Origin: Nesterenkonia sp. LB17
GTDB lineage: Bacteria > Actinomycetota > Actinomycetes > Actinomycetales > Micrococcaceae
Length of the DNA: 64,000 nucleotides
Assembly: GCF_022565915.1 (NCBI RefSeq)
Contig: NZ_JAJOYX010000002.1
Coordinates: forward strand, 442,293-506,292
Direction of reading: 5' to 3'
Made by a program: the position numbers and the translations under genes. Below the pieces are notes generated by a model that ran no database searches, was not told where the DNA came from, and saw only the letters and a list, made by a program, of their open reading frames with translations. Positions 1 to 64,000 of this stretch are shown here, piece by piece; the stretch's first letter is position 1, and every line of letters starts with the position of its first letter.

Positions 1-821
1 ATGTCCTGCTCCACCATCCGCGAGGACTCGCGCAGCTCGTCGGTGGGCAGCATCAGTTCCAGCGCCGCACCTGCGTATTCCAGAGCGGCCACCGCAGCAT
101 GCGGGAACCGTCCTCCGGCGAGGTAGTGCGGGACGTGCAGCGTATAGCCCACCACGTCGCGATCCGCCTCGGCGACGCGCAGCTCCAGGAACTGGCTCAG
201 TCCGGCCTCGATCTGCGCGCTGGGACCCCAGGTGGAGATGCCCTCGATGAGGTCCGTTCGGTTGCCATGGGCCGTCACTCCGATCGGACGGGTGTGCGGG
301 GTCGGCAGCCCGAGCGCGTCCACCAGCACCACGAGCTTCACATCGAGGCGGTCCACGAGCTGCAGCACCGCAGAGGACACCCGTTCCCACTGGTAGTCGG
401 GCTCGTCACCGGTCAGGAAGAGGAACGGTCGGCCCAGGGCGTCGCGCACCTCGTAGAGCTCCAACGAGGGCGCCTCGAAATTGCTGAACCGGTTGTCCGT
501 GAAGGTGATCTGCGGGCGCCGGGACCGGTAGTCGAAGAGCTCATCGACGTCGAAGCTGGCAAGCCGCCGATGCGGCAGCGTGCCGAGCAGGGATTCGGAG
601 ACCTGCTCGCTGAGGCTGCCCGCATCGGTGTGGCCGGACCAGGACACCAGCAGGCTCAGCCGCTCTGCGGGTGGCTGGTCCGTGCGGAGCACCAGGGCGC
701 CGCCTTCGGCGCTCACGCTGGACTCATGCCCGTCCTGGGCGCCGAGGTTGATGGAGGAGTTCGACTCATCATCTCCATCGGCTGCGGGATGGACATGCAG
801 CAGATCCAGGGGGTCCTTCAC
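1..821 (-). CDS. PAC2 family protein (3' end outside window)
   Basis: Reading leftward from a GTG at 821 the frame is open to the window edge (about 273 codons). The start is preceded by an AGAGG Shine-Dalgarno-like stretch about 9 nt upstream, and an in-frame stop lies above it. Visible segments include LVSWSGHTDAGSLSEQ, RRPQITFTDNRF, GDEPDYQWERV and LVDALGLPTPHTRPIGVTAH. This pattern matches the PAC2 (proteasome assembly chaperone 2-like) family of actinobacteria, usually about 300 residues long. The family is thought to relate to proteasome assembly, but the function of the bacterial members is not established. It is divergent from pepA, with about 200 bp of shared upstream DNA. Confidence 0.8.
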   Translation of the reverse strand, partial: MKDPLDLLHVHPAADGDDESNSSINLGAQDGHESSVSAEGGALVLRTDQPPAERLSLLVSWSGHTDAGSLSEQVSESLLGTLPHRRLASFDVDELFDYRSRRPQITFTDNRFSNFEAPSLELYEVRDALGRPFLFLTGDEPDYQWERVSSAVLQLVDRLDVKLVVLVDALGLPTPHTRPIGVTAHGNRTDLIEGISTWGPSAQIEAGLSQFLELRVAEADRDVVGYTLHVPHYLAGGRFPHAAVAALEYAGAALELMLPTDELRESSRMVEQD

Positions 822-947
822 CTGAGGGGTCCTCTTTCCGATATGGGGTCCGAGCCTCGTCGGTCACGCTGGTCGCAGCCGGGTCAGCTCAGTGAGTCGT
901 ATATACAACAGGATGCCACCTGCGGGCATTCCCGCATGGAAGTTGGT

Positions 948-953
948 TAGGAT
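948..953 (+). promoter_or_regulatory. Putative -10 element of pepA (TAGGAT)
   Basis: TAGGAT fits the actinobacterial -10 consensus. It lies about 68 nt upstream of the GTG chosen as the pepA start, and it argues against a longer pepA frame beginning at 892, which would start upstream of this promoter. No good -35 hexamer is visible. Confidence 0.4.
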
Positions 954-1020
954 CGATGATCAAGAAGAACCAAGACGACCTATCCCGATTCCACCATCCC
1001 AGGAATCAGACAGGACCACT

Positions 1021-2610
1021 GTGATCCACGATTTCCAGCCCAGCCTCTCCGCCGTCTCCACCTCCGTCGAGAAGACCGACACCGACGCCCTCGTGCTCGG
1101 CGTCGCCAAGGGACCCCAGGGGCCGATCCTGCTCCCCAATCCGCTCGCCGACGATGCCGCCAAGGGCGTGGCGGACTCGCTCAAGGCGCTGGGCGCCACG
1201 GGCGCGGCGGATCAGCTGCTGCGCCTGCCGGGCATGGACGGCTTCGCGTCGGAGACGCTGGTACTCATCGGGGTGGGGCCGCTGACCGGTGAGTCCACCG
1301 GCGGAATCACCCTTGAGGCGCTTCGCCGCGCCGCCGGCTCCGCAGTCCGCCAGCTCGGCAGCATCGGTTCCGTCGCCCTGGCGCTGCCCGCGGCCTCGGT
1401 GGAGCAGGTCGGAGCCATCGCCGAAGGTGCCGCGATAGGCGCGTACTCCTTCAACCACTTCCGCACCTCCGAGGAGTCCCGCTCGGCCACCCCGGTCAGC
1501 GACATCCAGGTGCTGACCGAGCTCAAGGACAAGCAGACCCGGCCCGCCATCGACCGGGCCGTCGTCGTCGGCTCCGCGGTGCGTGCCGCCCGCGACCTGG
1601 TCAACACTCCCCCGAGCCACCTCTACCCGGAGAGCTTCGCCGACGTCGTCTCCGAGCTCGGTGACCGGACCAAGGCCCCGGCTCAGCAGGGCGGCACCGC
1701 ACGGGCCGCGAAGCTCAAGATCAAGGTCTGGGGTGAGAAGGAGCTCGCCCGCGACGGCTTCGGCGGCATCCTCGGCGTCGGCGCCGGGTCCTCCCGCAAG
1801 CCCCGCCTGGTCCGCATGGAACACTCCCCCGCCAAGCCGGTGGCGCACATCGCGCTGGTCGGCAAGGGCATCACCTTCGACTCGGGCGGGCTCTCGCTGA
1901 AGCCTGCCGCCGCGATGACCACGATGAAGCTGGACATGGGTGGTGCGGCCACGGTGGCCGCCGTCGTCCGGGCGGCCGCTGACCTCAACCTGCCGGTCAA
2001 GGTCACCGGCTGGCTGTGCCTGGCCGAGAACATGCCCTCCTCCACCGCCCAGCGCCCCGAGGACGTCATCACCATCCATGGCGGCAAGACCGTGGAGGTG
2101 CTCAACACCGACGCCGAGGGTCGCCTGGTCCTGGCCGATGGTCTCGTCGCGGCCTCCGCGGAGCAGCCCGACGCGATCATCGACGTGGCCACGCTCACCG
2201 GAGCCCAGATGATCGCCCTGGGCGTGCGCACCACCGGCGTGATGGGCAACGAGGAGCTCCGTGAAGCCCTTCTGATGGCCTCGAAGCAGGCCGGCGAGAG
2301 CCTCTGGCCGATGCCGATCCCCGAGGAGGCGCGCTCCGGATTCGACTCCGAGGTGGCCGATCTCACCAACCTCGGCGACCGCTTCGGCGGCATGATGAAT
2401 GCGGCCGCCTTCCTGCGCGAGTTCGTCGGTGACCGCGCCGGCGCCGCCACCGACCCGCTGGACCCCGAGACCACGCGCATCCCGTGGGCCCACCTGGACA
2501 TCGCAGGTCCGGCGTTCAATGAGAAGGGCGCCTACGGGTACACCCCGAAATCGGGCACCGGCGTGATGGTCCGCACACTGATCAGCTACCTCGAAGGCCT
2601 GAGCCGCTGA
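1021..2610 (+). CDS. pepA: Leucyl aminopeptidase (M17)
   Basis: Cytosolic dimetal aminopeptidase that removes N-terminal residues from peptides. The two M17 signature regions are present: GKGITFDSGGLSLKP (metal-binding Lys and Asp) and NTDAEGRLVLADGL (metal ligands plus the bicarbonate-binding Arg). The frame is open from 892, but GTG 1021 is preferred: it has AGGA 5 nt upstream, gives a 529-residue protein beginning VIHDFQPSL, which suits the family, and follows a likely -10 element. A GC-rich hairpin follows the stop, so it is probably monocistronic. Confidence 0.93.
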   Translation: MIHDFQPSLSAVSTSVEKTDTDALVLGVAKGPQGPILLPNPLADDAAKGVADSLKALGATGAADQLLRLPGMDGFASETLVLIGVGPLTGESTGGITLEALRRAAGSAVRQLGSIGSVALALPAASVEQVGAIAEGAAIGAYSFNHFRTSEESRSATPVSDIQVLTELKDKQTRPAIDRAVVVGSAVRAARDLVNTPPSHLYPESFADVVSELGDRTKAPAQQGGTARAAKLKIKVWGEKELARDGFGGILGVGAGSSRKPRLVRMEHSPAKPVAHIALVGKGITFDSGGLSLKPAAAMTTMKLDMGGAATVAAVVRAAADLNLPVKVTGWLCLAENMPSSTAQRPEDVITIHGGKTVEVLNTDAEGRLVLADGLVAASAEQPDAIIDVATLTGAQMIALGVRTTGVMGNEELREALLMASKQAGESLWPMPIPEEARSGFDSEVADLTNLGDRFGGMMNAAAFLREFVGDRAGAATDPLDPETTRIPWAHLDIAGPAFNEKGAYGYTPKSGTGVMVRTLISYLEGLSR

Positions 2611-2660
2611 TTCAGTGGCTGATGCCTGCGCACAAGCGATAGGCTGAACGCAGTGAACAC

Positions 2661-2711
2661 CTGGGAGAGGCTCCTGGGCGGGCCTGATCGCCCGCCGAGG
2701 GCCTCTCTCAG
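2661..2711 (+). terminator. Stem-loop terminator after pepA
   Basis: CTGGGAGAGGC (2661-2671) pairs with GCCTCTCTCAG (2701-2711) with one mismatch. An inner GGCGGGC/GCCCGCC stem (2677-2683 with 2690-2696) closes on a 6-nt loop. There is no strong T-tract, which is common in actinobacteria. Confidence 0.6.
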
Positions 2712-2753
2712 ACCGAACAATGATCTTCACGTCTCACTCAATGCAAGGGAGCA

Positions 2754-4133
2754 ATGACCGTGGCCGACCAGCCTCAGGAATTCGACGTACTCGTCCTCGG
2801 AGGGGGCAGCGCAGGCTATGCCGCTGCGCTTCGCTCAGTCCAGCACGGACTCACCGTGGGCCTCATCGAGAAGGACAAGCTCGGCGGCACCTGCCTGCAC
2901 TGGGGCTGCATCCCGACCAAGGCGTACCTGCACTCCGCCGAGCTCGCCGATGAGGCGCGGACCTCTGAGAAGTACGGCGTGAAGATGAACTTCGAAGGCG
3001 TGGACATGGCCAAGGTCCGCGAGTACAAGGACGGCATCGTCGCCGGCAAGTACAAGGGTCTGACCGGACTGCTGAAGATGCGCAAGGTCACCGTGATCTC
3101 CGGTGAGGGCAAGCTGGTCTCGGAGAACGAGATCGAGGTCGACGGCACCCGCTACACCGGCAAGAACATCGTGCTGGCCACCGGCTCGACCTCGAAGACC
3201 TTCGGTCTGCCGCTGAGCAAGAAGATCATCACCTCCACCGAGGCCCTCGAGCTGGACTACACCCCGAAGTCGGCGATCGTGCTCGGCGGCGGCGTGATCG
3301 GCTGCGAGTTCGCCTCCGCCTGGACCTCCTTCGGCACCGAGGTCACCATCATCGAGGGTCTGCCCTCGCTGGTGCCCAATGAGGACCCGGCGATCGTCAA
3401 GCAGCTCGAGCGGACCTTCAAGAAGCGCGGCATCACGTTCAACACCGGCACCTTCTTCAACGAGGTCAAAGAGACCGACGACGGCGTCAAGGTCACCCTG
3501 GAAGGCGGCAAGACCTTCGAGGCCGAGATCTGCCTGGTCGCCGTGGGTCGCGGACCCGTCACCGAGGGCTTCGGCTTCGAGGACGCCGGCATCACCCTGG
3601 ACCGCGGCTTCGTCATCACCGACGAGCGGCTGCACACCGGAGTCGGCAACATCTACGCGATCGGCGACATCGTCCCGGGTCTTCAGCTGGCGCACCGCGG
3701 CTACCAGCAGGGCATCTTCGTCGCCGAGGAGATCGCCGGCAACAACCCCGTGATCGTCGAGGACATCAACATCCCCAAGGTGACCTACTGCGAGCCGGAG
3801 ATCATGTCCGTGGGCTACACCCAGCCCGCCGCCGAGGAGAAGTACGGCAAGGACCAGATCGAGATCACCGAGTACAACCTCGCGGGCAACGGCAAATCCT
3901 CCATCCTGGGCACCGGCGGCCTGATCAAGATGGTCGGCGTCAAGGGCGGCCCGATCGTCGGAGTCCACGGCATCGGCACCCGGATCGGCGAGCAGGTGGG
4001 CGAGGCCCAGCTGATCGTGAACTGGGAGGCCTACCCGGAGGACGTCGCTACCCTGCTCCACGCACACCCCACGCAGAACGAAGCCATGGGCGAGGCTGCG
4101 ATGGCGCTGTTCGGCCACCCGCTGCACGGCTGA
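2754..4133 (+). CDS. lpdA: Dihydrolipoyl dehydrogenase (E3)
   Basis: FAD- and NAD-dependent E3 subunit of 2-oxo-acid dehydrogenase complexes; it reoxidises dihydrolipoamide on E2. N-terminal FAD-binding GGGSAGYAAA (about residues 16-25), redox-active disulfide GGTCLHWGCIPTK (about 44-56), NAD-binding GGGVIGCEFA near 180, and the C-terminal interface His-Glu region HAHPTQNEAMGEA. The 459-residue length is normal. The start has AAGGGAG immediately upstream. It lies 103 bp before sucB on the same strand, which fits a shared E2/E3 unit. Confidence 0.95.
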   Translation: MTVADQPQEFDVLVLGGGSAGYAAALRSVQHGLTVGLIEKDKLGGTCLHWGCIPTKAYLHSAELADEARTSEKYGVKMNFEGVDMAKVREYKDGIVAGKYKGLTGLLKMRKVTVISGEGKLVSENEIEVDGTRYTGKNIVLATGSTSKTFGLPLSKKIITSTEALELDYTPKSAIVLGGGVIGCEFASAWTSFGTEVTIIEGLPSLVPNEDPAIVKQLERTFKKRGITFNTGTFFNEVKETDDGVKVTLEGGKTFEAEICLVAVGRGPVTEGFGFEDAGITLDRGFVITDERLHTGVGNIYAIGDIVPGLQLAHRGYQQGIFVAEEIAGNNPVIVEDINIPKVTYCEPEIMSVGYTQPAAEEKYGKDQIEITEYNLAGNGKSSILGTGGLIKMVGVKGGPIVGVHGIGTRIGEQVGEAQLIVNWEAYPEDVATLLHAHPTQNEAMGEAAMALFGHPLHG

Positions 4134-4236
4134 CCCGCGTCTCCCGGACGCCCGGGAGCCCTTCCAGAACTGCCCGTAGAGATAAATGTTCCAGCCGTGA
4201 GGCTGTGTCGAATTTTGAGAGTAGGAGTCGGACACC

Positions 4237-6108
4237 ATGTCTGAAACCGTTAACCTTCCAGCCCTGGGTGAGTCAGTCACCGAGGGCACCGTGACCCGCT
4301 GGCTCGTCGAGGTCGGTGACACCGTCGAGGTCGACCAGCCGCTGCTGGAGGTCTCCACCGACAAGGTCGACACCGAGGTCCCCTCCCCGGCCGCCGGCAC
4401 CATCGAGGAGCTCCTCGTCGCCGAGGACGAGACCATCGAAGTGGGTGCCCCGCTGGTCAGGATCGGTGACGGGTCCGGCTCCGGCGACTCCGGCTCCTCG
4501 GACGACTCCGCCGAGGAGTCCGCCGAGCCTGAGCAGTCCGAGCCTGAGCCCTCGGGCGACGGAGGGTCCGGGTCCGAGGCCGAAGAGGCAGAGGATGCCG
4601 CGACAGAGGCCGCGCAGCCCGAGGCCACCGAGCAGGCCGCGCAGGAGAACACCTCCGAGGAGAGCTCTTCGGACTCCTCTTCAGAGTCCTCCGACGGCGG
4701 CGAGACCCAGGAGATCACTCTTCCGGCTCTCGGCGAGTCCGTCACCGAGGGCACCGTGACCCGCTGGCTCGTCGAGGTCGGCGACACCGTGGAGGTCGAT
4801 CAGCCGCTGCTGGAGGTCTCCACCGACAAGGTCGACACCGAGGTCCCCTCCCCCGTGGCAGGCACCATCCAGGAGATCAAGGTCTCCGAGGACGAGACCA
4901 TCGAGGTCGGCGCCGTGCTCGCCCTCATCGGCTCAGGCTCAGGCTCAGGCGGATCATCCGCCGACGCCGAGCAGGAGCAGGACGCTGAGGCGGAGGAGAA
5001 GGCAGCCGAGCCGGCCACCGAGGAATCGACGCCGAAGCAGGCTGAACCCGAGCAGTCCGAGCCGGAGCAGGAGCCCGCTCCCCAGGAGCGCGCCGCGAAG
5101 GACGCCCCGGCTGAGAGCGAGCCGAAGACCGAGTCGAAGTCTGAGCCGAAGGCAGAGTCCTCGGACTCCTCCGCCGAGGGTTACGTGACCCCGCTGGTGC
5201 GCCGCCTGGCCAAGAACGAGGGCGTGGACCTGGCCGATGTCAAGGGCACCGGGGTCGGTGGGCGCATCCGCAAGCAGGACGTGGTCGACGCCGCCGAGGC
5301 GAGCAAGTCCCAGGCTCAGTCTGAAGCCCCTGCCGAGGCTCCCGCGACCGCGAAGTCTGCACCCAAGGTCGAGGTGGACACCAGCAAGCGCGGCTCCTCC
5401 GAGAAGGCACCGCGGATCCGCCAGGTGATCGCCCAGCGGATGAACGAGTCGCTGGACATCTCCGCGCAGCTGACCCAGGTCCACGAGGTCGACATGACCC
5501 GCATCGTGAACCTGCGCGCCAAGGCGAAGGCCTCCTTCAAGGCGCAGAACGGTGTGAACCTCACCTACCTGCCCTTCATCGGCACCGCAGTCACCGAGGC
5601 GCTCAAGCAGCACCCGAAGCTCAACGCCGAATACGACGAGGCCAACCAGCAGATCACCTACCACGACAGCGAGCACCTGGCCCTGGCGGTCGACACCGAT
5701 AAGGGCCTGCTGGTGCCGGTGATCAACGACGCCGGAGATCTCAGCATCGCCGGACTGTCCAAGAAGATCGCCGATGTGGCCGAGCGGACCCGTCAGTCCA
5801 AGATCGGCCCGGGTGAACTCTCCGGAGGCACCTTCACGATCACGAACTTCGGTTCCGTCGGGGCCCTGTTCGACACGCCGATCATCAACCAGCCGCAGGT
5901 CGCCATCCTGGGCACCGGAACGATCGTGAAGCGCCCGATGGTCGTCACCGACGCCGACGGCAACGAGTCCATCGGCATCCGGCACATGATGTACCTCTCG
6001 CTGACCTACGATCACCGCCTGGTCGACGGAGCAGACGCCGGTCGCTTCATGCAGACGCTGAAGGCTCGCCTGGAAGAAGGCAACTTCGAAGCTCAGCTGG
6101 GACTCTAG
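4237..6108 (+). CDS. sucB: 2-oxo-acid dehydrogenase E2, two lipoyl domains
   Basis: Dihydrolipoamide acyltransferase, annotated as the 2-oxoglutarate dehydrogenase succinyltransferase type; in actinobacteria the same E2 may also serve pyruvate dehydrogenase. Order: lipoyl domain 1 (about 1-80), acidic Ser/Glu linker, lipoyl domain 2 (about 162-240), a longer acidic Ala/Glu/Pro linker, peripheral-subunit-binding domain (about 312-350, [16 protein letters not shown]) and the catalytic domain ending with [13 protein letters not shown], which contains the HxxxDG motif. Each lipoyl domain carries the lipoylation site [12 protein letters not shown]. The start has TAGGAG about 9 nt upstream. The two lipoyl repeats are almost identical even at the DNA level. 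lipB and lipA, which make its cofactor, lie just downstream. Confidence 0.95.
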
Positions 6109-6179
6109 AGACCGGCAGACGCTCAGGCGAGGACTCTCAGGAGCCTGAGCCGGGCGGCTCGGCCGCCTCGAACCTCGCT

Positions 6180-6223
6180 ACGCAGAACAGGGTTCGTCCA
6201 TTCGGACGGGCCCTGTTCTGCGT
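6180..6223. terminator. Strong bidirectional terminator between sucB and the kinase gene
   Basis: ACGCAGAACAGGG (6180-6192) and CCCTGTTCTGCGT (6211-6223) form a perfect 13-bp stem. The loop holds a second short GTCC/GGAC pairing. It sits between the convergent genes sucB (+) and the kinase-like gene (-). Confidence 0.85.
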
Positions 6224-6269
6224 CTGGCCCGGTTCCGCCACCGATGCCACATCGTCCTCGGTGGCAGCG

Positions 6270-7922
6270 TCATCCTCCGGCGGAGCTGAGCTCACGAACG
6301 GCGTGCAGCAGCCACTTCCCGTCCTGCCGGTGCAGCACCAGCACCACCTCCTGGGATTCCGGAGCGCCGGTCTCCAGCCCTGTGGCCGTCACCGAGGCGC
6401 GCAGCTCGGCGACCCGCTGTGTGTGCCGGTCGAGGCCCTGGACCTGCCGATCGGATCCGCTTGGGTCCCGCTCCTCGCTGACGCTGATCTCCAGCGGCGC
6501 GCCCTGGTAGGTCAGCCCGCGCTCGGTGAAACCCTCGATGAGTGCCAGCTCAGCCGTTCGGGCCGGGCTCTCTGCTGCGGTGTAGCGCTGCACCTGCTCC
6601 CGCGAGACCTCGCGCAGCGCCTGGGTCCGCAGGGCCGCGAGGCCCTCCGCAGCCTGCACCGGGTCCCGGTGGTGCAGCAGCTGCCAGGGGCGCGGGTCCT
6701 CCGGAAGGGAGTCCTCGGACCCGCTCTCGTCGCTCTGCTCCTGAGCGGGCTGCGCGGTCAGCGAGGCCGGGGCGGGCGTCGTCGTCGGGGTGGGGGTCAA
6801 GATGCCCGCCGAGAGCCAGAGCCCGGCGAACACCAGGGCCGCCAGAGCGACCGCTCCGAACCTGGGCGCCCAGCGCCGGCGGCCGGTGTCGGAGCCGTGC
6901 AGGGTGGGCAGCTCGGGCACCACCTCTTCGTGCACATGCGGTGACAGGTCCAGGGCGGCAGGTGCTGCGCAGCGAAAGAGCTCGACCGCGAAGTCCTCCG
7001 CACTCGGGCGCAGCCGCGGATCGCCGTGGAGTGCCGACTCCAGCAGCAGCGTGATGGACTCAGGCAGCTCCGGGCGCAGACTCCGCAGCGGTGCCCGCCG
7101 ACGGCCCCGAGCGGGCACCGCCCCGGTCAGCGCGAACCATGCGACGGCAGCAAGGGAATACACGTCGGCCTCCGGGGCCAGCCCAGCGCGGGCTTCTCGC
7201 CGCGTAGCCGAATCCGCGCCCTGAGGCAGTCGACCCTCCAACTCTCGTTCTGGGGCGGCGAACCCCGGAGTCCCGGTGTCGGAGCGCGGCGTCCCGAGGA
7301 TCACGGCGTCTGCGAGATCACCCAGCGCAGGCTTGCCGTCGGCGGCCAGCAGAATGTTCCCCGGTGAGACGTCCCCATGGGCGACTCCGCCCTGATGCAG
7401 CGCCCCCAGGGCGGTCGCGATGGGAGTCAGCACGGTGACGACCTCTCCGAGGCTGACACTGCCGACGCTGCCCAGCAGCCCGGCGAGTGATCCGGCGCTG
7501 TAGGGCTCGAGCATCAGCCCGAGCCCCTGGGAGGTCTCCAGGGCTCCATAGGCGCGGACCAGATGACCATGACGCAGCATGTCCAGCGCCTGAAGCTCGG
7601 CCGCGACAGTGTGCAGGGGCGGACGCCCGGCTGCATGCGCGCGGGGGACCTTCAGCGCGAAGGCCGCCGGCGGGAAGCCGTCGACGAGCTGCCAGTCGGG
7701 TTCCGCGGGAGAATCCCACCACACCAGCCAGACCAGGGCGCTGCTGCCCACCCCGAGCAGCCGTTCCACCGTGATGCCTCGGGCCGCCGGAGGGTCCCAG
7801 CCTCCGGTCCCCGAAGCGTCGAAGCCGCGCGCGAACCGCTCCAGCGGCTCGGCCCGATCAGGGGCGGGCCCCGTGATGCCCCGGGTGGTGCCCCGGGTGA
7901 TGTCACCGTCCATGACACCCAT
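6270..7922 (-). CDS. Membrane-anchored Ser/Thr protein kinase-like protein
   Basis: N-terminal Hanks-type kinase fold (about residues 45-320): Gly-rich LLGVGSSALVW, ATP-binding Lys in FALKVPRA, catalytic loop HGDVSPGNILL (HRD is HGD, but Asp and Asn remain), and the metal-binding DFG reads DLA in ALGDLADAV. FAAPERELEGR resembles the APE motif. A transmembrane segment near residue 360 (VALAALVFAGLWLSAGI) is followed by a Thr/Pro/Ala-rich linker and an outer domain of about 150 residues, consistent with a cell-surface sensor. The start is ATG 7922 (MGVMDGD), with ATG 7913 as an alternative; no clear Shine-Dalgarno is seen. The altered HRD and DFG motifs leave open whether it phosphorylates substrates. 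Confidence 0.75.
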   Translation of the reverse strand: MGVMDGDITRGTTRGITGPAPDRAEPLERFARGFDASGTGGWDPPAARGITVERLLGVGSSALVWLVWWDSPAEPDWQLVDGFPPAAFALKVPRAHAAGRPPLHTVAAELQALDMLRHGHLVRAYGALETSQGLGLMLEPYSAGSLAGLLGSVGSVSLGEVVTVLTPIATALGALHQGGVAHGDVSPGNILLAADGKPALGDLADAVILGTPRSDTGTPGFAAPERELEGRLPQGADSATRREARAGLAPEADVYSLAAVAWFALTGAVPARGRRRAPLRSLRPELPESITLLLESALHGDPRLRPSAEDFAVELFRCAAPAALDLSPHVHEEVVPELPTLHGSDTGRRRWAPRFGAVALAALVFAGLWLSAGILTPTPTTTPAPASLTAQPAQEQSDESGSEDSLPEDPRPWQLLHHRDPVQAAEGLAALRTQALREVSREQVQRYTAAESPARTAELALIEGFTERGLTYQGAPLEISVSEERDPSGSDRQVQGLDRHTQRVAELRASVTATGLETGAPESQEVVLVLHRQDGKWLLHAVRELSSAGG

Positions 7923-8003
7923 TCTGACCGCCCGCAGACCCCGCCCATGGGTTATCCACAGGTCATCTGCGGCCGCAGTTCCCGCAGCGCGGCCCGATCG
8001 GTT

Positions 8004-8009
8004 TAGGCT
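8004..8009 (+). promoter_or_regulatory. Putative -10 element of lipB (TAGGCT)
   Basis: TAGGCT ends 7 nt before the lipB ATG (8016), so transcription should start at or next to the start codon. No Shine-Dalgarno lies between the two, which suggests a leaderless lipB mRNA. Confidence 0.45.
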
Positions 8010-8015
8010 GGTGTC

Positions 8016-8759
8016 ATGGAGCTCTCATTCACGAAGCTGGGGTTCGACCCGCAGCTCCTCGACTACTCCGAGACGCTCAGTCTCCAGCGGCGGCTGCACA
8101 CCGCGGTGCAGCAGGGCTCGGCGCCCTCCACCGTGTTGCTGCTCGAGCACGCCGACGTCTACACGGCCGGCCGTCGCACCGAACCTGCGGACCTCCCTGA
8201 AGACGGCACCCCGGTGGTGGATGTGGATCGCGGCGGCAAGATCACCTGGCACGGCCGCGGCCAGCTCGTCGGCTACCCGATCCTGCACCTGCGCGATCGA
8301 TCCCTGGTCAAGGACTATGTCTGCGTGCTGGAGAAGACGCTGATCAGGATCCTCGCAACGGACTTCGGCATCACCGGCACCCAGGTGCCCCGACGCTCCG
8401 GGGTCTGGATCACCTCAGACGGCCCCGACCGGAAGATCGCCGCCATCGGTCTGCGCGTGCACCGCTCGGTCACCATGCACGGGTTCGCCCTGAACTGCTC
8501 AAACGACCTCGCGCCCTTCGAGAACATCATCGCCTGCGGGATCACCGACGCGAAGACCACCAGCATCAGCGCCGAGCTGGGCTACGAGGTCACCCCCGAA
8601 CAGGTGGCCGACCGGGTCACCGAGGAGCTGCGCCGCGCGCTGCCTCCGCTGCTGCACCGCCACGACGACGACGCGCCCGCCCTTGCCGGAACCACCGGCC
8701 ACGGCGCAGACCAGGGCACCTGTGAGATGTCCCGAACTACAGAAGGAGCACCACAGTGA
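8016..8759 (+). CDS. lipB: Octanoyltransferase
   Basis: Transfers octanoate from acyl carrier protein to the lipoyl-domain lysine of E2 and GcvH proteins. The active-site region [18 protein letters not shown] and the catalytic Cys/Lys segment [13 protein letters not shown] are both present. The core (about 215 residues) is standard; a Pro/His/Asp/Gly-rich tail of about 30 residues follows. Its TGA overlaps the lipA GTG (GTGA at 8756-8759), so the two are translationally coupled. It is probably transcribed from the TAGGCT promoter as a nearly leaderless message. Confidence 0.95.
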
Positions 8760-9763
8760 CTGTGGCACCTGAAGGCCGACGCATGCTGCGCGTCGAAGCA
8801 CGCAACGCCTCGATCCCCGTGGAGCGCAAGCCCGAGTGGATGCGCACCAAGGTCAAGATCGGCACCGAGTTCACCGAGATGAAGAAGCGGGTCGGAGAGA
8901 AGGGCCTGAACACCGTCTGCGAGGAAGCAGGGTGTCCCAACATCTTCGAATGCTGGGAGGACCGCGAGGCCACCTTCCTCATCGGCGGCTCCGCCTGCAC
9001 CCGACGCTGCGACTTCTGCGAGATCGACACCGGCCGCCCCGGCGCCGTGGACGAGTCCGAGCCGCTGCAGGTGGCCCAGTCGGTGAATGAGATGCAGCTG
9101 CGCTACGCGACCGTCACCGGCGTCGCCCGCGATGACCTCCCCGATGAGGGCGTGTGGCTCTACGCCGAGACCATCCGGAAGATCCACGAGCTCAACCCCG
9201 GCACCGGAGTGGAGATCCTGATTCCCGACTTCTCCGGACGCGAGGAGAACATCGCCGGAATCTGCGAGGCCGCCCCGGAGGTGTTCGCGCACAACGTCGA
9301 GACGGTTCCGCGGATCTTCCGCCGGATCCGCCCGGCGTTCCGCTACGAACGTTCCCTGGACGTGCTCACCCAGGGACGCGGCCACGGCATGATCACCAAG
9401 TCCAACCTGATCCTGGGCATGGGCGAGACCCGTGAGGAGGTCTCCGAAGCTCTGCGCGACCTCCACGACGCCGGCTGTGACCTGCTCACCATCACCCAGT
9501 ACCTGCGGCCCACCCCTCGGCACCTCCCGGTGGATCGCTGGGTCAAGCCCCAGGAGTTCCTGGACATCTCCCAGGAGGCCGAAGAGATCGGATTCCTGGG
9601 TGTGATGTCGGGGCCGCTGGTGCGCTCCTCCTACCGCGCCGGGTCCCTCTGGGCCAAGGCGATGCAGAGGAAGGGCTTGGAGATTCCCGCCGCACTGGCA
9701 CACATCGAACCTTCCGGGGCGACCAAGCAGGAGGCCGCCACGCTGGTCGCCGCAGGCTACTGA
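8756..9763 (+). CDS. lipA: Lipoyl synthase
   Basis: Radical-SAM enzyme that inserts two sulfurs into protein-bound octanoyl groups. It has the auxiliary-cluster motif [13 protein letters not shown] and the radical-SAM motif [11 protein letters not shown]. The C-terminal Arg-Ser-Ser segment [11 protein letters not shown], which contributes the serine ligand of the auxiliary cluster, is present. The 335-residue length is usual. GTG start overlaps the lipB stop; AGAAGGAG lies about 8 nt upstream. With lipB and sucB it links cofactor synthesis to its target enzyme. Confidence 0.96.
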
Positions 9764-9786
9764 GCCTGCGGTAGACTGAGATCACT

Positions 9787-10587
9787 ATGGCACCAGCAGA
9801 CTCCACACCTCCCAAGGCTTCCTCCAAGGCAGAGGCAAAGGCCGCGCTCAAGAACCTCAAGGCCGAGCAGAAGGCTGAACAGCGGGACCGCAAGGCCCGC
9901 AAGAAGGCCAATAAGCAGGAAGGCTTCTTCGCGCGGATCAAGCAGGTCTTCACCATGACCCGCTCCTATGACCCGAACATCGGGTGGTGGATGGCATTGG
10001 CCTTCTTCGCCACCCTCGGCGTGTTCTTCCTCCTCTTCACCCTGCTGATGAACTGGGTCACCGGTCTGCTGATCGGTCTGCCCTTCGGCCTGCTGGCCGC
10101 GATGATCGTGATGAACCGACGAGCCGAGAAGGCAGCCTTCTCCCGCATCGAGGGCCGTCCGGGTGCCGCCGCCGCCGCGCTGAGCACGCTCAAGCGCGGC
10201 TGGATCGTCACCGAGGAGCCGGTCGCGATGGACCCGAAGACGCAGGACGCGATCTTCCGGGTGCTCGGCAAGCCAGGCCTGGTGCTCGTCACCGAGGGAC
10301 CCGCCGGCCGGGTGAACAAGCTGGTCGAGAAGACCCGCAAGCGGTTCAGCCCGATCCTTCGGGACACCGGCGTGCCGATCCACATCATCCAGTCCGGACG
10401 CGGGGACCAGCAGGTCCCGCTGCAGAAGCTGGCCAAGACGATCAAGAAGCTCGACAAGAAGCTCACCAAGCACGAGGTCAACGCGGTGGACCGCCGGCTC
10501 ACCGCACTGCCGATCTCCCGGCCGCCGATCCCCAAGGGCGTCGACCCCTACCGCACCCGCCCCGACCGCAAGGCGCTGCGCGGCTAG
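9787..10587 (+). CDS. DUF4191-type membrane protein
   Basis: Lys/Ala-rich charged N-terminus (about 1-50), two closely spaced transmembrane segments (about 68-82 WWMALAFFATLGVFFLLF and 88-105 LLIGLPFGLLAAMI), then a soluble basic domain. This architecture and its position directly after lipA match the DUF4191 family conserved in actinobacteria; its function is unknown to me. A TAGACT -10-like hexamer (9772-9777) ends 9 nt before the ATG, which suggests a very short leader. A strong hairpin follows the stop. Confidence 0.75.
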   Translation: MAPADSTPPKASSKAEAKAALKNLKAEQKAEQRDRKARKKANKQEGFFARIKQVFTMTRSYDPNIGWWMALAFFATLGVFFLLFTLLMNWVTGLLIGLPFGLLAAMIVMNRRAEKAAFSRIEGRPGAAAAALSTLKRGWIVTEEPVAMDPKTQDAIFRVLGKPGLVLVTEGPAGRVNKLVEKTRKRFSPILRDTGVPIHIIQSGRGDQQVPLQKLAKTIKKLDKKLTKHEVNAVDRRLTALPISRPPIPKGVDPYRTRPDRKALRG

Positions 10588-10613
10588 CTCCGGCGAAGGC
10601 TGATACACCCTCC

Positions 10614-10650
10614 CAGAACCCCGATCATCCCCGTGATGATTGGGGTTCTG
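10614..10650 (+). terminator. Terminator after the DUF4191 gene
   Basis: CAGAACCCC (10614-10622) pairs perfectly with GGGGTTCTG (10642-10650). An inner ATCATC/GATGAT pairing extends the stem. Confidence 0.8.
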
Positions 10651-10775
10651 TCATCCCCGGTGCTAGGCTGTTGTGCTGTCTGGCAGGCTTCGCACCTCTG
10701 AAGAAGATCCCTGCACACAGGCTCCCCGCAGAACTCTGATGGGGTCCGCGTGTGCCGGTGCGATGTCGCAGTGCA

Positions 10776-10851
10776 GTGAGCCTTCGGCGGCTCACACTCT
10801 CCGAACCACGGATCGCGGAGGCCAGGTACCTGATCGTTTGTCGCGGTCAGG
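10776..10851 (+). promoter_or_regulatory. Structured rpsD leader region
   Basis: The 240 bp between the preceding terminator and rpsD contain hairpins GTGAGCC/GGCTCAC (10776-10795) and CCTGATCG/CGGTCAGG (10829-10851). S4 is a known translational autoregulator in other bacteria. That this leader binds S4 is inference only. Confidence 0.3.
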
Positions 10852-10889
10852 AATAAACATCATTCGCCGACAAGACAGGAAGGCAGTCA

Positions 10890-11522
10890 ATGCCCACATC
10901 ACCATTGCGCAGTCGTCGTACTGTGAAAGCATCGCGTGCCCTTGGCATCGCGCTGACCCCCAAGGCCCAGAAGTACCTGGATCGCCGCCCCTACGGCCCC
11001 GGCCAGCACGGCCGGACCCGGCGTCGCACCGATTCCGACTACGCGGTGCGTCTGAAGGAGAAGCAGCGTCTCCGCGCCCAGTACGGCATCCGCGAAGCTC
11101 AGATGCTGCGCTACTACGAAGAGGCCAAGCGCATGCACGAGGGCCTGACCGGTGAGAACCTGGTCGAGCTGCTCGAGTCCCGGCTTGACGCCCTGGTTCT
11201 GCGTTCGGGCTTCGCCCGCACCATCGCCCAGGCTCGCCAGTTCGTGGTGCACCGCCACATCATGGTCAACGGCAAGCGCGTGGACCGCCCGTCCTTCCGC
11301 GTGAAGCCCGGCCAGATGATCCACGTGCACGAGCGCTCCGAGGTCTTCGAGCCCTTCCAGGTGGCCGCCGCAGGCACCCACCAGGATGCGCTGCCCACAG
11401 TTCCCGGCTACCTCACCGTCGAGATCGAGAAGCTTCAGGCGACTCTGTCCCGCAAGCCCAAGCGCGAAGAGGTTCCGGTCACCTGCGAAGAGCAGCTCGT
11501 GGTCGAGTTCTACGCACGCTGA
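10890..11522 (+). CDS. rpsD: 30S ribosomal protein S4
   Basis: Primary 16S rRNA-binding protein of the small subunit. Shows the usual actinobacterial N-terminus (RRTVKASRALGIALTPKAQKYL), the RRTDSDYAVRLKEKQRLRAQYGI block and the S4 RNA-binding domain ESRLDALVLRSGFA with VNGKRVD. 210 residues. AGGAAGG lies about 7 nt before the ATG. The early cysteines of the zinc-binding S4 form are absent, so this is the zinc-free paralogue type. Confidence 0.95.
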   Translation: MPTSPLRSRRTVKASRALGIALTPKAQKYLDRRPYGPGQHGRTRRRTDSDYAVRLKEKQRLRAQYGIREAQMLRYYEEAKRMHEGLTGENLVELLESRLDALVLRSGFARTIAQARQFVVHRHIMVNGKRVDRPSFRVKPGQMIHVHERSEVFEPFQVAAAGTHQDALPTVPGYLTVEIEKLQATLSRKPKREEVPVTCEEQLVVEFYAR

Positions 11523-11558
11523 TCTGAAGACGATCACTCAGAACACCGTTCTGAAACC

Positions 11559-11606
11559 CACAGAGCCCGTTGCCCTCCCCCACCGGAGGCCGCAGCGGGC
11601 TCTGTG
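11559..11606 (+). terminator. Terminator after rpsD
   Basis: CACAGAGCCCG (11559-11569) pairs with CGGGCTCTGTG (11596-11606), followed by TTTCC. Confidence 0.75.
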
Positions 11607-11707
11607 TTTCCACTAAGCTGGTCCCGGCGCAGATCCGGCGAAGTCACAGACATGAGACTTCGACGGCCGACTCGCAGCGACCATCAGCAGGAGGACCCGA
11701 GAAACTC

Positions 11708-14407
11708 ATGAAGACCGAGGACATCGCCCGGACGTGGTACGACTACTTCGCCGCCAAGGGGCATGAGCGCGTCCCCTCAGCATCACTGATCTCCCCGGAT
11801 CCCTCGGTGCTGTTCACCATCGCCGGGATGGTGCCTTTCATCCCGTACTTCATGGGCACCGAGAAGCCCCCTTACGCACGTGCCGTCTCCGTGCAGAAGT
11901 GCATCCGCACCGCCGACATCGAAGAGGTCGGCAAGACCGCCCGCCATGGCACCTTCTTCCAGATGTGCGGCAACTTCTCCTTCGGCGACTACTTCAAAGA
12001 GACCGCCATCCCGATGGCCTGGGAGCTGCTGACCCACCCCCGGGAGGCCGACCCGGTGACGGGCGTGCGCGGCTACGGGCTCGATCCCGAGCGGCTCTGG
12101 GTCACCGTCTACCAGGACGACGACGAGGCCTACGCCATCTGGCGCGACCAGGTCGGAGTCCCCGAGGCCCGGATCCAGCGCTTCGGCCCCGAGGACAACT
12201 ACTGGAACACCGGCCAGCCCGGCCCCGGCGGCCCCTGTTCTGAGATCTACTACGACCGCGGCCCCGCCTACGGCGTCGAGGGCGGCCCAGCGGCCGATGA
12301 GACCCGTTACGTGGAGATCTGGAACCTGGTCTTCATGCAGTACCGGCTCTCCGCCGTGCACTCGAAGACCGAGTTCGAGGTGGCCGGCCCGCTGCAGAAC
12401 AAGAGCATCGATACCGGCCTGGGCCTCGAGCGCCTCGCGATGGTGCTCCAGGGCGTGGAGAACATGTACGAGACCGACCAGGTCCGCCCGGTGCTCGACC
12501 GCGCCGCGGAGCTCGCCGACATCGAGTACACCTCCACCGAGGATCCCGCCGACCCGCACCACGCCAACGATGTGCGGCTGCGAATGATCGCCGACCATGT
12601 GCGCAGCTCGCTGATGCTCATCTCCGACGGGGTCCGCCCCTCCAATGAAGGCGGCGGCTTCGTGCTGCGCCGCCTGATCCGCCGGGTGATCCTCGCGATG
12701 CGGCTCATGGGAGTGGAGCAGCCGGTCTTCGGTGAACTGGTCGGCGTCTCCAAGGACGCGATGAAGGGCGTCTACCCCGAGGTCGAGACCGGCTTCGAGA
12801 AGATCCACCAGACCGCGGTCAAGGAGGAGCAGGCCTTCCTGCGCACCATCTCCGCCGGCACCGCCAAGCTGCACTCCGCCGTGAGCACCGCGCAGACCGC
12901 CGGCGCAGCCGTCACCGGCGCCGACGCCTTCGCGCTGCACGACACCTACGGCTTCCCCCTCGACCTGACCCTGGAGATGGCCGCCGAGGCCGGGGTCGGG
13001 GTCGACGAGACCCGCTTCCGCGAACTCATGACCGAGCAGCGCGAGCGCGCCCGGGCCGACGCCAAGGGCAAGAAGTCCGGGCACGCCGACACCCAGGTCT
13101 ACCAGGAGCTGCGCGCCGACTCCCCCACCCACTTCACCGGATACACAGAACACACCACGGAGTCCCGGATCCGCGGACTGCTGGTGGGCGGTGAGGCGCG
13201 GAAGAGCGCCTCCGCGGGAGAGGACATCGAGCTGGTCCTCGACGCCACCCCCTTCTACGCCGAGGCCGGCGGTCAGGCCCCCGACACGGGGCGGATCACC
13301 GGTGACGGCTTCGAGCTCGAGGTCATCGACGTGCAGTCCCCGATCAGAGGCCTCTCGGTGCACCGCGCCAGGGTCCTCTCCGGGGAGGTGCCCGCCGGCG
13401 CCGAGGCGCTGGGCGCCATCGATGTGCGCCGCCGGCTGGACGCGGAGAAGGCACACACCGGCACCCACCTGATCCACGCCGCGCTGCACGACGTGCTGGG
13501 GCCCGAGGCAGTGCAGGCCGGCTCCTTCAACAAGGAAGGCTACCTGCGCTTCGACTTCACCTCCGAGGCCGCGATGAGCGGCGCCGCCCGACAGGAGCTC
13601 GAGGCCGCCGCCAACCTCGCCATCCGCGACAACTACGAGGTCCTGACCCGCGTGACCTCGCTGGAGGAGGCGCAGGCCCTGGGCGCGATGATGCTCTTCG
13701 GCGAGAAGTACGGCAATGAGGTCCGCATGGTCGAGATCAATGGGGCGTGGTCCCGTGAGCTCTGCGGCGGCACCCACGTCGACGCCACCGCCGAGATCGG
13801 CACCCTCGCATTGATGTCCGAGGCCTCCGTGGGCGCGGGCAACCGACGCGTCGAGGCGCTGGTCGGGCTCGACGCGTTCCACCACTTCGCCGCCGAGCGG
13901 ACCCTGGTCAACCAGCTCACCGAGATGCTCAAGGTCCCGGCGGACCAGGTTCCCGACCGCATCGCCGCGACCCTGGCCAAGCTCAAGGACGTGGAGCGCG
14001 AGCTGGAGAAGCTGCGCAGCGCGCAGCTGCGGGCCAAGGCTGGCGAGCTGCTGTCCCAGGCCGTGGACGCCGGTGGTGTCGATGTGCTCGCGCACAACGC
14101 CGGCGCCGTGGCCGGCGCCGATGATCTGCGTGCCCTCGCGCTGGACCTGCGCGGACGCTTCGGCTCCCGCGCGGCCGCCGTTGCGGTGGCCGGTGAGGCC
14201 AAGGGCCGACCGGTGATCGTGGTGGCGACCACCGAGGCCGCCCGCGAACAGGGAGTCTCTGCCGGTGACCTGGTCAAGCGCGCCTGCGCGGTGCTCGGCG
14301 GCGGAGGCGGCGGCAAGGCCGACCTCGCCCAGGGCGGCGGCCAGGATGCCTCCAAGATCCCCACAGCCCTGCAGGAAGTCACCTCGGCGGTGGGCCAGCG
14401 TGACTGA
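11708..14407 (+). CDS. alaS: Alanyl-tRNA synthetase
   Basis: Class II synthetase charging tRNA-Ala. The start MKTEDIARTWYDYF at 11708 aligns with the family N-terminus, although the frame is open further upstream; AGGAGG lies about 13 nt before it. Catalytic core includes HGTFFQMCGNFSFGDYF and GLGLERLAMVLQG. The editing domain carries HTGTHLIHAALH and the zinc motif ELCGGTHVDATAEIG. The C-terminal Gly-rich segment GGGGGGKADLAQGGG is typical. The 899-residue length is normal. The 3' end overlaps ruvX by 8 nt. Confidence 0.96.
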   Translation: MKTEDIARTWYDYFAAKGHERVPSASLISPDPSVLFTIAGMVPFIPYFMGTEKPPYARAVSVQKCIRTADIEEVGKTARHGTFFQMCGNFSFGDYFKETAIPMAWELLTHPREADPVTGVRGYGLDPERLWVTVYQDDDEAYAIWRDQVGVPEARIQRFGPEDNYWNTGQPGPGGPCSEIYYDRGPAYGVEGGPAADETRYVEIWNLVFMQYRLSAVHSKTEFEVAGPLQNKSIDTGLGLERLAMVLQGVENMYETDQVRPVLDRAAELADIEYTSTEDPADPHHANDVRLRMIADHVRSSLMLISDGVRPSNEGGGFVLRRLIRRVILAMRLMGVEQPVFGELVGVSKDAMKGVYPEVETGFEKIHQTAVKEEQAFLRTISAGTAKLHSAVSTAQTAGAAVTGADAFALHDTYGFPLDLTLEMAAEAGVGVDETRFRELMTEQRERARADAKGKKSGHADTQVYQELRADSPTHFTGYTEHTTESRIRGLLVGGEARKSASAGEDIELVLDATPFYAEAGGQAPDTGRITGDGFELEVIDVQSPIRGLSVHRARVLSGEVPAGAEALGAIDVRRRLDAEKAHTGTHLIHAALHDVLGPEAVQAGSFNKEGYLRFDFTSEAAMSGAARQELEAAANLAIRDNYEVLTRVTSLEEAQALGAMMLFGEKYGNEVRMVEINGAWSRELCGGTHVDATAEIGTLALMSEASVGAGNRRVEALVGLDAFHHFAAERTLVNQLTEMLKVPADQVPDRIAATLAKLKDVERELEKLRSAQLRAKAGELLSQAVDAGGVDVLAHNAGAVAGADDLRALALDLRGRFGSRAAAVAVAGEAKGRPVIVVATTEAAREQGVSAGDLVKRACAVLGGGGGGKADLAQGGGQDASKIPTALQEVTSAVGQRD

Positions 14408-14927
14408 GCAGCCCGAACGAGATTCTTCGGCCAGCGCCCCCCGCCCGACAGCAAGGGCCGGGGTGCGGCTGGGCATCGACGTCGGCGACGCCCGCGTCGG
14501 GCTGGCCTCCTCAGATCCCGACGCGCTGATCGCCACCCCGGTGATGACGCTGCGCCGTGACCCCAACCGGGCCTCGGATCTGACCATGCTGATCACCATC
14601 ATCAAGGACCGACAGGCCCGTGCCGTCTACGTCGGGCTGCCGCTCTCGCTCTCCGGCGGCGAGACCCTCTCCACGCAGAAGGCCCGCGACTACGCCGGTC
14701 AGCTCGCTGGGATGATCCAGGCCGCCGAGCTGCCGACCGAGGTCTATCTCATCGATGAGCGGCTCTCCACGGTCTCCGCCGCGACCAAGATGCGCGCCTC
14801 CGGTGTGGCCTCGAAGGATCAGCGGACTCGTATCGACCAGGCCGCGGCCGTGGAGATCCTCACCCACGCCCTGGACCTGCGTCAGTCCTGGGGACGGGAA
14901 CCCGGAACACCGGTCTCCGCACCCTGA
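14400..14927 (+). CDS. ruvX: RuvX/YqgF family RNase H-like protein
   Basis: Putative Holliday-junction resolvase or pre-16S rRNA nuclease of the YqgF fold. LGIDVGDARVGLASSD (first catalytic Asp), VYVGLPLSLSGGE and VYLIDERLSTVSAA (catalytic Asp-Glu) are all present, with the C-terminal DQAAAVEILTHAL helix. GTG 14400 overlaps the alaS stop region, giving 175 residues and translational coupling. In most actinobacteria mltG and aroE follow ruvX; here they are absent and the accessory island begins shortly after. Confidence 0.92.
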   Translation: MTEQPERDSSASAPRPTARAGVRLGIDVGDARVGLASSDPDALIATPVMTLRRDPNRASDLTMLITIIKDRQARAVYVGLPLSLSGGETLSTQKARDYAGQLAGMIQAAELPTEVYLIDERLSTVSAATKMRASGVASKDQRTRIDQAAAVEILTHALDLRQSWGREPGTPVSAP

Positions 14928-14928
14928 C

Positions 14929-14952
14929 AGCGCCCTGCCAGCCGGCGGCGCT
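14929..14952 (+). terminator. Possible weak hairpin after ruvX
   Basis: AGCGCC (14929-14934) can pair with GGCGCT (14947-14952) over a GC-rich loop directly after the ruvX stop. It is short, so termination is uncertain. Confidence 0.3.
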
Positions 14953-15049
14953 CTCCACAGCCTGTGCCACCCCGGACCGAATCGCGGGGCTCCTCCACAA
15001 CTGGGTATAGACCGGTGCGCCCGGCCGTGCCTTCGGGGAGGCTGTGAGC

Positions 15050-15772
15050 ATGCGCACCGACACAGTCCAGAGTCTTCCCCAGGGCCTCTACCGCCCCGGA
15101 TCAGGGTTCTCCGCCGCCGAACTCCACGCCATGGTCCTTGAAGGCGCCGTGCGTCCGCTGCTGGGCGACCTCTACGCCTGCACCGCACTGCCGGACGCTC
15201 CGAGGCTGAGAGCCCTGGCCTGCCGGGCGCTGCTCAGCGGTTCACTGCGCGCCCACGCGGTGCTCTGCGGGGAATCCGCCGCATGGGTGCATTTGGGCGC
15301 CGGGACGGCACCCTCACGGATCACCGTGATCACCGCCGGGGTGTATCGGCGCCGCACGGCTGGTCCGATCCCCTGGCAGGTCCACCAGGTGCCGCTCTCG
15401 CCCGATGAGCAGCTCGAGCTGCAGGGGGTGCCGGTCACCACGCCGCTGCGCACCGCGGCCGACATCTTTCTGGGCATCGGCACCGTGCAGAGCCGCCGAG
15501 CCCTGGATGCGCCGCGCGCAGCGTCCAGACCTGCCGCGGCTTCCAACCCAGGCCCAGCTCCCACCACCGGCGCAGGCAGCAATGACGGGTGCGCGCAGCG
15601 GTGGGCGGCGATCCGGCGGCTCTGCGTCGCGAACCCGAAGCAGATTCAACCGGCCGCTCTTCTCCAGCAGATCCAGGCTCAGCTCGGTGGGAGGGACGCC
15701 GGCACCGACGCCGCACAGAGACGTCGGGACCGAATCGAGGCGCTGCTCGCCGCCCTGGTCTTCAGCGGATGA
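15050..15772 (+). CDS. AbiEi-antitoxin-like (type IV TA) protein
   Basis: An N-terminal winged-helix-like region (LYRPGSGFSAAELHAMVLEG), followed by RALACRALLSGSLRAHAVLCGESAAWVHLG and VPVTTPLRTAADIFLG, matches the pattern of actinobacterial AbiEi-family antitoxin domain proteins. ATG 15050 has GGGGAGG 8 nt upstream and is preferred over GTG 15044. It has 240 residues; many relatives are longer, so the C-terminus may have been shortened at the island edge. No partner toxin gene (AbiEii nucleotidyltransferase) is visible, so it may be a solitary chromosomal regulator. Function is inferred from family resemblance only. Confidence 0.5.
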   Translation: MRTDTVQSLPQGLYRPGSGFSAAELHAMVLEGAVRPLLGDLYACTALPDAPRLRALACRALLSGSLRAHAVLCGESAAWVHLGAGTAPSRITVITAGVYRRRTAGPIPWQVHQVPLSPDEQLELQGVPVTTPLRTAADIFLGIGTVQSRRALDAPRAASRPAAASNPGPAPTTGAGSNDGCAQRWAAIRRLCVANPKQIQPAALLQQIQAQLGGRDAGTDAAQRRRDRIEALLAALVFSG

Positions 15773-15831
15773 GCGCCTCTGGACGCAATGTCCGAACCCC
15801 ACGGTTAGGATAACTAGGGCATCCTGTGGCA

Positions 15832-16471
15832 ATGCCCACAGATCACGCCGTCGCCGCCGCAATCTACGTCCGAATCTCCAAGGACTCCGAGAAGCTCGGA
15901 CTCGGCACTGCCCGACAGCGCAAGGATTGCGAAGAACTGGCCCGGGAAAAGGGATGGACTGTCGTAGAGGTCTTCAAGGACGACGACACCTCTGCAAGCA
16001 ACGGCAAGGCCCGTCCGGCTTATCAGCGCATGGCCCGCGGGATCGAAGCAGGTCAAATCCAGGACATCATCGTGTGGGACGTGGATCGGCTCACCAGAAC
16101 GCCGCGTGAGCTCGAGGACTTCATCGACTGGGCCGACCAACATAAACTTCAGTTCGCCAAAACGGGTGGAGTCGTCGACCTCGCTACACCCCATGGCCGA
16201 ATGAACGCGCGCGTCAAGGGGGCCGTAGCTAGGGACGAAGCTGATCAGCAGCCACGTCGGCAAAAGCGCAAGTTGCTGAGGTTGGCAGAGGAAGATAAAT
16301 ATGTCGGGCCTTGACCATTCGGTTGGTTCGGACGACGAACCCTGACGGCACCAAGGGCAAGCAGCTCGTCCTCAATACCACCGAGGCTCAGATCGTGCGT
16401 GACGGCGCGGCGCGCGTCCTGTCGGCAAAATCCATACACTCCCTCACGCGAGATCTGAATGAACGAAAAGG
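15832..16471 (+). pseudogene. Broken large serine integrase (resolvase N-terminus)
   Basis: Residues 1-150 are a serine-recombinase catalytic domain: AAAIYVRISKDSEKLG (catalytic Ser), TARQRKDCEELAREKGW, DDTSASNGKARPAYQRM and VWDVDRLTRTPRELEDF. The expected KYVGPRPFGW motif reads KYVGP-stop-PFGW (TGA at 16312-16314). A frameshift follows, and the recombinase domain resumes in another frame (TNPDGTKGKQLVLN, VLSAKSIHSLTRDLNERKG) until it runs into IS481-like DNA near 16472. The zinc-ribbon/coiled-coil C-terminus is missing. It lies at the left edge of the island, so it may have mediated the original integration. TAGGAT at 15806-15811 could be its -10. Confidence 0.8.
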
Positions 16472-16764
16472 CTCCGCTCGTCCAACGCGTCACCATTGGC
16501 CAACCGGCAGCCCGCGTCACCTAAGAACTCGGGATCTCGCGCACCGCGGCCTATCGATGGCTGCGCCGCTATCGTGAAGAAGGCCCTGCCGGGCTCATCG
16601 ATCGGTCCTCCCGACCACGCAACAGCCCACCGCCACCGCGCCAGTGAAGATCCTGCGAGTGCTCCACGCCCCCCAGCGCGACCGTGAAGGACCCTCAGAC
16701 CTCTCGGTGCGCACTGGAGTTCCGGCGCGCACGATCTTGCGGATCATCGCCCGAGCCGGGTGGC
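16472..16764 (+). mobile_element. Degenerate IS481 remnant, 5' part (copy A)
   Basis: Aligns to bases about 50474-50760 of the intact IS481 at 50302-51406, but with many substitutions and in-frame stops. The terminal repeat is lost at the junction with the integrase. It is cut at GTGGCCTAG by insertion of a younger IS481 copy. The 3' part of the same remnant continues after the IS3 element at 18392. Confidence 0.75.
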
Positions 16765-17072
16765 CTAGGTGTACTCAGCCAGGACCTTGTTGACACGTGA
16801 GAAGAGGACGGAGACCTCTTAGGTTGGTGGTTACCACACGCAGCCAACTGATCTAAGAGGTCTCCATGTCCCACCGTACCGCCCGGATTCCCACCCTGAA
16901 CCACAACTGCCGGCTGACCCCACATGGCCGACTTCTGCTGGTCCAACGCGTCACCAACGGCCAACCAGCAGCCCACGTCGCCAAAGAACTCGGCATCTCG
17001 CGCACCGCGGCCTACCGGTGGCTGCGCCGCTATCGTGAAGAAGGCCCCGCCGGGCTCATCGATCGGTCCTCC
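16765..17072 (+). mobile_element. Truncated IS481 (copy B), 5' end with CTAG target
   Basis: CTAG target site at 16765-16768, then the terminal repeat GTGTACTCAGCCA and the first 300 bp of IS481, almost identical to the intact copy at 50302. It encodes the N-terminus of the transposase from ATG 16866 (MSHRTARIPTLNHN, helix-turn-helix HVAKELGISRTAAYRWLRRY). It ends abruptly at GATCGGTCCTCC where an IS3 element begins. The remaining 800 bp of this copy are gone, so the hybrid frame of 80 residues (to 17108) is not a functional gene. Confidence 0.85.
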
Positions 17073-17169
17073 GGGTCTGCTGACGGTTTAGTTGACCTCG
17101 TGACGTGACCTACAGTTTGGTTGCCACCATCCCTCGCTAGCCGATGGCCTTCCTGGAAGGCTGATCACC

Positions 17170-17466
17170 ATGCCACGCCCCTATCCTCCAGAGTTCAGGG
17201 CCCGCGCCATCTCACTCGTGCGCGAGGGCCGACCGGTCAAACAGACCGCAGCCGATCTCGGCATCCACGAGGTCACACTCCACTCCTGGCTGCGCCAGGA
17301 CGACATCGATCACGGTCTCCGACCGGGTCACACGACCCAGGAATCGGCGCAGCTGCGCGCCGCCCGCGCCAGGGTTCGTCAGCTCGAGCAAGAGATCTCG
17401 ATCCTCCGACGGGCATCCACCTGGCTCGATGAGGAGCCCCTCGACCCAAAAGAGCGCACCCGGTGA
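17170..17466 (+). CDS. IS3 transposase OrfA (copy 1)
   Basis: A 98-residue DNA-binding subunit: helix-turn-helix QTAADLGIHEVTLHSWLRQ (about 26-44) and a leucine-zipper-like helix RVRQLEQEISILRRAS near the C-terminus. The slippery heptamer C-CCA-AAA at 17445-17451, in the correct frame for a -1 shift, lies just before the stop and would produce an OrfAB fusion. Its TGA also overlaps the orfB GTG. Identical to the copy at 26773. Confidence 0.92.
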   Translation: MPRPYPPEFRARAISLVREGRPVKQTAADLGIHEVTLHSWLRQDDIDHGLRPGHTTQESAQLRAARARVRQLEQEISILRRASTWLDEEPLDPKERTR

Positions 17467-18329
17467 TCGACCGTCTTGTCGACGCCGGGGAGCCAGTGAA
17501 CACCTGCTGTCGCCTGCTCGGGGTTTCCCGTCAGGGGTATTACCGCTACAGGCGGCGCCCCACCAGCGCCACGGAACTGCGCCGACGCTGGCTCACCGGC
17601 CTCATCGGCGAGGTCCACATTGCGTCTCGTGGCACCTATGGGTACCGACGGATCCATGCCGAGCTCACGCTCGGGATGGGGATTACGTGCTCGAGTCGGC
17701 TCGTCTGGATGCTGATGAGCCGGGCAGGACTGGGTGGTCTACCAGGACCTACGCGGGTCAAGCGCCTCAAGGGCGTGGCCACAGCCGATGATCTGGTCAA
17801 CCGTAAGTTCCATCGCCTCGGGCTCAACGAACTCTGGGTCACGGACATTACCGAACATCCCACCAGGGAAGGCAAGATTTACTGCGCGGCGGTTCTGGAC
17901 GCGTGCAGCCGCAAGATCATTGGTTGGGCGATTGATTCCAAGCAGGACTCAAATCTGGTCGTCAACGCTCTGGATATGGCGATCCGCGCGCGAACCCCCA
18001 GCCCTGGTGGGATCGTTCATGCGGATCATGGAGTCCAGTTCACCTCGTGGGTGTTCACTCAGAAGATCCGCTCGGCAGGGCTTCTGCCCTCGTTCGGGAC
18101 CGTGGGTGACGGGTTGGATAATGCGATGATGGAGTCCTTCTGGTCCTCGATGCAGATCGAGTTGCTCAATCGCAAGAAGTGGCGGACCAGGGTCGAGTTG
18201 GCGAACGCGATATTCGAGTACATCGAGGTGTTCTACAACCGTCGACGCCGCCACTCCGGCATTGCTTACGCGACGCCTCATGACTATGACCTCGCTCACA
18301 CGATTCAACCGCTCACCGCCGGAAGCTAG
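17463..18329 (+). CDS. IS3 transposase OrfB (copy 1)
   Basis: A 288-residue DDE integrase-fold catalytic subunit. The N-terminal HTH_21 region (EVHIASRGTYGYRRIHAEL) precedes the catalytic triad: Asp in LWVTDITEH, Asp in IVHADHGVQFTS and Glu in NAMMESFWSSMQIELLN, with the usual YNRRRRHSGIAYATP tail. It is intact. Translation can start at GTG 17463 or by -1 frameshift from orfA. Identical in sequence to the copy at 27066. Confidence 0.93.
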   Translation: MIDRLVDAGEPVNTCCRLLGVSRQGYYRYRRRPTSATELRRRWLTGLIGEVHIASRGTYGYRRIHAELTLGMGITCSSRLVWMLMSRAGLGGLPGPTRVKRLKGVATADDLVNRKFHRLGLNELWVTDITEHPTREGKIYCAAVLDACSRKIIGWAIDSKQDSNLVVNALDMAIRARTPSPGGIVHADHGVQFTSWVFTQKIRSAGLLPSFGTVGDGLDNAMMESFWSSMQIELLNRKKWRTRVELANAIFEYIEVFYNRRRRHSGIAYATPHDYDLAHTIQPLTAGS

Positions 18330-18391
18330 CCAGACCGAGTGGAAACCAAACTGTAGGTCACGTCAAGGTCAACTAAACCGTCAGCAGACCC

Positions 18392-18840
18392 CAGCCCTCA
18401 GCGACCTGCTCCAGGTGGATGTGAAAAGGGTCGCCCGCATCCCGGCCGGGGGCGGCTGGCGCGGGCAATCAGGCCAGACCAGAGAACTCCAGAACACCGG
18501 GCGTCAGGAAGTGGACTTCGACTACATCCATCTGGCCGATAATGATCACTCTCGGCTCGCTTACACCCGAGGCGCTGCCCGATGAGACCGGACTGAGCTC
18601 AGCGGACTTCATGGCCCCAGGCGCGATGTTCATGAATGCCCGCGGCGCCCCGCTGAAACGCATGATCATCCATAGCGCACTGGCCCTACACACGGTCCCG
18701 AGCATTCCAGTCAGTGCCGGGCGGAAGCGGGGTGAAGCACCTGCGGACCAAACTTCGGCACCCATGAGAGAGCGGGAAAGCAGAGAGCTTCAACCGGACC
18801 CTGCAGGAAGGATGGATCAATCGGCGCCGCGACACTTCTA
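18392..18840 (+). mobile_element. Degenerate IS481 remnant, 3' part (copy A)
   Basis: Corresponds to about 50838-51290 of the intact IS481. DVKRVARIPAGGGW, AFMNARGAPLKRMIIHSALA-like segments and the FNRTLQEGW region are recognisable across different frames, with many substitutions and stops. The right terminal repeat is not recognisable. Confidence 0.7.
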
Positions 18841-19011
18841 AGCTCATCGGCCGGGTGAACACAACTCATACTGCCGGACGATAAGTCGCTCTGGAACCTA
18901 ACGGGCGTAGTACCACAAGACCTGAACCGCGATTCGAAATGAACTCTTGGCTCAGTGACGCCCAAGCAGCACGTCTCTGCCACGTGTGCCGCCGCAATCA
19001 GGACCTCGCCT

Positions 19012-20265
19012 TCAAACTAGGGAACCTCCCAGGCGCAACAAAACACCCGCCAGGTGATCGACTCCCGCGATGAGGTCTTCATCCCTGGTGTACTCATTCA
19101 CGTTGTGCGATATCCCATCCACACTAGGAACGAACAACATGACCGTAGGCACCTTATCCTTCATGTTTGTTGAGTCATGCCCCGCTATCGTCATGACTCG
19201 CTCCGACGTCAAACCAAGTTCGTTGGCCACCCCACGCGCTAGTTCAACACCATCCTCCGGATAGGGATTCTGTTCCCAGCTATGCTCTGCCACGGTCAGG
19301 ATATCAACGCGATCTCGACGGCCCACCTCGTGGATCGCCTCGGTGAACTTCTTGTAAGCCGCGCTCAGCACATCACTGCTGGGTGATCGCAGATCGAAGA
19401 GCAACTGCACTTCGCTCGCCACCACCACCGGCGAATTTGGGTAAATGTTCATATACCCGCAAGCGGTGTGCAATAATCCAGGATCAAACTGATCCACAAG
19501 TTCCCGCGCCGCGACAACTAATCGCGCAGCGCCCAGCAACGCGTCGGATCGCTCCTCCATCAGCGTTGAACCGCTATGAGCTTGCTCACCCGTAATTCGC
19601 AACTCAAACTTGTGCGCACCCCACACGGCATCTACGAGACCGATAGTGATCCCGTCCTCCTCCATGCTGCGTCCCTGCTGCACATGAATCTCGGCGTAGG
19701 ACGAGACGTCAACCCCGTCGAATATTCCGCGTTCCTGCAGAGAATCGAGAGCCTCATGAACGGAGACTCCCCGTGAGTCTGTCGTCGCTAGTGCCTCCTC
19801 AAGAGATAACTTCCCGGTAAATACGGAACTCCCCATCATCGAAGGCTTAAAACGAGACCCCTCCTCGTTAAACCAATTTACTACCGCCAGATTAAATGGC
19901 TTCAGAGACGGATCGTCGCGAAATTTTCTTGCCGCTCTAAAACAAGCATGAGCAGAGGCTAGGACGCCATACGCACCATCAAAACGGCCAGCAGTCGGTT
20001 GCGAGTCTAGATGGGAGCCAGTGAGCACGAAAGGCTGTCCAGGAGCCATTTCGAGCAAACCGAACTGGTTGCCGATCGCATCCCTTTCGACCCGGAAGCC
20101 GTGTGACTCCAGCAAAGTCGCAAACCACTTCCTTTGATTGCCGTCCGCCACAGACGCAGCCTGACGCTCAACACCTCCAGTACCTTCCACAGCCCCAAAA
20201 CTCGACAGCTCCATCCAGTCTTGGAGGAATTTCGCGTCCAAACTTGCATTAATTGAGTCGGTCAT
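19012..20265 (-). CDS. M20 Zn-dependent hydrolase (carbamoylase/hydantoinase type)
   Basis: A 417-residue M20-family amidohydrolase of the AllC/HyuC type, which hydrolyses N-carbamoyl amino acids, allantoate and similar ureido compounds. Metal-binding elements: TGSHLDSQPTAGRFDGAYGV (His and bridging Asp), WFNEEGSRF (Glu pair) and EIHVQQGR (His); the C-terminal ligands are in GHDSTNM and ISHNVNEY. The start MTDSINAS at 20265 has GGAAGG 6 nt upstream; the frame is open further up without a ribosome site. It lies 413 bp downstream of dctP on the same strand, with a 12-bp inverted repeat between them, so it may be a separate unit or the last operon gene. Codon use is less GC-biased than in the core genes. 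Confidence 0.85.
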   Translation of the reverse strand: MTDSINASLDAKFLQDWMELSSFGAVEGTGGVERQAASVADGNQRKWFATLLESHGFRVERDAIGNQFGLLEMAPGQPFVLTGSHLDSQPTAGRFDGAYGVLASAHACFRAARKFRDDPSLKPFNLAVVNWFNEEGSRFKPSMMGSSVFTGKLSLEEALATTDSRGVSVHEALDSLQERGIFDGVDVSSYAEIHVQQGRSMEEDGITIGLVDAVWGAHKFELRITGEQAHSGSTLMEERSDALLGAARLVVAARELVDQFDPGLLHTACGYMNIYPNSPVVVASEVQLLFDLRSPSSDVLSAAYKKFTEAIHEVGRRDRVDILTVAEHSWEQNPYPEDGVELARGVANELGLTSERVMTIAGHDSTNMKDKVPTVMLFVPSVDGISHNVNEYTRDEDLIAGVDHLAGVLLRLGGSLV

Positions 20266-20678
20266 AACTAACCTTCCTAAAGTCGCTGGGGTCGGCCTAC
20301 GTACTGTGACCACACGTTGCCCGCTTGCAACAATTGACCAGTTCGAATTCATAGGACGAAGTGAGGGAAAACACAACCTTCAACGTCGCCAAATAAGCGA
20401 CCTACATCAAAGGCTTTCTCGGCGGTTGGAGGACAAACAGGGGCAGACCATTCGTCAGAACAATCAACCCCATTGGACACGACAGTGGGTGATAGGCACA
20501 CAGTCTCCTCGGACACACGTACCTATCACCCACCGCACGGTGCTAGCTTCTCCTCCAGCGATGGCCACCGATCACTAGCAACGGCAACAATCGCATTTTC
20601 ATACTGGTAATCGCAATCGGATGGATCAAAAATAATCAGGAAAAGAAGCAAAACCCTGCATCATAACAAGACCCCATA
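20266..20678. other. 413-bp gap between dctP and the M20 hydrolase gene
   Basis: No coding frame is convincing. It holds the 12-bp inverted repeat at 20485-20533 and a GTTGC-N6-GCAAC motif near 20313-20328, upstream of the hydrolase start. Confidence 0.5.
20485..20533. repeat. Perfect 12-bp inverted repeat, terminator or operator
   Basis: GTGGGTGATAGG (20485-20496) and CCTATCACCCAC (20522-20533), 25-nt spacer. It lies 146 bp past the dctP stop and 220 bp before the M20 hydrolase start, so it could end the TRAP transcript or regulate the hydrolase. No T-tract is present on the minus-strand side. Confidence 0.55.
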
Positions 20679-21932
20679 TTACTCAGGACGCTGGCCAGTC
20701 AAGGACTCATCTCCAGTCAATTCCTCAAACCAAGGCTCAAGATCTACATCTTCCTCATACCAATCGGCAAGGTCCGCGATGTCCCCCCCATTCTCGTAAC
20801 CGAGTTCCGTCGCCCTGGCATCCCATTTCTCCTCGAACTGGGCAATGTCCTCACGAATGGACTCGGGCAAATCCCCATCCTCGATGTGGCCCTCAATGAG
20901 ATCATCGGTCACGCTACCTATAGCATCCTCCGTGTCATCTGAAAGAGGCTCGATGGAGCCACCGGCATCGAGCGCGCGTTCAAAGGACTGCGCCCAACCG
21001 TCAATACCGCCCTTAGTCCAAGGCGCAATCGACTCGTTCAAACCATCATAGAGAATCTGCTGGTATGGAAGTGGCAGATCGTTAAAGGCAGGACCGGCGA
21101 ACATCACTGCCGGTGAACGGTGAATGAAATGCTCTTCAGCGTAGCCGACCTCGGTGGCGACATCTGCATAGCCAAACTCGACAGAATCAGCGGCTTGAGT
21201 GAAAATGCAAGACACGGTGCCACGTTGCAACGCTTCATACGTTTCTGTGATGTCCATGGACACTCCCGTTCCGCCGAGCTCAGAAACAATGGTTGACTGA
21301 GCAACGGATGGGATGCGGACCTGCTGTCCGCTGAATTCATCAAGCTCCCTGACGGGTTGATTGCACATGTTCACATAACCGTTGTTCATGATATGCACTA
21401 GTGGCACCAGGTCCTGACTCGCGAACTCCTCATTAATGGCCTGGTCCGAGACCGCAAGCTCCCTGCCGACGGCCTGAGCAACAAGCTCTCCCTTGAATGG
21501 GTCCGTCGGGATCAATGCTGACGCTGTTGCATATGCGTTCATCACCGGAAACTCTTCTGGGTAGTAAATTGGGTTCGTGTAGCCGATGTCTATCCGACCG
21601 TCGACGACCGCCTGACGAACCTCGTCAAATCCCGCTGCCCCCATACCCCAAATGATCTCGACTTCGATTTGGCCATTGGACCGCTCTTCAACTAGATCTT
21701 GAAAGAGGATGGCCTGGCCACCCATCAGGCCCTGCTCGGAACCGGGAAGTGTCTGGAAGGTGATGTTGACGGGATCCAGATCCCCAATAGCATCGTCAAC
21801 GGAGGATTGCTCGGCGTCATACTCAAACCCAGCAGTGTCATCCGAATCCCCGGCCATACCACCACCGCAGGCACTAAGCCCTAGGAGGGACGAAAGTGCA
21901 ACCAGACTTAACGTTTTAGCGCGTACAGACAT
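20679..21932 (-). CDS. dctP: TRAP transporter solute-binding lipoprotein
   Basis: A 417-residue DctP-family extracytoplasmic receptor. Lipoprotein signal peptide MSVRAKTLSLVALSSLLGLS ending in the lipobox LSAC, then an acidic linker. The mature protein has the DctP features: IEVEIIWGMGAAGFDEVRQAV, NGYVNMCNQPVRELDEFSGQQVRIPS and ETYEALQRGTVSCIFTQAADS, where the conserved Arg of QQVRIP would bind the carboxylate of the ligand. AGCAGG lies about 8 nt before the ATG. It is the third gene of the C45-dctQ-dctM-dctP operon. The ligand is unknown; neighbours suggest an acyl- or carbamoyl-amino-acid-like compound. Confidence 0.9.
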   Translation of the reverse strand: MSVRAKTLSLVALSSLLGLSACGGGMAGDSDDTAGFEYDAEQSSVDDAIGDLDPVNITFQTLPGSEQGLMGGQAILFQDLVEERSNGQIEVEIIWGMGAAGFDEVRQAVVDGRIDIGYTNPIYYPEEFPVMNAYATASALIPTDPFKGELVAQAVGRELAVSDQAINEEFASQDLVPLVHIMNNGYVNMCNQPVRELDEFSGQQVRIPSVAQSTIVSELGGTGVSMDITETYEALQRGTVSCIFTQAADSVEFGYADVATEVGYAEEHFIHRSPAVMFAGPAFNDLPLPYQQILYDGLNESIAPWTKGGIDGWAQSFERALDAGGSIEPLSDDTEDAIGSVTDDLIEGHIEDGDLPESIREDIAQFEEKWDARATELGYENGGDIADLADWYEEDVDLEPWFEELTGDESLTGQRPE

Positions 21933-21978
21933 AATCTAAACCTGCTTTCTATTCATCAAGGGACAAGTTGGACTTCTT

Positions 21979-23493
21979 TTACCCGACGAGAGCCGGTAGC
22001 CATTCAACTAGTTCGGGTACAAAAATTAGAAAAACGATGAATGCAACCGCCACCGGAAGGAACCACGCCAGGGAGGTAAAAATATCACCTAATGTGATGT
22101 TGTGGCCGAGGTTCACTTCGGGATCTTTAGCTATCCCGTGAATTATGAATGACAGGATACCAACCGGCGGTGTGACCATAGCAAGCTCACCCAGTAGAAC
22201 CATAAAAATGCCAAACCAGATCAGACTTATATCCATTTGAGTCAGTATGGGAACGAGAATAGGAACTGTCAGCACCATCATGGATAGGGTATCAAAAAAC
22301 ATTCCCATTAGCAGGTACATCACCATCAGGGCGAGAAGAAACGTGATTGGGTTGAGATCAAACCCTACAATCCAGCTTGTAACTAATCGAGATAGACCTG
22401 TGATAGAGAGCAGCCTGGTGAGCAGTTCTGCACCTATGATGATGAAGAATATCGCAGCACTGGCAGAAACTGTTTTCAGAGCTGCCCGTCCGACTCGCTG
22501 AATCGCCCCGCTCTGGATGTTGGTGACAACAGCAACGACGAGTGCCATGAGCGCCGCTGCCGCACCTGCCTCTGTTGGTGTAAATGCACCAGAGAACAAT
22601 CCCCCAAACAGAACGAGCATTACGGCGGGAAAACCCCAGATTGGTAGAAGCGAGCTAAATCTGTCGCCCCATGAGTATTCAGAAGTGAACTTTTTGTCAC
22701 CAGCAGATTTCCCAACCAAAGCGGGCTTAAAGAACCCGATTGACAGTATTAGGGCTCCAAACGCAACAGCGATGAGCACCCCTGGAATCACACCGGCCAC
22801 AAGCTGCTGTCCCACGGGAACGGTTGCTATGCCAGCATAAACTACTAGGAGGATTGAAGGTGGAATAACGGAACCGGGTATGCCCGCTACGATCACTGTA
22901 CCGACTGCCATTTTCTTGTTGAAACCCGCTCGCAGCAGCTCCGGTATAGCAGCACGAGCGAGCGCGTATGTCATGCCTATGGTTGATCCAGATACGGACG
23001 CGAGCCCCGCACCTGCCGCAGTGGTGCCGACTCCTGCGCCTCCTGGAAGCCAACCAAACCACCGCTCCGTCGCGCGGTAAATCTTTGTGGTCAGGCCTGA
23101 CTCGACCATTAGCATTCCCATGAAGATAAACGCAGGGATCACGCTGTACGTCCAGCTAGCAACCGTGTTGAACGGAGCGCTCGAGAGCACAGAGACGGCG
23201 GACGCCGTACCACTTACGACATATATGCCTAGAACACTGGGTACGGAGATAGCAATCGCGACTGGAACGGCCAAGAAGATCAGCACGAGCATCAGGGCAA
23301 TGCTCCAGATGCCGGCTACTGCGGGAGAACCCGAGGTAAGCAGACCAGCGATACAAACGGCCAAGATGCCAAACCCTAGGATTAAGCCTTTAGCGGTCGG
23401 CTTTCCTAGTCTTGAATTTCTAATAAGCATAGAAGGCTGGGGTGCAAGATGATGCTGCGACTCTATGCCAGCATCCTGGTTGTGGGTTTTCAC
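21979..23493 (-). CDS. dctM: TRAP transporter large permease
   Basis: A 504-residue DctM-type membrane protein with about 12-13 hydrophobic segments. Family hallmarks: VIPAFIFMGMLMVESGLTTK, GAGLASVSGSTIGMTYAL, AGIPGSVIPPSILLVVYAGI and FFDTLSMMVLTVPILVPI. Its roughly 40-residue polar N-terminus is longer than usual, and Met 22 is a possible internal start. It lies 46 bp before dctP and 40 bp after dctQ. It forms the sodium-driven importer together with DctQ. Confidence 0.93.
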   Translation of the reverse strand: MKTHNQDAGIESQHHLAPQPSMLIRNSRLGKPTAKGLILGFGILAVCIAGLLTSGSPAVAGIWSIALMLVLIFLAVPVAIAISVPSVLGIYVVSGTASAVSVLSSAPFNTVASWTYSVIPAFIFMGMLMVESGLTTKIYRATERWFGWLPGGAGVGTTAAGAGLASVSGSTIGMTYALARAAIPELLRAGFNKKMAVGTVIVAGIPGSVIPPSILLVVYAGIATVPVGQQLVAGVIPGVLIAVAFGALILSIGFFKPALVGKSAGDKKFTSEYSWGDRFSSLLPIWGFPAVMLVLFGGLFSGAFTPTEAGAAAALMALVVAVVTNIQSGAIQRVGRAALKTVSASAAIFFIIIGAELLTRLLSITGLSRLVTSWIVGFDLNPITFLLALMVMYLLMGMFFDTLSMMVLTVPILVPILTQMDISLIWFGIFMVLLGELAMVTPPVGILSFIIHGIAKDPEVNLGHNITLGDIFTSLAWFLPVAVAFIVFLIFVPELVEWLPALVG

Positions 23494-23533
23494 ACTTACA
23501 ACTCCGGTTTTTGAAGAGGGCTTTATTGCGCAG

Positions 23534-24043
23534 CTATGATGGGCTAGTAATCAGCTGAGGCTCTAGTTCTTTTCTTACTACGATTAAATATAGAGTATAT
23601 GCATATAGGCCACTCATGAGAGCAAATACAAGAGGAACTACGTAATACACCGGCCAGATAGTGATTGTCGTGATTCCTGCAGTCGCGCCGACCTGCATTC
23701 TGTGCAAGGCTTCAAAGAATCCGAAGTAGGCGAAGAGTGCGCACAGTGCCATTCCCACCAAACAAGCGAATCCTCTAAAGACAAGGGCATTGGCTTTTTT
23801 CATTCGATCTACAACCAGCGTGGCGGTTATATGTTCCCTTTGCAAAAGGGCTGCGGGTAGACCCAGGAGGGCGACGAGTGGCACGTATAGAAACTCGATG
23901 AGCTCGTTGGTCGCTGGAAGCGGTGCGCCAAGTAGAAATCTAGATAAGGCGTGCGTCGTGACGTGCAGCATCATGCAGACAATAACCGCTGCAGTCATCA
24001 CAGTTAGCACTCGGTCCAAGTGCGATAGTTTGCTACGCTTCAT
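23534..24043 (-). CDS. dctQ: TRAP transporter small permease
   Basis: A 169-residue, four-helix DctQ-family protein. Hydrophobic segments lie at about 12-33, 45-62, 86-107 and 128-152. The conserved region ATNELIEFLYVPLVALLGLPAALLQREHI matches the family. The start MKRSKLSHL lies 14 bp after the C45-protein stop, indicating a tight operon. Confidence 0.88.
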   Translation of the reverse strand: MKRSKLSHLDRVLTVMTAAVIVCMMLHVTTHALSRFLLGAPLPATNELIEFLYVPLVALLGLPAALLQREHITATLVVDRMKKANALVFRGFACLVGMALCALFAYFGFFEALHRMQVGATAGITTITIWPVYYVVPLVFALMSGLYAYTLYLIVVRKELEPQLITSPS

Positions 24044-24057
24044 GATATCAGAACCTT

Positions 24058-25149
24058 CTACCCGTGCAAGGGAAATCGCAGCGTTTTATCAACGGTGTTA
24101 TTTTCGGCATTTTCTAGAATTATATCCATACTTTGCTCGCTCATGTCGAACGAAAATGTCATCAGAGTCTGTATCTCTGGTTTTACCGAAGTTGAAGCGG
24201 TTGTTTTGCCATCCGCAAGAGCGACTGCTCTAAGTTGTTTCGCCAGCATATCCGCTCGCTGTTGGAGCTTCTGGGGCAGAGGGTTTGCCTCGTTGATCGC
24301 CTTAACTGCCTCCAGCCTGGCTTCAGAATCCTCTCGCGAAGCTCCGTCAATACGATCTTCATTAGACAGAGAATCATCGATAAAATGGTTTGTGTGATAC
24401 TGATATGGCCCAGTGTTTGGGAGTTTCGCAACTCCCACTGGCGAAACTTCGACCATTGCGGCTCGAACAGTCGTCGCACTTGCGTCGAGGATAGTGGCAA
24501 CGTACGAACCCATTCGCGGGATACTGCGCGCAATTTGAATGACGTCGTCAAGTCCTTTACCGCTCTCCATCAAGTACTGCTGTACCGCGTGAGCCGGTAT
24601 ACCCTCAGCGAGTCCATCACTTTTATGAGACAAGAGATTCATGTGAAATGCGACTCGATTTGACGTGATGCCAAATTTATTAGGCATTCCAGGCTCCCTG
24701 AATGCGAGAACGCCAACGCCATTCTGTTCGTAATTAACCACTAGACAGGTCTCGATTAACTCGGGATACATGTCCCAAGTCTGAACCGTGGTGGCTGAAT
24801 TCGCTCTGCGGTCGTCATGTAGTACAGTGCTACACTCCGCCGGGCTCATCAAATTAGAGCGACTGAAGATCTCGTTGCGAGCCGCGAGTGCTGCCAGCTG
24901 ACGAAGGTCAACTCCAGAGCTTTGTGCCGTCCCCCGCATTTCATCGTACTGATCTGGTGCATGAGACTCCAGCCCAGTCAGCGCCCGATTGGCACAAGAT
25001 TCGATCACGTGATTGTCAAACCCATTGAGTTCGAAGAACTCTACGTACCTGTCGCGGCTCGCGCGAACTTCTCTGCGAAATTCTTCCCCAATCTGAACCC
25101 CCCTGTCATTAGCGGTCCCCGGGTCAATGACGAGTTGTTTGATCTGCAA
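24058..25149 (-). CDS. C45 family autoproteolytic acyltransferase/hydrolase
   Basis: A 363-residue protein resembling peptidase family C45 (isopenicillin-N acyltransferase-like Ntn hydrolases). These are self-cleaved before a nucleophilic Cys and act on acyl-amide bonds. The N-terminal segment QLAALAARNEIF is followed by SPAECSTVL with Cys106 as the predicted nucleophile; VVNYEQNGVGVLAFREPGMP, GITSNRVAFHMNLL, and YHTNHF follow the family pattern. TTG 25149 is chosen because AGGGGG lies 6 nt upstream; an ATG at 25173 is the alternative. It is the first gene of the TRAP operon, so its substrate is probably the imported solute (inference). A CRP-like site and a small palindrome lie upstream. Confidence 0.75.
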   Translation of the reverse strand: MQIKQLVIDPGTANDRGVQIGEEFRREVRASRDRYVEFFELNGFDNHVIESCANRALTGLESHAPDQYDEMRGTAQSSGVDLRQLAALAARNEIFSRSNLMSPAECSTVLHDDRRANSATTVQTWDMYPELIETCLVVNYEQNGVGVLAFREPGMPNKFGITSNRVAFHMNLLSHKSDGLAEGIPAHAVQQYLMESGKGLDDVIQIARSIPRMGSYVATILDASATTVRAAMVEVSPVGVAKLPNTGPYQYHTNHFIDDSLSNEDRIDGASREDSEARLEAVKAINEANPLPQKLQQRADMLAKQLRAVALADGKTTASTSVKPEIQTLMTFSFDMSEQSMDIILENAENNTVDKTLRFPLHG

Positions 25150-25234
25150 TGTCTTCCCCCTCAAAATAAACATATGCTGATGAATACCTGCATCCAGGGT
25201 ACGAACGGAATAAGAGCACCCTGCTGGTCTGGTC

Positions 25235-25247
25235 GAGACTTAGTCTC
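25235..25247. promoter_or_regulatory. Small perfect palindrome upstream of the TRAP operon
   Basis: GAGACT-T-AGTCTC lies 86 bp upstream of the C45-gene start, between it and the CRP-like site. It could be a repressor operator; no regulator gene is adjacent. Confidence 0.35.
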
Positions 25248-25261
25248 ATCACTACTTTTGG

Positions 25262-25277
25262 TGTGATGCTGCTCACG
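25262..25277. promoter_or_regulatory. CRP/GlxR-like site upstream of the TRAP operon
   Basis: TGTGATGCTGCTCACG matches TGTGA-N6-TCACA in 9 of 10 consensus positions. It is centred about 120 bp upstream of the C45-gene start. GlxR/CRP is the cAMP-responsive global regulator of actinobacterial carbon metabolism. Binding is inferred. Confidence 0.45.
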
Positions 25278-25503
25278 TTACCGGGATCTGGCCAGAGTCT
25301 ACACGACTGGCAGGCTGTGGCGGCCAAGGAACTTGGTGCGCGCCAGAGCCACTGGGTCGACGCGGCCCGAGGGAACGCTCTGAGTCCAAACCTGCTCATG
25401 CTCGCCTGCTGTAATAGGTCAATTGGACCTCCCGGGGATCAATCTAGTTCCCGACTATAGATAGACTGCTAACTCACGGTTAAGGGTGCCTCTATGGTTT
25501 TCG

Positions 25504-25888
25504 TCAAGCCGCCAGGGAGTGCTCTGATGCGATCGGGGCGACCGGGTCTTGGTACAGAGTGCCATCGCGCAGCGTCGCGTAGGGGGTGTCCAGCCGGCGC
25601 CGAGCCAGCGCGAAGATGGACTGCTTATGCCGCTTACCCCCAGCAATCTTCCGGTCGTAATAGGCCCTCGAGGGCGGGTGCTGCAGGGCCGCGAACGCTG
25701 GGTTGTAGAGACTCGATTTCAGCCGCTTGTTCCCGCCTCGGTTGGCGAACTCTCCACCAATGGAAGTCCCGGAACGCCTCGTGGTGGGTGCAATGCCGGC
25801 GTACGAGACCAGGTGGCCTGCGGTCTTGAATGCCTATCCCACCACTTCTGTGGGGATCCTGGCGACGGTCCTAACTCCGACTGAAGGG
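25504..25888 (-). pseudogene. IS110 transposase remnant, C-terminal part
   Basis: The minus strand reads TVARIPTEVVG, then a stop, then AFKTAGHLVSYAGIAPTTRR, RGGNKRLKSSLYNPAFAALQ, YYDRKIAGGKRHKQSIFALA and ATLRDGTLYQDPVAP. This is the Transposase_20 half of IS110. The post-stop sequence CTTGACGAAAACCATAGAGG resembles the end of the IS110 copy at 37724, so the right end is preserved. The N-terminal half lies beyond a BON-domain fragment. Confidence 0.8.
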
Positions 25889-26217
25889 CGTCGAAATCGG
25901 GACTTCGTCAAAGAGGGTGGGCCTCCACCAGGGCCTCTGAGTGATCTGGTTTCTAAATCTGTGAGCCACCGAGATCCCGCGGGGACGACGGTCCCGTAGT
26001 TGGACGCAGAGGTCACGCCCCGGACACGTCGAGTGATGCGGTCAACGGCGAGAAGTTCGGAGTACGTCCCAACGACGCCAGTGAGAGTCGCCGTCGAGTC
26101 TCCCACTAGAACCACGATACTGGAGGCGTCAAGGTCAGGTGTCCACTGGAGTTTCGCGCGGACTGCGGTGTCGATGGTGCGGTCCGTGTGGGTCTTGGTC
26201 GGTGATGGGCTCTGCAT
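25889..26217 (-). pseudogene. Truncated BON-domain protein fused to an IS110 remnant
   Basis: From ATG 26217 (GGAGG 9 nt upstream) the frame reads a BON-like domain: TIDTAVRAKLQWTPDLDAS, IVVLVGDSTATLTGVVGTYS and AVDRITRRVRGVTSA, the alternating beta-alpha pattern of OsmY/BON proteins. After about residue 90 it continues into sequence without BON features and, near residue 110, into IS110 transposase residues without a stop. Full-length BON proteins usually carry two or three domains, so this is a truncated gene joined to the IS. Confidence 0.6.
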
Positions 26218-26303
26218 AGACGAGGTCCTCCAGTTCCGGCCCGCAGTGTTGTAGGCCTGATTTCACTGTCCTCGGCCCGCTTGAGGACTGTTAGGGGCTT
26301 AGG

Positions 26304-26675
26304 TCACACCGCTGCAAGGGGAAGATTCTGGGTGAGCAGTCCGCGCAGCCGGTTCCTGGCCGCGGTGGTCTGGCCCAGCAGGCCATCATCGAACCTAGCC
26401 AGCACCGCGAGTTCAGCGACCTGTTCATCAGAAACTGCGATCGAGCGCAACGCCGCTGGCATGGTGCGAGCGGTTTCGGCGATCATGAACGCGTCCCGGG
26501 CATCGGTCTTGGCTGATCCAGCGTGCAGATCCGCCATCCGGCGCATCGTCCGCCCCGGCAGGTAAGCGACTTCAATCGCAGGCATGGCTTGGGCGACTGC
26601 CACGGGCAGGGCCCAATGTTGGCTGGTTGATCCACCACGACGAGAGCTGCGCCGTGATCCCTGGTCAGGGCGGTG
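26304..26675 (-). pseudogene. IS110 transposase remnant, middle part
   Basis: The minus strand reads ALVVVDQPTNIGP, a frameshift near 26610, then MPAIEVAYLPGRTMRRMADL, AKTDARDAFMIAETARTMP and LGQTTAARNRLRGLLTQ, then a stop. It is the DEDD-domain part of the IS110 element whose start lies beyond IS3 copy 2 (28145). Removing the IS3 and one copy of its 3-bp duplication restores REFFTALTRDHGAAL. Confidence 0.8.
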
Positions 26676-26772
26676 GGGTCTGCTGACGGTTTAGTTGACC
26701 TCGTGACGTGACCTACAGTTTGGTTGCCACCATCCCTCGCTAGCCGATGGCCTTCCTGGAAGGCTGATCACC

Positions 26773-27069
26773 ATGCCACGCCCCTATCCTCCAGAGTTCA
26801 GGGCCCGCGCCATCTCACTCGTGCGCGAGGGCCGACCGGTCAAACAGACCGCAGCCGATCTCGGCATCCACGAGGTCACACTCCACTCCTGGCTGCGCCA
26901 GGACGACATCGATCACGGTCTCCGACCGGGTCACACGACCCAGGAATCGGCGCAGCTGCGCGCCGCCCGCGCCAGGGTTCGTCAGCTCGAGCAAGAGATC
27001 TCGATCCTCCGACGGGCATCCACCTGGCTCGATGAGGAGCCCCTCGACCCAAAAGAGCGCACCCGGTGA
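26773..27069 (+). CDS. IS3 transposase OrfA (copy 2)
   Basis: 98 residues, identical to the copy at 17170. Helix-turn-helix QTAADLGIHEVTLHSWLRQ, C-terminal zipper-like helix, and the -1 slippery heptamer C-CCA-AAA (27048-27054) before its stop. Confidence 0.93.
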   Translation: MPRPYPPEFRARAISLVREGRPVKQTAADLGIHEVTLHSWLRQDDIDHGLRPGHTTQESAQLRAARARVRQLEQEISILRRASTWLDEEPLDPKERTR

Positions 27070-27932
27070 TCGACCGTCTTGTCGACGCCGGGGAGCCAGT
27101 GAACACCTGCTGTCGCCTGCTCGGGGTTTCCCGTCAGGGGTATTACCGCTACAGGCGGCGCCCCACCAGCGCCACGGAACTGCGCCGACGCTGGCTCACC
27201 GGCCTCATCGGCGAGGTCCACATTGCGTCTCGTGGCACCTATGGGTACCGACGGATCCATGCCGAGCTCACGCTCGGGATGGGGATTACGTGCTCGAGTC
27301 GGCTCGTCTGGATGCTGATGAGCCGGGCAGGACTGGGTGGTCTACCAGGACCTACGCGGGTCAAGCGCCTCAAGGGCGTGGCCACAGCCGATGATCTGGT
27401 CAACCGTAAGTTCCATCGCCTCGGGCTCAACGAACTCTGGGTCACGGACATTACCGAACATCCCACCAGGGAAGGCAAGATTTACTGCGCGGCGGTTCTG
27501 GACGCGTGCAGCCGCAAGATCATTGGTTGGGCGATTGATTCCAAGCAGGACTCAAATCTGGTCGTCAACGCTCTGGATATGGCGATCCGCGCGCGAACCC
27601 CCAGCCCTGGTGGGATCGTTCATGCGGATCATGGAGTCCAGTTCACCTCGTGGGTGTTCACTCAGAAGATCCGCTCGGCAGGGCTTCTGCCCTCGTTCGG
27701 GACCGTGGGTGACGGGTTGGATAATGCGATGATGGAGTCCTTCTGGTCCTCGATGCAGATCGAGTTGCTCAATCGCAAGAAGTGGCGGACCAGGGTCGAG
27801 TTGGCGAACGCGATATTCGAGTACATCGAGGTGTTCTACAACCGTCGACGCCGCCACTCCGGCATTGCTTACGCGACGCCTCATGACTATGACCTCGCTC
27901 ACACGATTCAACCGCTCACCGCCGGAAGCTAG
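27066..27932 (+). CDS. IS3 transposase OrfB (copy 2)
   Basis: 288 residues, identical to the copy at 17463, with all three DDE residues present (TDITEH, HADHGVQF, MMESFWS). The GTG start overlaps the orfA stop. With perfect ends and an intact duplication, this copy appears capable of transposition. Confidence 0.94.
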   Translation: MIDRLVDAGEPVNTCCRLLGVSRQGYYRYRRRPTSATELRRRWLTGLIGEVHIASRGTYGYRRIHAELTLGMGITCSSRLVWMLMSRAGLGGLPGPTRVKRLKGVATADDLVNRKFHRLGLNELWVTDITEHPTREGKIYCAAVLDACSRKIIGWAIDSKQDSNLVVNALDMAIRARTPSPGGIVHADHGVQFTSWVFTQKIRSAGLLPSFGTVGDGLDNAMMESFWSSMQIELLNRKKWRTRVELANAIFEYIEVFYNRRRRHSGIAYATPHDYDLAHTIQPLTAGS

Positions 27933-27999
27933 CCAGACCGAGTGGAAACCAAACTGTAGGTCACGTCACGAGGTCAACTAAACCGTCAGCAGACCCGTG

Positions 28000-28145
28000 A
28001 AAAACTCTCTGAGCCGGGTCTCGTCGTTGGGCAGGGGCCTGTCGTAGACCTTTTCCCCGTCATGGGTGAGGGCGGTGGCGTGTTGTTCTGATTTACCCCC
28101 ATCGAGGCCGATGAACAGCGGGAAGTCCTGAGGTTCCAAGGCCAC
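28000..28145 (-). pseudogene. IS110 transposase remnant, N-terminal part
   Basis: From GTG 28145 (GGAG about 8 nt upstream) the frame reads VALEPQDFPLFIGLDGGKSE, then HATALTHDGEKVYDRPLPND, the first catalytic Asp region of IS110 DEDD transposases. It is cut by IS3 copy 2 after REFFT. Confidence 0.8.
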
Positions 28146-28560
28146 GAGCTTCTCCAGTCCCTTTCAGAAACTCGTCACCACTACGGGCATGACGCCTGCG
28201 GCGGTCAGTCATCCAGTCCGGACCCAGAACATTTCAGGGCAGTCGGTGGGCGGGTCATGCTCGGCATCCAAGTTAGAAACCAAGCCCTCGGAACCATTAA
28301 CGGCGCTGGGGCGTCCTGCCTCTCACTTGAATGGCAGAGCGGCCGGCACTTCGGAGCCTGCAGCTTCGTAGTGTCGATGTTGACGGTCAGCATTGGTCCG
28401 CGTGCCTCTTGCCGCCCCAGGAATGGGGTTGGTTCACTGATTGGGTGCCTGGCTGACCGTGATCGGCCCTGGGTGTGGTGCGACAGAGGCGTGTGGGTGA
28501 TTCAAAGTCAGTGTGCCCACCGAGGGAGCTTCATATCCCTACGAGTGGAAGCAGCTCATC
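28146..28560. other. Back-to-back left ends of two IS110 elements
   Basis: About 415 bp between the divergent IS110 transposase starts at 28145 (-) and 28561 (+). No convincing coding frame. In the IS110 group the non-coding left end can encode a bridge RNA that selects target and donor. This region could hold one or two such RNAs, but I cannot define the structure by eye. Confidence 0.4.
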
Positions 28561-29596
28561 ATGACTGTCATCGGAATCGACCCCCCATAAATCATCACTG
28601 ACCGCCGCAGCTCTGGAAGCCGATGGGACGAACAGCGCCACCCGTCGTTTTGCTGTGAACAAGGGCACGGGCCCTGCCGTTCTGGCGTGGGCGGCACGGT
28701 TCGAGGATGTCCTCTTCGCGGTGGAAGTTGCTCGGGGCCTCGGACGAGGTATCTCCCAGTTCCTTCTGAGTCAGGGCCATGACGTCCTCGATGTGCCCTC
28801 CCCTTTGTCGATGAAGGCCCGGGTCCTGCACACCGGTGGCGGGCGGAAGTCCGACGCCGCTGATGCGCGAGCCGTGGGCTGGGTCGCTCAACATCACGAA
28901 GGTCTCCGGTCGGTGTCGGCTGAGGACCACGCCGAGATTCTTGACCTGCTGACCCGCGAACGAGACGGGCTCCAAAGTGAACGCACCCGCGCGCTGAATC
29001 GCCTCCACGACCTGCTCCGGGACCTGATTCCTGGTGGAGTGCCACGAGGTCTGACGCTGACAAGGGGTCGAGCTGCGCTGAGGGGCCTGCGGCCCGCGAC
29101 TGCGATAGGTCAGACTCGTCGGGATCTGGCGCGCGATCTGATCGGTGAGGTGGCCCGGCTGGAGAAGCTCATGGATGACTACGAGCACCGCATCGCTGAG
29201 GAACTGCAGGCATCAGGCACTTCACTGCTGGGGCTCCAGGGCATCAGCACGATCATGGCTGGAAAGGTCTTGGGCGAGGTCGGCGACGTGCACCGGTTCC
29301 GCTCGGCCAGCCACTTCGCCAGCTACACCGGAGCGGCGCCCTTAGATACCTCCAGTGGAGACAACCTGAGGCAGCGGTTGAATCCTGGTGGCAATCGCCG
29401 CTTGAACTCGGTGCTTCACGTCATGGCGGTGTGCCAGATCCAGCATGGAGGTTTCGGCCGCGATTACTACCTGAAGAAACTGGCGGAGGGCAAGACCCCT
29501 CGAGAAGCTCGCAGGGCCCTCAAGCGAAGGCTGAGCAATGTCATCTACCGCACGATTCTCAAGGACCTCAGCACAGGCGCATCGGCCAACTCTTGA
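28561..29596 (+). pseudogene. IS110 transposase, one-base frameshift in a C-run
   Basis: ATG 28561 opens MTVIGIDP and then hits a stop because a run of six C (28581-28586) carries one extra base. In the +1 frame HKSSLTAAALEADGTNSATRR continues into a full DEDD domain (KSDAADARAVGWVAQHH) and the Transposase_20 domain (SLLGLQGISTIMAGKVLGEV, SYTGAAPLDTSSGDNLRQRL, YYLKKLAEGKTPREARRALK) to a stop at 29596. Apart from this single indel the gene looks intact. A sequencing error, phase-variable slippage or a +1 ribosomal shift are all possible. Confidence 0.85.
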
Positions 29597-29906
29597 CACA
29601 GAGGCCCTATCAGCGATCCATGCTCCGCCGCGACCAGTCCCTGGGCGACAACACGCCCTCGAGTTCCCTGGCTTCTCTCTGTGAGTTGGTTATGTCCCCT
29701 TTCTGCCCACCGCCCGCGCTGGACGGATGTGCCCCGCGATGCGGGGCGTCAGACCCGACTGTGTCTAGAGACACGAAAGTTGTCCCATCTATTGGCGGAC
29801 CAATTTCTGATAAGCCCAGGCGAACCGGTGATGCAGTGGCGTTAGTCACACTTGTGTAGCATGGTTGCCAAAACCCAAGTGCTTTCATACCCACCAAGGA
29901 GACCTA
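29597..29906. other. Upstream region of the M20 deacylase gene
   Basis: No gene is seen. It contains the right end of the IS110 element and GTGTC-TAGA-GACAC near 29760-29774. TGTGTAGCAT (29853-29862) may be an extended -10 for the downstream deacylase. Assignment is weak. Confidence 0.3.
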
Positions 29907-31205
29907 ATGATTCCAGATGCAACCGCTCGAGCAATTCTGGACGCTGTAGACGAACAGTTTGACAGCCAACTAGCGATGACAGCAGAGCTCGTCGGGTCCC
30001 CCTCGCTGCGCGAAGGAGAAGAAGCCGCCCAGGATCTGATGGAGAAGCATCTACGCAACCTAGGTCTCGAAATCGATCGTTGGAGTATCAATTCCTCTGA
30101 ATTGAGAGACCATGCTGGGTACGGCAAGTCTACGGTCGACTACAGCTCCATGACGAACGTTGTAGGCACGTATCACCCCAAGGAGTATCTCGGGAAATCT
30201 TTGATCTTAAACGGTCATATCGATGTCGTGCCAGAGGGCCCAGAGGATCAGTGGTCACGGTCTCCCTGGGACGCTGTCACGCATGACGGTTGGCTCTACG
30301 GACGTGGAGCGGGTGACATGAAGGCCGGTCTTATCGCTAACCTATTCGCGTTCGATGCAATTCAAAGGTCTGGCCTTGAACTCACCGCTCCCGTACATCT
30401 CCAGTCGGTCGTGGAGGAGGAGTGCACTGGGAATGGTTCACTCGCAGCCTTGTTGCGGGGCTACAAAGCAGACGCCGTGATCATCTCGGAACCAGAAGAG
30501 GACGCACTTGTTCGAGCCAATGTGGGGGTGCTTTGGTTCACAGTTCGGGTGACCGGGAACCCAGCGCATCCTCGTGAGATGGCCAGTGGATTCAACGCCA
30601 TCGATGCGGCCTACCAAGTCATCGCCGCCTTACGTTCGTTGGAAGCGCAGTGGAACGCGGAGAAGAGTCAGCACGCATACTTCGAAGATCTCGATCATCC
30701 AATTAACTTCAATATCGGCGGGATCACAGGGGGTGACTGGCCGTCGAGCGTTCCCGCCTGGTGCGAATTGCGGGTGAGGGTTGCGACTTATCCCGGGACG
30801 CGCGCTGAAGACGCCTTACATGAAGTCACGACGTGTGTCCAGGCCGCAGCGCAGAGTTCCTCGGGGCGCGAGGCATTCGCCGTGAAAGTGACCCCGGACG
30901 GCTTCTTCGCCGAAGGCTACGTGCTCGAGCCGGGCAGTGAGGCTGAGGCGCTTCTCGAGACAACTCACAGAGCAGCCTTTTCCCAGGAACTCGTCCGCTT
31001 CACGACCCCTGGCTACCTCGACGCCCGCGTATTCGTAAACTACGGAAGCATGCCAACGCTTGTTTATGGCCCCGTCTCGGAGAACATCCATGGTTTCGAC
31101 GAGAGGGTGAGCATCGATTCACTGCGCAAGTGCACTGGCTCGATCGCATTGTTCATCGCCTCATGGTGCGGCGTCAAGGTTGCACAGCCTGTCGCAGACG
31201 ATTAG
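29907..31205 (+). CDS. M20 ArgE/DapE-family deacylase
   Basis: A 432-residue zinc peptidase/deacylase of the ArgE/DapE/ACY1 group; such enzymes remove acyl groups from N-acyl amino acids. Metal-binding signatures: ILNGHIDVVPEGP (His-Asp), LYGRGAGDMKAG (bridging Asp), VVEEECTGNGS (catalytic and ligand Glu) and IISEPEEDALV. The lid/dimerisation domain begins GVLWFTVRVTGNPAHP, where Ala replaces the usual Gly/His surroundings. ATG 29907 has AAGGAG 5 nt upstream, and it is preferred over the longer frame from 29865. An MFS transporter gene and a lyase gene follow on the same strand. Confidence 0.88.
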   Translation: MIPDATARAILDAVDEQFDSQLAMTAELVGSPSLREGEEAAQDLMEKHLRNLGLEIDRWSINSSELRDHAGYGKSTVDYSSMTNVVGTYHPKEYLGKSLILNGHIDVVPEGPEDQWSRSPWDAVTHDGWLYGRGAGDMKAGLIANLFAFDAIQRSGLELTAPVHLQSVVEEECTGNGSLAALLRGYKADAVIISEPEEDALVRANVGVLWFTVRVTGNPAHPREMASGFNAIDAAYQVIAALRSLEAQWNAEKSQHAYFEDLDHPINFNIGGITGGDWPSSVPAWCELRVRVATYPGTRAEDALHEVTTCVQAAAQSSSGREAFAVKVTPDGFFAEGYVLEPGSEAEALLETTHRAAFSQELVRFTTPGYLDARVFVNYGSMPTLVYGPVSENIHGFDERVSIDSLRKCTGSIALFIASWCGVKVAQPVADD

Positions 31206-31680
31206 GCAGCCTTGAACGCGGTCTATCGTACCACGAACGCAAAGCCAGCTCTGCTGATTACCTGTGGGGACTTGGGGGTGGTGCACCGCTCGTGTAACTC
31301 AGTGAACGCGGTCTCATGTGGAGACAGACCAGCGAACAAGCAGTTTCAGTGCGCGTCAGGCCCCTCGACAGACAGCTGACTACCGACACCGAGAAAAAGA
31401 AACATCACCAAATAAGTAATCTTGCTTGGATAGCATTACTCTCCGGGTAGGGATTTCGTGTTCCAGCAGAGGGCGCCTCCTCAAATTTGATCGTCGGGGT
31501 TTCAGGGATTTTAAATCCTACTCTGGCACAACTTGATTCCCCAGTGAATGCATAACTGCACCCAAGAAACGACCAACAGTGCTTCATGCTAAGCTTGCAA
31601 AGTTTGTGGATCTTCGTCGTCCTAATACTTCCCTAGACAAAAAGAACTGACTATTCTGTTATATCCGACGGGACTTCTGA
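31206..31680. other. 475-bp intergenic region before the MFS gene
   Basis: No coding frame is credible. The only structure seen is an 11-bp direct repeat GAACGCGGTCT (near 31215 and 31303). The 3' part is AT-richer and may hold the MFS promoter. Confidence 0.4.
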
Positions 31681-32949
31681 ATGGATTATCGTGTTTCTAA
31701 GGATGCCGATACCTTACCGATCAAATCGAGCCGTCTGTATGCGCCTGTTGTGCCCTGGGTCGGATTGTTCGTACTCGGGTGGGGTTCCAACCAGTTTTCC
31801 CCGCTGATCTTGTTCTACCCCCAAATTACTCCCATCGGCCCCGTGGAAATTCAAGGACTTTTCGTTTTATATGGTGTGACTTTAATTCCCAGCCTCTTGC
31901 TGGGAGGGTGGCTATCAGACCGTTTTGGGCGCCCCGTAGTCCTCACGGTGGCAGTGGCATTTTCGGCACTCTCCTCTGCCATCCTCATGTCCGACGGTGT
32001 GGCCCCAACGGCAATCATTGTTGCTCGGGTGATGACTGGTATTAGCTGCGGTGCGGGCTTTAGCGCCGGGACGGCTTGGGTGACAGAGTCCTTGCCGCCA
32101 CCCCGAGGCTCCCGTTCGTCAGTCGTAGCAATGACTGCCGGGATGGGCGTTGGATCACTCTTTGTTGGACTATTGGCATCAGGGACTTTGCGCCTCTCAC
32201 TTTTTAGCCCCCAACTTTGGGTGATGTTGCCACATGTACTCCTGTCAATTACGTTCTTTGCCCTGTCCTTCCGCCGCTGGCTAACGTTACGACGGTGCTC
32301 CTCGCAAGACTCAGGATCCGGGAAGCGTACCGGCCCCGCCATGACACCTCGCTTGGCTGGCCACCCTCTAGGCCTGAGGGATCCGCGCTTCCGTCGGATC
32401 GTGCTACCCCTGGCACCATGGACCCTCGTGTGCACCGCCGTACCCCTTGCAATACTGCCCAGCGCCCTTTCGCGAGACATGACACACGATGCATTGCTGT
32501 TTAGCGCATTCCTTACTCCGCTGCCCGCGCTTGGCGCTCTATTAGTGCAACCTATAGCTGGGCGGGCAAAGATTTCGACGGGGCTGCTTGCGCCCTTGGC
32601 GATGGCGATCGCCACTGCAGCTTTCGCATTGAGCATCATTGCAGTGCATTGGCAATTGCTCACCTTGCTCCCCGTCGCATGTTTGGTTTTCGGCCTTGCT
32701 CACGGGTTCTGCCAAACTGCTGGCCTCAGAATCATTGCCAGCCTCAGTCCCTCAAACCAGCTTGGACGAAATACCGCCGTCTTCCAGGCTTTAAGCTACA
32801 TAGGCTTCCTCTCTCCGTTACCCATCGCCATGCTGGCACAATTTTTGGCGCTTTCCCAGGTTCTGCTCGGCATGCTCATACTCGCCAGCTTGACATTCGT
32901 AGCGCTTCTTCCGTGGCGTCAGCGAATTGACTCGTACGAACCCCGATGA
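31681..32949 (+). CDS. MFS transporter
   Basis: 422 residues with about 12 hydrophobic segments in two six-helix halves separated by a polar, basic loop (about 200-235). The MFS motif A appears as GGWLSDRFGRPVV after helix 2, and VARVMTGISCGAGFSAG is a motif-B-like helix 4. It shares a likely transcript with the DapA-family gene 12 bp downstream. The direction (import or export) and substrate cannot be read from sequence. Position beside the deacylase suggests it handles the same compound. Confidence 0.85.
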   Translation: MDYRVSKDADTLPIKSSRLYAPVVPWVGLFVLGWGSNQFSPLILFYPQITPIGPVEIQGLFVLYGVTLIPSLLLGGWLSDRFGRPVVLTVAVAFSALSSAILMSDGVAPTAIIVARVMTGISCGAGFSAGTAWVTESLPPPRGSRSSVVAMTAGMGVGSLFVGLLASGTLRLSLFSPQLWVMLPHVLLSITFFALSFRRWLTLRRCSSQDSGSGKRTGPAMTPRLAGHPLGLRDPRFRRIVLPLAPWTLVCTAVPLAILPSALSRDMTHDALLFSAFLTPLPALGALLVQPIAGRAKISTGLLAPLAMAIATAAFALSIIAVHWQLLTLLPVACLVFGLAHGFCQTAGLRIIASLSPSNQLGRNTAVFQALSYIGFLSPLPIAMLAQFLALSQVLLGMLILASLTFVALLPWRQRIDSYEPR

Positions 32950-32961
32950 CAGGACTTTATT

Positions 32962-33864
32962 ATGTTTAAAGTGAAAGGTCTAAGCGCATTTCCTCTGACC
33001 CCTATCACCGATGACGAAATCAACGAGACTTCTTTCGCTGGTTTGATAGAAAGGCTAGCGAACACGGACGTCGATTCGATCACCGCGCTTGGATCTACTG
33101 GGTCATACGCCTACCTGACTGCGCCAGAACGTGCACGTGCCGCGCAACTCGCGGTCGAACACTCCGGAGGAAAACCCGTGATCGTCGGAGTTGGGGCGCT
33201 ACGGACGTCGCAAATTCTAATAAACGTCGACGGCGCTGAGGCCGCGGGAGCGTCAGCCATATTACTCGCGCCCATGACATACCAAGCCTTGAGCGCATTG
33301 GAAGTTTACGAGATATACCATACGGTTGCGTTACACACTAAAATGCCTATAATTGTTTATGATAACCCCAGTACCACTCGGTTCAAATTCACACCTAGCC
33401 TTTATGGGGAGATCTCACAAATTCCTAATATAACATCGATAAAAATTCCTGCGATATCGTCAGACATTGATATATCGCGCAAGCGAATCGACGCAATCCG
33501 GAACGCAGTGCCGCAGCACATCACGATTGGAATATCTGGAGATCCCGTCGCGGCCGCTGGACTAAACGCTGGTTGTGATGCTTGGTACTCGGTTCTCGCA
33601 GGTACCGTCCCTCAACCAGCATTAGCTATCACCCGCGCTGCGCAGCAACGCCTACCGGAAGTCGCGACTGCCGAATCGCACCGACTCGCCCCTCTTTGGA
33701 CCCTCTTCTCGGAGCTTGGGGGCAGCCTACGAGTCATTGCCGCGGTGGCGGAGCATTACAATCTCGCTCCGGAGAACTGTCTACCGCGCCCAATACAGGG
33801 CTTGTCACGACAAGAACGCGCACGAGTAGCAATGACTGCAGATTCTTTGAACTTAGATCCCTAG
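32962..33864 (+). CDS. DapA-family aldolase/lyase
   Basis: A 300-residue class I Schiff-base enzyme of the dihydrodipicolinate synthase / N-acetylneuraminate lyase family. Lys161 (TSIKIPA) is the predicted Schiff-base lysine and Tyr133 (IIVYDNPS) the catalytic tyrosine. The substrate loop GSTGSYAYLT replaces the classic GTTGE, so the true substrate is probably not aspartate semialdehyde. Starts 12 bp after the MFS stop. A catabolic retro-aldol role is more likely than lysine synthesis, because its neighbours are hydrolases and transporters (inference). Its codon use is noticeably richer in A/T than that of the core genes. Confidence 0.85.
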   Translation: MFKVKGLSAFPLTPITDDEINETSFAGLIERLANTDVDSITALGSTGSYAYLTAPERARAAQLAVEHSGGKPVIVGVGALRTSQILINVDGAEAAGASAILLAPMTYQALSALEVYEIYHTVALHTKMPIIVYDNPSTTRFKFTPSLYGEISQIPNITSIKIPAISSDIDISRKRIDAIRNAVPQHITIGISGDPVAAAGLNAGCDAWYSVLAGTVPQPALAITRAAQQRLPEVATAESHRLAPLWTLFSELGGSLRVIAAVAEHYNLAPENCLPRPIQGLSRQERARVAMTADSLNLDP

Positions 33865-34379
33865 ACTGATGTCCCGCGGTCGGATTCTCTGTCCTGTCTC
33901 TCGTTCCGCAACCGCGTCATGTTCGACAGGTGTGCGATAATTCGGATCCCTGGATAATCCGACACGAGGTCCATCCCTTTGTCCGATACCGAATTGAAGC
34001 GACTGGTCATTAGGAATTCGTCGAAGTGTCAGCGGACCACTGCACGGAGGTTCACTCCGGGCCGTCAGTTCGTGGCACCAAACCTGGGATGCGCGAGCGA
34101 TCGCATCGATGTCCTCGGACATCTGCGTCTCGCCACGGCCCGCTGGTATGGACGTCAAGTCTGCTTCCTCGCGAGGGTTGGCCGGTGGCTCGGCATGATA
34201 GGCTAATTGGATCGCCTCTCTACCCGGCAACTGATTGGCTGAGCTCCGCATAGCTCTCCCTGAAGTTCACAGGCCAGACGCTCCACGGATCGTTGGCATC
34301 ACCCACGGATGTCCGCCCTGAACCGCTCGCGCCCGACGGTTCGGGTGTACCCGCCCCGGGCGCTACGATATGTTAAATC
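33865..34379. other. 515 bp without recognisable gene
   Basis: Reading frames exist on both strands but show no family resemblance and no ribosome-binding site. It may be decayed DNA left of the ISL3 element. Confidence 0.4.
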
Positions 34380-35868
34380 GGCACTTCCCAGTTGAGCGTG
34401 GGGGTGTCGTGAGTCAAGAGGCTCGTGCCCTTGCTTGAGGAAGGATTTTGCGACGAATCTATCCTTGATCACGAAGGACACGAGCCATGTCCCAGCCTAC
34501 GCGCGACCACCTGACCCCGCGCATCCGCACCGCCGCCGAAGACCCCGCCCGTCACGCCGCGTCTGTGGTGTTCAACCTCGCCGACTACACCGTCATCGAG
34601 GCCGTGGACCTGCCTCTGGGAGGTCGCCGCGTCGTGGTCACCCCCCCCCCACGATCAACAAGATGCCTGTCTCGAGTGCGGAGTCCTTGCCACTCGGGTG
34701 CACCAACGAATCCGCCAACGAATCAAGGACGTCCCCCTCGACGGCGCCCGGGCTGAGGTGATCGTGGTCAAGCCGTGCTTGATCTGCGCCGAGACCGCCT
34801 GCCCGAAACAGACCTTCACCCAGATCACCGAGCAGCTGCCAGCACGAGCCCGGTGCACCACCCGGTTGCGAGACCCAGTGGTGGCTGCGGTGTTGGACTC
34901 CGGGAAGGGCCACCGCCGAAGTCGCCCACGCCCATGATTTGGCATGGGGCACGGTCAACACTGCGATCCTCTCCCAGAGCACGGTCTTGCCCCAGGTGGA
35001 TCAGGTGCCGGTGCGGGCACTGGGGATCGATGAGCACCGCTTCGCGACCGCGAAGTGGTTCAAGCACTCGCAGACCTCGGTGTGGTGCCGGGTGGAGCCG
35101 TGGAGCACCTTCGTTGGTGCCCACACCGGCCATGTGCTCGGGGTCGTTGATGGGCGGTCCTCTAAGAACCTGAGCTCCTGGCTGAAGGCCCGCTCCCCGC
35201 AGGGGTTGTATCGGCTTGAGGTCGTCGTGATCGATCCCTCCACGGCGTTCCAGTCTGCGATCCGCACGGTGCTGCCCGCGGTCCAAATCAGTCTCGATCA
35301 CTTCCATCTGGTCAAGCTGGGCAATCAGGTGCTCACCCACGTTCGTCAGCGTGCTCTGCGGGAGGTGTTGGGCCGCCGGGGTCGGAAACAGGACGCGGTG
35401 TGGGCCCACCGGATGCTGTTGCTGCGCGCTGGAGACCGGCTCAGCGAGGCCGGACTGCACCGGTTGGAGCAGGTCCTTGATGACGCTGATATCGAGCAGG
35501 TCGCCGGCGCCTGGGCGGTCAAAAAACACCTGCGCAGGATTCTGAATGCTGAGTCCGTTTCTGCGGCGCAGAGCGCGAGGATCGACTTCGAGCTGGCGGT
35601 GGCCGCTGCCGGGCTGCCAGAAGCCTAGAGACTCTCAGGGACGGTGGCGAGGTGGTGGCCAGAGATCAAGGTGTTCATCCGTACCCGGGTCACCAACGCG
35701 CGGACAGAGGCTGCGAACACTTCGATCGGGCAGATCAAGCGCACCGGCCGCGGATTCCGGAACCAGGCCAACTACCAGTCACGTATTCTGGCCAGGAGCT
35801 TCAGGCAGACACGCCGACGCTCCCAAATCCACCCTCGAGCGGGACTCCACGCTCAAGTGTGAAGAGCC
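34380..35868 (+). mobile_element. Decayed ISL3-family element
   Basis: Imperfect terminal inverted repeats: GGCACTTCCCAGTTGAGCGT at the left (34380) and GGCTCTTCACACTTGAGCGT as the complement of the right end (35868). The transposase between them is broken. No matching 8-bp target duplication is visible. Confidence 0.8.
34487..35864 (+). pseudogene. ISL3 transposase pseudogene
   Basis: Starts MSQPTRDHLTPRIRTA. A run of ten C (34641-34650) shifts the frame; the correct frame continues with the zinc-binding CLECGV and CLICAETACPK motifs. A second shift comes from an extra A near 34912 (DSGKG instead of DSGRATAEVAHAHDLAW). The DDE domain then reads ALGIDEHRFATAKWF, VVIDPSTAFQSAIRTVLP and LDHFHLVKLGN. 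A TAG replaces Trp after GLPEA, and the C-terminal RWWPEIKVFIRTRVTNARTE follows. Two frameshifts and one nonsense mutation. Confidence 0.88.
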
Positions 35869-36553
35869 GGTATACCTTCTACTGAGGGGCCCGCCAAGCG
35901 CCTCGGCAGCAAACGGCGAGCCGCTGTCGAACCATCGATGGCCACTAGAACGTTCCGGTCTTCGGCAACTCTGGCAGGAGCCTCAAGTCGCGTCTTGCAC
36001 GCCTTCAAAGATCGCCCCAAAGATGCATTCGGCATTCGGATCTGAGATTACGCACGCGCATGGAGACCGTGACCCCCGCGGTGCGAAGGACTACTGCCTT
36101 ACCTCGATTGCGGTTGAACCACGCAGACCTGCGGGAGAGCCGAAAGTCGACATCCGCGTGCCCGCATCAGAAAAGTGGTACGTATCCCAGCTAGTGGGCG
36201 TCGGTCCAGCAACGGAGTATGCCTCCCCCGCCAGCCCTCAGTTGGCGTCGCATTCCCTACACGCACTATCGGCGAAGTTTCGGCAGGCGTGGACAAACTG
36301 AACTATCGGGTTCGATGCGGTGCCCCGTTACCTTCTTCGTAACCCCTTCTTCGGGAGAAGATGTGGGTGTGTGGCCGGAAGGCCCCGACATAATTGCTAC
36401 CCCAATCACTGATGATCCGGGGGGGGGGGATGTCACCGGGACCTGAAGGTGCCAGAGAAATCGCTAATAGGGGCCGGGAAGAACTTAGTCGAGGCCTTTT
36501 GTAACGTGGATGCCGAGCTCTGACACCGCGGCTGGACCAGCACGTGGGAACCC
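35869..36553. other. 685 bp without recognisable gene
   Basis: No supported coding frame. It contains a run of 11 G (36419-36429). The last 100 bp are probably the left non-coding end of the following IS110 element. Confidence 0.4.
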
Positions 36554-37724
36554 GTGTCTCACACTGGAGAAACAGCCCTGACCGGCAACCACCAAGAGGT
36601 CGATGTCTTCCTCAGGGTCGACGTGGGCAAGGGTGAACACGACGCTGTTGCTCTAGACCGGACGGGTCAGAAGCTCTACGACAAGGCATTGCCCAATGAC
36701 GAGGCCAAGATGCGGGTCGTTATCGACACCCTGGCCCGACACGGCAGGATCTTGTTCGTGGTGGGCCAGCCGGCCACCATCGGGTCCATCCCGGTCGCGG
36801 TCGCTCAGGCCTGCGGAGTCACCGTGGGCTACCTGCCGGGGTTGGCGATGCGCCGGATCGCGGACCTGCACCCGAGCGAGGCCAAGACTGATGCCGAGGA
36901 TGCCGCGATTATCGCCGAAGCCGCTCACACCATGCCGCACACCCCGCCCTCAATCGCGGTGGTCGATGAACAGGTCGCTGCGACCTCAAACCGGCTGCGG
37001 GGACTGCTGGCGCAGATCCACCCCGGACTGGAACGGGTCCTATGACCACAATGGGACCACCCGCGGTGTTGAATGTGATCAGCACCTGGCCTACCCAGCA
37101 GCGTTGCGCGCCGGGGGCCGCAAGAGGGTCTCGGCCCGGCTGAAGAAGCAGGCTCCACGGATGTATGACCGGCTCACCGCTGAGATCTTCTCTGCCCTGG
37201 ATGCCCAGACCGTGGTGGTCATCGGTACGAATGCGGCGGTCGTGGTGCTGCCCCAGCTGGCCGGGATGCTCGCTGATCTAAGGACCTCTCGAGACACGCT
37301 GCATGCCCAGGTTGAGGCCATCGTGGAGGCTCACGCTCTTCACTCGGTCCTGAGCTCGATTTCGGTGGTAGGGACCAGGACCGTAGCACGGATGCTCACC
37401 GAGGTCGTCGGCAAGGACTTCCCCACCGCTGGACATCTCGCTTCCTACGCTGGACTCTCTCCGGTGACGTGGAGATCGGGGTCATCGATCCGCGGGGATC
37501 ACTCCTCGAGGCGGGGCCACAGTATTCTCAAACGGGCCCTGTTCCTGTCCTGCTTCGCGGCTCTGAAGGACCCGCTCTCACGGGCTTACTACGACCGCAA
37601 GAGGTCCGAGGAAAAGAAGCATAAGCAGGCTCTGATCGCTCTGGCTCGCCGCCGTCGTGATGTCATCTATGCGATGCTCCGCGACGGCACTCTCTACGAA
37701 GCCAAGATCCCCGTTGCTGCTTGA
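36554..37724 (+). pseudogene. IS110 transposase pseudogene
   Basis: GTG 36554 opens a frame with VFLRVDVGKGEHDAVALDRT, VVGQPATIGSIPVAVAQA, AKTDAEDAAIIAEAAHTMP and NRLRGLLAQIHPGLERVL. The segment between VDEQVA and TSNRLRG is about a dozen residues shorter than in related IS110 proteins. The frame stops at 37045 and resumes in another frame with MYDRLTAEIFSALDAQTVVV, VVGTRTVARMLTEVVGKDFP, SYAGLSPVTWRSGSSIRG and MLRDGTLYEAKIPVAA to 37724. Dead through internal deletion plus frameshift. The post-stop CTTGACAAAGAACATAGGGG is a conserved right end. Confidence 0.85.
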
Positions 37725-38030
37725 CAAAGAACATAGGGGCACCCCCGGATCATGGGGTGACTCTGGGCAAGCGCCAAGGCCCAGAGACCGGACCGACCAA
37801 CACCACTCCTCCTGCCGCAGAAACGGTGTCCTTCGTCGCCAACGGCGGGAAGGTCCTTCGGGACTGTCGAGTAGCCGGCCCCCATTGATACCCGGGCGCT
37901 GGAATCGAATGAGTGTCATCGAGGTCTTCACATGGGCAGTCTAAGGAACGCCATCTCTGACAGACTCGGATGTCATTCGACCACTGCCGCGCAGATCGTT
38001 GCCCCCACTAGATAGGGAAAACTCATACAC
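37725..38030. other. 306 bp between the IS110 remnant and the amidohydrolase gene
   Basis: The first 30 bp are the IS110 right end. Nothing else is recognisable. Confidence 0.4.
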
Positions 38031-39674
38031 TTAGGGGAGAAGGCCCGCGGCGTCGTACTCGAAGATCCCATTCACCATGGTGGAACCGACCTCAATTTTC
38101 GCTATGCGTTCTGGGTCAACCTCCACTGGATCATCTGACAGCACCACCAAGTCAGCGAGCTTGCCAGGAGTCAGTGTCCCCTTCCTGGTCTCTTCGTGGA
38201 CGGCGTAGGCGGATCCGTGTGTGTAGGCCTCAACGGCCTGCAAAGGCGTCAGTGCCTCTTCGAGAGCGATCGCCTGTCCCCCCTGACTCTTGCGGTTGAC
38301 CATGTCGTGAATACTTAGAATGGCTTCACCAGAGACGACGGGGGCATCCGTAGAGCCAGGCAGAGTGACGCCGGCCTCAACGAAGCTGCGCATGCGGTAT
38401 GCCATCTTCAACCGCTCTTTCCCCAAGGCGGTCACAAAACCATCACCGAGAGTCGAAATAAATCTCCCCTGGGGTACAGGGATATACCCTCCATCGACAA
38501 TTCGCTTGACTTGGTTCAGAGATGAGATCGCTGCGTGTTCAATCCGGTGTCTTGAATCGTGGCGAGGCCATCTGTGCTGCGCCTCATCATAGATATCCAA
38601 GACTGTGTCAAGCGCGTAATCTCCAATCGCATGCGTAGCAATCTGCCAACCATTTCTGTGCGCGGCGAATAGCATGCGCTCTAACTCATCTCGCTCCCAT
38701 TGAAGGTAGCCTTCATTATTCGGCGCATCGTGGTAACCACAGCAAACTGCGGCGGTTCTCCCTATTAGAGAGCCATCTGAGAGAATCTTCACGGGCCCTA
38801 TACGCAACCTCTCATCACCAAATCCAGACAAGATCCCCAGGTCGAGACCCCAGCCTTCGGATCCCCCAATGTCACCTAACGAATGCAGGGCTGTGACGTA
38901 AGGCATCAGAGTCATCCGGACCTTGAGACTTCCGGCCGCGAGAACATCCTGGAAGGCTCTGAGGTCCGCCGGACCGTGACCCATTACGTCGCCGCATATC
39001 CCCGGTTCAGTGGCACTTGTAATCCCATGGCTGAGAGCCCAGTTCGAAGCCGTCGCTAGACCTTTTCTGATGACTTCTTGGGCTACTGGCTTCAGCACAT
39101 GTGATACCAGATTCATGGCTTGTTCCTGTAGGAGTCCGTTCATTCTGCCGTCGGGGTATCGGCCCAAAGTGCCTCCGGTTGGCGACTCCATCGATTCAGG
39201 ATCGGGATGACCAGCCATCTCCAAGGCCTTGGTATTCACGACAGCCATGTGATGGGAGTTGTGCACAAGATAAACGGGTCGTCCGCCCGCTATCTGATCG
39301 AGCACATCTCTCTCGGGATGTCCTCCAATCCTGTTTTGATCGTATCCTTGACCTTGAATCCAGGCGCCGTCTGGCTGGCTCTGGGCGTACGCCTCGACCT
39401 TTTCATACAGATGCTGCAACGTAGGGGTTGTCTCAAGGGAAAGGTCCAGGCGGGCCATCTCTACGCCCATCATTGAGAAGTGCATATGACTGTCGTTGAA
39501 GCCCGGTACGACGGGGGCGCCCCGTAAATCAATCGAATGACTGGACTCTAATCCATCAAGCTCTTCATCAAGACCCACAATTCTACCCTGTAGTATTCCA
39601 ATTTTACTTGCATTCGGACGTAGTGGGTCAATCGTTCGTATGCGTCCATTATATAAGATTGTATCGATCTTCAT
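38031..39674 (-). CDS. YtcJ-like metal-dependent amidohydrolase
   Basis: A 547-residue member of the amidohydrolase superfamily (amidohydrolase_3; YtcJ / N-substituted formamide deformylase-like). Metal-site elements: GFNDSHMHFSMMG (HxH), the metal-proximal Lys in RIGPVKILSDGSL, ATHAIGDYALD, HRIEHAAI and the catalytic Asp in LPGSTDAPVV. The C-terminal beta-strand region GTLTPGKLADLVVLSDDP is standard. AAGAG lies about 10 nt before the ATG. It is alone on its strand, with an AT-rich promoter region and a CRP-like site upstream. It hydrolyses an amide, formamide or cyclic amide; the precise substrate is unknown. Confidence 0.87.
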   Translation of the reverse strand: MKIDTILYNGRIRTIDPLRPNASKIGILQGRIVGLDEELDGLESSHSIDLRGAPVVPGFNDSHMHFSMMGVEMARLDLSLETTPTLQHLYEKVEAYAQSQPDGAWIQGQGYDQNRIGGHPERDVLDQIAGGRPVYLVHNSHHMAVVNTKALEMAGHPDPESMESPTGGTLGRYPDGRMNGLLQEQAMNLVSHVLKPVAQEVIRKGLATASNWALSHGITSATEPGICGDVMGHGPADLRAFQDVLAAGSLKVRMTLMPYVTALHSLGDIGGSEGWGLDLGILSGFGDERLRIGPVKILSDGSLIGRTAAVCCGYHDAPNNEGYLQWERDELERMLFAAHRNGWQIATHAIGDYALDTVLDIYDEAQHRWPRHDSRHRIEHAAISSLNQVKRIVDGGYIPVPQGRFISTLGDGFVTALGKERLKMAYRMRSFVEAGVTLPGSTDAPVVSGEAILSIHDMVNRKSQGGQAIALEEALTPLQAVEAYTHGSAYAVHEETRKGTLTPGKLADLVVLSDDPVEVDPERIAKIEVGSTMVNGIFEYDAAGLLP

Positions 39675-41373
39675 CTAGGTAACTCTTCCCAGTATATGTG
39701 AGCAGTCATAAATACAGATTAACGCGCCTAGATTACATCAGAATCCGTTGATTGAGTCCCGCGACATTGAGGAATTGCGACATAAAGCGCAAGGACGTAT
39801 AATATCGACGATTAGATGGTCTTGTTGTTTGATATCTTACTTGTGACGCGAGTCACGCATGACAAGGTTATTCAGATATTCAGATTTTGTCAATGACTTC
39901 GTCGACACTTCTACACGAAACTGACGCGGCATCGCGCCAAGCGCCCTGGGATTCAGTGTCTGCCGACCTCGCCGCTCCTGGCTGCGTCGCCTATCGAATG
40001 CCGCATGCGCTACTGAAAAGTGCCAGCACTATCTCTACTCTTCCCTCCCCATGCGTAGTGTTTCTCTTGAGACCGATAAGAACGTGGCCCGAAGCCCATC
40101 TTCTGCTGGCCGGTGATGCAAACCCGGCGGGACCCTCTCGGTTCAGCCCGTCCACCACCGCCACCCGAGGGAAGTCCGAGCATCGTCATCTCCACATACA
40201 GCAGGTGTCCGTGTTTTGCTCGCTCAGTGGACCACCCCTGAGCCTCGAAATGTCCGGCAAGAACTGGCTGACCGGGGTCGTGTCGTCACGTTTTCCCGGC
40301 GTGTCCCCTGAGTCACTTGACCTCATGCCCAGTGCCCTCCCCCGAATCTGTTCGCCTAATTGCGAGTGCTAATCCCCGGCTCTGAGCCACGATGATGGCC
40401 TTGCAGATCTCACGGCCGCTCAATCCAAGCTGTCGATGCCAGTGACTCATTGCTGGACTGGCAGGCTGACGAGATCTATGGCGGTTCACAGTTGCTGCCC
40501 CTAATCAGAAGAAGCCGCGTCCTTGACGTTGAGCTTTCCGGGAATCTCGCGATTTTCACCAGACTTAACGCAATTGAGTCCCCGCAGTTGTTTCCGTCCG
40601 TGGGGTTGGAGCCGTCACCGCCGCAGGGGAGCTTGCTGTTCGGTCCTAATCGGGCAGGATCTGCGGGGAGACTGCTTTCACGCGGATCGCTGGCACATGG
40701 CCGACCCGAGCGTCGTCCGGGAACACCGGTAGACATTATCTAAATAGAACTGGCGACCTCCAACTAGATAGGGCACTAAGCCCCGTTGTCCTGGCTCGTA
40801 TGTGTACTGATCCTGAAACTCGACGCCACGTTGAACGACGAAGAGCGGAGACGGACCAGGAAGAAAACTCTCCGCCGTTCTATACGAAACATAATCCTCC
40901 GAGGCTCAGCACAGCGGGCTCATTACAATCGCCTCACAGACATTGAAGTCACCTGGGATCGGTCCTATCGGGGGGGTCAACTAACGGGGCCCAGCAGCGT
41001 CTGCAGGTGTCCCAGCGCACTTGAGTTAGGCCCTAGGTTGGACAGCCTCGCCAACGTTCGTCACCGACTGCCGGGTCATAGGCTGCGCCCAGAGTTGAAA
41101 CAGGCGAATACTCTGCGCAGAGACTCGGTGGTGCAACGTCTTCGTCCTATCTGGTCCACCTGGGTTTTCAGCAGCCCAGACTGCTTACATCCTCCCTCCG
41201 GTGCTCGGGTCCCACTCCCCAAAAGCTGAGACAGTCAGCTTGGCTGATGACCCTGGAGAGCGGGCTAACGGCCGCTTCGGTGCACACCGAGAGATCCGCG
41301 TATGCATCACGGGTCATCGAGTGTTTGCGTGGTAAGCCCCCCTAGGGGGATCGCCTCTGAGAGCGCGCCGGAT
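39675..41373. other. 1.7-kb region without recognisable gene
   Basis: The first 200 bp are AT-rich and hold the amidohydrolase promoter. Rightwards (39.9-41.37 kb) several open frames exist on both strands, including 39887-40372 and 40786-41229 on plus. None has a good start site, codon pattern or family resemblance. I read it as decayed accessory DNA. Confidence 0.45.
39842..39857. promoter_or_regulatory. CRP/GlxR-like site upstream of the amidohydrolase gene
   Basis: TGTGACGCGAGTCACG matches TGTGA-N6-TCACA in 9 of 10 positions. A -10-like TATTAT/TTATAC (complement of 39797-39804) on the minus strand would place the site near -60, a class-I-type activator position. Binding is inferred. Confidence 0.5.
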
Positions 41374-42474
41374 CTAGTTGTACTCGGCCAAGTGGTTAGT
41401 GACACTCCGAGCCGGTCCTTGACCTAAAGGAGACCCCCGGTTGCGGTGGGCGACGTCTAGGTCGTCTACCGTCCGGAGGTCTCCATGTCCCACCGTAACG
41501 CCCGACTCAATGCCCGTGATCGGCAACTACTCATTGAGCGCGTCTGTGAACAAGGCTGGGCAGTCGCCCACGCGGCGAAAGCCCAAGGCATCTCCCGCCA
41601 GTGCGCCCACCGTTGGATCACCCGCTTCCCCAAAGAAGGCTGGTCCGGTCTCCACGACCGCTCGTCAGGACCGCGCCACTGTCCACGACAGACCCCGGCC
41701 GAGACCGAGGAAGCCATTGGCCCTGCGAGTCCAGCAACGTCGGGGCCAGGACTGGATCGGCCCCGAGCTGAGCGTCCCGGCCCGCACCGTCTCGCGGGTG
41801 CTGCGCCGGTACAGAGTCCCTTACCTGCGCGACTGCGACCCGCTGACCGGTGAGGTGATCCGGTTCTCGAAGACCACCGCGGTCCGCTACGAGCGTGACC
41901 ACCCCGGCGAACTGGTCCATGTCGATGTCAAGAAGATCGGCAAGATCCCCGATGGCGGAGGATGGAAAGCCCACGGCCGTCACATGAGCTCATCCTGGGC
42001 CAAGAAGCGAGCCCGGATCGGCTATGACTACGTGCACTCGATGGTCGATGACCACTCTCGGCTGGCCTACTCCGAGATCCTGCCCGACGAGAAGGGCGCC
42101 ACCTGCGCCGGATTCATCCTTCGTGCAGCCGGCTACTTCGCGGGACAGGGCATCACCCGGATCGAGCGAGTCATCACCGAAAACCACTTCTCCTACCGGC
42201 ACTCGGCCGATGTAGCCGCCGAGATCAGCGCCCTCGGTGCCAGGCATAAGTTCATCAAACCTCACTGCCGTTGGCAGAACGGCAAAGTCGAGCGATTCAA
42301 CCGCACCCTGCAAACCGAATGGGCCTACCGGCAGGTCTTCCTAGACAACGCTGCACGTGCCGCTGCTCTTGCAGCATGGCTCGAGGTCTACAACAATCAG
42401 CGACGCCACACCGCACTCGGCGGCATGCCTCCGACCAGTCGACTGTCACCAACGTAGTGGCCGAGTACATCTAG
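41374..42474 (+). mobile_element. Frameshifted IS481 element (copy E)
   Basis: Inverted repeats TTGTACTCGGCCAAGTGG (left) and the complement of CGTAGTGGCCGAGTACAT (right), flanked by CTAG on both sides (41374-41377 and 42471-42474). It is a different IS481 lineage from the copies at 16.8 and 50.3 kb, sharing only about two thirds of its residues by eye. Confidence 0.9.
41485..42457 (+). pseudogene. IS481 transposase pseudogene (copy E)
   Basis: N-terminal helix-turn-helix half (AHAAKAQGISRQCAHRWITR) in one frame to about 41715, then a base loss near TETEEAI moves the rest (LRVQQRRGQDWIGPELSVPA, LVHVDVKKIGKIPDGGGW, SMVDDHSRLAYSEIL, NGKVERFNRTLQTEWAY) into another. The second catalytic Asp, normally ITDN, reads ITEN. 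Both lesions should abolish activity. Confidence 0.88.
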
Positions 42475-42660
42475 TGCTCTCCAACCTATTAGCCCGGGCA
42501 TGCGTCATCGAGGTTCTTGCGCGCGCACGAGAAGCCGCGAACGCACTAGACGGTATGCAGTAGCTCCTTGCGGTCTGCAAGGGGTTGCGGACCGGGCCCC
42601 CACTCACAGAGATTCGTGGGGCACCGGACAAGACGCCCCTTGCCCGGCCTTGCCGACATA

Positions 42661-43779
42661 TGTGGAAGGCCCCGGTGTTTACCGAGCGTCCGAGTGTTGG
42701 GCTCGATGTGCACGCACGATCTGTCTACGCGGCAGCAATCGACAGCGACACAGGAGAGCTCCTCCAATCACGACTGACCCCATCACACGAGCACATCCTC
42801 ACCCGGCTCAGGAACCTCCCGGCCCGGTGGCTGTGGCCTACGAGGCCGGCCCGACCGGGTTCGGTCTCTACCGGACACTGCTCGATGCCGGGATCCGGTG
42901 TGAGGTGCTCGCCCCGTCGAAGCTCCAACGACCAGCCCGGGACCGGGTCAAGACCGACGCCAAAGACGCGGTGCACCTGGCCCGACTGCTGCGCCTGGAC
43001 GAACACGTCGCCGTGACTGTTCCATCAGCAGACCGAGAGGCAGACCGGGACCTGGTTCGAGCCAGAGAGGACTGCCGCAGTGATCTGATGCGCGCCCGAC
43101 ACCGGCTCTCGAAGCTGCTGCTGCGCCACAGCATCCTCTACACCGGAGGCAATTACACCGGAGACAATGCGTGGACCGCAGCGCATCACATCTAGCTGGT
43201 CACAGAGTTCCAGACCCAGCTGGCCCACCAGTCCACCCGAATGGCCTTTGACTCCGACTTGAAGCAGTGCTGACCATGGAAGCCCGACGCGGGCGCCTGG
43301 ATGAGGCGATCACGGTCATGGTTGCCGCCCCGCATCACGGGCCGGTGATGCATCGGCTGGGGTGTCTTCGCGGAGTCTCGACCCTGACCGGGTTAGGGCT
43401 GACGGTCGAGATCGAAGACTGGCACCGATTCACCGGCAACAGCATCCGCGCCTATGTGGGCCTGGTCCGCTCGGAGTATTCCTCGGGCCAGTCCCGGCCC
43501 CAGGGCCCGATCAGCAAAGCCGGGAACACCCACGCCCGCCGGTTGCTGGTCGAGACCGCGTGGCATCACCCGGTCAGGTACACGATTGGCAAGACCATGC
43601 GTGATCGGTGGGATTTCGCCCCCGCCGCGGCGCGAGCCCGCGGTGACGTGGGAAATCGGCGTCTTCATGATCGCCGGGCGCGGTTCATCGCGCGTGGCAA
43701 GAGTTCACTGGTGGCGAACGTGGCCGTGGCCCGAGAGCTGGCTGACTGGTGCTGGTCCTTGGCCGTGATGCAGGACTGA
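42661..43779 (+). pseudogene. IS110 transposase pseudogene (second subgroup)
   Basis: ATG 42661 opens with TERPSVGLDVHARSVYAAAID and loses frame near 42830; AYEAGPTGFGLYRTLLDAGI and VKTDAKDAVHLARLLRLDEH follow in another frame until TAG near 43193. Further stops precede the C-terminal half (43267-43779: LTGLGLTVEIEDWHRF, YVGLVRSEYSSGQSRPQGPI, AGNTHARRLLVETAWHH). It is more distant from the other three IS110 copies. Multiple lesions. Confidence 0.85.
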
Positions 43780-44007
43780 GGGGGCTCAGCCTCCACAGGC
43801 CGCTTCGTTGCGGTGATGCCGGTGGCAGCGCGTGGAGCGATCCGCGATTCAGCTATGAGCAGCCGGCCCCACGCCTGGTGACGCTCGATCCTAGAGACGC
43901 GGGAACGCTCCTGCCGAACATCCCGTCCTGCGGTAACCAATCCGCGCATATCAGTCTGACCGCGCGTCGTTTTTGACACGCTCACCGACGGATCCGCAGC
44001 GAAGCAC

Positions 44008-44043
44008 GAGGCGCCCGCCCCCTCGCGTGGGGACGGGCGCCTC
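44008..44043. terminator. Strong GC hairpin
   Basis: GAGGCGCCCG (44008-44017) pairs perfectly with CGGGCGCCTC (44034-44043), with extra C/G pairs inside. It is probably a terminator, though no intact gene now ends beside it. Confidence 0.6.
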
Positions 44044-44198
44044 ATCCTGCCTCTTGACAGATGAGAACTACATAACAGTTGTTCGGAACTGGACGCCCTC
44101 CTTTGAGATTCTCGACCGCAGAGCACGAGTTGCCATCGATGAAATTGCTTGATCCTCATGGCTTCTCCCCCGCGACTACCCGATACATTGGGCCAGCC

Positions 44199-44240
44199 GG
44201 ATCTGTGTCACAACATGTGGCCAGTAGGATCTGTGTCACA
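44199..44240. repeat. Two 14-bp direct repeats GGATCTGTGTCACA
   Basis: Copies at 44199-44212 and 44227-44240 (28-bp period). The second overlaps an inverted repeat TGTGTC (44232-44237) / GACACA (44252-44257). It lies 40-90 bp upstream of the small gene at 44294. It could be regulatory or a scar of an IS end. Confidence 0.5.
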
Positions 44241-44293
44241 CTGTGGCGTGAGACACATTCCTAAGTGCCTGATAGAAACCCGAAGGGCTAGCC

Positions 44294-44506
44294 ATGAGCG
44301 CTGGATCGAATCTTTGTGAAGTCGAGCTTGGGGGCGAGAAATGTCGGATTACCAAGTGGGCGGTGGTACCCGGAGAGAACCGCTCTCCTGTGAAACGTCA
44401 GGACCGCAGCTACCTCGCATTCATCCCAATGACTCGGACGTCCTACTTGACCATCGCTGAAGACAACCAGATGGCATCGGACTTTGCCGTCGGACAACGA
44501 AATTAG
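44294..44506 (+). CDS. Small hypothetical protein (70 aa)
   Basis: Begins MSAGSNLCEVELGGEKCRIT. A weak resemblance to small cupin-fold proteins is seen in RITKWAVVPGENRSPVKRQD and the following SYLAFIPMTRTSYLTI, but the usual metal histidines are missing. AAGGG lies about 8 nt before the ATG. The GNAT gene starts 41 bp downstream, so the two could be cotranscribed. I do not recognise a function; it may be a decayed cupin. Confidence 0.4.
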   Translation: MSAGSNLCEVELGGEKCRITKWAVVPGENRSPVKRQDRSYLAFIPMTRTSYLTIAEDNQMASDFAVGQRN

Positions 44507-44547
44507 TTTTCTACGGGCATTGAGTGCCCGGTGGAGGTGAACGATCT

Positions 44548-45006
44548 ATGACAACATCAATAGTCGTTCGGCTTGTTGCCGAGCCGGACCGCGATGCGTG
44601 GAGTGTTATTTTCCGTGCATATCGAGATTTCTACGGCAAGACTCACGATTCCACCATAATTGACACAGTGTGGAAGTGGATTATCGACCCTGAACACAGC
44701 ACTCGCTGTCTCATCGCAGAGGATGAAGGACGGGTTATTGGACTTGGCCACTTCCGAACGTTCGCGCGCCCGATCGTCGGAGGGCACGGCCTCTATCTGG
44801 ACGATCTATTCACTGTTCCGAGCGCGCGGGGCACTGGTGCCGCCTCCGCGATACTGCAACGCCTCGTAGGCATCGCTCATGATGAAGACGCCACTGTAGT
44901 TCGATGGATCACCGCCGAAAGCAACGAGACCGCTAGAAGGCTCTATGATCAAGTCGCGACTCAGACGCATTGGATCACGTACGACCTGTCGCCACAATCC
45001 AAGTAG
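44548..45006 (+). CDS. GNAT-family N-acetyltransferase
   Basis: 152 residues with the GNAT fold pattern: CLIAEDEGRVIGLGHFRTF (beta2-beta4), YLDDLFTVPSARGTGAASAI (beta4 and the acetyl-CoA pyrophosphate-binding Arg-Gly-Thr-Gly-Ala loop, motif A) and WITAESNETARRLYDQVA (motif B). ATG 44548 has GGAGGT 9 nt upstream. The substrate is unknown; some relatives acetylate amino acids or aminoglycosides, but nothing here decides. Confidence 0.85.
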   Translation: MTTSIVVRLVAEPDRDAWSVIFRAYRDFYGKTHDSTIIDTVWKWIIDPEHSTRCLIAEDEGRVIGLGHFRTFARPIVGGHGLYLDDLFTVPSARGTGAASAILQRLVGIAHDEDATVVRWITAESNETARRLYDQVATQTHWITYDLSPQSK

Positions 45007-45324
45007 CACGGCAGCAAGTGGGGAAGGTTCTACAAAGCTTCTATCTCCATTGGGCGCCGTGTGATTTCTAGGCGGGCGCGTGGTGTTCCCTATCGAGGCT
45101 CCAGGCGAGATTGCACTAAACACGCTGCGGATATCGCAGGTCATCTTGCATTCCGAGCGGCGTCTTCGTGCTGATTCGGGTCTCCGGGTCAAGGACCATA
45201 TGGAAGATCGCTAAAACAACGAGCGCACGCTTACGTCGAGGTGCACCGCGACGATCTGGGCGGACCGTACCGATGACCTGGTCCACATCGCGGCAGCACG
45301 TTTGGTCCCCATGGCGGTGTGTGT
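45007..45324. other. 318 bp without recognisable gene
   Basis: Open frames on minus contain no family motifs. Directly left of an IS3 element; probably decayed DNA. Confidence 0.4.
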
Positions 45325-45356
45325 GGGTCTGCTGACGGTTTAGTTGACCTCGGGGT

Positions 45357-46238
45357 TTACGCCGCCAGAGCGACGGTCGTTTTGTAAACGGTCTCGTATT
45401 CAACCGGCGTCAACTTACCCAGACGCCGCTGCCGACGACGCCGGTGATAAGTCCGCTCGATCCAGTAGACGATCTCCCTGCGGAGCTCATCCCTAGAGGA
45501 CCAGCGGCGCCTGTTGAGCACGTTCTTCTGCAACGTGGAGAAGAAGCTCTCCATCGCGGCATTATCACCCGCAGCACCGACCCGGCCCATCAATCCAAGC
45601 AGCCCATGAGCCTTGATCGCCCGCTGATATCTCCTGGAACGAAATTGAGACCCTCGGTCGCTATGTACAACACAGCCAGCCACTTGCCCGGCGCCACGGC
45701 GGACCACCGCGTCGTTCAGAGCAGCCACTGCCAGGTGTGACTTCATCCTGGGCCCGATCGAGTAGCCCACGATCCGATTCGAGAACACGTCCTTCACCGC
45801 GCAGGCGTAGATCTTGCCTTCAGCGGTGCGATGCTCCGTGATATCGGTAAGCCACAGCTGATTCGGAGCAGTCGCGCTGAAGTCGCGTTGGACCCGGTCA
45901 TCACAGACCGGAGGGCCTGGCTTCTTGTTCATCCTTCGGGCTCTGCGGATCGTGGCCGAGAAGATCCGCTGCTGAGAACACAGCCGTCAGACCCGGCGCT
46001 CAGACACCAGATGCCCGGCCGCGCAGAGCTCATCAGCGATGAACCGGTGCCCGAACTCAGGATCATCAGCGTGAATGTTATAGGCGGCGTTGAGCAGTTC
46101 CGCCTCCTGCCAGTCACGAGCCGAGACCGGGTTCGCCGCCCACTGATAGAACGCCTGCTTCAAGAAGCCCAACACCCGACAGGCCACCGCCACCGGAACA
46201 CCGGCGACGGCAAGGTCACGGACCAGCGGGAACATCAT
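45357..46238 (-). pseudogene. IS3 transposase OrfB pseudogene (copy C)
   Basis: The N-terminal half (VACRVLGFLKQAFYQWAANP, DDPEFGHRFIADELCAAGH) ends at an in-frame TGA after SERRV, where Trp is expected. The frame resumes LCSQQRIFSATIRRARRMNK with the complete DDE domain: LWLTDITEHRTAEGKIYACA, VVHSDRGSQFRS, NAAMESFFSTLQKNVL and YHRRRRQRRLGKLTPVEYE. One nonsense mutation separates the halves. Confidence 0.85.
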
Positions 46239-46537
46239 TCTGAGCGGGCCTGCCCGACCTTCAGATTCGCCTGGGACAAGTACGCAGTAGCTCGACGCAG
46301 GATCTCGTTTTCTTGTTCGAGTTCACGGATACATCTGAGCATCTTCGACTGGTCCGCTCGGCCAGCAGCATCTTCAGCAGGCTCGACACCGTGGTGATGT
46401 GCTCGATCCTTACTCACCCACATCTGCAGGGCTGACTTCGAGATGCCCAGGTCTTCGCAGACCTACTTCTGGGTCATCCCGGCATCGAGCAGCTCCAACG
46501 CGGAGGCCTTGAACTCCTCGGAATAGATCTTCGGCAT
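46235..46537 (-). pseudogene. IS3 OrfA pseudogene (copy C)
   Basis: Starts MPKIYSEEFKASALELLDAG at 46537. An in-frame TAG after MTQK interrupts the helix-turn-helix (VCEDLGISKSALQMWVSKD), and the zipper region CIRELEQENEILRRATAYLS follows. Overlaps orfB by 4 nt, as usual for IS3. Confidence 0.85.
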
Positions 46538-46684
46538 GGGACTATCCTCTCTGCTTTCTTAGCAGTCAGGAAGTCAACCGAACCGTCAGCAGACCCACTG
46601 AGGGCGAGCGAGCGTTACAAGATTCCACAAGAAAGCTCGATTTCAAAGCCTCTCGCGGTGGGACGAAGACCACGATGCCACCCG

Positions 46685-46690
46685 TAGAAT
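46685..46690 (+). promoter_or_regulatory. Putative -10 element of the GntR gene (TAGAAT)
   Basis: TAGAAT ends 6 nt before the ATG at 46697. With no Shine-Dalgarno in the gap, the transcript is probably leaderless. Confidence 0.45.
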
Positions 46691-46696
46691 GCACAG

Positions 46697-47425
46697 ATGA
46701 GTAGCATGCAACAGGTCACGGCTGGCCTTTCTTTGACGGCCCAGGTCACAGACCGGCTCAGAGCAGCCATCACGTCTGGCGAGATGAAGCCCGGGGAGCT
46801 CTACTCGGCAATCGAATTGGCCGAGAAACTAGGAGTCTCCAGGACTCCGGTCCGCGAGGCGCTTCAGCTGCTCGAAAAGGAAGGCATCGTTCGGATAGAG
46901 AAGAACCGGGGTGCCCGTGTACTGCAAATATCCTTGGACGAGATCGTGCAAATTTTTCAGATCCGGATCATTCTTGAGCCTCCGGCGGCCGCTCGAGGCG
47001 CTGAAGCAGCTACTGAGGAAGACCTGGCTCATATCAGGGTATTGCACCGCAGAATTTTGGACGCCGCCTCTGCAGGTGACGGTCCCGGAACCCTGCAGGC
47101 GGACAAAGACTTCCATCTTTTCCTACTGGGGCTGGCGGGCAACGCGCGATTGACGGCTCTCGACAGCGAACTGCGCAACCTGGTGCTTACCCGTGGGCTG
47201 GTGACGATCCCTTCGACTCGGAGCGGTCAAGACTTGGCCAATGACCGCAGTGACATCATGGACGCCCTGGTGCGTCGTGACCCGCACGCGGTTGCCGTCG
47301 CGGTTCGCGATCACGTGACCCGGACGGCCCAGTTACTCATCACAGGAGTTAGCGCCACTACGACGGGGTTGTCAGCCGAGCCGTATCTCACGAAACTCGA
47401 ACAGCTCAATAAGTACTGCCAGTGA
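46697..47425 (+). CDS. GntR-family regulator, FadR/FCD subgroup
   Basis: 242 residues. N-terminal winged helix (about 10-75; YSAIELAEKLGVSRTPVREALQLLEKEGIVRI) and C-terminal FCD effector domain (about 90-225; IFQIRIILEPPAAARGAEAA, ADKDFHLFLLGLAGNARLT, RSDIMDALVRRDPHAVAVAV). FCD domains bind small carboxylic acids through a metal. It lies 118 bp upstream of the CoA-transferase gene, whose leader holds a 14-bp palindrome; part of that motif (GCATGCAACA) recurs at 46704-46713 over its own start. It is probably a glutarate-responsive local repressor with autoregulation (inference). Confidence 0.88.
   Translation: MSSMQQVTAGLSLTAQVTDRLRAAITSGEMKPGELYSAIELAEKLGVSRTPVREALQLLEKEGIVRIEKNRGARVLQISLDEIVQIFQIRIILEPPAAARGAEAATEEDLAHIRVLHRRILDAASAGDGPGTLQADKDFHLFLLGLAGNARLTALDSELRNLVLTRGLVTIPSTRSGQDLANDRSDIMDALVRRDPHAVAVAVRDHVTRTAQLLITGVSATTTGLSAEPYLTKLEQLNKYCQ
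46704..46713. promoter_or_regulatory. Partial operator at the GntR gene start
   Basis: GCATGCAACA equals the last ten bases of the palindrome at 47502-47515. Its position at the start codon would allow autorepression. Confidence 0.35.
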
Positions 47426-47501
47426 CCTCGCATTATGGTCGATAAGGACCGGCGAAGGAGGTAGCCGTGGATGCCTTTACATATTGCACGCCCCCTCGTA
47501 G

Positions 47502-47515
47502 TGTTGCATGCAACA
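47502..47515. promoter_or_regulatory. Perfect 14-bp palindromic operator
   Basis: TGTTGCATGCAACA is a perfect palindrome of the kind bound by FadR-subgroup GntR repressors. It is 28 bp upstream of the CoA-transferase ATG. Confidence 0.65.
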
Positions 47516-47543
47516 TGTAACAAGAGTCCAAGGAGGACAACTC

Positions 47544-48725
47544 ATGCCGGAAACCGCACCGCCGCAACCGCTCAAGGGTGTCCGAGTCGCGGACTTTTCT
47601 CGCGTCCTCGCGGGTCCCCTCTGCACGATGTTGCTGGCGGACTTCGGCGCCGAGGTCATCAAGATAGAAAGCCCGACCGGGGACGACACACGCGCTTGGG
47701 TCCCTCCGGTCGATACGGATGGGACTGGGACGTACTTCTCTAGCGTCAACCGCAACAAGAAATCCGTGCTCGCGGATCTGAAGACGCCCGAGGGTCTCGC
47801 CTACGCTCTGGAGCTGGTGTCCAGCTGTCACGTCGTAGTGGAGAATTTCCGTCCAGGTGTCATGGCGAAGTTCGGATTGGATTACAGAACTCTCGCGTTA
47901 GAACAACCTGATCTTATCTATTGTTCTATTTCTGGTTTCGGCACGGGCCCCGGTGCCGAGCTGCCTGGTTACGATCTCCTGGTGCAAGCCCTAGGGGGGC
48001 TGATGAGCATCACCGGTGCAGCCGAGACGGATCCGAGCAAGGTGGGCGTCGCACTGGTAGACGTGCTCACCGGACAAAACGCTCTGGCTGGAATCTTGAT
48101 GGCGTTGCGGGTCAGAGATGCGACGGGCAAGGGCCAAGAGGTGCAGGTCAACCTGCTTTCGTCATTAATCGCTGCCCTGGTAAATCAAGGCACGGCTACT
48201 TTGGCCACTGGGACTTCGCCCAGCCGCATGGGAAATGCCCATCCGAGCATTTCACCCTATGAGACTTACCGCACCGCAGACGGCACTCTGGCCCTCGCAG
48301 TGGGCAACGACCGGCAGTTTCGCGACCTGATAACAACTCTCGGGCTCCCGGACCTCGCGGAAGACGCCCGATTCCACACCAATGAACGGCGCGTCGCATC
48401 CCGTGCCGAGTTGCGTTCGCTCCTTGAAGAAGCTCTGCTCGAGGATACTGCTATCCAGTGGCAACAGAGATTACTGGCCAACGGCGTTCCCGCCGGAAAG
48501 GTCAACACCATCGGCGAGGCACTTGAACTGGCCGATAGCCTCGGACTCTCGCCTTCCGTGGTCATGACCGACCCGGATACCGGACGACAGTCCCGACAAC
48601 TGACCAATCCCATCCGACTCTCGGACGCGGAACCTCGGTACCACCAGATTCCACCTGCCCTTGGCGAACACCAGGGCGACACCTTCGTGGAGACATCCTC
48701 GCCCACCTCAATGAAAGGCTCCTAA
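47544..48725 (+). CDS. CaiB/BaiF-family CoA-transferase, probably glutarate CoA-transferase
   Basis: 393 residues. Class III CoA-transferase features: PLKGVRVADFSRVLAGPLCT, FGAEVIKIESPTGDDTR, NRNKKSVLADLKTPEG, VVENFRPGVMAKFGLDY and the catalytic Asp173 in VALVDVLTGQNAL. AAGGAGG lies 7 nt before ATG 47544. The glutaryl-CoA dehydrogenase ATG follows its stop by 2 bp, so the two are one operon. Pairing with GCDH suggests succinyl-CoA:glutarate CoA-transferase activity; the substrate is inferred from context. Confidence 0.85.
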   Translation: MPETAPPQPLKGVRVADFSRVLAGPLCTMLLADFGAEVIKIESPTGDDTRAWVPPVDTDGTGTYFSSVNRNKKSVLADLKTPEGLAYALELVSSCHVVVENFRPGVMAKFGLDYRTLALEQPDLIYCSISGFGTGPGAELPGYDLLVQALGGLMSITGAAETDPSKVGVALVDVLTGQNALAGILMALRVRDATGKGQEVQVNLLSSLIAALVNQGTATLATGTSPSRMGNAHPSISPYETYRTADGTLALAVGNDRQFRDLITTLGLPDLAEDARFHTNERRVASRAELRSLLEEALLEDTAIQWQQRLLANGVPAGKVNTIGEALELADSLGLSPSVVMTDPDTGRQSRQLTNPIRLSDAEPRYHQIPPALGEHQGDTFVETSSPTSMKGS

Positions 48726-49883
48726 ATGTTCGACAGTGATTTGATTGGTCTCGATTCCCTCCTCACGGACGATGAACGGCAGCTACAGACAGATGTCCGC
48801 TCCTTCGTCGACTCCGCGATCAGACCGAACATCGCCGGCTGGTACGAGAAGGCGGTATTTCCCCTGGAGATCGTGCCCGAAATGGCCAAGCTCGGCCTGC
48901 TCGGCATGCACCTCACCGGCTACGGCTGCGCCGGCCGCACCGCTGTGGAATATGGTCTCGCCGCCGCCGAGCTCGAAGCCGGCGATTCCGGACTACGGAC
49001 ATTCGTTTCGGTGCAGGGTTCGCTGGCGATGAGCGCCATCTACAAGCACGGATCGGAAGCTCACAAGCAGGAATGGCTTCCGCAGATGGCCGCCGGCGAG
49101 GCGATCGGATGCTTCGGACTGACCGAACCGACCGCAGGATCAGATCCCTCGGCCATGACCACCTTCGCCCGCCGCGACGGAAACGACTGGATCCTTAACG
49201 GCTCCAAACGCTGGATCGGGCTCGCCTCAGTGGCACAGGTCGCGATCATTTGGGCGCAGACTGACGAAGGCGTGCGCGGCTTCGTCGTGCCCACCGGCAC
49301 AGCTGGCTTCAAGGCCACCCCCATCGAACCCAAGCTCTCCATGCGCGCCTCCATCCAGTGCGACGTCGAACTCAACAATGTCCGGCTCCCCGCCGACGCG
49401 ATCCTCCCCGATGCGAAGGGGCTGCGCGCCCCCTTCGAATGTCTGAACGAGGCACGATACGGCATCATCTGGGGCGCCATGGGTGCCGCACGCGACGCCT
49501 GGCAGAGCGCGCTGGACTACTCCAAGGACCGGTTGCAGTTCGACAAGCCTCTGGCCGGCTACCAGCTGACCCAGGCAAAGCTGGTGAACATGGCCCTGGA
49601 GATCAACAAGGGCTTCCTGCTCGCCCTGCACCTGGGTCGTTTGAAGGACGCCGGTCAGCTCGCGCCGCACCAGATCTCCGTGGGAAAGCTCAACAACTGC
49701 CGTGAAGCCATCGAGATTGCCCGAGAATGCCGCACCATCCTCGGCGGCAACGGCGTCACCCTAGATTATTCGCCGCTGCGCCATGCCAACAACCTGGAAT
49801 CCGTGCGCACCTACGAGGGCACCGACGAGGTCCACACCCTGATCCTGGGCCAGAAGATCACCGGCATCCCCGCATTCCGCTGA
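48726..49883 (+). CDS. gcdH: Glutaryl-CoA dehydrogenase
   Basis: 385-residue acyl-CoA dehydrogenase converting glutaryl-CoA to crotonyl-CoA and CO2 with FAD. The GCDH subgroup is recognisable from YGCAGRTAVEYGLAAAELEA, DSGLRTFVSVQGSLAMSAIY, CFGLTEPTAGSDPSAM, ECLNEARYGIIWGAMGAARD and RHANNLESVRTYEGTDEVH. Glu364 in TYEGTDE is the predicted catalytic base, and the Arg of EARYGI is in the glutaryl-binding region. The segment is complete and less decayed than its surroundings. It is translationally close to the CoA-transferase. Confidence 0.93.
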   Translation: MFDSDLIGLDSLLTDDERQLQTDVRSFVDSAIRPNIAGWYEKAVFPLEIVPEMAKLGLLGMHLTGYGCAGRTAVEYGLAAAELEAGDSGLRTFVSVQGSLAMSAIYKHGSEAHKQEWLPQMAAGEAIGCFGLTEPTAGSDPSAMTTFARRDGNDWILNGSKRWIGLASVAQVAIIWAQTDEGVRGFVVPTGTAGFKATPIEPKLSMRASIQCDVELNNVRLPADAILPDAKGLRAPFECLNEARYGIIWGAMGAARDAWQSALDYSKDRLQFDKPLAGYQLTQAKLVNMALEINKGFLLALHLGRLKDAGQLAPHQISVGKLNNCREAIEIARECRTILGGNGVTLDYSPLRHANNLESVRTYEGTDEVHTLILGQKITGIPAFR

Positions 49884-49983
49884 CAAGAGTCGTGACCGGT
49901 TCTTCTCCGATTCCTCTGCCCCACTCAGCTTTGACGCGAGGTCGCATCTCCCATTAGTCCCTTCGCTACTCCTAGGAGCGCGC

Positions 49984-50225
49984 ATGAATCCCCCTGTCCA
50001 CCTTCAGCACTACATCGACGGAGCCTGGGTTCCCGGTTCGAGTTCCCCCCCCCCCCATTGCCAGCTATAACCCGCCCCGCCCTGACGAAACGGTCGCCGA
50101 GGGTCTGCAAGCCGGCCCGGTCGAAGTAGGCCAGGCTGTGGCTAGCCATAGGCCCAAGGAGCAGGGTCCCGTAGCCCGGGGGTTCTTCACCCATACCGCC
50201 ACCGTCTACCTACGCGGCGGGAACG
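49984..50225 (+). pseudogene. Collapsed aldehyde dehydrogenase gene
   Basis: ATG 49984 opens HLQHYIDGAWVPGSSS, an ALDH N-terminus. A run of 12 C (50045-50056) then shifts the frame; in the other frame IASYNPARPDETVAEGLQAG and VEVGQAVAS follow. After only about 50 residues the sequence jumps to an ALDH C-terminus-like segment (RPKEQGPVARGFFTHTATVY). About 400 central residues, including the catalytic Cys and Glu, are missing. It originally may have been a glutarate- or succinate-semialdehyde dehydrogenase of the same operon (inference). Confidence 0.65.
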
Positions 50226-50297
50226 CAGGGATCCGAATGCCGACAAGATGCTCTCGGTGCAGCAGATCAGGGAGATTGTGGTCGTCCGTTCCGGCGC

Positions 50298-51410
50298 CTA
50301 GGTGTACTCAGCCAGGACCTTATTGACACGTGAGAAGAGGACGGAGACCTCTTAGGTTGGTGGTTACCACACGCAGCCAACTGATCTAAGAGGTCTCCGT
50401 GTCCCACCGTACCGCCCGGATTCCCACCCTGAACCACAACTCCCGGCTGACCCCACATGGCCGACTTCTGCTGGTCCAACGCGTCACCAACGGCCAACCA
50501 GCAGCCCACGTCGCCAAAGAACTCGGCATCTCGCGCACCGCGGCCTACCGGTGGCTGCGCCGCTATCGTGAAGAAGGCCCCGCCGGGCTCATCGATCGGT
50601 CCTCCCGACCACGCAGAAGCCCCGGTGCCACCACCCCTGCGAAGGTCGCCCAGGTGCTCGAAGCCCGCGAACACCACCGCGAAGGACCCGCAGACCTCCG
50701 CGTGCGCACCGGGGTTCCGGCCCGCACGATCTCGCGGATCATCGCCCAGGCTGGGTGGCCTCGGCTCTGGGAGTTGGACCCGATCACCGGAGACCGGATC
50801 CGTGCTGGCCGCGCCACGGAGCACCGATACGGACACTCAGCCCCCGGGGATCTGATCCATGTGGATGTGAAGAAGATCGGCCGGATCCCGGCCGGTGGCG
50901 GTTGGAGGGCACAATCAGGCCAGACCCGCGAAGTCCACAACACCGGGCGTCAGCAAGTGGGCTTCGACTACGTCCACGTGGCCGTGGATGATCACTCCCG
51001 GCTCGCTTACGCCGAGGCGCTGTTCGATGAGACCGGGCAGACCTGCGCGGAGTTCCTGGCCCGAGCGGCGGTCTTCATGGCCGCCCATGGGGCCCCGGTG
51101 AAGCGTGTGATGACTGATAACGCGCTGGCCTACACCCGGTCCCGAGCATTCCAATCGGTGCTGGGCCGGCTCGGAGCCAAGCACCTACGGACCAAACCTC
51201 GACATCCGTGGCAGAACGGGAAGGCCGAACGGTTCAACCGCACGCTGCAGGAGGGGTGGGCCTATCGGTGCCGCTACACCTCAACGGCTGATCGGACCGC
51301 AGCTCTTAGACCGTGGTTAGACTTCTACAACCACCGGCGCCGACACAGCGCCCTTGGAGGCCATCCGCCCATCACTCGCTGTCAACAGCCTCGTGGCTGA
51401 GTACACCTAG
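50298..51410 (+). mobile_element. Intact IS481 element (copy D, 1105 bp plus CTAG flanks)
   Basis: Terminal repeats GTGTACTCAGCCA (50302) and its complement TGGCTGAGTACAC (ending 51406), flanked by CTAG at 50298-50301 and 51407-51410. This fits the NCTAGN target preference known for IS481. It carries an uninterrupted transposase gene. It separates the collapsed ALDH gene from a second ALDH remnant. Confidence 0.95.
50399..51400 (+). CDS. IS481 transposase (copy D)
   Basis: 333 residues from GTG 50399 (the truncated copy B has ATG here). Helix-turn-helix HVAKELGISRTAAYRWLRRY (about 40-60), then a DDE integrase domain: first Asp in LIHVDVKKIGRIP, second in RVMTDNALAYT, Glu in NGKAERFNRTLQEGWAYR, and the usual YNHRRRHSALGGHPPI tail. 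No lesions are visible. Confidence 0.95.
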   Translation: MSHRTARIPTLNHNSRLTPHGRLLLVQRVTNGQPAAHVAKELGISRTAAYRWLRRYREEGPAGLIDRSSRPRRSPGATTPAKVAQVLEAREHHREGPADLRVRTGVPARTISRIIAQAGWPRLWELDPITGDRIRAGRATEHRYGHSAPGDLIHVDVKKIGRIPAGGGWRAQSGQTREVHNTGRQQVGFDYVHVAVDDHSRLAYAEALFDETGQTCAEFLARAAVFMAAHGAPVKRVMTDNALAYTRSRAFQSVLGRLGAKHLRTKPRHPWQNGKAERFNRTLQEGWAYRCRYTSTADRTAALRPWLDFYNHRRRHSALGGHPPITRCQQPRG

Positions 51411-51699
51411 TCTCTGGCGATCTTCGCAACTTCGCAATCGCGTCTCTCTGTCCAGCTCGTCGTGACGACTGGGATCGCGCCCTCGATTTTTGCTCATGGT
51501 CTCCAACTCGAAAACCCAGGCCTGTTCGACGAAGCGCTGTGCAGAAGGCAAATAAACCAGGAGATTCGAAAAGGGATCCAGCCATATCTCGTCCACCGAA
51601 CCACGGAGAAGTCGACTCAACAGGATCGACGTCCGCAGAAAGTCGACAGACGTGAAGCTCCACGTCAGGGTACCGCAACCGTGGCAACCCCATTTGCTC
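51411..51699. other. Decayed DNA after the intact IS481
   Basis: No intact gene. The minus strand contains DPVESTSPWFGG, which could be a decayed form of the (D)PxLPFGG segment near an aldehyde-dehydrogenase C-terminus and would fit the remnant to its right. Confidence 0.35.
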
Positions 51700-52235
51700 C
51701 GAAACTGAACACTACGGTCCCGTGGAGATCGATGTGGTGTACCGAAGCGCCGAGGCCTTCCAACGTGCTTATGGTCTCCGAAGCGGAGTGCACATAGGTG
51801 CTTTCCTCCCCACCTCGATGAGCGCCAGCGCCGACCGGGGTGGCTTCCAGCAGCTCGGTGCCGCCGTTGGCTGCTCCATGATGGGCGACTTTGAGCAGAT
51901 GAACTCGGCAACCTCTGCACCGGCGGAGCCTGCGCGGTCCGCGCCCGTGACGGCCGCGGCCGAAACACAGGACTCTGGGATGAAGATCTCCGCCACCTGC
52001 TGATTGCTGGCGAAGATGTTCAGGTAAACGCCGTCCGGCGGTCCCGCTTCCTTGAAAACTTCGGCCTGCGATTGGGCGCACCGGGGCACATTTAGCGCGT
52101 GCTTGAGGATGGTTGCGTTTCTGAGCAGCAGATTTGGCTCCCCACTCGCGCGACCTGATAACAGGGGTAATTCCACGGCATGATCCCCAGTTCGCTTCCA
52201 GTCGGTGAAGCGAAATTTCAGCGACCCCACCCACG
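51700..52235 (-). pseudogene. Second aldehyde dehydrogenase remnant (SSADH-like)
   Basis: On the minus strand MPWNYPCYQVAR appears in one frame and, after a shift, NLLLRNATILKHALNVPRCA, then EVFKEAGPPDGVYLNIF, SNQQVAEIFIPESCVSAAAV and TGADRAGSAGAEVA in another. These align with the MPWNYP / LLKHA-NVP / F-EAG-P-GV / VTGS-RAG-blocks of succinate-semialdehyde dehydrogenases. The catalytic Glu/Cys region and everything after it are unrecognisable. At least one frameshift and severe decay. Confidence 0.75.
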
Positions 52236-52308
52236 GATGAAGAGAATCGCTTGGGTCGGAGGAGCTGTTCTGCCTGCTTGGCGTAGTACCGATAAATGAG
52301 CCCCAGGG

Positions 52309-54669
52309 TCAGTGTTCCCGGCGCTTGCCCACGGTGCGGTAGACGTCATAGACGCCGTCGATGCGGCGCACGGAGTTCAACACGTGGTTCAGGTAGCGGG
52401 GGTCCCCCATCTCGAAGGAGAAACGGGAGATCGCCACCCTGTCCCGCGAGGTCTGCACGCTGGCGGAGAGGATGTTGACCTGGGACTCGGCCAGGATCCG
52501 GGTCACGTCCGAGAGCAGCGACTTGCGGTCCAGCGCCTCGACCTGGATCTCGACGAGGAACACCGAGGACTTCGTCGGCGCCCACTCGACCTCCACCAGA
52601 CGTCCGGGCTGCTCGCGCAGCTGCTGGACGTTGCGGCAGTCTCCGCGGTGCACCGAGACCCCCTGGCCTCGAGTGACGAATCCTTCGATCTCATCCGGCG
52701 GCACCGGGGTGCAGCAGCGGGCCAGCTTGACCAGCACGTTCCCGGCGCCCTTGACGATGACTCCCGCGTCGGAGTACTGGTTGGTCGGAGTGCCGGGGGA
52801 GGTGATCGGGGTGGTGTCGTGCTCCTCGGACTCCTCCTCCTCGGGTTCGAAGAGCGCCGTGAGGTGTTCGATGACGTTCTGGGTGGAGACGTGCTCCTCC
52901 CCCACCCCGGCGTAGAGCCCGGCGACCTCGGTGTAGTGCAGCTGCCTGGCGACGGTGTCGAGGACCTCGGGGTTCATCACCTTCTGCAGCGGCAGCTGGG
53001 ACTTCCGGATGGCCTTGGTCAGGCTCTCCTTGCCCCGCTCGATCGACTCCTCGCGGCGCTCCTTGGAGAACCAGTGTCGGATCTTGTTCCGCGCCCGTGG
53101 GCTCTTGACGAACATCAGCCAGTCGTTGCTGGGACCCGCAGTCTCGGACTTGGAGGTGAAGATCTCCACCCAGTCTCCGTGCTGCAGCTCGGAGTTCAGC
53201 GGCACCAGTTTGCCGTTGACCCTCGCCCCAATGGTCTTGTGTCCGACGTCGGTATGGATCGCGTAGGCGAAGTCCACCGGGGTGGAGCCCGCCGGCAGGG
53301 CCATGACTTCACCCTTGGGGGTGTAGACGAAGACTTCCTTGGCGTTGATCTCGAAGCGCAGCGAATCGAGGAACTCGTCGGGATCCTTCGTCTCGGACTG
53401 CCAGTCCACCAGCGATCTCAGCCAGCCGATGTCCTCGGTGGCTTGGGACTGCTGGGTCGCGGTCCCGGCGAGGGATCCACCAGCGGGCTGGTTGACCGCC
53501 GAATGCGGCGCCGTGGCGGAGAAGTCCTGCTTGTACTTCCAGTGTGCGGCCACGCCGTACTCGGCGCGGCGATGCATCTCGTGGGTGCGGATCTGGATCT
53601 CCACCGGCTTGCCCGACGGGCCGAGCACAGTGGTATGCAGCGACTGGTACATGTTGTACTTCGGCATCGCGATGTAGTCCTTGAACCGCCCCGGAAGCGG
53701 GTTCCAGCGGGCGTGCAGCGCGCCGAGGACCGCGTAGCAGTCCCGGATGGTGTCCACGAGCACCCGCACACCCATCAGGTCATGGATGTCGTCGAACTCT
53801 TTGCCGCGCACGATCATCTTCTGATAGATCGAATAGTAGTGCTTGGGACGGCCCGTGATGGTCGCGGAGATGGACGCCTCGTTGAGGTCGTCGGCGATCG
53901 TCTCGCGGACCTCGGAGAGGAACTTCTCACGCTGCGGGGTGCGATCCCCGACCAGTCGGACGATCTCCTCATAGACCTTGGGGTACAGGGCGGCGAAGGA
54001 GAGGTCTTCGAGCTCCCATTTGATGGTGTTCATCCCGAGCCGGTGGGCCAGCGGGGAGAAGATCTCCAGGGTCTCCTTCGCCTTGCGGGCGCTGGACTCC
54101 GCGGCCACGTAGCGCCAGGTCCGCGCGTTGTGCAGCCGGTCGGCGAGCTTGATCATCAGCACCCGGATGTCCTTGGCCATGGCCAGGACCATCTTGCGCA
54201 CCGTCTCGGCCTGCGCGGCGTCGCCGAACTTGAGCTTGTCCAGCTTGGTGACGCCGTCGACGAGCAGCGCGATCTCTTCGCCGAACTCCTTGGTCAGCTG
54301 CTCCAGCGAGTACTCGGTGTCTTCGACCGTGTCATGCAGCAGCGCCGCGGCCAGGGTGGAGCCGGTGAGGCCGAGCTCGGCGAGGATGGTGGCCACGGCC
54401 ACCGGGTGGGTGATGTAGGGGTCACCGCTCTTGCGCTTCTGATCCCGGTGGTGGTGATTGGCCACCTCGAAGGCGCGCTGCACCAGCGGGAAGTCCTGCT
54501 GCGAATCGTTGGCCCGCATGGCGCGCAGGAGCGGCTCGAGCAGCGGCGATGAAGAGGCCTCATCACTGACCACTCCGACGGCGCGCGCTCGTCGGACCAC
54601 GGGCGGTGAGGCCGCGCTCGCTGCGGCGAGCCGCGTGGTGCCCTCTGCTGCCGGGCGTTCCTCGTTCAC
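52309..54669 (-). CDS. relA: Bifunctional (p)ppGpp synthetase/hydrolase
   Basis: 786-residue RelA/SpoT homologue making and degrading the stringent-response alarmone. HD hydrolase domain (about 75-220: [34 protein letters not shown]), synthetase domain (about 260-400: [15 protein letters not shown], an RxKD-type loop typical of bifunctional enzymes; [20 protein letters not shown]), TGS domain ([20 protein letters not shown]), a zinc-finger/helical region and a C-terminal ACT domain. GTG 54669 is the start, with AGCAGG about 9 nt upstream. It has its own promoter directly behind secF. Confidence 0.95.
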
Positions 54670-54727
54670 CAGTGCGGACCTGCTTTCCCTAGGGCTGAGC
54701 CGGGATGCTGAAGACGGCGTGTCGGCA

Positions 54728-54755
54728 ATTGTAGCCCCATTCTGGGCACTGTTGA
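54728..54755 (-). promoter_or_regulatory. Promoter of relA
   Basis: On the minus strand TCAACA (54755-54750) and TACAAT (54733-54728) are separated by 16 bp. Located between the secF stop and relA. Confidence 0.6.
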
Positions 54756-54758
54756 GAC

Positions 54759-55886
54759 TCAGTGCTCGTGCGGGGCCTGAATGAGGACCTGGTAGCCGTC
54801 TTCCTCCTCAGGCTCATCCTCCGGCTCGGGCTCTGGGAGAGGCGGGAACTTCACCGGACGGCCGTCCTCGTCCAGCGCGGTGCCGGAGTAGGTGACCGCG
54901 TGCACGCCGCGGAGCGCGCGGAGCCTCAGCACCTCTTCGGTGTGGGCCTTGATGTCGCCGTCGTTGCGGCGCATCCGGGCGTAGAGCGGGGCCTGGATGA
55001 AGATCGTGGCCAGGGTGCCCACGATGATGCCGACGAAGAGCGAAAGCGAGATGTCGCGCAGCGTGCCGGCGCCGAGCAGCATCGAGCCGATGAACAGGAT
55101 CGAGCCGACCGGCAGGATGCCCACCACGGAGGTGTTCAGCGAACGGACCAGGGTCTGGTTTACCGCCAGGTTGACCCGTTCGGTGAACGTCTGGTCCTTC
55201 TGGTCCTTCAGCGGCTCCAGGTTCTCGCGGATCTTGTCGAAGACCACCATGGTGTCGTAGAGCGCATAGGAGAGGATCGTGAGGAATCCGATGATCGCAC
55301 TGGGCGTCACCTCGAATCCGGTGAGCGAGTAGATGCCCACCGTGGTGATCACCACGAAGCCCAGCCCGAGCATCGCGGCCAGGGACATGGTCCAGGTGCG
55401 GAAGTAGAACGCCATGTAGAGCGCGACGAGCACCACGAAGATCACCAGGCCCAGCAGCATCTGTTGGGAGATCTGCTCGCCCCAGACCGGGCCGATGAAG
55501 GTGGAGCTGACCTGTTCGGCGGAGACGCCGTAACCCTGCTGGAGCGCCTCGGCGACCTCCAGGGTCTCGGTGTCGCTGAGCTCGGCGGTCTGCACCCGCA
55601 CGGTGTTCGGCGCGACATTGGTGACCACGGCCTCCTGGCCGGAGATGTCTGCCACCGCGTCCTCACCGACGGCGATCTCGGTGTTGTCGGTCTGCGAGAC
55701 CGTGAACTCCGAACCGCCGGTGAACTCGATCCCGAGGTTGAACCCGCCGCGGAAGAACGGCACGGCGATCGAGGCGAGCACCAGGATCCCGGCGAGCAGG
55801 AACCAGAGGTTTGATCGCTGGATGAACGGGTAGGACCGTTCACCGGTGTAGAGCTGGTTGCCGGTCTTGGCGAATCCTGCAGCCAT
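54759..55886 (-). CDS. secF: Protein translocase subunit SecF
   Basis: 375-residue Sec accessory membrane protein that, with SecD, pulls exported proteins across using the proton gradient. First transmembrane helix [19 protein letters not shown], the [13 protein letters not shown] motif, the periplasmic domain, then five helices containing [37 protein letters not shown] and [20 protein letters not shown]. An acidic tail ([14 protein letters not shown]) is unusual for the family. Its ATG overlaps the secD stop (TGATG). Confidence 0.96.
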
Positions 55887-57871
55887 CAGCGGTCCTCCTC
55901 GGTCTCACTAGATGTCACAGTCTCACGCGGGGCCAGGCGCTCATCCGGCGTGTCTGAGTCTTTCGGTGTCTTCTCGGAGCTGCGCTGTCGGGCTGCGGCG
56001 GCGCGTGCGCGGCGCCGCTCGGCGATGGTCATCTGGCCCCATTCGTGATCTGAGATCTCTGGCAGCTCCCGGATCCGGGCCTCCCGCACGTCGTCGGGGC
56101 TCTCTGTCGATCTGGGCAGCGGACTGCTCCGGAGCCCTCCACCGCCGGGGTCTGCGGTGGAGTCGCGCGGGGTCATCGGTCCCGCCGGTCCTGCCGATAC
56201 CACGCTGCTGCGGGCGAAGCGGCCACGGCCGCGGTAGAGCACGTCCACCCCGAGCTCCTTCTCCGAGAGCCCGGAGAACCGCTTGCCCGCGGCGAAGAAC
56301 TTCCTTCGGGCGAGCAGCTGCATCAGCGGGTGGGTGAAGAGGAACACCAGGATGATGTCGATGATCGCGGTCAGACCGAGGGTGAAGGCGAAGCCGCGCA
56401 CGTTGCCCACGGCCACCAGGTAGAGCACCACGGAGGCGATGATGTTCACGGCCTTGGACGCGAGGATGGTGCGTCGGGCGCGGGCCCAGCCGGCTTCGAC
56501 GGCGCCGGGCAGAGATCTCCCCTCGCGCAGCTCGTCCTTGACGCGTTCGAAGTACACGATGAAGGAGTCCGCGGTCAGACCGATCGAGACGATCAGGCCT
56601 GCGATGCCGGCAAGGGAGAGCCGGTATCCGTCGGTCCAGCCCAGCAGGGCGATGGCCCACCAGGTCATCACGCCGGCGACCACCAGCGAGGCGATGGTGA
56701 CCAGGCCCAGTGCGCGGTACTGGAACAACGCGTAGCCGGCGACCAGGACCAGGCCGATGATGCCGGCCATCAGGCCGAGCCGCAGCTGCTCCTCGCCGAG
56801 CGTGGCGGAGATCTGCTGTTCAGACTCGATCTCGAAGCTGATCGGCAGCGAGCCGTAGCGCAGCTGTTCGGAGAGCCCGCGCGCCTCTTCCTCGGTGAAG
56901 TCACCGGTGATCTGCGGGCGGCCGTCGACGATCGCTGCCTGCGTGGTGGGGGCAGAGATGACCTGCCCGTCGAGCATGATGGCGAACTGGTTGCGCGGAG
57001 CCTCGAGGTTGACCAGGCGGGTGGTGGTGTCGCGGAAGGACTCCGTGCCCTCGGAGTCGAAGTTGATGGTCACGGCCCAGCGCCCGGTGGACCCGCCACC
57101 GGGTGACTGCTCCATCCCGAAGCTGGAATCGGCGATGTTGGTCCCGGGGACCTCCACCGGCCCCAGCAGGTATTTCACGCCAGAATTGGGATCGCAGGCG
57201 CTGAGCGGCTCGTCGTCGGCTGCGGCGGCGCGCTCTTCGAGGCTGATCTCGGTGCTGCAGGTGAAGTTCGCGAAATCGGCCGCGACCTCGGGGGTGATCC
57301 AGTTCGGGTCCGAGCCGTTCTCCGGCTCCGCCGTGGGCTCCTCGAAGTCCTCGGGCTGAGCGGCCGGTGCGTCGTCACCCTCTTCCTCGGTGGCCGCGAG
57401 CTCCTCCTCGAGCGCCTCGGCCTCCTCCTCGGTGAGGTCCTCGTCGTCGAGCAGCGTCTGCTGCAGGAAGTCGAGATCCTGCTCCACCTGGATCACGGGA
57501 CGGAACTCCATGTTCGCCGAGGCCTGGATCAGTTCTCGGGTCTCCTCGTCGGGCACGCCGGGCATGCCCACGACGACGTTCTCCGCGCCCTGCGTGGCGA
57601 TCTCGGATTCGGTGACGCCGGAGCCGTCGACACGCTGACGGATGATCTCCACCGCTTGGTCCAGCTGCTCGCCGTCGATCTGCGCATCCCCCTCGACCTG
57701 TGGTGAGAGGACCATCTGGGTGCCACCTTCGAGGTCCAGAGCGAGCAGCGGCGCCCACTGGGCGCGGTCGTCCTGTACGGCGAAGGCAAGAAGCCCGCCC
57801 ATGCCGAGCAGGAGCACGAGCAGAGCGATCAGGGCGCCGCGAGCTTTCGCGACGGGGGTGCGTGGAGCCAT
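55886..57871 (-). CDS. secD: Protein translocase subunit SecD
   Basis: About 661 residues. First helix GALIALLVLLLGMGGLLAF, the conserved LALDLEGGTQMVLSPQ motif and NVVVGMPGVPDEETRELI, then an acidic low-complexity insertion (about 130-170). C-terminal membrane domain has LVLVAGYALFQYRALGL, GLIVSIGLTADSFIVYFERV and FLFTHPLMQLLARRKFF. A Ser/Arg-rich cytoplasmic tail of about 120 residues follows and is longer than in most SecD proteins. ATG 57871 starts 10 bp after the yajC stop; a TTG at 57910 overlapping yajC is the alternative. Confidence 0.95.
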   Translation of the reverse strand: MAPRTPVAKARGALIALLVLLLGMGGLLAFAVQDDRAQWAPLLALDLEGGTQMVLSPQVEGDAQIDGEQLDQAVEIIRQRVDGSGVTESEIATQGAENVVVGMPGVPDEETRELIQASANMEFRPVIQVEQDLDFLQQTLLDDEDLTEEEAEALEEELAATEEEGDDAPAAQPEDFEEPTAEPENGSDPNWITPEVAADFANFTCSTEISLEERAAAADDEPLSACDPNSGVKYLLGPVEVPGTNIADSSFGMEQSPGGGSTGRWAVTINFDSEGTESFRDTTTRLVNLEAPRNQFAIMLDGQVISAPTTQAAIVDGRPQITGDFTEEEARGLSEQLRYGSLPISFEIESEQQISATLGEEQLRLGLMAGIIGLVLVAGYALFQYRALGLVTIASLVVAGVMTWWAIALLGWTDGYRLSLAGIAGLIVSIGLTADSFIVYFERVKDELREGRSLPGAVEAGWARARRTILASKAVNIIASVVLYLVAVGNVRGFAFTLGLTAIIDIILVFLFTHPLMQLLARRKFFAAGKRFSGLSEKELGVDVLYRGRGRFARSSVVSAGPAGPMTPRDSTADPGGGGLRSSPLPRSTESPDDVREARIRELPEISDHEWGQMTIAERRRARAAAARQRSSEKTPKDSDTPDERLAPRETVTSSETEEDR

Positions 57872-57881
57872 AGGAGGAGAA

Positions 57882-58223
57882 TCAGTCCTCTGTGGTGGCG
57901 GCGGGTTCAACCACCTGCTGGATGGCGCCGATCAGGAAGTCCACGCGGTCACCGGAGCTGAACTCCAGGGTGAGTCGCTGGGCCTCCTCATCGCGGGACA
58001 CCACGGTGCCGACCATTCCGCCGGCGGTGACCACCTGGGCACCGACCACGGCGCCGCCGCGGGCCTTGGTCTGCTCGTCGCGCATCTTCTTCCCACGACG
58101 GAAGGTGAGGAACATGAAGATCGCCAGGATGGCGATCATGATCAGCAGGAACGGGTCCAGCGCGGGACCGCCGCCGCCGCCTTCAGCGGCTGACAGCTGG
58201 GCGTAGTAGAGCGAAGCATTCAC
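57882..58223 (-). CDS. yajC: Preprotein translocase subunit YajC
   Basis: 113 residues. One transmembrane segment (PFLLIMIAILAIFMFLTF) followed by the basic RRGKKMRDEQTK and a beta domain (VVTAGGMVGTVVSRDEEAQR, DRVDFLIGAIQQVVEP). It forms the SecDF-YajC holoenzyme with the next two genes. The GTG at 58223 (NASLYYAQL) is chosen; a TTG at 58235 is possible. First gene of the secDF cluster. Confidence 0.92.
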   Translation of the reverse strand: MNASLYYAQLSAAEGGGGGPALDPFLLIMIAILAIFMFLTFRRGKKMRDEQTKARGGAVVGAQVVTAGGMVGTVVSRDEEAQRLTLEFSSGDRVDFLIGAIQQVVEPAATTED

Positions 58224-58257
58224 GGATCGGGCCAATCTCTCGTCGCGGGATGTTCTC

Positions 58258-58294
58258 GGCCAGCTGGCGGATCTTCAACCCGTGGGAGCTGGCC
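58258..58294 (-). terminator. Hairpin between ruvB and yajC
   Basis: GGCCAGCT (58258-58265) and AGCTGGCC (58287-58294), just after the ruvB stop. It may separate the ruv and sec transcripts. Confidence 0.45.
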
Positions 58295-58300
58295 GGGCAT

Positions 58301-59335
58301 TCAACCCGACAGACTATCAGGGTGACGCTCCGGCGGAGTCAGTCCCAGATGCCGCCAGGCCTGGTCAGTGGCGACGCGCCCGCGCGGCGTGCGGGCGAGC
58401 AGGCCCTCGCGCACCAGGTATGGCTCTGCCACCGTCTCCACGGTCTCGGTCTCCTCCCCCACGAGGACAGCGAGAGTGGAGAGTCCCACCGGCCCGCCGT
58501 TGAACTTCAGGCACAGCGCCTCGAGCACCGACCGGTCCAGCCGGTCCAGGCCGCGCTCGTCGACCTCGTACATCTCCAGCGCCTCGGCGGCGGTCGCCCG
58601 ATCCACCTGGGGCACGCGGTGGACCAGCGCCCAGTCCCGCACCCGGCGGAGCAGCCGGTTGGCGATGCGCGGGGTCCCGCGGGAGCGCGCGGCGATCTCG
58701 GCGAATCCCTGACCGGCGACGTTCATGTCCAGCATCGCGGAGGAGCGGCGCAGCACCAGTTCGAGCTCGTCGGTGCTGTAGAACTCGAGCTGCCCGGTGA
58801 AGCCGAACCGGTCGCGCAGCGGCCCGGGAAGCAGGCCCGCGCGGGTGGTGGCCCCCACCAGGGTGAAGGGCGGCAGCTCCAGCGGGATCGACGTCGCGCC
58901 GGCGCCCTTGCCGACGATCACATCGACCCGGAAGTCTTCCATGGCCATGTAGAGCAGCTCCTCTGCCGGCCGGGACATGCGGTGGATCTCGTCGAGGAAG
59001 AGCACCTCACCCTCGGTCAGCGAGGACAGGATCGCGGCGAGGTCCCCGGCGTGCTGGATGGCCGGTCCGGAGCTGATCCGCAGCGGGGCGTTCATCTCCG
59101 CGGCGATGATCATCGCCAGGGTGGTCTTGCCCAGACCGGGAGGCCCGGAGAGCAGCACATGGTCTGAGGCGGTGCCGCGGATCCGGGAGGACTCCAGCAC
59201 CAGGGAGAGCTGACGGCGCACCGTCTGCTGCCCGACGAAGTCGCTCAGCGCCTTCGGGCGCAGCGCCGCCTCCATGGCGCGCTCCTCGGTCATCGAGTTG
59301 CCGCCCACCAGTTCGCGGGGAGCCTCTGCGCTCAC
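58301..59335 (-). CDS. ruvB: Holliday junction helicase subunit RuvB
   Basis: 344-residue AAA+ motor of branch migration. Walker [21 protein letters not shown], Walker [10 protein letters not shown], sensor/arginine-finger region [15 protein letters not shown], and the C-terminal winged helix ending with [14 protein letters not shown]. The N-terminal [20 protein letters not shown] is the RuvB signature. GTG start overlaps the ruvA stop by 4 nt. Confidence 0.97.
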
Positions 59336-59940
59336 CGGGCACCTCCGAGGCTGCGCAGCGCCTGCCGCAGCACGGTGGAGACATCGGCCTCGACGAGATC
59401 CGGCTGAGCGGCCAGCAGCTTCTCCACGCCGGTGCGGGCGTCCTTCTCGGTCCAGCCCAGCGAGACCAGCGCCTCGCGGACCTGTACGGCCACCTCAGGC
59501 TCAGCGGGTGCGGCGGCCGCCGGTGAGGCGGGCTCGTCGATCACCAGCTTGCCGGCGAGCTCGAGCAGGATCCGCTGCGCGGTCTTCTTCCCGATGCCGG
59601 GGACCCTGGTGAATGCGGCGGTGTCGGACTCGGCGATCGCCTGGTGGACCTCGTGCGGAGTGTGCACGGCCAGCACTGCAAGCGCCATCCTGGGTCCGAT
59701 CCCGGAGATCGAGACCAGAGTGGTGAAGATGATCCGCTCGGAGAGCTCGCAGAAGCCGAAGAGCAGCGGCGCATCGTCCTGACGCGGCACGAAGCTGGTG
59801 TGCAGACGGGCCTCGGTTCCGCGGTGCAGCTCTCCCAGGGTCCTTGGGGTGGCCGAGACGTGCAGGCCGAAGCCGGAGACCTCGACCACTGCATGGTCGG
59901 TGCCGACGTGGAGCACGTCGCCACGGATGGAAGAGATCAT
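59332..59940 (-). CDS. ruvA: Holliday junction subunit RuvA
   Basis: 202 residues binding four-way junctions. N-terminal OB-fold ([20 protein letters not shown]), two helix-hairpin-helix motifs ([17 protein letters not shown] and [19 protein letters not shown]), an Ala/Pro linker and a C-terminal RuvB-binding three-helix domain ([20 protein letters not shown]). Coupled to ruvB; 81 bp after ruvC. Confidence 0.96.
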
Positions 59941-60021
59941 TTCTCACCTCACCGTCGCCGCTGGCGACTGGTCACGGACCAGGGGTGCCCCCGGCGCCAT
60001 TAGAACATGTATTCGAACACT

Positions 60022-60741
60022 CTAGCGCGCCCGCTTGGCGGCTTCCATCCAGGCGCGCTGGGCGGGAGTCAGCGCGGCGCCGGACCTGGCTCCGCTCTTC
60101 GGCCCGGGAGACTTCGAACCGGCAGGCTTCGAACTTGCTGCCTGCTGGACACGCTGCAGCGCGGTGGTGGCGCCCTGGTGGGTCTGCGTGGAGCCCGACA
60201 TGTTGAACCGCGCGCCGATCCCGGAGCGCCAGCCGTGGCAGATGGCCACCGCGTAGGCGTCGGTGGCGTCCACCGGGGTGGGCAGGCCGGGGAGCTTCAG
60301 GATCCGCTGCACCATCCGGGCCACTGCCTGCTTATCGGCGTTGCCGTCGTCGGTGACGGCGGCCTTGACCTCCGAGGGGGTGTGCCAGGCCACGGGTATC
60401 CCCCGCGCGGCGGCGGCGGCGATGATCACGCCGGAGGCCTGGGCGGTGGCCACCACGGTGGGCGCATTGTTCTGCGCGAAGACCCGCTCGATGGCCAGGA
60501 CGTCCGGGGCGTACCGGTCCAGCAGCGCCTCTGCGGAGCGCTGGATCGCCAGGATCCGCTCGGCGAGGTCCTGCGCGGCCTTGGTGCCGGTGACCTCCAC
60601 GTGGAGGGACTCGCCGGTGCGGTTGAGGTTCATCTCCACCACGGCGAAGCCGCAGCGGGTCAGTCCAGGGTCCACCCCGAGGATCCGCTGCGCGGTCCGT
60701 GAGGTTCCGGCGGTGCCCGAGACGACGCCCGCCGGGCTCAT
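60022..60741 (-). CDS. ruvC: Crossover junction endonuclease RuvC
   Basis: RNase H-fold resolvase. Catalytic acids: Asp in ILGVDPGLTRCGFAVVE, Glu in LAIERVFAQNNAPTV, the Lys-containing PSEVKAAVTDDGNADK and the Asp pair in VDATDAYAVAICH. 239 residues; a Ser/Lys/Pro-rich basic C-terminal extension of about 55 residues (about 185-239) exceeds the E. coli protein. First gene of the ruvC-ruvA-ruvB order typical of actinobacteria, 48 bp after yebC. Confidence 0.95.
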   Translation of the reverse strand: MSPAGVVSGTAGTSRTAQRILGVDPGLTRCGFAVVEMNLNRTGESLHVEVTGTKAAQDLAERILAIQRSAEALLDRYAPDVLAIERVFAQNNAPTVVATAQASGVIIAAAAARGIPVAWHTPSEVKAAVTDDGNADKQAVARMVQRILKLPGLPTPVDATDAYAVAICHGWRSGIGARFNMSGSTQTHQGATTALQRVQQAASSKPAGSKSPGPKSGARSGAALTPAQRAWMEAAKRAR

Positions 60742-60789
60742 CGAGGCCCCCGCATCATCGTCTGTTCAGGCATGGGGACTGCGCCTGCC

Positions 60790-61548
60790 TCAGTCTTCGG
60801 CTTCGAGGGCGGCCAGCGTCTCCGCGCTGAGGTCTGCGTTGGTGTGCACGTTCTGCACGTCGTCGAGGTCCTCCAGCGCGTCGTGGAGCTTGAAGAACTT
60901 CTTGGCGGCGTCGACGTCGAGGTCCACGGTGACATCGGAGACGAACTCGACCTCGTCGTTGTCCCAGCTCATACCGGCCTCCTCGAGGCCCTTGAGCACC
61001 GCGTGCAGGTCCTGCGGCTCAGCCCGGATCTCGAAGCTGGCGTCGTGTTCGATGAGGTCCTCGACGCCGGCCTCGAGCACGGCGGCCAGGACATCGTCCT
61101 CGCTCAGCTCGGCCTTGGGCAGCTGCACCACGGCCTTGCGCTGGAACATGTAGGCCACGGAGCCGGGGTCCGCGACGGTGCCCCCGGAGCGGGTCACCGC
61201 GATGCGCACCTCCGAAGCCGCGCGGTTGCGGTTGTCGGTGAGGCACTCCACGAGCAGGGCGGAGCCCTGCGGGCCGCGCACCTCGTAGGTGATCTCCTCG
61301 TACTCCACACTGTCCCCGGAGAGTCCCGCGCCGCGCTTGATGGCCCGGTCGATGTTGTCGTTGGGCACGGAGTTCTTCTTCGCCTTGGAGACGGCGAGCT
61401 CAAGCCCGGGGTTGCCGGCGAGGTCGGGGCCGCCGTTGCGCGCCGCCACCTCGATCTGCTTGATATAGCGCCCGTTGAGCTTGGCGCGCTTGGCATCCAC
61501 AGCAGCCTTGCGGTGCTTGGTGTTGGCCCATTTGGAATGGCCGGCCAT
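60790..61548 (-). CDS. yebC: YebC/PmpR-family regulatory protein
   Basis: 252 residues starting [20 protein letters not shown], the family signature; AGGAG lies about 4 nt before ATG 61548. GIPN-like loop here reads [18 protein letters not shown], followed by [20 protein letters not shown] and [20 protein letters not shown]. The family is a conserved DNA-binding or translation-associated factor (recently linked to ribosome stalling in some members). Genes yebC-ruvCAB form the usual actinobacterial cluster. Confidence 0.95.
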
Positions 61549-61609
61549 GGTTCTCCTCGTGAATGACGTCCGAATGATCAGAGTTAACAGTTGCCCGAAG
61601 CAACCGTCG

Positions 61610-61615
61610 TATAGT
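61610..61615 (+). promoter_or_regulatory. Putative -10 element of the M3 peptidase gene (TATAGT)
   Basis: TATAGT lies about 37 bp upstream of the chosen start. A GTTGC-N5-GCAAC inverted repeat (61590-61604) precedes it. No well-spaced -35 is evident. Confidence 0.4.
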
Positions 61616-61651
61616 CTTTCCACCAGCCTATCGGAGAGGACGTTGAGTCTC

Positions 61652-63835
61652 ATGGAGCACACCGAGCGCCCGGCAGCTGTGGACGGCACGACGACGATCG
61701 AGCCGGCTGCGGAGAATCCGCTGCTCGCGGACGGCGCCTTGGACTATGGGTTGGTTGACCTCTCCCTGGTCCGGGACGAGCACTGGCTGCCTGCGCTGGA
61801 AGCCGGGATCACCGCCCAGCGCGACGCGGTGGAGGCCATCGCCGCCGACGGCTCCCCCGCTGAGGTGTCCACCGTGCTGCACCCGCTGGGCCGCTCCCAT
61901 CGGCTGCTCTCCCGTGTGGAGCGGGCGTCCTCCTGCATGTTCTCAGTGCACGCCACGCATGAGCGACAGCAGGTCCAGCGGGAGATGGCCCAGCAGCTGG
62001 CCGGGCACCGGGATTGGCTCACGCTGCACCCCGGGCTCTTCCGCCGCCTCGCCGCCCTGGAGTCTGCTCTCGCGGAGGGGCGCACCAGGGCCACCGCGGA
62101 GCAGCGGAGGATGTTGCAGAAGACCCTTGACCAGGCCCGGGCCGCCGGTGCTGGGCTTGAGGAGGTCACTCAGGACCAGCTGCGCGCGCTCAACCTCGAG
62201 CTCACCGCCGCTGAGACCGCCTATGAACAGCTGCAACGGCATGAGGCTGCCGCCCACGCGGCCTTCTTCTCCGATCCAGCGGAGCTGGAAGGACTCGGCG
62301 ACCAGGAGCTGGCCGCCGCGGAGGCAGCGGCGCGGGAGGCAGGCCACAGAAGCGGAGCGCTGCTGCCCCTGAACCTTCCTGTCCAGCAGGGACCTCTGGA
62401 ACGGATGTCCCGGCGCTCCTCGCGCCGTCGGCTGCACCAGGCCTCCGTCGCCCGCGGCACGCTGACCGACGCCCAGGGCCGGACGACCAGTCAGATCGGT
62501 GGGCAGATCGCTGTGCTGCGGGCGCGCCGCGCGCGGATGCTCGGCTTCGAGCATCACCTGGACAGCGTCTTGCCTTCGCGGACGGCCGAGGACCGCGCCA
62601 GCATCGAGGCGATGCTGCGCACCATCGCCGACGGCGCCCTGGCTCGCTTCGACACCGAGATCCTGACGCTGCGTGAGACTGGGGTGCTTGAGGACGGGCA
62701 GGCCCACTCGGGGGACCCTGTCGGCGCCCAGTCAGACGGCACCGAAGAGCTCCAGCCCTGGGACATCAGCTTCGGCCTCGCTGCCGCGGCGAAGCAGCGG
62801 AACTCGAATGAGATGCACAGCACGAGCCGGCACGCAGCAGCGACTCAGGGGCAGGATGTGCCCCTGGAGGAGGCTCTGCGCCGGGTCTTCGAGGCGGCGT
62901 CCCGGCTCTACGGCATCACGGTGGTCGAACGCGATGACCTGCCCGCTTTCGCCCCCGGAGCGCGCTCCTTCGAGGTGTTCGAGCACTCCGCAGTGCAGCG
63001 CCGCGGTGCCGGCATCGGCCTGTTCCTGCTGGACCTCTATGCTCGGCCGAGCAAATCCGGCGGGGCATGGATGAACTCCTTCTCGGTGTCCTCGACCTTG
63101 ACCGGTTCCGCGCCGGTGGTGATCAACGCGCTGAACATCACCGCCCCGGCCCCCGGGGAGAGGGCCGCACTGACACGAACGGCCATGCGCACGCTCTTCC
63201 ATGAGTTCGGCCACGCCTTGCACGGCCTGCTCGCCGAGGCGGAGTTCGAGGAGCTCTCCGGCACTGCGGTGCCGCGCGACAACGTCGAGTTCCCGTCCCA
63301 GGTCAATGAGATCTTCCAGGAGCTCTTCAGCGGGGGCCTCACCGAGGCCGGGCAGGCGCCGGCAGCGGAGGATCTCTGGGGCAAGGGGTTCAGCACGTTC
63401 GAACACGTGGCCGCCGTCGTCCTGGACCTGGCCTGGCACACGCTTTCGGTGGAAGGGGCCGAGGCCGCCGCCGACGATCCTGAAGCCTTCTCCGCCGCCG
63501 CGCTGGCGGCCTGGGGGCTGGATCACCCGCTAGTGCCCCCGCGGTACGGGACCGGCTTCTTCAAACATATCTTCGCCGGATCCGGCTACGCCGCCGGGTA
63601 CTACTCCTACCTGTGGGCCCAGGTGCTCGCCGCCGACGCCTCCCAGTGGTACCGCGAGCAGCTGGGCCCACACGACAGCTCCGAGCAGAGTCACCAGGCG
63701 CTGGCTGCGGCCGGATCCCATGTGCGCCGCGAGCTGCTGGCACGCGGGAACACTCGGGACCCGCTGGAGTCCTACCGGATCACCTTCGGCAGGAAGCCTG
63801 GGATGGAAGCCCTGATGCGCCAGCTGGGACTCTGA
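61652..63835 (+). CDS. M3 family oligoendopeptidase
   Basis: About 727-residue zinc metallopeptidase of the M3 family (Dcp/oligopeptidase A type), cleaving short peptides in the cytosol. The zinc motif [11 protein letters not shown] is present with the downstream Glu in [15 protein letters not shown]. The C-terminal [20 protein letters not shown] and [20 protein letters not shown] match the Dcp subgroup. ATG 61652 is used; TTG 61643, which has GGAGAGGA closer upstream, is an equal alternative. It is divergent from yebC. Confidence 0.9.
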
Positions 63836-64000
63836 GGCTGGGACCCTGAAGCTGGGTCGGCGGTGTGGAGTACCGGGGTCGGACCTTCATGCGCAAGGGG
63901 GAGCGCACCGAGCCGAAATGGACGGCGGAGTGCCTCCTGGTGGCAAGCCGCGGGAGCATGTCCCGTGACGCTCGCGCTCACTGCCGGCCGGACCAGCCGC
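63836..64000. other. Window end without assigned gene
   Basis: 165 bp. Short open frames on both strands run off the edge but have no recognisable features. Confidence 0.4.

Follow-up and report, generated by a model that had tools for sequence, protein, structure and literature searches.

Described Systems Related to the Locus

Among the enzymes of known structure, the closest counterpart of the C45-family protein described here is isopenicillin N acyltransferase (IAT; C45 family, 2x1c/2x1d), followed by NAAA and acid ceramidase, lysosomal animal enzymes acting on fatty amides. TRAP systems are importers; those of the DctPQM type comprise a solute-binding protein (DctP), a small permease (DctQ), and a large permease (DctM). 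The hydantoinase/carbamoylase-type M20 amidases include AllC, HyuC, and beta-alanine synthase, with the HLD, NEEG, and SHN stretches presumably being motifs of these enzymes. Clusters of the Micrococcaceae type, encountered in the present analysis, harbor Amidohydro_3 and M20 genes, in some cases followed by an ArgE-type gene, along with an MFS gene, a PucR-like regulator, and a ThDP enzyme.

The window, i.e., the whole analyzed stretch of 64,000 nucleotides from Nesterenkonia sp. LB17 (contig NZ_JAJOYX010000002.1), contains parts of these known kinds in a combination not seen in other sampled genomes (Table 1). A preceding sequence-only reading knew of no characterized pathway with the C45–TRAP–M20 order; this is supported by narrow searches of the open-licence literature, which returned no relevant paper on the combination or on the role of such bacterial C45 enzymes.

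Table 1. Features of the window discussed in the text, with the evidence for each
Feature	Position	Strand	Evidence
Genomic island, ~36.8 kb, between core genes	15520..52300	.	Empty site in relatives, GC shift
IS3-family element, copy 1	17073..18391	+	Perfect 26-bp repeats at both termini; target duplication not observed
M20 hydantoinase/carbamoylase-type amidase	19012..20265 (ORF listed from 20376)	-	TIGR01879
Hairpin between dctP and M20 gene (ends approximate)	20482..20536	-	Fold energy, z-score
dctP, lipoprotein solute-binding protein	20679..21932	-	PF03480 1.5e-21
dctM, TRAP large permease	21979..23493	-	PF06808 8.6e-75; relative of 62% identity in a family genome
dctQ, TRAP small permease	23534..24043	-	PF04290 4e-18
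C45-family Ntn amidase/acyltransferase	24058..25173	-	PF03417 4.7e-20; NF040521 170.5 bits
IS3-family element, copy 2	26676..27996	+	Same orientation, possible 3-bp target duplication (GTG)
ArgE/DapE-type deacylase	29865..31205	+	NF005306 618.5 bits (cut-off 376)
Amidohydro_3 (YtcJ-like) amidohydrolase	38031..39674	-	PF07969 3e-87

Organization of the C45–TRAP–M20 Genes

Five uninterrupted minus-strand ORFs at 19012-25173 encode C45, DctQ, DctM, DctP, and M20 proteins, each scoring above the curated Pfam cut-off (given in parentheses): 72.7 (23.2) bits for AAT/C45, 66 (28.3) for DctQ, 252.5 (23.8) for DctM, 77.4 (23.4) for DctP, and 68.9 (24.6) for Peptidase_M20. The earlier statement that the genes are intact is borne out, as is the description of their surroundings as a graveyard of IS elements; the interval proposed for them, 19012-25277, runs at its upper end about 100 bp past the C45 gene. 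The C45, dctQ, dctM, and dctP genes form a tight operon with intergenic gaps of 14, 40, and 46 bp. Co-transcription of the four genes is very likely in view of the 14-bp spacing between C45 and dctQ, the common strand, and the lack of an intervening IS element.

The M20 gene was formerly assigned to the same operon, which could be confirmed for the other four genes but not for M20. Its likely start, ATG 20265, is preceded by AGGAAGG and lies 413 bp past the DctP stop, and the gap harbors a very stable hairpin (stem of ~19 bp, -46.5 kcal/mol, z -4.46 vs. shuffles), so M20 is probably a separate unit. The hairpin is not a repeated genomic element: its 15-base arm motif, allowing for at most one mismatch, has no second copy in the own genome.

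The M20 protein exceeds the cut-off of the hydantoinase/carbamoylase model TIGR01879 (272.5 vs. 204 bits), possesses the HLD, NEEG, and SHN stretches, and finds its best PDB matches in the hydantoinase/carbamoylase family and beta-alanine synthase. It differs from the described members in falling just short of the closest subfamily, NF006772 (423.2 of 424 bits), and far short of AllC, the allantoate deiminase (TIGR03176, 173.4 of 597.75 bits). Of the previous AllC/HyuC-type designation, the family therefore stands, and the AllC identity is rejected.

The C45 Enzyme and the TRAP Importer

The C45 protein scores 170.5 bits against the profile of C45 autoproteolytic acyltransferases/hydrolases (NF040521, cut-off 85). 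Its AlphaFold model (pLDDT 87.2) matches IAT best (2x1c, E 1.3e-21); like IAT, the other structures matched, namely NAAA, acid ceramidase, and penicillin V acylase, are Cys-Ntn amidases, which bears out the Ntn fold. These profiles, the predicted fold, and the gene spacing uphold the earlier view of an Ntn-type C45 enzyme heading a complete TRAP operon. The nucleophile is Cys114 when counted from ATG 25173 and Cys106 from TTG 25149; since TTG 25149 has a good ribosome site (GAGGGGG) and none is visible at ATG 25173, the Cys106 numbering suggested before is plausible, the same residue becoming Cys114 if ATG 25173 is the start. No obvious signal sequence was noticed on reading the C45 protein.

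The likeness to IAT extends to the fold along most of the protein (TM 0.78/0.82), the position of the nucleophilic Cys (opposite Cys114, IAT carries Cys in 2x1d and Ala in 2x1c), and the QxWD aspartate (Asp134 aligns with the aspartate of QNWD). At the same time, the identity in the structural alignment is 18%, and the residue before the Cys is Gly in IAT but Glu here: Glu113-Cys114 is invariant across 32 aligned C45 sequences (the window protein and 31 similarity-thinned ones from the 58 of 80 loci with a usable frame). In contrast to IAT, the window enzyme is bacterial and adjoins an importer. NAAA and acid ceramidase share the fold class, and amide hydrolysis is the likely chemistry, whereas their identity to the window protein is 11–12%.

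The TRAP set is complete, DctQ, DctM, and DctP all exceeding the Pfam cut-offs. It resembles the described DctPQM transporters in having all three components with Q and M separate and differs from them in that the operon starts with C45 and in missing the NCBIfam cut-offs, the models being narrower than the family: 217.3 vs. 268.45 bits for DctM (TIGR00786) and 41.5 vs. 175.05 bits for DctP (TIGR00787). DctP features an LSAC lipobox, retains the arginine of the GQQVR stretch, and matches the PDB entries 4n6d, 4pgn, and 4nap. The latter two are reported to have been solved with indole-type ligands, a point that plays no part in the interpretation below; a literature search by these two entry codes returned no relevant paper. 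No ligand was deduced from the DctP model, since its structure, predicted without an alignment, reached a pLDDT of 34.2.

The Island and Its IS Elements

The C45–TRAP–M20 block resides on acquired DNA. The flanks of the island are 288–415 bp apart in three same-genus genomes, so that the site is empty in 3/3 examined; the search for the flanking gene covered 21 genomes, namely the own one and 20 others. The GC content in 2-kb bins is 51–64% in the island and 64–72% in the flanks. The two IS3 copies, at 17073 and 26676, flank the genes and differ from each other by a 2-bp indel. A simple composite transposon is ruled out by the absence of an outer target duplication: the outer ends of the pair are TCC on the left and GTG on the right, GTG being present on both sides of copy 2 alone. 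The same island also carries a likely glutarate module.

Neighborhoods of the Relatives in Other Genomes

C45 relatives are numerous: a scan of named genomes revealed 203 stretches encoding them, the best 80 of which were sampled. A single-sequence scan of genome contigs had found no relative, and the first alignment was too diverse; a closer one gave the matches. Most of the 80 loci stem from Pseudomonas (37) and Burkholderia (14), and some flanks are incomplete. The cluster counts given below are approximate, since the genes were called by a script that recovered the C45 cluster itself in 62/80. An Amidohydro_3 gene accompanies C45 at 57/80 loci. Given 3–9 Amidohydro_3 matches per genome of 4–11 Mb (12 genomes with C45 loci), such a gene would fall within 10 kb of C45 by chance at about 1–5% of loci. 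The link is strong in Proteobacteria (53/59) and weak in Actinobacteria (4/21); in family and phylum genomes, it was found in 3 of 19 neighborhoods, and in one of these 19 the C45 match was not re-found by tblastn.

An MFS cluster occurs at 47/80 loci, a cluster that we read as LysR at 32/80, peptide-type ABC genes at 8/80, and a copper amine oxidase at 5/80; one Agrobacterium plasmid unites a primary-amine oxidase, MFS, and C45. Judging by this gene content, the C45 loci elsewhere look catabolic and furnished with an importer. That C45 keeps company with Amidohydro_3 and an importer, and at some loci also with copper amine oxidase, suggests that it hydrolyzes N-acyl amines or N-acyl amino acids.

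The sequence-only reading proposed a candidate undescribed acyl-amide catabolic system, to be refuted by absence of the gene order from other genomes. The order was indeed absent from every sample searched for it, so that a single conserved C45–TRAP–M20 system is not supported. Relatives of the window TRAP or M20 genes were encountered at 0/80 C45 loci (the best 80 of 203). In 197 family genomes, contigs with a DctM match never had a C45 or M20 match as well at the strict cut-offs used (C45 1e-10, DctM 1e-40, M20 1e-120, Amidohydro_3 1e-80, ArgE 1e-140). The order appeared in 0/8 DctM neighborhoods, comprising 7 fetched out of 27 family matches and the one phylum match. On plasmids, where 33 records matched C45, none of the 5 inspected had a relative of the window DctQ, DctM, DctP, or M20. 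The C45 search in 185 genomes of another class yielded a match in the centre genome only and thus carries no weight as to TRAP neighbors in that class.

In the samples, relatives of the window M20 are linked with Amidohydro_3 and ArgE-type genes, not with TRAP or C45. An Amidohydro_3 gene lies within 500 bp of the M20 match in 48/71 cases, and ArgE-type relatives are within 10 kb of an M20 match in 13/23. Out of the 71 M20 and 99 Amidohydro_3 matches, 20 neighborhoods were fetched, in which script-called genes gave approximate cluster counts. Among the nearest M20 relatives (60%), several lack an Amidohydro_3 match in the vicinity. Both the ArgE-type and the Amidohydro_3 genes are intact in the window, ArgE being on the strand opposite to the C45–TRAP–M20 genes. 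The M20-paired Amidohydro_3 proteins are mostly 39–45% identical to that of the window, and the closest relatives of the latter (at least 47% identity) have an M20 match within 10 kb in 1/23, so it may not be the partner of this M20. The window Amidohydro_3 is only 23–28% identical to the C45-linked ones.

Compared with the Micrococcaceae-type clusters, the window contains relatives of M20 (50–60% identity), ArgE (54–67%), and Amidohydro_3 (36–52% for full-length matches). Unlike in these clusters, the members are spread over 20 kb among IS elements, C45–TRAP is added, and Amidohydro_3 comes from another branch; no relatives of the ThDP enzyme or the regulator were seen in the window.

Possible Function of the Locus

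We tentatively favor, with somewhat less than even confidence, the interpretation of the locus as part of an acquired, IS-reshuffled amide-catabolism island, the amides being acid-bearing ones. In its favor are the tight operon, the Cys-Ntn amidases matched by the C45 model, the catabolic look of C45 loci elsewhere, and the linkage of M20 relatives with Amidohydro_3 and ArgE-type genes, families with intact members on the island. Against it stand the lack of C45 with TRAP in any other sampled genome, the weak C45–Amidohydro_3 link in Actinobacteria, the distant branch of the window Amidohydro_3, the acyl-CoA setting of the closest DctQM, the opposite strand of ArgE, and the C45 relative in a biosynthetic cluster. 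Here, TRAP would replace the importer usually found beside C45, and the membrane-anchored binding protein together with the TRAP permease would take in a small carboxylate. The cytoplasmic Cys-Ntn amidase, presumably self-cleaved ahead of Cys114, would then hydrolyze the amide bond of the imported compound, an N-acyl-amine or N-acyl-amino-acid. M20, expressed separately or attenuated by the hairpin, may act with the ArgE-type deacylase and Amidohydro_3 of the island on the released or related amide or ureido fragments. Importer, binding protein, and amidase are thereby joined in one compact, testable operon.

A more far-reaching version, which we consider unlikely, is that of a new IS-assembled route: TRAP and C45 would open an amide-linked acid otherwise imported via MFS or ABC systems, Amidohydro_3, M20, and ArgE would finish it, and the glutarate module might serve as an outlet. 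If true, such a route would give this bacterial C45 branch a catabolic substrate class.

The C45–TRAP link may also be an accident of IS traffic, since no other sampled genome has C45 with TRAP. It is quite possible, if less probable than the amide-catabolism island, that an ordinary TRAP operon for organic acids came to lie next to C45 and M20 genes unrelated to it through the action of IS elements, the imported compound being a plain carboxylic acid, e.g., a dicarboxylate or an acid of an acyl-CoA pathway. The closest DctQM relatives (50%, 60% identity) serve an acyl-CoA cluster lacking relatives of the window amidases; the likely glutarate module of the island and the failure to find the gene order in any other sample agree with this as well. 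What speaks against chance is the position of C45, only 14 bp from dctQ on the strand of the TRAP genes and without an IS element between them.

The linear pathway proposed earlier would begin with an acylated ureido or lactam acid entering through TRAP, which C45 then deacylates before M20 hydrolyzes the carbamoyl group; this appears improbable. The genes do share strand and order, and the family of M20 suits the last step, judging by both the TIGR01879 score and the PDB matches; however, M20 is set apart by its gap and hairpin, falls short of the AllC cut-off, and in the samples accompanies Amidohydro_3 and ArgE rather than C45 or TRAP.

Least of all is it to be expected that C45 works as an acyltransferase or in product synthesis and that TRAP deals with its product or with a precursor: most interpretable C45 neighborhoods look catabolic and TRAP systems import, although the best structural match of C45 is an acyl-CoA-dependent transferase and one C45 relative (27% identity) resides in a biosynthetic cluster with acyl-carrier and ketosynthase genes.

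The C45–TRAP operon

The genes for the C45 Ntn amidase and for DctQ, DctM and DctP of the TRAP importer follow one another with spacers of 14, 40 and 46 bp, and all of them, like the M20 gene beyond, are minus-strand open reading frames without internal stops. The C45–TRAP operon and its genes are real, as the sequence-only reading had held in calling them intact. The family assignments coincided in Pfam and NCBIfam for every gene of the block except DctQ.

Features of the C45–TRAP–M20 block and its island (window coordinates)
Feature	Position	Strand	Remark
C45	25173–24058	minus	Pfam and NCBIfam
DctQ	24043–23534	minus	Pfam; zero matches in NCBIfam search
DctM	23493–21979	minus	Pfam and NCBIfam
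DctP	21932–20679	minus	Pfam and NCBIfam
Stem in DctP–M20 gap	20482–20536
M20	20376–19012 (ORF)	minus	Pfam and NCBIfam
IS3 copy 1	17073–18391		same direction as copy 2
IS3 copy 2	26676–27996		same direction as copy 1
ArgE deacylase, MFS transporter, DHDPS-family gene	29865–33864	plus	consecutive
Amidohydro_3	38031–39674	minus
Putative glutarate genes	46697–49883		in a row

Candidate starts of C45 are TTG 25149, with a strong ribosome site, and ATG 25173, without a visible one. Since the candidate start ATG 20265 of M20 is preceded by a ribosome site, this gene begins 413 bp past the DctP stop. The gap harbors a long stem (−46.5 kcal/mol; shuffled sequences averaged −31.5, z −4.46), termed here a hairpin and not a terminator because no T-run follows it in the sequence inspected. 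No second copy of the hairpin arm was found across the 2.8-Mb host genome; the structure could be an attenuator, a processing site or an IS scar.

Conservation of the gene order

The order C45–TRAP–M20 had also been put forward as a candidate catabolic system. The neighborhood search recovered it in none of the family, phylum, named-genome and plasmid samples. With the host's own genome counted, C45 relatives turned up in 15 of the 197 genomes of the family and in 4 of the 396 from the phylum, and the 19 neighborhoods fetched around them contained no relatives of DctQ, DctM, DctP or M20, although in one (L035) C45 itself was not re-detected. Likewise, neither tblastn nor profile search found relatives of the window DctM, DctP or M20 in the best 80 of 203 named C45 loci, and five plasmid C45 stretches lacked relatives of DctQ, DctM, DctP and M20. 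Among 27 DctM, 71 M20 and 17 C45 matches in the family (own excluded), no contig combined DctM with C45 or M20; in two cases C45 and M20 lay on one contig, at distances of 40.6 kb and 2.2 Mb. No C45 or M20 was found near DctM in seven family neighborhoods and the single phylum match passing 1e-90. In what was sampled, the combination is so far unique, built of known kinds, and not a conserved system. A literature search with narrow term combinations, covering chiefly open-licence papers, returned no relevant paper. The C45–TRAP operon offers a testable case for the substrate class of bacterial C45 enzymes.

Neighbors of C45 relatives

Among the best 80 of 203 loci, Amidohydro_3 accompanied C45 in 57 by profile search and in 55 by tblastn; in the tblastn set it lay no more than 500 bp away in 21 loci, at 0.5–4 kb in 32 and further off in 2.

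C45 loci with Amidohydro_3 (best 80 of 203)
Taxon	Loci
Pseudomonas	34/37
Burkholderia	14/14
Paraburkholderia	1/3
Yokenella, Zobellella, Ventosimonas, a Neisseriaceae	1/1 each
Halomonas	0/1
Nonomuraea	2/2
Microbacterium	2/10
Arthrobacter	0/3
Other actinobacteria	0/6

By these counts, and with Amidohydro_3 in 3 of the 19 family and phylum neighborhoods, Proteobacteria show a strong link and Actinobacteria a weak one. Each of twelve such genomes, 4–11 Mb in size, carried 3–9 Amidohydro_3 matches (fragments counted), so chance adjacency is estimated at about 1–5%. The same 80 loci featured an MFS cluster (47), a cluster read as LysR (32), peptide-type ABC parts (8) and copper amine oxidase (5, all Microbacterium). 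Five Microbacterium loci (L090, L101, L102, L130, L157) have a copper amine oxidase upstream of C45 together with peptide-type ABC genes, and on an Agrobacterium plasmid (L240) primary-amine oxidase, LysR, MFS and C45 are near each other; these amine oxidases suggest amide-linked amines as C45 substrates. A Burkholderia stagnalis plasmid (L243) carries a C45 relative within an acyl-carrier/ketosynthase/AMP-binding cluster, so the family may also serve in biosynthesis.

The C45 enzyme

Against the C45 model, whose cut-off is 85 bits, the C45 protein reached 170.5, and Glu113 and Cys114, Gln131-Thr-Trp-Asp134 and His260-Thr-Asn-His-Phe264 were invariant among 32 aligned C45 sequences. Its AlphaFold model (pLDDT 87.2, pTM 0.89) matched best the precursor of isopenicillin N acyltransferase (IAT; 2x1c, E 1.3e-21, TM 0.78/0.82), followed by NAAA, acid ceramidase, penicillin V acylase and bile salt hydrolases; in the sequence alignment, Cys114 falls on an IAT position occupied by Cys in 2x1d but by Ala in 2x1c. 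Thus, the predicted fold and nucleophile Cys114 are well supported, and we infer self-cleavage and activity. Whereas IAT has Gly before the nucleophile, this branch has the invariant Glu113, possibly a mark of its self-cleavage site. Numbered from ATG 25173, the Glu113 codon lies at approximately 24832–24834. The top identity among the matches listed in the named-genome scan was 37% over a partial protein length, so the window C45 is itself divergent.

The importer and the hydrolases

DctP has a lipobox (LSAC) and, aligned with solved binding proteins, retains the arginine of the GxxxR stretch. That arginine has a role in carboxylate binding in such proteins. DctM and DctP fall below the TIGR00786 and TIGR00787 cut-offs, respectively. 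The nearest DctQM relative in the family (L072; 50% and 60% identity by tblastn, DctM 62% in another search) has three DctP matches within a 20-kb stretch and is surrounded by acyl-CoA ligases, dehydrogenases, enoyl-CoA hydratases and a thiolase (names read from translations), which places it, judging by these genes, in an acyl-CoA catabolism cluster.

M20 exceeds the hydantoinase/carbamoylase model cut-off, its best solved relatives being 5tp4 (named amidase of this family) and beta-alanine synthase; AllC was rejected, as its model was not passed. Of the 71 family M20 matches, 48 had an Amidohydro_3 match within 500 bp, 5 within 10 kb and 18 none, and 13 of 23 ArgE matches had M20 within 10 kb. 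The family M20/Amidohydro_3 neighborhoods (L219–L238, L069) recurrently contain an MFS permease, a PucR-like regulator, a ThDP enzyme, Rid, RraA and ArgE, seemingly a separate catabolic pathway in its own right. Window proteins share 50–60% (M20), 36–52% (Amidohydro_3, full-length matches) and 54–67% (ArgE) identity with relatives. Since only 1 of the 23 matches nearest the window Amidohydro_3 (at least 47%) had M20 within 10 kb, and several closest M20 matches (60%) had no Amidohydro_3 match nearby, the two window genes are not necessarily a true pair.

The reading that best fits the fold, the operon and the neighborhood habits is that TRAP would take up an acid carrying an amide, which C45, as a self-processed cytoplasmic Cys-Ntn amidase, would then hydrolyze. 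Because such genes travel together elsewhere, M20, ArgE and perhaps Amidohydro_3 may work on the same or related compounds; they may belong to a single route in the host.

The island

The window aligns with three same-genus genomes at 1–15.52 kb and 52.30–63.84 kb (~82–93%, small gaps). These flanks, with core genes on the left (lipoate enzymes, S4, alanyl-tRNA synthetase) and right (RelA, SecF, SecD, RuvB), are only 415, 288 and 290 bp apart there, and the 36.8-kb insertion between them in the window is of lower GC and contains IS3, IS110, IS481 and ISL3-type genes or pieces. The two IS3 copies bracketing the block are identical but for a 2-bp indel, which is read as a sign that they moved recently; recombination could delete or relocate the intervening 9.6 kb. 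A single composite transposon was rejected: the target duplications do not fit, GTG standing on both sides of IS3 copy 2 alone. What is read as an IS110 remnant, with a BON-domain ORF inside, lies upstream of C45 on the same strand and reaches to ~25505.

The putative glutarate genes comprise a GntR/FCD regulator, a class III CoA-transferase (352.5 of 750 bits on its closest model, that of succinate-glutarate CoA-transferase) and a glutaryl-CoA-dehydrogenase-like gene (3swo, E 3.3e-163); they likely form a glutarate module, a hint at a putative glutarate outlet. Directly before IS3 copy 1, a 139-bp IS-like gene piece is repeated at 91% identity (16473–17072).
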